The notes beneath the pieces were generated by a model, which had not been told where the DNA came from, ran no database searches, and saw only the letters and a program-made list of their open reading frames with translations. Source: an uncultured Clostridia bacterium (GTDB lineage: Bacteria; Bacillota; Clostridia; TANB77; CAG-508). Taken from it: a DNA stretch of 33,967 nt. This document shows, piece by piece, positions 1-33,967 of this stretch (positions are counted from its first letter, which is position 1; every line of letters starts with the position of its first letter). The position numbers were made by a program, and so were the translations under genes. The stretch is from assembly GCA_947628395.1 (NCBI GenBank), contig CANQZP010000004.1, positions 1 through 33,967 of the forward strand, given 5' to 3'.

Positions 1-124
1 GGTTGAAAAATAATTACAATTTTGGCGTTGTCAAACTTCATTTGAAATTTAATCACCGTACAAAAAGTACGCCTTATAAATTTCAAACTCGTTTTCCTAG
101 CCAAAATTTAATTCTTTTCCAACC
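1..124. repeat. Long imperfect palindromic element with nested dyads
   Basis: Outer arms ggttgaaaaataattacaattttggc (1-26) and gccaaaatttaattcttttccaacc (100-124) are near reverse complements. Inner arms are tttgaaattta (40-50) / taaatttcaaa (77-87). Centre is cgtac-aaaaa-gtacg. Confidence 0.6.
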
Positions 125-156
125 AAATTTGTGCCTTAGAAAGGAATTGTAGTATA

Positions 157-2025
157 ATGAAAAATAAAGCTAGAATTGATTTTAAGGTTTTAGGAAGAGT
201 CCTAAAATACCTTTTTAAAAATTATAAATTAAGAATATTTTTTGTAATTGTTTGCCTTTTATTAAGTACAGGAGCATCAGTAGCGGCAAATCTTTACCTA
301 CAAACATTAATAGATGATTACATAGTTCCACTTGTAGGTATGAAAAATCCAGTATTTACATCACTTATAAAAGCAATAGGAGTTATTATAGGAATTTATG
401 CAGTTGGAGTAATAGCTAACTTTTTATCAAGTAGGCTAATGGTCAAAGCATCTGAAGGAACTTTAAAGAAGATTCGTGATGAGATGTTTGTTAAAATGCA
501 AAGACTACCTATAAGATATTTTGATACACACTCACATGGAGATATAATGAGTAGATATACTAATGATACAGATACTTTAAGCCAAATGATTTCTCAAACA
601 ATTCCACAGACATTCTCAGTAATTACAACAATAGTAGTAATATTTGTTTCTATGATAGTAACAAATATATATTTAACAGCAGTAGTAGTTTTATTTTTAG
701 GAATAATACTTGTAATAACTAGATTTATGACTTCAAGAAGCGGAAATTATTTTATTAAACAACAAGAAGCAGTTGGTAAATTAAATGGATATATAGAAGA
801 AATGATAAATGGGCAAAAAGTAGTTAAAGTATTTTGTTATGAGGATAGAGCAAAAAAAAGATTTGATGAGTTAAATGAAAACTTATCAGAGCACATGTAT
901 AATGCTAATAAATTTGTAAATTCTATAGGCCCAGTAAATGGAAACTTAGGAAATACGCTATATGCGGTATTAGCATTAGTAGGAGGACTACTTGCAGTAA
1001 ATGGTATAGGAAATGTTACAGTAGGTTTGATAGTAGCATTTTTGCAACTAAGTAAAACATTTATAAGACCTATAAATGAAGTTTCAAGACAGCTAAATTC
1101 AGTAGTTATGGCAGTTGCTGGGGCAAAGAGAATATTTGAATTAATAGATGAAAAACCTGAAGAAAACAATGGATATGTTACTTTAGTAAATGTAAAAGAA
1201 GAAGACGGAAAACTTATAGAGACTAAAGAGAGAACAAATAACTGGGCTTGGAAACACCCACATTCAGATGGAACAATAGAATATGTTAAATTAAAAGGAA
1301 ATATTGAACTTTTTGATGTCGATTTTAGTTATGACGGAGAAAAAACAGTATTAGAAAATATTAGTTTATATGCAAAACCAGGACAAAAAATTGCATTTGT
1401 TGGTGCTACGGGTGCAGGGAAAACAACAATTACGAATTTGATAAATCGTTTTTATGATATTGAAGATGGAAAGATTAGATATGATGGAATAAATATAAAT
1501 AAAATAAAAAAGGAAGACTTAAGATTTTCGCTTGGTATGGTTCTTCAAGATACACATCTTTTTACTGGAACTATTAAGGAGAATATAAAATATGGAAGGG
1601 AAGATGCGTCAGATGAAGAAGTAATAAAAGCAGCAAAGCTTGCGAATGCGCATGATTTTATAACTAGACTTCCAAAGGGATATGATACTTATATATCAGG
1701 AGATGGAGCTAGTCTTTCTCAAGGACAAAGACAACTTTTGGCAATAGCTAGATGTGCATTATGTGATCCACCAGTAATGATATTAGATGAAGCAACATCA
1801 AGTATAGATACAAGAACAGAAAAGATAGTTCAAGATGGTATGGATAAGTTAATGGAGGGAAGAACAGTTTTTGTAATAGCGCATAGGCTTTCGACTGTTA
1901 GAAATGCGAAAGCTATTATGGTTTTAGATCATGGTAAAATAATAGAGAGGGGTAGCCATGAGGAATTAATTGCTCAAAAAGGACAATATTATAAATTATA
2001 CACGGGAGCATTTGAATTAGAATAA
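157..2025 (+). CDS. ABC transporter ATP-binding protein/permease (exporter-type half transporter)
   Basis: 622-aa ORF with N-terminal TM domain, Walker A GATGAGKTT, signature LSQGQRQ, Walker B VMILDEATSSID and H-loop AHRLST. RBS-like aaagga lies upstream. Confidence 0.95.
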   Translation: MKNKARIDFKVLGRVLKYLFKNYKLRIFFVIVCLLLSTGASVAANLYLQTLIDDYIVPLVGMKNPVFTSLIKAIGVIIGIYAVGVIANFLSSRLMVKASEGTLKKIRDEMFVKMQRLPIRYFDTHSHGDIMSRYTNDTDTLSQMISQTIPQTFSVITTIVVIFVSMIVTNIYLTAVVVLFLGIILVITRFMTSRSGNYFIKQQEAVGKLNGYIEEMINGQKVVKVFCYEDRAKKRFDELNENLSEHMYNANKFVNSIGPVNGNLGNTLYAVLALVGGLLAVNGIGNVTVGLIVAFLQLSKTFIRPINEVSRQLNSVVMAVAGAKRIFELIDEKPEENNGYVTLVNVKEEDGKLIETKERTNNWAWKHPHSDGTIEYVKLKGNIELFDVDFSYDGEKTVLENISLYAKPGQKIAFVGATGAGKTTITNLINRFYDIEDGKIRYDGININKIKKEDLRFSLGMVLQDTHLFTGTIKENIKYGREDASDEEVIKAAKLANAHDFITRLPKGYDTYISGDGASLSQGQRQLLAIARCALCDPPVMILDEATSSIDTRTEKIVQDGMDKLMEGRTVFVIAHRLSTVRNAKAIMVLDHGKIIERGSHEELIAQKGQYYKLYTGAFELE

Positions 2026-2071
2026 GAAATACACACAACCGTAAGGAAATTAAGGTCGGACAAAAGGGAGG

Positions 2072-2171
2072 GAGGGCGGACGCAAGGCCCGCCCCTACAA
2101 ATATAGGGTAAGGCCAAGAAGAAGAATATATTATTGTAAAAGGTGTAGGGGCGGGGCTTGTCTCCGCCCTC
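2072..2171. repeat. GC-rich inverted repeat (MITE-like) element
   Basis: 28-bp arms at 2072-2099 (gagggcggacgcaaggcccgcccctaca) and 2144-2171 (tgtaggggcggggcttgtctccgccctc) are reverse complements with 3 mismatches. They are GC-rich within very AT-rich flanks. Confidence 0.7.
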
Positions 2172-2286
2172 TTGACTGCTCTTAGAAGAAAATGAAAAAT
2201 CTTTATCAATGAAAAAGTTATCTGTTTCCTTTGTCTTAGACAACATAAAAAAGAAATAAAAATATTAAAGAAATGTAATATATTTG

Positions 2287-2318
2287 TTATATGCAAAAAT
2301 ATAAAATTACAGTATAAT
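2287..2318 (+). promoter_or_regulatory. Putative promoter of pilin operon: TTATATGCAAAA box plus -10 TATAAT
   Basis: TTATATGCAAAA at 2287-2298, 14 nt, then TATAAT at 2313-2318. The same box occurs upstream of the 6070 ORF. No good -35 hexamer is seen. Confidence 0.5.
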
Positions 2319-2368
2319 TTAATTGAAGAAGTATATTTTTTAGTGTTTAAAAATAAAAAGGAGAAATA

Positions 2369-4006
2369 ATGAAAAACAATTTATTTTATAAAATTTTTGC
2401 AAGTATCATAGTTATAGCTTTAATTCTTAGTAATGTAATAAATACAAATGTATATGCTGTAAGTAGCTATACAATTACAATTACTAAAAAAGAAGCTGGC
2501 CATGAGTATGAAGCATACCAAATTTTTAAAGGTGATTTATACGATGAAAAAAATGTTCCAGAAAGTGAGCGTACAGATCCTAAATCAAGAACAAAGACAT
2601 TATCTAATATTGAATGGGGTAGTGGAGTTAATGATAAAGATGGATTATTAAATGAATTAAAAACAAATGATATTTTAAAGACTATTTTTACAGAAGAAAC
2701 TACGACAGCAAAACAAGTTGCAGTTATTCTTGAAGGATTGGAAGAAGACAGCACTCAATTAAAAGTTTTTGCTGAAATTATTAATAAACATTTAACCTCT
2801 ACATCAGCTGCATCAACTGAAAATGATGATAATTATACAATTCAAGTTAATGATGCAGGATACTATTTTATAAAAGACAAAAACTCTTCATTAGATGAAA
2901 GTGAATATTCAGCATATACTAGATATATGTTAAAAGTTGTTAGTGACATAACAGTTGAACCAAAATCCGAAAAACCTTCTGTTAAGAAATCTTTATCTGA
3001 AACAGAAAATAAAGCTGTAGATGATCATGCAATAAACGAAAAATTTGATTATTATTTAACAGCTACTCTTTCACCAAATATAGAATATAGTGAATATGAG
3101 GAATATAAACTTATATTTGAAGATACAGTGGAAACAGGAATTACATATGATGAGATTGAAAGTGTTATTATAAAAGATGCAAAAGAATCCAATGATAATG
3201 CTATAACTGAATTTACTTTGACTAAAGATACAGATTATACTGATGTTGTCAAAAATCTAAATAGAACAATTACTGTAAATGATTTAGTAAATATTCTTGA
3301 GACTAAACATGCAGATATAACAAAAGGTCTTAAAGTTGTAGTCAAATATAAAGCACATCTAAATGAAAATGCTAAAATATCAAAAAAAGATTCATCAGAA
3401 AATAGTCCAAATGTTAATACTGTAAAACTTAAATATTCTAATGATCCAAATTTAAATAATGAAGAATCAATGGGTACTACTGTAGAAGATAAAGCATATG
3501 TATTTACTTATGGTGTTGATAATACAAAATATTCAAAATATGCAACTAAAGATGTGAATGAAGGAGTCTTAGAGGGGGCAGGATTTAAAATTTATAAAAA
3601 AGGCGAAAGTAATGATATAAAATTAAAATGGGATGACAATTTAAAAGCATATCGCCCTGTTGGAACTGAGGAAGAAGCTGATGATATGATGAGATCTCAA
3701 AAAGACGGTCAATTTAATATTGTGGGTCTAGATTCTGGAAGTTATATATTAAAAGAAGAAGATACACCTGAAGGCTATAATACATGTGATCCTATAGAAA
3801 TAGTAATTACTACTAGCTTGGAAGAAACTGAAGGTTCAGCACAAGTTACTTTTACTGTAGCTGAACATGTAAAAAATGATATTATAAATGTTCATGGTTC
3901 TAAATTACCTAGTACAGGTAGTATAGCTTTAATAGTAATAACAGGAGTTGCTATAGTTTTAGGTATTACTGGAATAATTCTTTCAAAAAATAAGAAAAAG
4001 GAGTAA
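2369..4006 (+). CDS. LPXTG-anchored pilin (SpaA/FctA-like backbone pilin)
   Basis: Signal peptide; YTITITKKEAGHEYEAYQIFKG N-terminus typical of isopeptide pilins; VEPKSEKPSVKK (pilin-motif-like); E-box-like YILKEEDTPEGY; C-terminal LPSTG, hydrophobic stretch and KNKKKE tail. Confidence 0.88.
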   Translation: MKNNLFYKIFASIIVIALILSNVINTNVYAVSSYTITITKKEAGHEYEAYQIFKGDLYDEKNVPESERTDPKSRTKTLSNIEWGSGVNDKDGLLNELKTNDILKTIFTEETTTAKQVAVILEGLEEDSTQLKVFAEIINKHLTSTSAASTENDDNYTIQVNDAGYYFIKDKNSSLDESEYSAYTRYMLKVVSDITVEPKSEKPSVKKSLSETENKAVDDHAINEKFDYYLTATLSPNIEYSEYEEYKLIFEDTVETGITYDEIESVIIKDAKESNDNAITEFTLTKDTDYTDVVKNLNRTITVNDLVNILETKHADITKGLKVVVKYKAHLNENAKISKKDSSENSPNVNTVKLKYSNDPNLNNEESMGTTVEDKAYVFTYGVDNTKYSKYATKDVNEGVLEGAGFKIYKKGESNDIKLKWDDNLKAYRPVGTEEEADDMMRSQKDGQFNIVGLDSGSYILKEEDTPEGYNTCDPIEIVITTSLEETEGSAQVTFTVAEHVKNDIINVHGSKLPSTGSIALIVITGVAIVLGITGIILSKNKKKE

Positions 4007-4012
4007 TCTAAA

Positions 4013-4045
4013 AAACAGATAAGTATGATGAATGCTTATCTGTTT
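4013..4045 (+). promoter_or_regulatory. Intercistronic stem-loop between pilin and sortase
   Basis: aaacagataag (4013-4023) / cttatctgttt (4035-4045) is a perfect 11-bp stem, extendable inward. No long U tract follows, so attenuator or processing hairpin is more likely than a full terminator. Confidence 0.5.
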
Positions 4046-4059
4046 GTGATATAACAATT

Positions 4060-4911
4060 ATGAAAAAAATATCTATAAGAGAAATCATATCAAAAATATT
4101 CATAATAATCGCAATAGTTTTACTTTGTTATCCAGCATTTGCTGAAATATATAATAAATATCATTCATCTTATGTAATAAAAGAATACGAAGATTCAGTT
4201 GATGAAATAAGTGAAGAAAAATACAATCAACTTATGGAAGAAGCAAAGGAATATAATGAAAGTCTTCATAATAGTGCAACTAGATTTGATTTATCAGAAA
4301 AACAAAAAGAAAAATATATGTCTCTTTTAAATGTTAGTGGAAATGGAGTTATGGGAGTTATTTCAATTCCAAAAATAAAAGTAAAACTTCCAATTTATCA
4401 CACAGCAGATGATGACGTATTACAAGTAGCAATAGGCCACATACCAGGTAGCTCACTACCAATTGGAGGAGAAGGAACACATGCAGTACTATCTGGACAT
4501 AGAGGTTTAGCTCAAGCATCAATATTTACTAATTTACCACAATTAGAAAAAGGAGACACATTTAATATTGAAGTATTAAAAGAAGTCCTAACTTATAAAG
4601 TTGATAAAATTGAAACTGTATTACCATCAGAAATTGAGAATATTGAAATTGTAGATGGAGAAGATTATTGTACACTTGTAACTTGTACACCACTAGGAAT
4701 CAATAGTCATAGACTTTTAGTAAGAGGTCATAGAATAGAAACAATTTATGAAAATGAAGATACAAATGATAATATGCTAAAAGAAGTCATAAAAGGGAAT
4801 GTACTTACAACTTATCAAATTATTATGCTTATTATTGCATTACTATTTTTTATAATTGGATTTTGTTATCCACTTATAAAAAGTATAATAGAAATAAAAA
4901 AGAAAGAGTAG
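4060..4911 (+). CDS. srtC: Class C sortase (pilus polymerising)
   Basis: Class C hallmarks: catalytic region TLVTCTPLGINSHRLLVRGHRI, HAVLSGHRG, N-terminal TM segment and C-terminal TM helix. Located between two pilin-like genes. Confidence 0.9.
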   Translation: MKKISIREIISKIFIIIAIVLLCYPAFAEIYNKYHSSYVIKEYEDSVDEISEEKYNQLMEEAKEYNESLHNSATRFDLSEKQKEKYMSLLNVSGNGVMGVISIPKIKVKLPIYHTADDDVLQVAIGHIPGSSLPIGGEGTHAVLSGHRGLAQASIFTNLPQLEKGDTFNIEVLKEVLTYKVDKIETVLPSEIENIEIVDGEDYCTLVTCTPLGINSHRLLVRGHRIETIYENEDTNDNMLKEVIKGNVLTTYQIIMLIIALLFFIIGFCYPLIKSIIEIKKKE

Positions 4912-4915
4912 AAAT

Positions 4916-5704
4916 ATGAGAAAAACATTAAAAAAATTTAGTATGATAATATTTATTATTGTATTAATAACAAATTTAATAATTCCGACATATGCAGTAG
5001 AATCTGAAAGCGAATCATCATCAGAAAATGATTCTATAAATAATAATGAATCAGAACCAGAGTCAGAGGAAGAAACAGAAATAAATTCTAATAAAAAAAG
5101 TGAATCATCGTTAGAAATAAATTTTATAACTAATAATAGTACTATTCCAATGGATAATGTGAATATATCAATTTATAAATTGGCTTCTTTTGAAAATAAA
5201 GATTTTTCAATCACATGGGAAGATACTTATTCTGATCATATGATAGATTTAGGATTAGCTACTGATGAAGAAATAATTTCAGAAGCTTCTGAATTAGCTA
5301 ATTTTGTAGATACAAACAATATAAATGCAGACTATAGCATAAAAACAGATTCTAATGGAAAAGCAACTGTAACTCTTGAAAATGGTATTTACTTGATATA
5401 TGGAGAAAAAACTGTAAAAAATGATATAACTTATACACCTAATCCTTGTATTATACAATTACCATATACAGACGAAGATGGAACACTAATATATGATGCT
5501 TCTGTAGAATTAAAATATGTGATGAAAATTCCTGATCCTACACCTACTATTGAGCCAGGAAAGACAGGATCTACTAAAAAAAGTTTTATTCCAAAAACAG
5601 GAGATATAATTCTAATAGTAGTTGGAATATTAATATTAGTTCTTGCTTTAAATATTCTACAAATGATACATGAAGTAAGAAAAAGCAAAAATAAAAATAA
5701 ATAG
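4916..5704 (+). CDS. LPXTG-like (IPKTG) ancillary pilin / surface protein
   Basis: Signal peptide ending PTYAVE; acidic Ser/Glu-rich N-terminus; prealbumin-like region (FITNNSTIPMDNVNISIYKLASF); C-terminal FIPKTGD, hydrophobic helix and basic tail. Confidence 0.8.
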   Translation: MRKTLKKFSMIIFIIVLITNLIIPTYAVESESESSSENDSINNNESEPESEEETEINSNKKSESSLEINFITNNSTIPMDNVNISIYKLASFENKDFSITWEDTYSDHMIDLGLATDEEIISEASELANFVDTNNINADYSIKTDSNGKATVTLENGIYLIYGEKTVKNDITYTPNPCIIQLPYTDEDGTLIYDASVELKYVMKIPDPTPTIEPGKTGSTKKSFIPKTGDIILIVVGILILVLALNILQMIHEVRKSKNKNK

Positions 5705-5720
5705 AATTATAGTATTTAGA

Positions 5721-5766
5721 AAAAACCATATTTAAAACAATATTATTTTAAATATGGTTTTTTTTA
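5721..5766 (+). terminator. Rho-independent terminator of the pilin-sortase operon
   Basis: 17-bp stem aaaaaccatatttaaaa / ttttaaatatggttttt followed by a T-tract. Confidence 0.8.
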
Positions 5767-5849
5767 GAGCAAAAGTGGACACATTCCAAAAGTCTAGGCA
5801 AAAATTAACGAAAGAGATGAGAATTTTGGAATGTGTCCACTTTTGTTCT
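5766..5849. repeat. Terminal inverted-repeat element (MITE-like or palindromic repeat)
   Basis: Arms agagcaaaagtggacacattccaaaa (5766-5791) and ttttggaatgtgtccacttttgttct (5824-5849): 26 bp with one mismatch, 32-nt centre. Confidence 0.65.
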
Positions 5850-5997
5850 AAAATTAAGTAAAAGATAGAAAACCGTAAGAAAAAAGCAAATATTGTATGT
5901 AAATTGATGAAAAAATGTAATTAAAATTTTATATTTTAAGAAAATAGTATTTTGCGTAAAGAAATATTAAAAATAGCTTACAAATATAATATTTTTA

Positions 5998-6029
5998 TTA
6001 TATGCAAAATTAAAATAATATGCTAAATT
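5998..6029 (+). promoter_or_regulatory. Putative promoter of vWA-adhesin operon: TTATATGCAAAA box plus -10-like TAAATT
   Basis: TTATATGCAAAA at 5998-6009 and TAAATT at 6024-6029, with the same 14-nt spacing as at 2287-2318. Confidence 0.45.
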
Positions 6030-6069
6030 TTAATCAGTTTATTATATATTAAAGAGAGGAAAGTCCAAT

Positions 6070-9000
6070 ATGAGAGTTTTCAAAAAAGCATTATTAATCA
6101 TTTTAATTCTTTGTATAACATGTATATCAACACCGATATATGCATTTGGAGAATTAATAAATCAAGAAAAAGAAATAAGCAAAAATAGAAAATTAGAAGT
6201 AACAGAAGAAAAATCTAGCCAAGATGTAAATGTACCACCTGTTGTAGAGGAAAATAAAACTCCTGAAATAGGAGAAGAAAATCAACCTGTTACAGATGAG
6301 AATAAAATTCCTGAAACATCTGAAACAGAGAAAAATAATGCAACAGATACAGAAGAAAATAAAACTATTACTGAAGATGAAAATGAAAAATCTGGTAAAG
6401 AAGTAGCAGAAGAAAAAGAAATTGTTACAGAAGAGAGTTTAGAAAGTGTTTTAGAAAGAAGAAAAAGTATTCTTGAAGGTGATATTTTATCTAAGAAAAA
6501 TAAATCAGTTTCAAATGAAACTAAAAAAGAAGCAGCAGCAACGCTTTTTAGATCAATTAGTATGTCAATACAGGATTTCCTTGATAATATAACTAAAAAT
6601 ACAAAATTTAATAAAGAAGATAATAAATTACATTTTATCATAAAGCATTGGCATCATAATCAAACAGTAAAAAATGAAGAAAATGAAGAGTACGAAGAAA
6701 CTAATGATAGTGAAAAACTTGTTACCATAGAAGGTTATATAGAGAAAAAGGAAAATGAATCAGGATATAAAATTGAAATTAGAAAAGACACAGGTTCATA
6801 TACAAGCATAACTAATGAAAATAAAGGAGATTGTTCAGATTATGTGGAAAATGTTGATACAACTAATGGAACAATAACACTTAAAGCGAATCCATTACAA
6901 CAAGATGGTAAGCCTTTAGAACACTTTACAGCCTTTGCAGTAGGAGCAGGACGTAAAGCAGTTGATGAGAATGAAGAACAGGAAAAGGTTACAGTTTCTT
7001 ATAAAGAAGACACACATTTAGTAAAAATACATACATATTACGTTAATGAAAATATGATAGTTGCTGGTAGTTCAGATAAAACTGTTTTTGGAACAACTGA
7101 AGGAACAGGTAGTCTAGAAAAAGATACAGCTATGGTTTATACATATATAAATGATAAAGATGACACACATAAAGCAGGAGATATTGTAAAAACTGAAGAA
7201 GGTAAAGCTGTATATGAAGGACAAACATTACCAACTGGTGTAAATCAAGAAGATGTACAATTAACCAAAGTTTACAGTACAGTAGAAGGATTACATACAG
7301 ATAAATCAATAAGTAAAACAGAGGATGATGATAGAAAATTTACTATTGATCTAGAATCATGGTTTTCAGGAGCAAAAGCTGCAAATATAGGACTTCTTTT
7401 AGATGCTTCTGGTAGTATGACTTTTACATCAGACACATTAGATCCAATAAATATAAATAATAGAGATATAAATTTAACTAGTCAAGAGAAAGCGAAACTT
7501 AAAGCAAAAGCTTTAACAAAAGGAAATTTTCCGACTGCCCCTGAAACAGCAAAAGATTGGGAAGAAGAAGTTTTTTTAACTCAAGAAGAAGTAAATGAAA
7601 TTTTAAATAATACTAATACAGATAATAATCCTTTAAGTGATAGTGAATATAATTACTATGTATTTAATGAATCTGCAGATGTAAATGAATATGCTCCTTT
7701 AGGATATTGGGATGGTTCTTTAAATAATAAATTATATGATACTCTTATAGGATATTACGAGTTTAATAAAGGTGATTATCCTAATGACAATGTCACAGAC
7801 AGAGATTGGCTAATAAATAGTGTAACAGGAAATGAAGCAAAATTAGTTAATCAAATTAGTACAGAAAAAATGAAAGAAGAGCCAGCAGGAAATGTATCAT
7901 TTGAAATTGTAGATAACCCTACTAATTGGAAAACAGACCACCATATAGCAATGAAAGATGGTAAAGGATTAGTAGTAAAAGAATTGGAAGAAACAGGGCT
8001 AGGTGTTTTATTAGATGTAAAACCATCAAGTGATAATTTTACAATATCTTTTACAATTGAAAAAGAAGCAGATAGTTCAACTGCAAAAGATAAAGGTAGT
8101 AGTAGTACATCTCAAAACTATACAGACCTTTTATATGTAGGACCATTAGAAAATATAAGAGATAATGAAAGTAATTTTTATAGAGTTGTTCGTGATGGTT
8201 CTGTTACAGGATCTGTAAATGGTGTTAGTGGTAATAGTAAAAATAGATTAAGAGGATATCAAAACGAATTAAATAACACGACTCCTCCTATGATTACAAA
8301 TGTAAATAATGTATTTAATAAACAAAATGATATCAAGACAGTTACATTAGTATTTAATAATGGACAGGTTACATCTTATTTAGATGGGGATAAGATAGGG
8401 GATGTAAATGATCAAAGTATACTATTAAGTGATAACAACATTGTTATTACAGGATTTGATAATGATTACGATGGTGCAGATTTATATATAGATAATATAC
8501 GTGTTTATGATGCAGCACTTGAGCCAAGCGATGTTGCAAAAATAAATAATGGTGACAATAAGGTGGAAGCTGAATATACAGCTTACAATAAATATGACGA
8601 AGAAGAAGTAAGAATTGCTTCAACAAAAGGTTATTTTGTTGATTCTGTAAAAGGTGGAATGAATGGATGGTACTATGTAAATCATGATTCAGATTGGGAT
8701 GGACATTATTTTAAACCTGGAATAGAAAGTGCCAAAGTATTATGGGGAATAAATACTAATGAACACGTATATTATACAGATAGTTTTTCAAATCCTACAA
8801 CAGATGTTAAAAAGAATCATAATAGTACAAATTATACATATACACCTACTAAAAATAGTCCAACAAAATTTTATATTGACGAAAACGGATATTTATGCTG
8901 TTTCTATACAAGAGGAACTCATCAAGATCAGACAGGAGCATCTTACGTATATAAGAAAGATGATTCAGCTGATATAAAAGTAGAATCTTTACAACGTGCT

Positions 9001-11505
9001 ATTGGAAGTTTTGCTTCAAAACTAGATGAGGCATCTCCAGATAGTAAAGTTTCAGCAGTTAGATACAATTTAGACTTAGAAGAGGAAGATACAACTGCAG
9101 CAGATGATTATGATAAATTCGTTCTTCTAGATTGGACTAATGATCCTGATAAAATTCAAAATTGTATGTCTTTAGATTATGGTAATGGTGGAACAGTAGA
9201 AGGAACTCCAAGTTCTTCAGAAGTACCAGTTAATCAATATAATTATGGTGTTACTGGAGGAACTTCAACTTATGTAGGATTTAAAGCTTATGAACAAGTA
9301 TTGGAAGAAGGTATAGATGATAATGCTGATAAGTACTTGATAGTATTTACAGATGGTAAAGATACAAGTAATGAGACACAGAGAAAAGAAATAGAAGAAG
9401 CAGCTACTAAATTAAAAGATGAAGGCTATACTATTATGGCTGTAATGCTAACAGGTGGTAGCATCGAATATGATACAGATCCAACTTCAGAATATCAAGA
9501 GGCTAGGAAATTTCTATTATCATTTATAGGAACAAAAGATACACCTGCTGAAGAAACAGAACAGGAAAAATATTTCTTTAGTACAGAAGAAGTAGATACT
9601 GAAGGCTCAAATACTATTGATGAATTAACAAATATTTTCACAAATGACATACTTGAGCAAATAGCAGATAATTTAACAGATTATACTACTCAAGATTATA
9701 TAGATCCTCGTTTTAATTTAATATCAAGTGAAGAAAGAGAATATGACTTAGATGCAAATGGTATTGTAACTATAATAGATACAACAGGAGAAACTTATGC
9801 AAAATGTGATTTAAAAACAGGTGAGACAATACAAGAACCAAAAACAGGAAATTTAACAATTTCAAAAGAAAAGGATAAAAATTATATAACTATAAAATTA
9901 TCTGATGATGTAGATGTTGATGCACCTACAGCTCGTTTATTCTATGATGATGGTAAAGATATGTACTACTTAAAATGGGTAAATCAAACAATTCCAGGTT
10001 GCGTTCCTGAAGTTAATAAATTATCTGTATGGAATGCTAGATTTACAGTTAAAGCAAAAGATGACTTTATAGGTGGAAATGCAGTATTAACAAATGGTAA
10101 TGATGCAAAAATGAATTATGTTTATAAAGAAGAAGATACAGATGCTTCTTCAGGAATAGATGATTATTTAAGAGTAGAAAAGGATGAATTGGCTGCAACT
10201 ACACCAACAGAGCCTGCACCAGCAGAGCCATCTACTAGTGGAACAACTGAACCTGAAGATGGAGAAGATACAGCAGGTGAGTCTGAAACAAAGGAGAATC
10301 CATACCCATCAAAAGGATTTCCTCGTGTAACAGCAAACATTCCAGCACCTACATTTACAAAAGAACAATCAAAGAAGATTTATATGGGTGAAGAAATAAG
10401 TTATGATGCAATAAAACAAGAGATTATCGATGAGCTAAATAAGACTTCAGATCCAGAAGAAGAAATGATTTTGTATTATTTAGATTATCTAGAAAGATAT
10501 GAAAAGGTTGATGATAAAGATGAAAAATTATTAGAAAAACTTTTAAAGGAAAAAACACTTACAATTCCTTATTCTTATTTACCAAATGAATCTGAAACAA
10601 ACTCAACAGGACAAGAGGCACATAAGAATGATGTTTTAGGCCAATTGGTATATAAAATAGAAGTACCTGAATTAAAAGAAGGAATAACAAATGATAGAGA
10701 TGCACGTACAATAACTTTAACAGTTGATTATCAACCAGAAAGCGTAGAAACACGTTTTGAGAAAGTTAATAATTTAATAACAGAAGGTTGTTATGAATGG
10801 GATAAAGAATATAAACCTGTTGCAGGTGATGAACAAAACGAAAAAAATGTTTTAAAAGATGACTATAAAGTAGAAATTGTTAGTGGTGAAGTTGCATTAC
10901 AAGTATTATTTGATAGCCAATTAGTAGAAATATTAAAAGGACAAGACGTAAATTATTCAGTAGATTTATATAGAAATAGTAATGGATTAATGCCACAAAA
11001 AATAGGAACTTTTAATGCTACATATAATGGCATTGATGAAATTGATACAGATGATGACGGAAATTATATATTAAAAGCTACACTTACATACGATAAAAGT
11101 TTTGAAAATTATAAGACAACAGGACTACCACTAGGAACTTATACACTTGGAGATCCAGAAATAAATTCTCCAAAATATATCAAATTTGAAGGAAGTTATG
11201 TAGTTAAAGAGGGAGACAAATATAATATTCCTAATTTATTTACAGTAGGAACAGATTTTAATGATCCTTCAAATCATTTAGCAAAATTTGTAGGTGATAC
11301 AGATATTATTTTAGGTAATACAACTGACGGAGAAGAATACTTAAATGAACGTTTTGGATTATTTGAAGTAAAACCAGTTGCTGTTTTTGAATTACCACTT
11401 ACAGGAAGCAACTCATTAGTAATGTTATATATTGTTATAGGTTCATGTGTAATAGCTGCTACAGTATTACATTTTAGTGTTAAATTGAGAAGAAAAGAAG
11501 ATTAA
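6070..11505 (+). CDS. vWA-domain LPXTG surface adhesin (pilus tip-like), with inserted LamG/ConA-like domain
   Basis: Signal peptide; Glu/Lys-rich region; MIDAS DASGS (7402-7416), distal GGTSTYVG and FTDGKD; inserted GYYEFNKGDYPN...ADLYIDNIRVYDAALEPSDVAKI (LamG-like); C-terminal LPLTGS, TM and KLRRKED. Confidence 0.88.
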   Translation: MRVFKKALLIILILCITCISTPIYAFGELINQEKEISKNRKLEVTEEKSSQDVNVPPVVEENKTPEIGEENQPVTDENKIPETSETEKNNATDTEENKTITEDENEKSGKEVAEEKEIVTEESLESVLERRKSILEGDILSKKNKSVSNETKKEAAATLFRSISMSIQDFLDNITKNTKFNKEDNKLHFIIKHWHHNQTVKNEENEEYEETNDSEKLVTIEGYIEKKENESGYKIEIRKDTGSYTSITNENKGDCSDYVENVDTTNGTITLKANPLQQDGKPLEHFTAFAVGAGRKAVDENEEQEKVTVSYKEDTHLVKIHTYYVNENMIVAGSSDKTVFGTTEGTGSLEKDTAMVYTYINDKDDTHKAGDIVKTEEGKAVYEGQTLPTGVNQEDVQLTKVYSTVEGLHTDKSISKTEDDDRKFTIDLESWFSGAKAANIGLLLDASGSMTFTSDTLDPININNRDINLTSQEKAKLKAKALTKGNFPTAPETAKDWEEEVFLTQEEVNEILNNTNTDNNPLSDSEYNYYVFNESADVNEYAPLGYWDGSLNNKLYDTLIGYYEFNKGDYPNDNVTDRDWLINSVTGNEAKLVNQISTEKMKEEPAGNVSFEIVDNPTNWKTDHHIAMKDGKGLVVKELEETGLGVLLDVKPSSDNFTISFTIEKEADSSTAKDKGSSSTSQNYTDLLYVGPLENIRDNESNFYRVVRDGSVTGSVNGVSGNSKNRLRGYQNELNNTTPPMITNVNNVFNKQNDIKTVTLVFNNGQVTSYLDGDKIGDVNDQSILLSDNNIVITGFDNDYDGADLYIDNIRVYDAALEPSDVAKINNGDNKVEAEYTAYNKYDEEEVRIASTKGYFVDSVKGGMNGWYYVNHDSDWDGHYFKPGIESAKVLWGINTNEHVYYTDSFSNPTTDVKKNHNSTNYTYTPTKNSPTKFYIDENGYLCCFYTRGTHQDQTGASYVYKKDDSADIKVESLQRAIGSFASKLDEASPDSKVSAVRYNLDLEEEDTTAADDYDKFVLLDWTNDPDKIQNCMSLDYGNGGTVEGTPSSSEVPVNQYNYGVTGGTSTYVGFKAYEQVLEEGIDDNADKYLIVFTDGKDTSNETQRKEIEEAATKLKDEGYTIMAVMLTGGSIEYDTDPTSEYQEARKFLLSFIGTKDTPAEETEQEKYFFSTEEVDTEGSNTIDELTNIFTNDILEQIADNLTDYTTQDYIDPRFNLISSEEREYDLDANGIVTIIDTTGETYAKCDLKTGETIQEPKTGNLTISKEKDKNYITIKLSDDVDVDAPTARLFYDDGKDMYYLKWVNQTIPGCVPEVNKLSVWNARFTVKAKDDFIGGNAVLTNGNDAKMNYVYKEEDTDASSGIDDYLRVEKDELAATTPTEPAPAEPSTSGTTEPEDGEDTAGESETKENPYPSKGFPRVTANIPAPTFTKEQSKKIYMGEEISYDAIKQEIIDELNKTSDPEEEMILYYLDYLERYEKVDDKDEKLLEKLLKEKTLTIPYSYLPNESETNSTGQEAHKNDVLGQLVYKIEVPELKEGITNDRDARTITLTVDYQPESVETRFEKVNNLITEGCYEWDKEYKPVAGDEQNEKNVLKDDYKVEIVSGEVALQVLFDSQLVEILKGQDVNYSVDLYRNSNGLMPQKIGTFNATYNGIDEIDTDDDGNYILKATLTYDKSFENYKTTGLPLGTYTLGDPEINSPKYIKFEGSYVVKEGDKYNIPNLFTVGTDFNDPSNHLAKFVGDTDIILGNTTDGEEYLNERFGLFEVKPVAVFELPLTGSNSLVMLYIVIGSCVIAATVLHFSVKLRRKED

Positions 11506-11509
11506 TAAT

Positions 11510-12247
11510 ATGAAAAAAACAACATTGATAATGTTTAGAATAATATCTCTTATTATAATAATAATTTGCTTAATTTTTATATATAGATGGTATAAAAGTA
11601 ATGTTAGAAATAAGGAAATACAAGAAGAAGTTGGAGAATTTATTGATGTAGAAGATGTATCTGATGAAGATTTAGATGCACAAAAACTTATAATAAATTT
11701 TAAAGAATTAAAAGAAATAAACCCTGAAACTGTAGGATGGGTAAGAGTAAATAATACTAATATAGACTTTCCAATTGTACAACATTCAGATAATACTTAT
11801 TATTTAAAACATAATTTTTATAATGAATGGAATAATTCAGGATGGATATTTGCAGATTCTGAAAATTCATTCGAAACACTAGATAAAAACACTATAATAT
11901 ATGGACACAACATGAAAAATGGTGAAATGTTTGAGAATTTATCTTATTTACTAAATGATTCTTGGAATTTTGAAAAGGAAAATTTATATTTCTCTTTTGC
12001 AACAGAAAAAAAATCATATAAAGCTGAAATATTTTCAGTATATATGAAAAAAGCTACTCAATTACAAATACCAAGCGAATTTGAAGATAACGAAGAATTT
12101 CAAGAATATATTGAAGAAATAAAAAATTCAAGTATACATGATTTTGATATTGATATAAACAAAAAAGATGAAATTATTACACTATGCACTTGTGGAGATA
12201 CAAGTAAAAATAGAATAGTAGTTCATGCAAAACTTATAGAGCTTTAG
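11510..12247 (+). CDS. srtB: Class B sortase
   Basis: Single N-terminal TM, NPETVGWVRVNNTNIDFPIVQHSDNTYYLKHNF, NTIIYGHNM, extended helix before catalytic Cys, ITLCTCGDTSKNRIVVHAKL. Matches class B sortase family features. Confidence 0.9.
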   Translation: MKKTTLIMFRIISLIIIIICLIFIYRWYKSNVRNKEIQEEVGEFIDVEDVSDEDLDAQKLIINFKELKEINPETVGWVRVNNTNIDFPIVQHSDNTYYLKHNFYNEWNNSGWIFADSENSFETLDKNTIIYGHNMKNGEMFENLSYLLNDSWNFEKENLYFSFATEKKSYKAEIFSVYMKKATQLQIPSEFEDNEEFQEYIEEIKNSSIHDFDIDINKKDEIITLCTCGDTSKNRIVVHAKLIEL

Positions 12248-12282
12248 ATAAAATATCCTAGAAACCTTGTAAATTAAAAAAA

Positions 12283-12311
12283 GTATGAGTCGCATTTTAA
12301 GCGACTCATAC
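12283..12311. terminator. Perfect 11-bp stem-loop in the leader of the giant ORF
   Basis: gtatgagtcgc (12283-12293) / gcgactcatac (12301-12311), 7-nt loop. Preceded by A7 and followed by A-rich sequence, so the canonical T-tract lies on the - strand side. Confidence 0.5.
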
Positions 12312-12421
12312 AAAAATAAATAGTGGTAGAGATAAGCCTTAACTCTACAGACAAATAAATATACAAATACTTAAAAAACGAATCATTTATTTGTTATCTA
12401 GAAAGGAGATACACAAATCAT

Positions 12422-15400
12422 ATGAAAAAGGTGGAGAAGAAACAAATGCAAAAAAATTTAAATTTAAAATTTTTATTCTTAAAACTGTTAGTGATTTCTT
12501 TAATTATAGTCACTAGCATTTTTGTGATTAAAAGGAGAAATGAATTTAATAAAATTACTGATCCAGATATACTAAGAGCTATGAATTATAAGCAATTTAA
12601 TGATGACGATAAAAAAGTAGACAATACTGGTATTAATTTTATAGCATTTTTTGCAAAAGATTTAGATGGCGATGGAACAGCTGAAATGTTAAACGGTAGC
12701 AGTAGCCTAATTGAAAACACTCCAAACTTATATATGGATATCTCTATTTCTGGAGAAGGTAAATTAAAAAATGGAGAAATCACAATTCAAGGTAGTAATT
12801 TTACTTATAGTACAGCTCAACTTCCTGATTCGATTATTGGCGAAAAATATGTAGGTCAAACTTCAAAAATAAAATTAAACGAAGAAATACCAGGTGGGCA
12901 AAGTAAAATAATTGAAGGTAAAATTAAAGCTAGTTTAGATTTGCGTTCTACAAAAAATTATTCAGGAACAGGTAAAGTAACATTAAAAGGTACATATTAT
13001 GCTAGTGATGAAGATGAAACAGGAACACCTATTGAGAAAACGTTTGATTTAGTTACAGATTGGCATGGTATTTCAAAAACTACTTTAAAAGGTACAGGAG
13101 AAACTAATACTAATGGTGGAAAAGATTTAGTTAAGGAAAATGATTTAATATTAAGTCCAACTATAGAGATTAAAGAATCTGCAAATCAACTTATTCTTCA
13201 AAAACAAGTTTTAGAAGTTGAAATTCCAGAAATTAAAGGACATGCACCTACTGAAGTAACATGTCCTGAAGCAGGTGAAAGTTTCCAATATGATAGTGAA
13301 AATAGAAAAGTTACTATTACAAAAGAAGCAAATATTGATTTAGATGGAAATGTTATAACAAGTTTAGCAAGAACAAATAAATATAAATTAACAGTAAAAT
13401 ATCCAAAAGAAGCTTTTGATGAAATAGGAGGAAGTTCGTATTCAGTTTCATTTAATGCAAAAGGATGGAATTATTGTTTAAATAATCAAAATAAAGAATT
13501 TACAAGTCCACAAGTATCAAGCAATACATGTACTATTAGATACGGATTTGAGAATCCTAAAGGATCAACAATGAATGTTTTCCCTTCTATTCAAAGTACA
13601 ATAAGTAAAAGTCCTGTTATAGATGTATATGAAGGAAAAAGAGATGAAGAATATAAAGATACTTATAGAGTATCTTGGAGATGGCTAATTGGTGATAGCA
13701 CTCAAATTAAAGGTGAAACTACTCTTGAGCAAGATAAATATGATGAATTTGACAATACCCAATCTAATAACTTTGTAAAAACCACAAGCATCTACTTTAG
13801 TGGACAAGAGCGAGTATTAGGAGAAGATGGTACTATCACAGTTTATAATAAAGATGATGATAATGAACCAATAGTTACATTTACTAAAGATAATTGGGAT
13901 AAGAATTACGAATTAGAAGGAGATATTAACAATTTGAAATTTGTAATGAGTCAGCCTATAATAAGTAATTCTGAAATGTATATTTATCAAACAAAAGAGA
14001 TAGATGATTATGAAGTTAAGAATACTTTTGATTATGAAGAATTTGATGAATTAGAAAACATTTCTACTTATGTAAAATGTACATATGATAGTTTAGTAGT
14101 ATCAAAAGGAGTTTCTGCAAAATATTATGGACCATATTCATCATTTGATTATACTATTTCACCTTCAGAAATGACTAATGTAGAGCCACAAGATGTTACA
14201 TTTACAATCAAAGCAAATAAAGAAGAGAATTATTGCGAAGGATGGGTTAATGGACAATTTTTATTAGAATTACCAGATAGTATATTAAAAGCCAATGTAA
14301 CTGATGTTTCATCTAATAATGATAAAGTAACAATAGAATCTTGGAGTTCTTATAGAGAAAATAATAAAAATTATATAAAAATTGTAACAGATAATGATGA
14401 ACCAGAAACTTTTAATATAACAATAAAGAGTCAGCTTACAGCAAATCCTTTAATGGGAACAACAACGCTAAATCCAGCACTTTATGCATATAATGAAAAA
14501 TATGATCATTATAAAAATAAATCACAAGATAAATACGACTTAAATAATAATTTAAAGACAGACGACAAAATAGGATACAAAACAGCTTCATTATCTGTTA
14601 TGGCACCTAGTGGATTACAATCATCAGAATATGTAACTGAGTATAATAATGAAAAAGACTCAAGAGTTGATGCGCCAAATATTGCTGATATTGAAAAAAC
14701 TAGTGAAGAAATGAAAGCAAAAATCAATGTAGGTTTAGTTAGTAATTATACAGGAAATATAACAGATATCGTTGTTGTAGGAAATCTTCCTTATGAAAAT
14801 AATAAAGATTTAATTACTGGAAATAGCCTAAAATCTACATTTACACCTTCTTTAAAAAATGGAATAAATATACCAGAAGAATATAAACAAGGTACAACAG
14901 TTTACTATACAGAAGACGAAAGTGCAACACAAGTTATTGATAATAAATGGACAAAAGCAGAAGATGTAACAGATAAAAATTACTCTAGATTTAAGAAATA
15001 TTTAATTGATTTTGGAACTAGAAAAGTAAGTAATAAAGGAACAATAGATATTAACTATGAAGTAACAATACCAAATACCACTGGAGTAAATAGAGCTGCA
15101 TTTGCAAGTCATGCTGTGTATTATTCTCTAGAAACAGGTAATGGTAAAATACCAACTAAACTTTCTACTAATAAAGTAGGTATACAAGTAGTAGAAAAAT
15201 ATGAACTAACAGGTGGAAAAAATAAGAGAGGATATGAAAATGTTCTTGTTCCAGGAGCAACATATAATATTAGTTATCTAGATGCTAATGATGAGCTAGT
15301 TACAAAAATTGCTACTACAGATGATCAAGGAAAATTAGTATTTGAAGATTTATATATAGAAAAAGAATATACATTAAGAGAAATTTCAGCGTCTAAAGAT

Positions 15401-18400
15401 TTTGTTGTTAGTCCAGAAATCATTAAATTTAAGGTTGTAAAACAAGAAGACGGTACTTTAAAATATGAAATTATTAGTGTAGAAAATCAAGAAACAGGAG
15501 ATTTTAGAACTGCGCCAGAATTTAAAGAAGATGAGTCTGGAATGCCTATAATGGATACTAAAATAGACGATGAAGCAAGATACGATTTAAATATTAAAAA
15601 AGTAGAAAAAGATAGTACTACTCCAATCCCAGAAGTTAGATTTACTATAAAAGGAAAAGGACTAAATGAGACTTATAAATCTGATGAACAAGGTATTGTA
15701 ACATTCCCAGCATTAATACCTGGTGTAGAATATGAAATAAAAGAAACAACTGCTGATGGATATTATGTAATACAAGATCCAATAACATTTAGTCTTGTAA
15801 GAAATGAAGAAACTCATAAATTAGAATTTAAAACAGATAGTAAATATTTAAAAGATGTTACAGTAGATGAAAATAAAGAAGAAACATTTAGAACAATTGT
15901 AGATGCACAAATAGAGAACGAAAAAATTCCTTTATATAATCTAGAAATAATAAAAGTAGAAGAAGATTTAAAAGAAGCAAATATTGAGAAATTAGATAAA
16001 CTAGAAGGTGCTAAGTTCTCAGTAATTTATCAAGATGATGATTATGTAAAAGAATATACTACAAATCAAGATGGTAAGATTACCTTAGAAGGATTATATC
16101 AATATGTAGATGGAAAATATATAACAGGAAAATATACTATTATAGAAACTTTAGCTCCTTCTGGATATGCAAGCAATAATGAAGAAATAGTAATTAGTGC
16201 GCAAAAAAATACAGATGATGAGTTAGAAGTATCAATTGAAAATAGAGATAATTTAATATCTATAAGAGATATAGAAATTGAAGATGATACAGTTAAATTA
16301 TATTTACAAGATAAACCTTTATTTGAACTTAAGAAAAAAGATTCTGAAACAGGAAATCCTTTAGTTGCAGAGTTTATAATTTATGAAGTAGATGAAAATA
16401 GAAATATTATAGATTATGCAAAAGATACTTATGATGAATATGTAGGAACTAAAAATAGTGATGGAGATTATGTAGTAAAGACAGGAGAAGATGGAATAGT
16501 AAGACTTCCACTAAGAGGAGGAATATATAAAGCAGTAGAAGTAGTATATCCAGAGGGATATAGGAAAGATGTAGCAGAAAATTACTTTATAATTGGAAAT
16601 AAGAAAATGACAGAAGTAGAGGTAGAAGAAGAAGAACCAATTATAGGAACTGTAGACATTAATTATATAGAAGATTTAGTTGATTTAGCGAAATTTGTAA
16701 ATGATGGTGATAATTATAAAGGCTATGAAGTAAGATTAATGAGAAATCTGGATTTCAAAGATCCTGGTTCATACAAGAACTATGAAAGAACAGATTATGG
16801 AGATTTAAATGGTGATGAAGAGCCTCAAACTATTATGGAAGAACTTACAAGTATAGAAGGCACAGGATTTACTCCAATTGGAACTAGAACTGTTAATCAA
16901 GGAAAGGTACTTCCATTTTCAGGAGTATTTAATGGACAAGGTCATGAAATTTCAAACTTATATATGAAATTGCCAGAAGAATCTACAAATAGCTACGGTT
17001 TCTTTGGATATACAGAAAATGCTAAAATATTAAATTTGAGCATGTCAGGTACAATATCAGGTCACCAATATATTGGAGGAATTATTGGAGAAGCTAGAGG
17101 AAACTGTGTAATAGATAATGTATGTAATAAAGTTAATATATCAGATTCACAATATGTTGGAGGAATTATTGGATGGGTATATCAAGAGGGAAGCGAGAAA
17201 CATACAATCAAAATAAGCAATTCTCATAATGAAGGAGATATAGAAAATTTTGCTTATGGCGGTGGAATAATTGGATATATAATGAATGGATCACAAGATT
17301 TATTAACAATAGAATTATCAAACTGTTATAATTCAAAAGAAATAAACTCTGGAACTAATAGTTCTTATATAGGAGGACTTATAGGTTATGATTATAATGC
17401 TAACTTAATATTTGAGAACTGTTACAATACAGGAAATATATTTGCTAATTCTGGAGCAAATGAAATAGGAGGACTTTTAAGTGGTACTTATAATGGTAAC
17501 TTGATATTAGAAAACTGTTACAATACAGGAAATATAGTTGCTGATTCTATAGTAAATCAAATAGGAGGACTTATAGGTCAAAGTAATAATGCAACATTTA
17601 AAGATTGCTATAATGAAGGAAATATAAGTTCTAATAACGAAATATCTATACAAGCTGTAGGTGGTTTCATAGGTACTGATTCTAGTAATACTACTATGAA
17701 ATTTGAAAAATGTCATAATTCAGGAGAAATAAATATTATATCAAATGATGTAGGAGGATTTATTGGTCAATCATATGGAAACTCAAATTTTGAATTTATA
17801 GATTCATTTAATGAAGGTAATATTACTTCTACACTCCGTATAGGAGGTTTTGTAGGAAGTCAATCAAATGGAAAAACAAAAATTATAAATTCATATAATA
17901 ATTCAGAACTAAAGAAAATGGAAGGAAAAAATGGGGATACCTCTATAGGAGGATTTGTTGCATCCTGCGGAGGAGATTATGAAATAACTAACTGTTATAA
18001 TTCTGGAAAAATAGAAGGAGATATTTTAGGTAATGGATCTGTTGGAGGACTTATTGCAAATTCTGGAAGTGGAAATGGAAAAATAAGTGATAGCAAAAAC
18101 TTAGCTGAAATTGAAATTGGAATGGCAGAATATATAGGAGGTATATTTGGTCAAAATTATGGCAGTTCATTAGAGATTTATAATAGCCATAATGAAAGCA
18201 ATATAACAGTAGGAGGAGAATCATCAAACACTAATAACAGCTATCGTTATATTGGTGGAATTATAGGTTTGGGTAGTTGTCCTACTAAAATTAATTCTTG
18301 TTATAATACTGGAACTATAACTAATAAAAGGAGTCAAATAAGTGGTTATGATTATATTGGTGGTATTGAAGGTATAAATAGATATCCAGGTTATTTAAAA

Positions 18401-21400
18401 GATGTTTATAATACTGGAAATATAATTAATAATAATTCATCTAACGTTTATATTGCAGGTGTAGTTGGAGCAAGTTATGGTGGAGGATATTATAAAAAAG
18501 TTTATAATACAGGTAATATAAATACTACAAATGGTGCTAGTTCTGATGTAGGAGGTATAGTTGGAAATTTAAATACAAAAATGAGTTTTATTGACATAGA
18601 AAATAAAGGGAATATTGATGTAAATGAAATTACAGGTGGAAGTAGTTCATATATAGGAGGAGTAATAGGACAAGATACAGGAGGCTCATCTGTAGAATAT
18701 ACTCGTAATAGTGGAAAAATAAATATAACTTCAAAAAGTAATGTCCAAAACTATATAGGTGGTATATTAGGATTTCATTATGGAACACTTTCTAATTCAT
18801 ATAATACAGGAAGTATTCATGCAAATCGTGGAGAAAGTGAAGAGGAAACTCCTTGCACATTTTATGCAGGTGGACTTATAGGACATTGTTCATCAGGAGA
18901 AAATAAAACTATTAGTGATTGCTATAATAAAGGAGAAGTTATTATTCAAAGTAAATCTATATCTACATCTAGTCAAAATTATATAGGTGGACTATTTGGA
19001 CAGAATATAGGATATAGTGTAAGTAATTGTTATAATATAGGTAAAGTATCAGCTTTAAATATCGACGGTCAAGCATACACTGGTGGTATATCAGGTCAAA
19101 TCAGTGGAAATATTACAAAATGTTATAATATTTCAAACATAGAAGTAACGGCTAGTAATATGGTATATTCTGGAGGTATTATTGGTCTTACAAGTGGTAG
19201 CGGTAAAATATCTGAATGTTATGATGTTGGAAATATATCTGCTAATAGTACTACTAATTGTGTTTATGTTGGTGGCGTAGCTGGAAATAATCTATGCAAT
19301 ATTGAAAATTGTTATCAATCAGGAACTATAAATGCTACAGGTGCAAGTGGTTCTGGAAATTATATAGGTGGAATAACTGGACTTAGCCCATCAAATGGTA
19401 ATATTAGTGGATGTATACATAAAGGAGATATAACTGTTAATACGAAGACACCTGCATATATTGGTGGAATTAATGGTAATTTAGTAGGAGGAAAAGTATC
19501 TAACTCTAAAAATACAGGAAATATAACAGGAGCAGGCGTAGGAAGCGTATATATAGGTGGAATTAATGGTAATGCTACAGTTAGTACAGAAAATTGTAGT
19601 AATGAAGGTAATATTATTGGTACTTCCACAGGTCAGGGATGTTATGGAGGAATAAATGGACAAATATCTGGACTTATTAATGTTACAAATTGTAGCAATA
19701 CAGGTAACGTTACAGGAACATCTGCATCGCCTAGCTATGTAGGTGGTATTAATGGAGCTTTACATGGTAGTAAGCCTGAGAATGTTGTAAGTGAATGTAA
19801 TAACTCAGGTAAAATAGAAGGTGATTCATCAAGTGCTTATGTTTTTGTTGGAGGAATTAATGGTCAAGCAACATCACCAGTAAAGTCTTGTAAAAACATA
19901 GGATATATAGTATCTGAATCGAAATTAGAATCAGAAACTGTTGGTGCGCCACCTAGATATGTTGGAGGAATAAATGGTCAACTTAATGGTGCAAGTGTCT
20001 CAGAATGTAATAATACAGGTAAAGTAAATGTAACATCTACAGGTGAAGTATATATCGGAGGAATTAATGGTCAAAATCAAGGAGGAGCAGTTTCAAATTC
20101 GAATAATATAGGTGATATTGAAGGATTATCAACTCAAGCACCTGTATATTCTGGTGGTATTAATGGAAAACAATCTAATATAACAAGCGGTTCATATAAT
20201 AGTGGAAATATAAAATCAACTTCAAAAGTTGTTGTATATTCTGGTGGTATAACAGGATTATTAGAAAAATCAAGTCGTATAACAGATTCTAATAATAAAG
20301 GAAATATAGAATCAACAGTTACTAACGAAACACCAACTGAATATGTTGGTGGTATTGTCGGATATATTGGAGATAGTAATCCTGAAGCAGTAAGTAATTG
20401 TTATTACTTAAGTTCTATTACTATAAAGGGTAATCCAAAAAATGAATATGGAACAAGCAAAGAAACAATAGAAGATAATAATATTGATAAAAATATAACT
20501 ACTCCAGATATTGAAGATAATTACAAAGAATTATCAGAAGTTGTAAAGGATAACAATTGGAAAGAAAATTCAGAATCTGAAGATGGATATCCAGAATTAA
20601 AATTTGATATCCCAGTAGTAGAAAAAGTATTAACAGTAAGTTCTATAGATGATTTAGTAAATTTAGCAATTTCAATAGAAGACGGAGAAACATATGCTGG
20701 AGAGAAAATTACTTTAACTAAAGACTTAGATTTTAATGATAAAGAAGAATTAAAATCTAACTTTACAGGAATTGGAACTCAAAGAATATTTAGTTTTTAT
20801 GGAGAATTTGATGGACAAGACTTTACAATAAAACATGCACCTACCTCAATATTTAGATATGTAATTGGTGGAAATATACATAATCTTAACGTTAAAGATG
20901 GGGGGTCAATAGTTGATACTGGTGAAGAAGTAACTATATCAAATTGTTCTTTTGAGGGTAATGTAACTTCTATACTTAATGTTTCTACAGGTGGTATTGC
21001 TAATACTGTAAGTAATAATTCAACTATAGAAAATTGTTATACAAAAGGAACTGCAACAAATCTCAATGGAGGAATTGTAGGTAGTGTTACAGGTGGCGGT
21101 ACAATTAAAGATTGTCACAATGAAATGGAAATAACAAGTAATATGTCTACAGGTGGTATAAGTGGATCTGGAGGAACAATAATAAATTGTTATAATACAG
21201 GAGATATAACAGTTGAAAGAGGTATGAGTAATTCTAATGGATCTGGAGGTGCAAGTGCAGCTGGAATTGTAGTAGGAAATGCTACAATATATAATTCACA
21301 TAACTTAGGAGATATTTCTGTTAAGAGTTCATTAACTGCGAATAGTTCAACAGATGTACATGTATCTGTAAGTGCAGGTGGAATATGTTCTTCTGGAACA

Positions 21401-24400
21401 GCTATAAACTGCTATAATACAGGAACAATTACTGCAGAAGGAAGTGCTACATGGACTGATTCTAGAAATAGTGGAAGAGGCTCTCATTACTGTTATGTAT
21501 ATTGTGGTGGAATATCAGGTAGTGGTAGTGCAGAAGATTCATATAATAGTGGAATAGTAAAATCTAAATCAAGTTTTACATTAACAACCACTAACACTAA
21601 TAGCGGTTTACTTAAAGGCGATGCGCGAAGCTTTGCAGGAGGTGTTGTTGGAGAATTTAGCAATACAATTACAAGATGTTATAATTCAGGTGTAGTTACA
21701 AGTGAAGCAAATACTCCAAGTAAAAATGTATTTACATATAGCTTGGCAGGAGGTGTTGCTGGTTACACAGGTAATAACGCGATTATAAATGATTGTTACA
21801 ATACTGGAGATGTTACAAGTAATAATACTACTAACGTTAATAAAGCAAATAGTGATTATTATTCTTATGAAGATATATCTGGTGCTGGAGGTATATTGGG
21901 AGGCTTTGATATTAATAGGGCTCAAAATACAAATGTAAGTAATTCATATAATACAGGAGATCTAACTGCAGAAGCAAGTAAAGAAGGAATAAATTATGCT
22001 GGACCTATTATTGGTACTATAATAAATAGCCAAGGTTATATTACAGATGAAACAAATAGATTTGGATTAGAAAATAATATTGATAATTCATATTATTTAG
22101 ATAGTAAAAAAATAGATAGTACAAATAAGAATGAATTTGGAATACCAGCGTCAGACTACGATTTAAGAAGCGAAGCATTATATAATAAATTAAATGTAGA
22201 CAATATATGGCTTCATGACGGAAGAAATTATCCTACTTTACCTAAAGTAATTTTATCAGAATTATCAGAAGGTACTTCAATTGATATTAAAAATACACAA
22301 GCAACATACTTCATTCACGCATCATACACAGGAGAAGGTAGTATAAAAATTGATGAAGATCCTACAGAAGCTGAAAATCCTGTAGATGTAGAAGAAAGAA
22401 AATATGGTGAAAGCAATACTAAGAAAATAACAATAACACCAGCTGAAGGTTATACTATTAGTAGTATTACAATAAATGGTGAACCTGTAAATCTTACAGA
22501 AGAAGAAAAAGAATTATTTGTAATAGAGCCTAATCACTTTACAAATATAGATGAAGATAAAAACATAGTTATAACATTTACAAATATAAAGAAAATGTTT
22601 ACAATTGAGAAAAAAGGTGAAGATGATAAACCTCTTGAAAATGCAACTTTTGAAATTGTAAATAAAGAAAATGAAAAAGATAAATACACTGTAGTAACAG
22701 ATAAAGAAGGAAAAGCAGAAGTAATAGTTAAAGATTATGGAACTTATACTGTAAAAGAAACAGTAGCACCAGAACATTATATATTATCTGATAAATCAGA
22801 AGATATTACTCTATCAGCAGAAAAAAATGATTCACAATTAATATCATTTGATAATACTAAAAAAGCTACATTAACAGTACATCATTACTTAAAAAATACA
22901 CAACATAGAGTAGCACCAGATCAAGTATCTGAAGGAAATCCAGAAGATACATACACAACATTACCACATTATGATTTAGATGGATTAGAATTAGCAAAAG
23001 ATGAAAGTGGTGAATACATACTTCCTAAAGAAACTTCTGGTACTTATGGAAGTGAATCAAAAGAGATTGAATATTTCTATGAACCAAAAGAAGTAGAATT
23101 ATTAATACATCACTACAGAGAGGGAACAGAAGAAGAAGTACATGAAGATACAGTTGAAAAATTCCAAGGTGAAGTAACATTTAGCCAAAATGATGAAAGT
23201 TACAGTATTAATACAAATAGTCCATATAATCCAAGTGGAAATAAAGAATACTTAGAATTATTAGATAAATATATTTGTACAGGTTTAAGTTTCACAGATA
23301 AAATTACTGATGAGACTACAGATAAAAATGTAGAAGAACAAATTAATATTACAGGAAGTAGTGAACTTACATATTATTATATAGACAGAGAATATGACAT
23401 AACTACAAAGATTAAGAAACATACAGAAAATGTATTTGATATAATGTCTGGAAGTATGAAAGATGTAGATGTTGAAGGTGGAGAGATAACCGGAGATTAT
23501 ACTAAGGAATATACTGAAGAAGAAGGTATTAAATACGTTGAAACAGTAAAAATAGATGAAAATCAAGAAAACGTAATAAATATTAAACCTAATGAAACTT
23601 ATGATATAAAATCTATAAAAGTTACAAGTGGAGAAAAACCAGAAGAAACTATATATGAAAAAGATACTAAAGAAGATAATGCAGGATATACAAAATTAGA
23701 TGATGGAAGTATAAATATTAATAATTTCCAAAAAGTACGTGAGGATAAATTAGTAGTTGCTGAATTTGAAAGAAAACAAGGAAATGTAATTATTCATCAT
23801 AAATTAAAAGGATCTGAAAAACCAGTTCCATCAAAAACAGGTGAAACAGTTGGAGATAAAACACTTAAAGGATATGTTGGTGATGAATATATTGCATATG
23901 CAAGTGAAGATGTATCTATTCTATATAAAGTAGATTCAGTTGATGGTGATGTTAATGGAGAATATAGTGAAGAACAGAAGGAAGTAACATATTATTATGT
24001 ATTAAAAGATGCAGAAATTACACATACTCTTGAAAAAGAAGCACCAGAATTCTTAACAGAAGAAGGCGGAAAAGTTAAATACGAAATTAAATATAATGCG
24101 ACAATAAAAGACTTTAAAGGAAATGCAACAATTACAATAGAAGATACTCTTCCATACAAAATTGATAAAGATAATTCTGATTTAGCTGAAGGAGACTACA
24201 ATGGAGATAAGACTATAACATGGACAATAAAAGAAAATGAGATAGATACTGAGAAAGCTCAAGAAGCTAAAACTATATCTATAACAAAGACAATATATGT
24301 TACTTATAAAGATGATAGTATGCCTGTAATAGGTGAGATAGTAAATCATGTAAAAACTAAAATTCACCTAGATACAACTGAGCAAGATAAAGAAACTGAA

Positions 24401-27400
24401 AAAGATTCAGAACCATCAAAACTAGACTATAAGATAGATATAAGTGGAACAAAAACTTGGGAAGATAATGAAACTCAGAAGAAAAGAAGACCAGAAAATA
24501 TCACTATAGAATTATTAAGAGATGGAACAAAAATTGCTGAAAAAACAATAGATAATAGTGATAATGCTAAATATGATTTTGAACAATTACAAAAATATGA
24601 TGCAGAAGGAAGAGCTTATAATTACACAGTAAAAGAAAAAGAAGAATCACATTTCTATACTCCAAGTGTAGAAGGATATAATATAAAAAATAAATTCACA
24701 AGGCCAGAAGATAAGAAAGATATAACAGCTAAAGTTGTATGGGAAGATGAGCAAGATGAATACGGAGAAAGACCAGACAGTGTTAAAATTAAAATTAAAG
24801 ACGGAGAAGAAGAAGTAGAAACAGTTACAGTAACAGAAGAAGAAGGCTGGCAACATACATTTAATGAATATGTGTATAATGAGAATGGTGAAGAGATAAC
24901 TTATACGATTGACCAAGAAGAGTCTTCTCCTGGTGAATTGAAATATTATCATACTGATATAGATAATACTAAGTATGTAATTACAAATACATTAAATGAT
25001 GTACAGATAGATCAAGAACTAACAAAGACAGCTGTTCCAACAGTAACTAATGAGGAAGAACCAATAGAATATACAATTACATATCATGGAGTAATTAAAG
25101 ACTTTGAAGGAGATGCAGAAATTAAAATAGTAGATACTCTTCCTTATGAGATAGATGAAGATGGTTCAAGTATAGGTGATGGACATTATGATAAAGACAA
25201 GAAGACTATAACATGGACTGAAACAAGGAAAAATATTAACACTAAAGAAAAAGGTCAAGACGAAGTTATTGATATTACCAAAACAATAAAAGTACTTTAT
25301 AAAGATATAAATGTAATAGCTCCGATAGTTAACCAAATAGAAGGTACAGCAACATTTAGCACTACACCTAGAGAGAAAAAAATCGAGCCAAAACCTACAG
25401 AAATTACTCCAGATTATAAAGTTAGTATAAGCGGAACAAAAACTTGGGAAGACAATGATACACAGAAGAAAAGAAGACCAGAAAATATCACTATAGAATT
25501 ATTAAGAAATGGAACAAAAATTGCTGAAAGAGTAATAAATAATAGTGATAATGCTACATATGATTTTGGAGAATTACAAAAATATGATGAAAAAGGAATA
25601 GCATATAATTATACAGTAAGAGAAAAAGAAGAATCACATTTCTATACTCCAAGTGTAGAAGCGGGAACATATAACTTAAAAAATAAATTCACAAGACCAG
25701 AAGATAAGAAAGATATAACAGTTAGAGTTGTATGGGAAGATGAGCAAGATAGATATGAGGAAAGGCCAGACAGTGTTGAGGTTAAAATTAAAGATGGAGA
25801 AAAAGTAGTAGAAACAGCTACAGTAACAAAAGATGAAAGCTGGAAACATACATTTAATGTATATGTATATAATGAAAATGGTGAAGATATAACTTATACA
25901 ATTGACCAAGAAGAGTCATCTCCTGGTGAATTGAAATTCTATCATACTGATATAGATAATACTGAGTATGTAATCACAAATACGTTAAATGATGTACCAA
26001 TAGATCAAGAGCTAGAAAAGACAGCTGTTCCAACAGTAACTAATGAGGAAGAACCAATAGAATATACAATTACATATCATGGAGTAATTAAAGACTTTGA
26101 AGGAGATGCAGAAATTAAAATAGTAGATACTCTTCCTTATGAGATAGATGAAGATGGTTCAAGTATAGGTGATGGACATTATGATAAAGACAAGAAGACT
26201 ATAACATGGACTGAAACAAGGAAAAATATTAACACAGCAGAAGATGGCGAAGAAGTAATTGATATTACAAAAACAATAAAAGTACTTTATAAAGATATAA
26301 ATGTAATAGCTCCAATAATCAATAAAATAGAAGGTACAGCAACATTTAGTACTACACCTAGAGAGAAAAAAATCGAGCCAAAACCTACAGAAATTAATCC
26401 AGATTATAAAGTTAGTATAAGCGGAACAAAAACTTGGGAAGATAATGATACTCAGAAGAAAAGAAGACCAGAAAATATCACTATAGAATTATTAAGAGAT
26501 GGAACAAAAATTGCTGAAAGAACAATAGATAATAGTGATAATGCTAAATATGATTTTGGAGAATTACCAAAATATGATGCAGAAGGAAGAGCTTATGAAT
26601 ATACAGTAAAAGAAAAAGAAGAATCACATTTCTATACTCCAAGTGTAGAATCTGGAACATATAACTTAAAAAATAAATTTACAAGGCCAGAAGATAAGAA
26701 AGATATAACAGCTAGAGTTGTATGGGAAGATGAGCAAGATAGATATGGGGAAAGACCAGATAGTGTTAAGATTAAAATTAAAGATGGAGAAAAGGTAGTA
26801 GAAACAGCTACAGTAACAAAAGATGAAGAATGGCAACATACATTTAATGTATATGTGTATAATGAAAATGGTGAGGACATAACTTATACAATTGATGAAG
26901 AAGAATTTACTAAAGAAGATTTGAAGTATTATACTATAGATGTAAATAATGGAACATACACTATTACAAATACCCTAAATCATGTTAATACAAATCAAGA
27001 ATTAGTAAAGACTGGACCTGAAAAAATTACTAAAGAGGGAGAAGCTATTGAATATAATATTAAGTATAATGCAACAATAGATGACTTAAAGGGAAATGCA
27101 ACAATAAAGATTATAGATACTCTTCCATATAAAATAGATAGTTCAAAATCTCAGATAGCTGAAGGAGATTATGATGAAACAAATAAGACTATAACATGGA
27201 CTAAGATATTAGAAAATGTTGATACAGAAGCAGATGGCCCTCAAACAGTTGAAATTAATAAAACAATAAGATTATATTACAAAGATATAAATGTTGTAGA
27301 ACCGATAGTTAACAGAATAAAGAGTGAAGTTACTTATAGTAGCAGTCCACAGAAAGATGAAATAACACCTGATCCTACAGAAGTTATACAAGATTATAGA

Positions 27401-30400
27401 ATTTCAATACCTGTAAGGAAGATATGGACAGAAACTACAGATAAACAAAAACTGAAGAGACCAGAAAAAATTACAGTACAATTACTAAATGGAGATACAG
27501 TAGTTGATTCACATGATTTAGCTACAACTGATAATTTAGAGTATACATTTGAAAACTTACCAAAATATGATAAAAATGGTCAAGTTATAGACTATAAAAT
27601 CAAAGAGGTTGATTCAGGAAAATTCTATACTCCTGAAATTAACGGAAATAAAGATACTGGATTCGTTCTAAATAATGTGTTTGGAATAGACTCTAAACTA
27701 AATATAGATGCTAAAGTTGTATGGCAAGACGAAAATAATAGATATAGTGTAAGACCAAACAGCGTAATTATAGTAATAAAAGATGAAAAAGGAAATGAAC
27801 AAACACAGACAGTAACAGATAGAGATGGATGGCATCATGAATTTGTATTAGATGAGTATGATGAAAATGGAGACGAAAAGACTTATGTAATTGGTGAAAA
27901 AGAGGTACATGAAGGTGAGTTGAAATATTACAAGATAGACTTAAATAATGAAAACTTTACAATTACAAATACATTAAATGATGTAGGTATAGATCAAACT
28001 TTACAAAAAGACGGACCAGATAGAATTACTGACGAGGGAGAGGCTATAGAGTATACAATTCATTATCATGGAACAATAAATAACTTAAAGGGAAGTGCTA
28101 CAATAGAAATAGTAGATACATTGCCTTATGAGATAGAAATTGGTTCTGATATTAATGGAGCAAGATATGACGAAACTAATAAGACATTAACATGGACAGA
28201 AAGAATTGATAATATTGATACAGAAGCAAATGGACCAAGAGATATTGATATAACTAAAATTATTAAAATCCATTACAAGAATTTAAATGTAGTAGGAAAA
28301 ATCGCAAATAATGCAAAAGCTACAGCTAAGTTTAATGTTACACCAAGAGAATATCCAGTAGATGCAAAAGTAAAAGAAACAGAGCAAGATTATAGAATCT
28401 CAATACCTGTAACAAAGAACTGGACAGAAACTACAGAAAAGCAAAAAGAGAAGAGACCACAAAGAATAACATTAGAGGTATTAAATGGTGAAACAGTAGT
28501 AGCATCACAAGATTTGGATACAAAAGATAATTTAGAGTATTCATTTGATGACTTACCAAAATATGATCAAGAAGGAAATGAAATAAAATATACAGTAAGA
28601 GAGAAAGAATCTGGATATTTCTATAGAGCAGAAGTAAGTGGAAGTCAAAACGCAGGATACACTGTAAATAATATATTTACAAAACCAAAAGATAAGGTAA
28701 AAGTAGATGCTAAGATAGAATGGGAAGACAATGATAATGAAGAAGAAACAAGACCAGACAAAGTAGTTGTTGTAGTAAAAGATGAGACAGGAAAAGAAGA
28801 AAGACAGACAGTAACTAAAGATGATGATTGGCATTATGAATTTACGCTAGATAAATATGATGAAAATGGTGACGAAAAGAAATATGCAATAGATGAAGAA
28901 GAGAAGAATCCAGGAGACTTAAAATATTATTCAAAAGAAGTGGATGATACTACATATACTATAACAAATACTCTTGGAGATAATGAAAAATCAATTACAG
29001 TAAACAAGGTATGGAATGATAATAATAATTTATATGAAAGAAGACCATCAAGTGTAATAGTAGAATTATATGGCGATGGACAAAAAGTACAAGAAAAGCT
29101 AATAACTCAAAGAGATAATTGGCAATGTACATTTGATAAATTAAAGAATATAAATTATAAGACAGATTCAGAAATTGTATATACAGTACAAGAAAAAGAA
29201 GCAGTAAAAGGTGATTTGAAATTCTACCAAGGAGTAATAGAAGGATACACAATAACAAATAACTTTAGAGTCCCAGACGATACAGAAGATATAGTAGTAA
29301 GAAAAGAATGGACAAGAGATGAAGAATACAAAAACGAATATAGACCAAAAAGTATAGTAGCAATTCTATATGGAGATGGGGTAGAAGTAGCAAGAGGAGA
29401 AATAACAGCAGCAAATGGATGGCAATATACATTTAAACCAAGAAAATATAATGAAGTGACAGGAAAAGAAATTGTATATACAATAGATGAGACAGAGAAA
29501 AACGAAGGAGAACTATCGGCATATACTAAGAGCATAAGTGGATTCTTAATCAAGAACAAATTTACATTAATAGATCCTAAATATGAATGTGAAATAGAAA
29601 AAGACGGACCAGATGCGATAACATCAAGAGATGAGGTATTAAATTATTCAATAAGATATCAAGCAAAAGTAGATGATTATGAAGGAGATGCAAAGGTATT
29701 AATTGTAGATGAATTACCATACGAGATAGATGAAGCAAGGTCAAACATAGGCGGAGGAGTTTATGATAGAGAGAAAAAGACAATAACATGGACAGAAGAA
29801 ATAAAAGACATAAATACATTTGAATATGGAACTAGAATCATAGACTTCACAAAGAATTTCAGAGTGGTATTCAAAGATATAGATATAACAAAAGCAAAAT
29901 TAGTAAATAAGGCACATGGCGAGTTATATTTAGGAAAAGAGCCAATTGTAATAGAAGCAGAATCAAAGGAAACAGATGTAAAATTGAAATTTAATCTAGA
30001 TGTAGAAAAGGATATAGTAAGAATATTACTAAATGGCCAAGATGTACAAATAAGTGATCCAAAACTATCAAAAGTAGCAGTACATAGAAAAGAAGTAAAT
30101 AATGCGCAAATACAAGCAGAATATGTAATAAGAGTAATTAATACAGAAAGCTTAAGTGGAGAGGCAACAATAGTAGATGAGTTACCAAAAGATATGAGGT
30201 TTGTAGCAGAAGAAAGTGATCCAAGATGGGTAGTAAGTGAAGGAGGAAAACTAAGAGCAAAAACAGGAAACATACTACCAGGAGAAAGTACAGAGCTAAG
30301 AGTAGTAGTAAAATGGATCGGAGGAGAAGATACATTTGGATTAAAATCTAACACAGCATATTTAGAAGAGTTAAAAGGAGAAGGCGATTTTAAAGAAGCA

Positions 30401-30553
30401 AATGATGAGGACAACAAAGATACAGCAGAATTACTAATTGAAATTAAGACAGGTGATAAAACTTTAATATTAATGTCAGTTGGATTATTGATAGTACTAG
30501 TAGAACTAGGAGCTATAGGATTAATTTCAAGAAAAAGAAAAGATGACAAATAA
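12422..30553 (+). CDS. Giant modular cell-surface adhesin (6043 aa): SpaA-like, GLUG, MucBP-like and Cna_B/DUF11-like domains
   Basis: Uninterrupted 18,132-bp ORF. RBS aaaggag upstream, N-terminal hydrophobic segment, DLDGDGTAE loop, GLUG motifs (YIGGIIG... NCYNTGNI), HHYLKNT/IHHYREG MucBP-like motifs, repeated KTWEDN...RRPENITIELLRDG and VVWEDEQD...YVITNTLND Cna_B motifs, C-terminal EIKTGD, TM and RKRKDDK. Confidence 0.95.
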   Translation: MKKVEKKQMQKNLNLKFLFLKLLVISLIIVTSIFVIKRRNEFNKITDPDILRAMNYKQFNDDDKKVDNTGINFIAFFAKDLDGDGTAEMLNGSSSLIENTPNLYMDISISGEGKLKNGEITIQGSNFTYSTAQLPDSIIGEKYVGQTSKIKLNEEIPGGQSKIIEGKIKASLDLRSTKNYSGTGKVTLKGTYYASDEDETGTPIEKTFDLVTDWHGISKTTLKGTGETNTNGGKDLVKENDLILSPTIEIKESANQLILQKQVLEVEIPEIKGHAPTEVTCPEAGESFQYDSENRKVTITKEANIDLDGNVITSLARTNKYKLTVKYPKEAFDEIGGSSYSVSFNAKGWNYCLNNQNKEFTSPQVSSNTCTIRYGFENPKGSTMNVFPSIQSTISKSPVIDVYEGKRDEEYKDTYRVSWRWLIGDSTQIKGETTLEQDKYDEFDNTQSNNFVKTTSIYFSGQERVLGEDGTITVYNKDDDNEPIVTFTKDNWDKNYELEGDINNLKFVMSQPIISNSEMYIYQTKEIDDYEVKNTFDYEEFDELENISTYVKCTYDSLVVSKGVSAKYYGPYSSFDYTISPSEMTNVEPQDVTFTIKANKEENYCEGWVNGQFLLELPDSILKANVTDVSSNNDKVTIESWSSYRENNKNYIKIVTDNDEPETFNITIKSQLTANPLMGTTTLNPALYAYNEKYDHYKNKSQDKYDLNNNLKTDDKIGYKTASLSVMAPSGLQSSEYVTEYNNEKDSRVDAPNIADIEKTSEEMKAKINVGLVSNYTGNITDIVVVGNLPYENNKDLITGNSLKSTFTPSLKNGINIPEEYKQGTTVYYTEDESATQVIDNKWTKAEDVTDKNYSRFKKYLIDFGTRKVSNKGTIDINYEVTIPNTTGVNRAAFASHAVYYSLETGNGKIPTKLSTNKVGIQVVEKYELTGGKNKRGYENVLVPGATYNISYLDANDELVTKIATTDDQGKLVFEDLYIEKEYTLREISASKDFVVSPEIIKFKVVKQEDGTLKYEIISVENQETGDFRTAPEFKEDESGMPIMDTKIDDEARYDLNIKKVEKDSTTPIPEVRFTIKGKGLNETYKSDEQGIVTFPALIPGVEYEIKETTADGYYVIQDPITFSLVRNEETHKLEFKTDSKYLKDVTVDENKEETFRTIVDAQIENEKIPLYNLEIIKVEEDLKEANIEKLDKLEGAKFSVIYQDDDYVKEYTTNQDGKITLEGLYQYVDGKYITGKYTIIETLAPSGYASNNEEIVISAQKNTDDELEVSIENRDNLISIRDIEIEDDTVKLYLQDKPLFELKKKDSETGNPLVAEFIIYEVDENRNIIDYAKDTYDEYVGTKNSDGDYVVKTGEDGIVRLPLRGGIYKAVEVVYPEGYRKDVAENYFIIGNKKMTEVEVEEEEPIIGTVDINYIEDLVDLAKFVNDGDNYKGYEVRLMRNLDFKDPGSYKNYERTDYGDLNGDEEPQTIMEELTSIEGTGFTPIGTRTVNQGKVLPFSGVFNGQGHEISNLYMKLPEESTNSYGFFGYTENAKILNLSMSGTISGHQYIGGIIGEARGNCVIDNVCNKVNISDSQYVGGIIGWVYQEGSEKHTIKISNSHNEGDIENFAYGGGIIGYIMNGSQDLLTIELSNCYNSKEINSGTNSSYIGGLIGYDYNANLIFENCYNTGNIFANSGANEIGGLLSGTYNGNLILENCYNTGNIVADSIVNQIGGLIGQSNNATFKDCYNEGNISSNNEISIQAVGGFIGTDSSNTTMKFEKCHNSGEINIISNDVGGFIGQSYGNSNFEFIDSFNEGNITSTLRIGGFVGSQSNGKTKIINSYNNSELKKMEGKNGDTSIGGFVASCGGDYEITNCYNSGKIEGDILGNGSVGGLIANSGSGNGKISDSKNLAEIEIGMAEYIGGIFGQNYGSSLEIYNSHNESNITVGGESSNTNNSYRYIGGIIGLGSCPTKINSCYNTGTITNKRSQISGYDYIGGIEGINRYPGYLKDVYNTGNIINNNSSNVYIAGVVGASYGGGYYKKVYNTGNINTTNGASSDVGGIVGNLNTKMSFIDIENKGNIDVNEITGGSSSYIGGVIGQDTGGSSVEYTRNSGKINITSKSNVQNYIGGILGFHYGTLSNSYNTGSIHANRGESEEETPCTFYAGGLIGHCSSGENKTISDCYNKGEVIIQSKSISTSSQNYIGGLFGQNIGYSVSNCYNIGKVSALNIDGQAYTGGISGQISGNITKCYNISNIEVTASNMVYSGGIIGLTSGSGKISECYDVGNISANSTTNCVYVGGVAGNNLCNIENCYQSGTINATGASGSGNYIGGITGLSPSNGNISGCIHKGDITVNTKTPAYIGGINGNLVGGKVSNSKNTGNITGAGVGSVYIGGINGNATVSTENCSNEGNIIGTSTGQGCYGGINGQISGLINVTNCSNTGNVTGTSASPSYVGGINGALHGSKPENVVSECNNSGKIEGDSSSAYVFVGGINGQATSPVKSCKNIGYIVSESKLESETVGAPPRYVGGINGQLNGASVSECNNTGKVNVTSTGEVYIGGINGQNQGGAVSNSNNIGDIEGLSTQAPVYSGGINGKQSNITSGSYNSGNIKSTSKVVVYSGGITGLLEKSSRITDSNNKGNIESTVTNETPTEYVGGIVGYIGDSNPEAVSNCYYLSSITIKGNPKNEYGTSKETIEDNNIDKNITTPDIEDNYKELSEVVKDNNWKENSESEDGYPELKFDIPVVEKVLTVSSIDDLVNLAISIEDGETYAGEKITLTKDLDFNDKEELKSNFTGIGTQRIFSFYGEFDGQDFTIKHAPTSIFRYVIGGNIHNLNVKDGGSIVDTGEEVTISNCSFEGNVTSILNVSTGGIANTVSNNSTIENCYTKGTATNLNGGIVGSVTGGGTIKDCHNEMEITSNMSTGGISGSGGTIINCYNTGDITVERGMSNSNGSGGASAAGIVVGNATIYNSHNLGDISVKSSLTANSSTDVHVSVSAGGICSSGTAINCYNTGTITAEGSATWTDSRNSGRGSHYCYVYCGGISGSGSAEDSYNSGIVKSKSSFTLTTTNTNSGLLKGDARSFAGGVVGEFSNTITRCYNSGVVTSEANTPSKNVFTYSLAGGVAGYTGNNAIINDCYNTGDVTSNNTTNVNKANSDYYSYEDISGAGGILGGFDINRAQNTNVSNSYNTGDLTAEASKEGINYAGPIIGTIINSQGYITDETNRFGLENNIDNSYYLDSKKIDSTNKNEFGIPASDYDLRSEALYNKLNVDNIWLHDGRNYPTLPKVILSELSEGTSIDIKNTQATYFIHASYTGEGSIKIDEDPTEAENPVDVEERKYGESNTKKITITPAEGYTISSITINGEPVNLTEEEKELFVIEPNHFTNIDEDKNIVITFTNIKKMFTIEKKGEDDKPLENATFEIVNKENEKDKYTVVTDKEGKAEVIVKDYGTYTVKETVAPEHYILSDKSEDITLSAEKNDSQLISFDNTKKATLTVHHYLKNTQHRVAPDQVSEGNPEDTYTTLPHYDLDGLELAKDESGEYILPKETSGTYGSESKEIEYFYEPKEVELLIHHYREGTEEEVHEDTVEKFQGEVTFSQNDESYSINTNSPYNPSGNKEYLELLDKYICTGLSFTDKITDETTDKNVEEQINITGSSELTYYYIDREYDITTKIKKHTENVFDIMSGSMKDVDVEGGEITGDYTKEYTEEEGIKYVETVKIDENQENVINIKPNETYDIKSIKVTSGEKPEETIYEKDTKEDNAGYTKLDDGSININNFQKVREDKLVVAEFERKQGNVIIHHKLKGSEKPVPSKTGETVGDKTLKGYVGDEYIAYASEDVSILYKVDSVDGDVNGEYSEEQKEVTYYYVLKDAEITHTLEKEAPEFLTEEGGKVKYEIKYNATIKDFKGNATITIEDTLPYKIDKDNSDLAEGDYNGDKTITWTIKENEIDTEKAQEAKTISITKTIYVTYKDDSMPVIGEIVNHVKTKIHLDTTEQDKETEKDSEPSKLDYKIDISGTKTWEDNETQKKRRPENITIELLRDGTKIAEKTIDNSDNAKYDFEQLQKYDAEGRAYNYTVKEKEESHFYTPSVEGYNIKNKFTRPEDKKDITAKVVWEDEQDEYGERPDSVKIKIKDGEEEVETVTVTEEEGWQHTFNEYVYNENGEEITYTIDQEESSPGELKYYHTDIDNTKYVITNTLNDVQIDQELTKTAVPTVTNEEEPIEYTITYHGVIKDFEGDAEIKIVDTLPYEIDEDGSSIGDGHYDKDKKTITWTETRKNINTKEKGQDEVIDITKTIKVLYKDINVIAPIVNQIEGTATFSTTPREKKIEPKPTEITPDYKVSISGTKTWEDNDTQKKRRPENITIELLRNGTKIAERVINNSDNATYDFGELQKYDEKGIAYNYTVREKEESHFYTPSVEAGTYNLKNKFTRPEDKKDITVRVVWEDEQDRYEERPDSVEVKIKDGEKVVETATVTKDESWKHTFNVYVYNENGEDITYTIDQEESSPGELKFYHTDIDNTEYVITNTLNDVPIDQELEKTAVPTVTNEEEPIEYTITYHGVIKDFEGDAEIKIVDTLPYEIDEDGSSIGDGHYDKDKKTITWTETRKNINTAEDGEEVIDITKTIKVLYKDINVIAPIINKIEGTATFSTTPREKKIEPKPTEINPDYKVSISGTKTWEDNDTQKKRRPENITIELLRDGTKIAERTIDNSDNAKYDFGELPKYDAEGRAYEYTVKEKEESHFYTPSVESGTYNLKNKFTRPEDKKDITARVVWEDEQDRYGERPDSVKIKIKDGEKVVETATVTKDEEWQHTFNVYVYNENGEDITYTIDEEEFTKEDLKYYTIDVNNGTYTITNTLNHVNTNQELVKTGPEKITKEGEAIEYNIKYNATIDDLKGNATIKIIDTLPYKIDSSKSQIAEGDYDETNKTITWTKILENVDTEADGPQTVEINKTIRLYYKDINVVEPIVNRIKSEVTYSSSPQKDEITPDPTEVIQDYRISIPVRKIWTETTDKQKLKRPEKITVQLLNGDTVVDSHDLATTDNLEYTFENLPKYDKNGQVIDYKIKEVDSGKFYTPEINGNKDTGFVLNNVFGIDSKLNIDAKVVWQDENNRYSVRPNSVIIVIKDEKGNEQTQTVTDRDGWHHEFVLDEYDENGDEKTYVIGEKEVHEGELKYYKIDLNNENFTITNTLNDVGIDQTLQKDGPDRITDEGEAIEYTIHYHGTINNLKGSATIEIVDTLPYEIEIGSDINGARYDETNKTLTWTERIDNIDTEANGPRDIDITKIIKIHYKNLNVVGKIANNAKATAKFNVTPREYPVDAKVKETEQDYRISIPVTKNWTETTEKQKEKRPQRITLEVLNGETVVASQDLDTKDNLEYSFDDLPKYDQEGNEIKYTVREKESGYFYRAEVSGSQNAGYTVNNIFTKPKDKVKVDAKIEWEDNDNEEETRPDKVVVVVKDETGKEERQTVTKDDDWHYEFTLDKYDENGDEKKYAIDEEEKNPGDLKYYSKEVDDTTYTITNTLGDNEKSITVNKVWNDNNNLYERRPSSVIVELYGDGQKVQEKLITQRDNWQCTFDKLKNINYKTDSEIVYTVQEKEAVKGDLKFYQGVIEGYTITNNFRVPDDTEDIVVRKEWTRDEEYKNEYRPKSIVAILYGDGVEVARGEITAANGWQYTFKPRKYNEVTGKEIVYTIDETEKNEGELSAYTKSISGFLIKNKFTLIDPKYECEIEKDGPDAITSRDEVLNYSIRYQAKVDDYEGDAKVLIVDELPYEIDEARSNIGGGVYDREKKTITWTEEIKDINTFEYGTRIIDFTKNFRVVFKDIDITKAKLVNKAHGELYLGKEPIVIEAESKETDVKLKFNLDVEKDIVRILLNGQDVQISDPKLSKVAVHRKEVNNAQIQAEYVIRVINTESLSGEATIVDELPKDMRFVAEESDPRWVVSEGGKLRAKTGNILPGESTELRVVVKWIGGEDTFGLKSNTAYLEELKGEGDFKEANDEDNKDTAELLIEIKTGDKTLILMSVGLLIVLVELGAIGLISRKRKDDK
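15196..16610 (+). other. Tandem SpaA/Cna_B-like prealbumin domains in the giant adhesin
   Basis: YDLNIKKVEKDSTTPIPEVRFTIKG...YEIKETTADGYY; YNLEIIKVEEDLKE...YTIIETLAPSGYA; FELKKKDSETGNPL...YKAVEVVYPEGYR. These are E-box-like ends. Confidence 0.75.
16650..20460 (+). repeat. GLUG repeat array 1 (about 34 units)
   Basis: Opens with DINYIEDLVDLAKFVNDGDNYKGYEVRLMRNLDFKD...FSGVFNGQGHEISNLYM. Then 34 hand-counted [YVD]xGG[ILVF]xG motifs alternating with xCYNTGNI. Confidence 0.85.
20632..22264 (+). repeat. GLUG repeat array 2 (about 10 units)
   Basis: A second opener (VSSIDDLVNLAISIEDGETYAGEKITLTKDLDFNDK...GIGTQRIFSFYGEFDGQDFTI) followed by NCYTKG/STGGISG-type units. Confidence 0.8.
22866..24010 (+). 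other. MucBP-like domains (three)
   Basis: LTVHHYLKNTQHRVAPDQ...EIEYFYEPK; LLIHHYREGTEEEVHEDT...LTYYYIDR; VIIHHKLKGSEKPVPSKT...VTYYYVLKD. Confidence 0.7.
24011..28981 (+). repeat. Five composite tandem modules (990, 993, 990, 999, 999 bp): DUF11-like + Cna_B + Cna_B
   Basis: Unit starts at about 24011, 25001, 25994, 26984 and 27983. Each has IEYTITYHGxIKDFxGDAxIxIVDTLPYxID, then a KTW/KxWTE Cna_B unit, then a VVWxDExxRYxxRP Cna_B unit ending ITNTLND. Confidence 0.9.
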
Positions 30554-30589
30554 CTATAAGAAATTGTTCTTGTAAGATAAAAACAAAAG

Positions 30590-30634
30590 AACACCTTCCA
30601 AAAGTTTAAATAAATGAAACTTTTGGAAGGTGTT
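30590..30634 (+). terminator. Rho-independent terminator of the giant adhesin gene
   Basis: Perfect 18-bp stem aacaccttccaaaagttt / aaacttttggaaggtgtt, T-rich tail, 36 bp after the stop codon. Confidence 0.8.
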
Positions 30635-30685
30635 TATTTTACTGTATAGGAAAAAAATCAGCTTTTATTTTGGTAAGATTTGTGC

Positions 30686-30691
30686 TATAAT
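30686..30691 (+). promoter_or_regulatory. Putative -10 (TGTGCTATAAT) for the 30717 ORF
   Basis: Extended -10-like TGTGCTATAAT 26 bp upstream of the start; RBS aagggagg follows. Confidence 0.45.
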
Positions 30692-30716
30692 ATAAAAAAA
30701 TTAAGGGAGGGAATTT

Positions 30717-31874
30717 ATGATAATAGTTGATTATTTTAAAAATTTTATAAATAAAATAAAAAGTAAAAAACAAAATCAACTATTATTAGACGTACCTGAA
30801 AATACTTATACCAGTTTAATAAATAGTTCTCAAATTGATTCTATTATAAATAATATGCCCCAAAATCTATCTGAAATAGAAAAAGCATATTACATATATC
30901 TAGAACTTGGAAAAATTGTTAGTGAGAATCCCAATTTCGTATTTACTGATCTAAAAGGAAGGGAAAAACTTTATGATAATGCAATAGATAGTAATTATTA
31001 TGGTATATGTAAATCAATTTCAGAATTATATGTTAGTATATTAAGAGATAAAAGAATAGGGATATCTGCTGATTTAGTAAAAAAACAGCCTAACAGTTCA
31101 ATTTCTCATATTGATGTAGTATTAAAGATAAATGGAAATAATTATATAGTAAATTTAATAAGTGATTTATCTAGAATAAAGACATCAAGAAGAGTAAATT
31201 CTTTTTGTTTTGACTTAAATAGATCTCAAAATCATCCGATAATTGACGAAGAAAATGAATTATATTTAATTAGATTAGAAAATTATTATGGTAAAATAGA
31301 TAGCTTAACAAGAGAAGATATTGAACAATTGGACAAAAAATTAGGATATAGTTTTTTTATTCCACAACTTTCAAATGAGAATGAAAGAGGATTTTATACA
31401 GAGGATGCAATAGAACTTTTAAGAAAAGATATGAATAATCCAGATTCATTTAAAAAATATGTATTACATAATAAAGATGTTCCCCAAAAAGAAATACTTA
31501 AATATAAGTTAGATTATATTTTTGAAAATATAAATAAATTGACAGATTATAATAGTAATATGAATTATTTAGAAAATATAAGATATTATGTATATGTAGC
31601 CCAAAAAATATTATCTCCAAAAGAAGGTCGTAGATTACAAGCTTATGTAGCAAAAGTAGGAGATGATGTGTCTAACATAATATCAATAATAAAAGTTAAA
31701 TCTGATAATAAAAATAATCTATATTACGTTTATTCTGATAAAGATAATAAATATCTGTATAAAACACCAGAAGAAATGAAAAACTTTATTGATAACATTG
31801 ATAGAGATTCATTAAATATAATAGGAACATTTGACAGATTTAATCCAAGAAAAATTGATGAGCTTGAATTATAA
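30717..31874 (+). CDS. Putative transglutaminase-like (cysteine protease fold) protein
   Basis: YYGICKSISELYVSIL (candidate Cys, tgt 31008-31010), SHIDVVLKINGNNYIVNLISDLSRI (candidate His at 31107, Asp/Asn after). This is the Cys-His-Asp order of TGase-fold domains. No signal peptide. Confidence 0.5.
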   Translation: MIIVDYFKNFINKIKSKKQNQLLLDVPENTYTSLINSSQIDSIINNMPQNLSEIEKAYYIYLELGKIVSENPNFVFTDLKGREKLYDNAIDSNYYGICKSISELYVSILRDKRIGISADLVKKQPNSSISHIDVVLKINGNNYIVNLISDLSRIKTSRRVNSFCFDLNRSQNHPIIDEENELYLIRLENYYGKIDSLTREDIEQLDKKLGYSFFIPQLSNENERGFYTEDAIELLRKDMNNPDSFKKYVLHNKDVPQKEILKYKLDYIFENINKLTDYNSNMNYLENIRYYVYVAQKILSPKEGRRLQAYVAKVGDDVSNIISIIKVKSDNKNNLYYVYSDKDNKYLYKTPEEMKNFIDNIDRDSLNIIGTFDRFNPRKIDELEL

Positions 31875-31939
31875 ACAAGATTTAAGATATATAAATTTGT
31901 TTCAAAGAAACGGGCAATTGTTAAAAGTTCATACAATAA

Positions 31940-31967
31940 AAACTCCTATACAATCGTATAGGAGTTT
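31940..31967. terminator. Bidirectional intrinsic terminator
   Basis: aaactcctata-caatcg-tataggagttt, with a T-tract on the + strand; the left A-rich flank gives a T-rich tail on the - strand. Confidence 0.75.
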
Positions 31968-31972
31968 TTTGA

Positions 31973-32045
31973 TGAGCCATAGAGGATTCGAACTTCCGAG
32001 CGTCAGATTAAGAGTCATTTGCTCTAATAACTAAGCTAATGGTGC
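31973..32045 (-). pseudogene. Degenerate tRNA-Lys(CTT)-like sequence (pseudo-tRNA)
   Basis: Reverse complement GCACCAT-TA-GCTT-AGTTATTA-GAGC-A-AATGA-CTCTTAA-TCTGA-CGCTC-GGAAG-TTCGAAT-CCTCT-ATGGCTC-A has exact 73-nt tRNA spacing and anticodon CTT. Anticodon stem is 2/5 paired, acceptor 5/7, G18G19 absent, no encoded CCA. Confidence 0.6.
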
Positions 32046-32175
32046 ATGATTTACTATATATAATCAATTTTACCATGATTAAAATTGACTTTTATAAAAA
32101 AATATGCTAAAATATTACTAAAGTATGAATAATATTCAAAAAATATCATATAATAGTAACAAGGAGATGATAACA

Positions 32176-32823
32176 ATGAATTGTTATAATATGGTTTTAG
32201 AATATATAAATAATGTAGGACAAGGAATCCCAATTTTTATTGAAGAAATAAAAGATTATATTATCAAATTTTATGACCAAAATGAGAAAGAAAAAGTATA
32301 TAATAATATAAAAGCAATCTTAAATAGAATGAATAAAGAAGGTATTATACAAACTGCTTATAAAGGTATTTATTATATTCCTGCTGAAAGTATTTTTGGA
32401 AAAGTTCCTTTAAGTAACAGACAAATTATTATGTATAAATATATGATGGACAAAAATGGAAATATCAAAGGATATTTTACAGGTGCAAAACTTTTTAATG
32501 ATGCTCACTTAACAACACAAGTTCCTAATATCCTTGATATAGCTACAAATGAATGTAAAAACTTTAATAAATATGAAAATAAAAATCTAAAGGTTGTTTT
32601 AAGAAAACCAAAAATTACAGTTAATAATGACAATTACAAATATTTACAGCTATTTGATTTGATTGAAAACAAAGACCATATTGGTATAGAAGTAGATAAT
32701 CCGAATGAAATTATTTACCAATTTATTATAGAAAATAATTTAGATTTTGAAAAAATAATAAAATATGCTATGGATACAAAAAGCAGAACAGTTATCAATA
32801 AAATACTTGTACTAGCAAGATAG
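32176..32823 (+). CDS. abiEi: AbiEi-family antitoxin-like protein (type IV TA; DUF6088-like)
   Basis: N-terminal wHTH-like region, LNRMNKEGIIQTAYKGIYYIP, GYFTGAKLFNDAHLTTQVPNILDIATN, located directly before the AbiEii gene. AAGGAG at 32161-32166 supports ATG 32176 rather than the ORF-track start at 32125. Confidence 0.8.
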   Translation: MNCYNMVLEYINNVGQGIPIFIEEIKDYIIKFYDQNEKEKVYNNIKAILNRMNKEGIIQTAYKGIYYIPAESIFGKVPLSNRQIIMYKYMMDKNGNIKGYFTGAKLFNDAHLTTQVPNILDIATNECKNFNKYENKNLKVVLRKPKITVNNDNYKYLQLFDLIENKDHIGIEVDNPNEIIYQFIIENNLDFEKIIKYAMDTKSRTVINKILVLAR

Positions 32824-32832
32824 GAGAGGGAT

Positions 32833-33783
32833 ATGTTATTGCATTTAGATAAAGAAAATTTTAAAAAATTAATAGATATAATAAGTAATAGAACTGGTAT
32901 TGGCTCAGATATTATAGAAAAAGATTATTATGTTTGCAGTATACTAAAAGAATTATCTGAAAAACAAGATGAATTGCAAGCATATTTTAAAGGTGGAACA
33001 GCAATTTATAAAATATTAGACACAATGAATCGTTTTTCAGAAGATATAGATTTAACAGTAAAAGTACTTCCAGAACAATCAAATACAAAAAATAGAAAAA
33101 GATTAAAAGAATCAGCTTTAGGGTATAAAATTTCTGAATTAGAATTATCAAAAGATGAGTGCATTGATAATAAAGGAAGTGTTACAGGTATATATAGATA
33201 TGATTCCATTTATAATATAAATGAGGCTCCTTTACATAGGGCTGGCATAATTCAAGTAGAGGCAACTTCTTTTACTGTTAGTGAGCCTTTCGATAAATAT
33301 ACTATAGAGCCACTTATATATAAATTATCTAATGAAAATGAAAAAAATGTATTAGAAAGTCAGTTTGAAATATCAAAGTTTGATATAAATATTATTAAGC
33401 TTGAAAGAATGTTTATAGATAAAATTTTCGCAGCAGAATTTTATTATATAAGAAAGATGTATAATGATGTTTCTAAACATTTATACGATATTTCAGTATT
33501 ATCACAAAATGAAAATATTGAAAAATTATTAAAAAATAAAGATGAAATGGAAAAATTGATTTTTTATAAAAGAGAAGAAGAAAAGGTTAGAATTGGTGGT
33601 ATTGATAGTAATACAAAAATAAAAGATTTTAATTACTTTAAATTAGATTTTAATGATGAACTTATACAAGAATTTAATAATATGCAATATAAATATGTTC
33701 TTGATGATAAATATAAAATTACAATGGATTATACTAAAAATGTAATATTAGAAATTTATAATTTTATAAAAAAGTGTTTTTAA
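32833..33783 (+). CDS. abiEii: AbiEii/AbiGii nucleotidyltransferase-like toxin
   Basis: Nucleotidyltransferase motif FKGGTAIYKILDTMNRFSEDIDLTV (GGT...DxD); IEKDYYVC N-terminus. RBS aggaga. Confidence 0.88.
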   Translation: MLLHLDKENFKKLIDIISNRTGIGSDIIEKDYYVCSILKELSEKQDELQAYFKGGTAIYKILDTMNRFSEDIDLTVKVLPEQSNTKNRKRLKESALGYKISELELSKDECIDNKGSVTGIYRYDSIYNINEAPLHRAGIIQVEATSFTVSEPFDKYTIEPLIYKLSNENEKNVLESQFEISKFDINIIKLERMFIDKIFAAEFYYIRKMYNDVSKHLYDISVLSQNENIEKLLKNKDEMEKLIFYKREEEKVRIGGIDSNTKIKDFNYFKLDFNDELIQEFNNMQYKYVLDDKYKITMDYTKNVILEIYNFIKKCF

Positions 33784-33807
33784 TAATTTCAATAAGAACA
33801 CTTTTTT
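33768..33807 (+). terminator. Intrinsic terminator overlapping the abiEii stop codon
   Basis: aaaaaagtgtttt ... aagaacactttttt hairpin with T-tract. Confidence 0.6.
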
Positions 33808-33917
33808 GTTACTGAAGTCATAAGCCAAAGAAGTAATGTCCTACGTAATAAAAAATATTTAATAAATATACTCGAAATTATTAACAAAATAAACTAAAAA
33901 ATAAATTAAAAATTTTT

Positions 33918-33960
33918 AAAATAAACTAAAAGTTTTTTATAACATTTAGTTTATTTTTTT
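33918..33960. terminator. AT-rich intrinsic terminator hairpin
   Basis: aaaataaactaaa (33918-33930) / tttagtttatttt (33945-33957), perfect 13-bp stem with T-tract. Confidence 0.5.
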
Positions 33961-33967
33961 ACACAAT

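What the first reader, a model, noticed from the sequence alone, without database searches (positions are those of the whole stretch)
12422..30553. 18.1-kb single ORF encoding a 6043-aa adhesin with an unusual domain mix
One uninterrupted frame combines SpaA-like domains, two separate GLUG solenoid blocks, MucBP-like domains, five ~330-aa DUF11/Cna_B modules and a sorting signal. GLUG, MucBP and Cna_B are each established surface-protein families. Their combination at this length, next to its own class B sortase, looks like a dedicated long-reach adhesin system. That role is inference.
Basis: partly seen in the sequence, partly recalled or inferred. Interest (0 to 1): 0.8.

Follow-up and report, generated by a model that had tools for sequence, protein, structure and literature searches.

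The report
Giant two-ended bacterial surface fibre protein
This 6,043-residue gene is real and belongs to a widespread, apparently undescribed family of giant surface proteins of uncultured gut Clostridia; members share the same outline but carry one of two exchangeable display blocks, and they look held to the cell at both ends rather than by a partner sortase next door.

Summary
In detail: one open frame at 12422-30553, with four SpaA domains, two GLUG blocks (the part modelled is a predicted beta-helix), SpaA/MucBP-like domains, twelve Cna_B domains in a repeated stalk, and a C-terminal transmembrane tail. The "unusual one-off" reading does not hold. The unannotated first ~925 residues define a family found in 65 of 243 genomes of the host's family, up to nine copies per genome, with open frames up to 7,428 aa. 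The order is fixed: head, SpaA x3-5, cassette, hinge, SpaA/MucBP, stalk, tail. The cassette is either a propeller-like repeat array (73 ORFs) or GLUG (8 ORFs), never both, and GLUG is scattered on the head tree (one-clade tree rejected, p=0.0005). "Its own class B sortase" is not supported: none of 65 other loci with at least 1.5 kb upstream has one, and here it lies 4 bp behind an LPLTG protein. Two features stand out: the tail motif is [IV]xTG, without the LPXTG proline, and the N-terminus looks like an uncleaved signal anchor in 89 of 90 giants, unlike ~1,700-aa sister proteins. A mid-chain cassette at the apex of a doubly tethered loop is the most novel reading; unproven. Copy number needs long reads.

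The parts
12422..30553 (+). giant surface protein ORF, 6043 aa
12473..12529 (+). N-terminal hydrophobic helix (aa 18-36), apparent uncleaved signal anchor, no A-x-A site after it
12539..15196 (+). family-defining head region (aa 40-925), string of beta-sandwich domains; no Pfam or PDB sequence match
15200..16636 (+). four SpaA domains (aa 927-1405)
16649..17059 (+). N-cap of GLUG block 1 (aa 1410-1546)
17069..20491 (+). GLUG block 1, ~33 repeats (aa 1550-2690); aa 1405-1959 modelled, predicted beta-helix
20627..22291 (+). GLUG block 2 with its own N-cap (aa 2736-3290), ~6 repeats by profile
22373..22585 (+). conserved post-cassette hinge domain (aa 3318-3388)
22589..24010 (+). SpaA domain followed by MucBP-like domains (aa 3390-3863)
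24011..29992 (+). stalk: six DUF11-like and twelve Cna_B domains (aa 3864-5857)
25024..25242 (+). 219-bp exact repeat, copy 1 (assembly caution)
26017..26235 (+). 219-bp exact repeat, copy 2
29993..30442 (+). membrane-proximal DUF11-like region (aa 5858-6007)
   Evidence: sequence; resembles the C-terminal part of the ~1,700-aa paralogues
30443..30454 (+). IKTG: proline-less TG motif (aa 6008-6011)
30464..30526 (+). C-terminal transmembrane helix (aa 6015-6035), followed by a K/R-rich end
11510..12247 (+). class B sortase (TIGR03064, 191.5 bits, cut-off 153.75); adjacent, probably not dedicated to the giant
6070..11505 (+). 1,811-aa VWA/laminin-G-like surface protein ending LPLTG, 4 bp upstream of the class B sortase
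12283..12311 (-). 11-bp perfect hairpin in the gap between sortase gene and giant (T-run on the minus strand only)

Best explanation
The ORF is one member of a widespread family of giant fibre-like surface proteins of uncultured gut Clostridia. Exported through an N-terminal hydrophobic helix, it is built from rigid beta domains: a ~900-residue string of beta-sandwiches, SpaA domains, an exchangeable display cassette (here a GLUG beta-helix), a hinge, SpaA/MucBP-like domains and a long Cna_B/DUF11-like stalk that ends in a TG-motif transmembrane tail. The cassette most likely meets ligands (glycan, mucin or another surface) and the stalk gives reach and strength. Shown: architecture, family, conserved tail, one cassette slot with two alternative fillings. 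Predicted: beta-helix. Inferred: surface location, ligand binding, isopeptide bonds, anchoring chemistry. The neighbouring class B sortase most likely serves the LPLTG protein next to it rather than this protein.
For: Head family in 30 of 96 relatives and 65 of 243 family genomes and in 79 loci, some of whose titles name gut sources such as sheep ileum, chicken and sheep rumen. Same domain grammar in ~60 giants. Cassette is propeller-like or GLUG, never both. GLUG scattered on the head tree: 3 changes, one-clade AU p=0.0005. GLUG block predicted as beta-helix, pLDDT 89, pTM 0.90, with weak fold matches to IgA1 proteases. Stalk Cna_B matches the B region of the collagen adhesin Cna (1d2p, E=8.6e-41); the K, E and N positions typical of isopeptide bonding are kept in most of the twelve domains. 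Tail motif AD[LV]II[SGA][IV]xTG + TM + K/R shared with ~1,700-aa paralogues.
Against: No ligand, expression or localisation data. The GLUG fold match is weak (E about 0.006). Head Foldseek hits are only generic beta-sandwich strings (TM about 0.17). No known adhesive domain of Pfam was detected.
Confidence: 0.8

Rival explanations
1. Doubly tethered loop: the N-terminal helix is an uncleaved signal anchor and the C-terminal TG tail is a second anchor (membrane, or wall if a sortase acts), so the chain projects as a loop with the cassette near its apex and the so-called head near the membrane. (A refinement of the best explanation, not exclusive of it.)
For: 89 of 90 giants lack an A-x-A site just after the helix; a cleavage-site matrix gives giants a median of 3.2 (window -0.3) against 9.5 for 25 signal peptides from paralogues and PxTG proteins of the same bacteria. 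Some giants have 40-115 residues before the helix. Only the two end helices are strongly hydrophobic in the 6,043 residues.
Against: Score distributions overlap (73 of 78 giants exceed the weakest control); cleavage sites for controls were assigned by rule; a non-standard peptidase site is not excluded.
Confidence: 0.4
2. Classical adhesin: the signal is cleaved and the protein hangs by its C-terminus only, the N-terminal head being the distal binding part, as usual in Firmicutes fibrillar adhesins.
For: Adhesive domains of Firmicutes fibrillar adhesins lie mostly at the N-terminus (PMC8286594); the head is the conserved part of the family.
Against: No recognisable cleavage site in nearly all members; the part that is swapped is the cassette, not the head.
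Confidence: 0.4
3. Dedicated sortase pair: the adjacent class B sortase anchors this giant through the IKTG motif.
For: Adjacent on the same strand, 174 bp apart; divergent class B-like sortases in L136 and L141 lie beside proteins with proline-less TG motifs.
Against: No class B sortase beside any other giant; the sortase follows an LPLTG gene by 4 bp; class B sortases of relatives often lie next to PxTG proteins.
Confidence: 0.12
4. Assembly product: repeats have created or changed the ORF.
For: 219-bp exact repeat in the stalk; many relatives break at contig ends inside the stalk.
Against: The outline matches dozens of independent assemblies; other exact repeats are at most 70 bp.
Confidence: 0.08

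Closest known systems
Fibrillar adhesins / FA-like proteins of Firmicutes (PMC8286594)
   Same: long chain of SpaA and Cna_B stalk domains, C-terminal membrane tail with TG motif
   Different: no listed adhesive domain found; no LPXTG; swapped cassette in mid-chain; apparent N-terminal signal anchor
Staphylococcus aureus collagen adhesin Cna, B region (PDB 1d2p)
   Same: Cna_B repeats of the stalk
   Different: no collagen-binding domain matched; far longer; mixed with DUF11-like domains
Giant1-5 proteins of Apilactobacillus kunkeei (PMC12863079)
   Same: 3,000-8,000-aa surface proteins, four of the five with a beta-solenoid, long repeats, several per genome, solenoid exchange between lineages
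   Different: N-terminal solenoid similar to serine-rich repeat proteins, N-terminal signal peptide, sortase not mentioned in that paper; homology was not tested
GLUG-type beta-helix of IgA1 (M26) proteases
   Same: beta-helix with a weak fold match
   Different: no protease domain matched in the giant
~1,700-aa paralogues in the same genomes (e.g. G000:C1, L128)
   Same: head-like N-terminal region (150-240 bits) and the same TG tail; DUF11 repeat in the one tested
   Different: ordinary signal peptide; too short for the SpaA block, cassette and Cna_B stalk

Membership tests
Fibrillar adhesin (FA-like) | repeated stalk domains | tested here: met
   SpaA and Cna_B
Fibrillar adhesin (FA-like) | at least one known adhesive domain | tested here: not met
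   Over the Pfam cut-off only SpaA, Glug and Cna_B, plus a MucBP-like hit just below it; GLUG does not occur in the cited study
Fibrillar adhesin (FA-like) | binds a surface or ligand | not testable with these tools
   needs experiment
LPXTG sortase substrate | LPXTG-type motif with proline | tested here: not met
   EIKTGD; no anchor model matched
LPXTG sortase substrate | TG followed by transmembrane helix and positive tail | tested here: met
LPXTG sortase substrate | cleavable signal peptide | tested here: inconclusive
   no A-x-A site; matrix score -0.3 against control median 9.5, with overlap across the family
Dedicated class B sortase-substrate pair | conserved gene neighbourhood | tested here: not met
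   no class B sortase beside any other giant
GLUG-repeat protein | GLUG motif repeats | tested here: met
   75 bits over a 20.5 cut-off; AlphaFold2 model is a beta-helix

The most novel reading that the evidence does not exclude
A family of bacterial surface proteins held at both ends (uncleaved N-terminal signal anchor plus a proline-less [IV]xTG C-terminal anchor) that show an exchangeable beta-propeller or GLUG beta-helix cassette at the apex of a giant loop.
Probability: 0.3. Interest if true: 0.75.

Novelty: new variant of a known kind. Interest (0 to 1): 0.5.

Why it matters
Uncultured gut Clostridia devote much coding space to these giants (up to nine copies in one genome), yet no sequence model names the head and I found no paper on them. 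The cited survey of fibrillar adhesins reports that nearly half have no known anchor and suggests undiscovered anchor motifs (PMC8286594); a conserved proline-less [IV]xTG tail and an apparent signal anchor are concrete, testable candidates. A single cassette slot filled by two unrelated folds is a natural experiment in how one stalk changes its target.

Tried and rejected
PDB sequence searches with the head and the GLUG block: no match. Foldseek of the head: integrin alpha and complement chains, but TM about 0.15-0.2, so only 'string of beta-sandwiches' is taken from it. Riboswitch upstream of the giant: none in Rfam. Promoter scan: at the chance level. A permissive -3/-1 signal peptidase test did not discriminate, because it counted alanines inside the hydrophobic core (61 of 90 giants passed); I relied instead on a stricter rule and a weight matrix; the choice of test was therefore partly made after seeing results. 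AU test with 72 heads did not finish; repeated with 28 chosen rows and a simpler model. Literature searches for GLUG with sortase or adhesin, proline-less sorting signals, and giant proteins of these Clostridia gave no description of the family.

Full report
1. The observation. The frame 12422-30553 is open over 6,043 codons; chance gives that about once in 10^264. Pfam finds SpaA, GLUG and Cna_B well over their cut-offs, and MucBP just below it. Local profiles, built from the window and re-built once from their hits, read: head - SpaA x4 - N-cap - GLUG x33 - N-cap - GLUG x6 - hinge - SpaA - MucBP x2 - hinge-like - MucBP - (D11-Cna-Cna) x4 - D11-Cna x4 - D11 - tail. 'DUF11' is a resemblance; no curated model matches it in the window protein.

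2. Assembly. The longest exact repeat is 219 bp (25024 and 26017), the next 70 bp. The frame is unlikely to be chimeric, because dozens of separate assemblies show the same outline, but the number of stalk modules could be wrong.

3. A family. The first 925 residues have no Pfam, NCBIfam or PDB sequence match. They occur in 30 of 96 relatives (this count includes the ~1,700-aa paralogues), in 65 of 243 genomes of the family at E<=1e-20 (mostly giants, with some paralogues), and in 79 loci of a species-wide collection, all records of uncultured Clostridia or Firmicutes, several titles naming gut sources. One relative (G005) has nine. Among complete ORFs in hand the window is the longest, but longer open frames exist (7,428, 6,212 and 6,137 aa), so its length is not exceptional.

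4. Exchangeable cassette. After the SpaA block, 73 ORFs carry a propeller-like repeat array (units of the type DGxIIKYxxxGxVEWAKxIGG), often 12-14 or 4-7 units, which fits two propellers or one; 8 carry GLUG; one carries neither; none carries both; 20 are too short to tell. These ORFs include some identical pairs, because the same genome was fetched from two collections. The propeller reading rests on the repeat pattern and weak Pfam propeller hits; no propeller was modelled. On the head tree GLUG needs three changes, and holding the GLUG heads together is rejected (p=0.0005, 28 rows, LG+G4). The window, L049 and L111 group together. Either cassettes have been exchanged, or both are old and were differentially kept.

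5. Structure. Part of the GLUG region (555 aa with its N-cap) is predicted as a beta-helix with high confidence (pLDDT 89, pTM 0.90), read from the regular short strands and the fold matches; handedness was not measured. Weak PDB matches include IgA1 proteases. The head is predicted as an all-beta string (pLDDT 84, pTM 0.67) without a specific solved relative. The DxDGDG-like segment near aa 79-85 is well conserved and might bind calcium; that is inference.

6. The sortase. The neighbour is a true class B sortase. No other locus with a giant has one (65 with at least 1.5 kb upstream), whereas class B sortases occur elsewhere in the relatives' genomes (38 of 58 genomes). Where I read those places, many sit beside proteins ending in TPATG, TPKTG, NPGTG, LPDTG or LPKTG, and some have no such neighbour. 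In the window the sortase starts 4 bp after an LPLTG gene. The two giants with a canonical motif (L125, the same gene as L047: LPLTG; L103: IPDTG) have a class C sortase directly downstream. So, on two examples, a canonical motif goes with an adjacent sortase, and the IxTG type does not.

7. The tail. A motif AD[LV]II[SGA][IV]xTG directly before a transmembrane helix and K/R is shared by most complete giants and by the ~1,700-aa paralogues; in the window's own genome three proteins have it. Conservation of T-G suggests function, possibly as a sorting signal without proline, but a last beta-strand plus plain membrane anchor is not excluded.

8. The N-terminus. Of 90 giants with a hydrophobic helix, one has an A-x-A site just after it. 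Most paralogues and PxTG proteins of the same bacteria have ordinary sites. The weight matrix separates medians (3.2 against 9.5; window -0.3) but distributions overlap. I lean towards an uncleaved signal anchor; it is not shown. If true, both ends are tethered and the cassette, in mid-chain, would be the outermost part.

9. Verdict. The gene is real; 'unusual one-off with its own sortase' is replaced by 'member of a modular giant family'. Interest lies in the cassette slot, the proline-less tail and the possible double tether.

Noticed in passing
window 2369-5704: Pilus-like cluster: pilin backbone-like protein ending LPSTG, class C sortase (NF033745, 273 bits) and a small pilin-like protein ending IPKTG.
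   Followed up: partly
window 6070-11505: 1,811-aa protein with weak VWA and laminin-G-like hits ending LPLTG; pilus tip-like, directly before the class B sortase.
   Followed up: partly
window 32125-33783: AbiEi/AbiEii type IV toxin-antitoxin pair (PADLOC 130 and 343 bits) at the contig end.
   Followed up: yes
window 30717-31874: 385-aa protein without any Pfam or PADLOC match, directly downstream of the giant.
   Followed up: partly
window 31973-32045 (-): Rfam tRNA match just over its cut-off (31.3 bits against 29); ARAGORN finds none.
   Followed up: no
L136:6811-9330 and L141:2851-9631: Divergent class B-like sortases next to a signal peptidase-like gene (S26 by Pfam in L136) and surface proteins with proline-less TG motifs (VINTG, ALTG, VLTG, AITG); possibly a pilus type with unusual sorting motifs.
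   Followed up: partly
L036, L040, L044 (genome G005): Giants possibly in tandem: a frame ending in the same [IV]xTG tail lies directly upstream of the giant.
   Followed up: no
G000:C1:22050-22199: A third protein of the same genome (1,659-aa frame) with the [IV]xTG tail.
   Followed up: no
L113: A giant whose cassette is neither propeller-like nor GLUG by my profiles.
   Followed up: no
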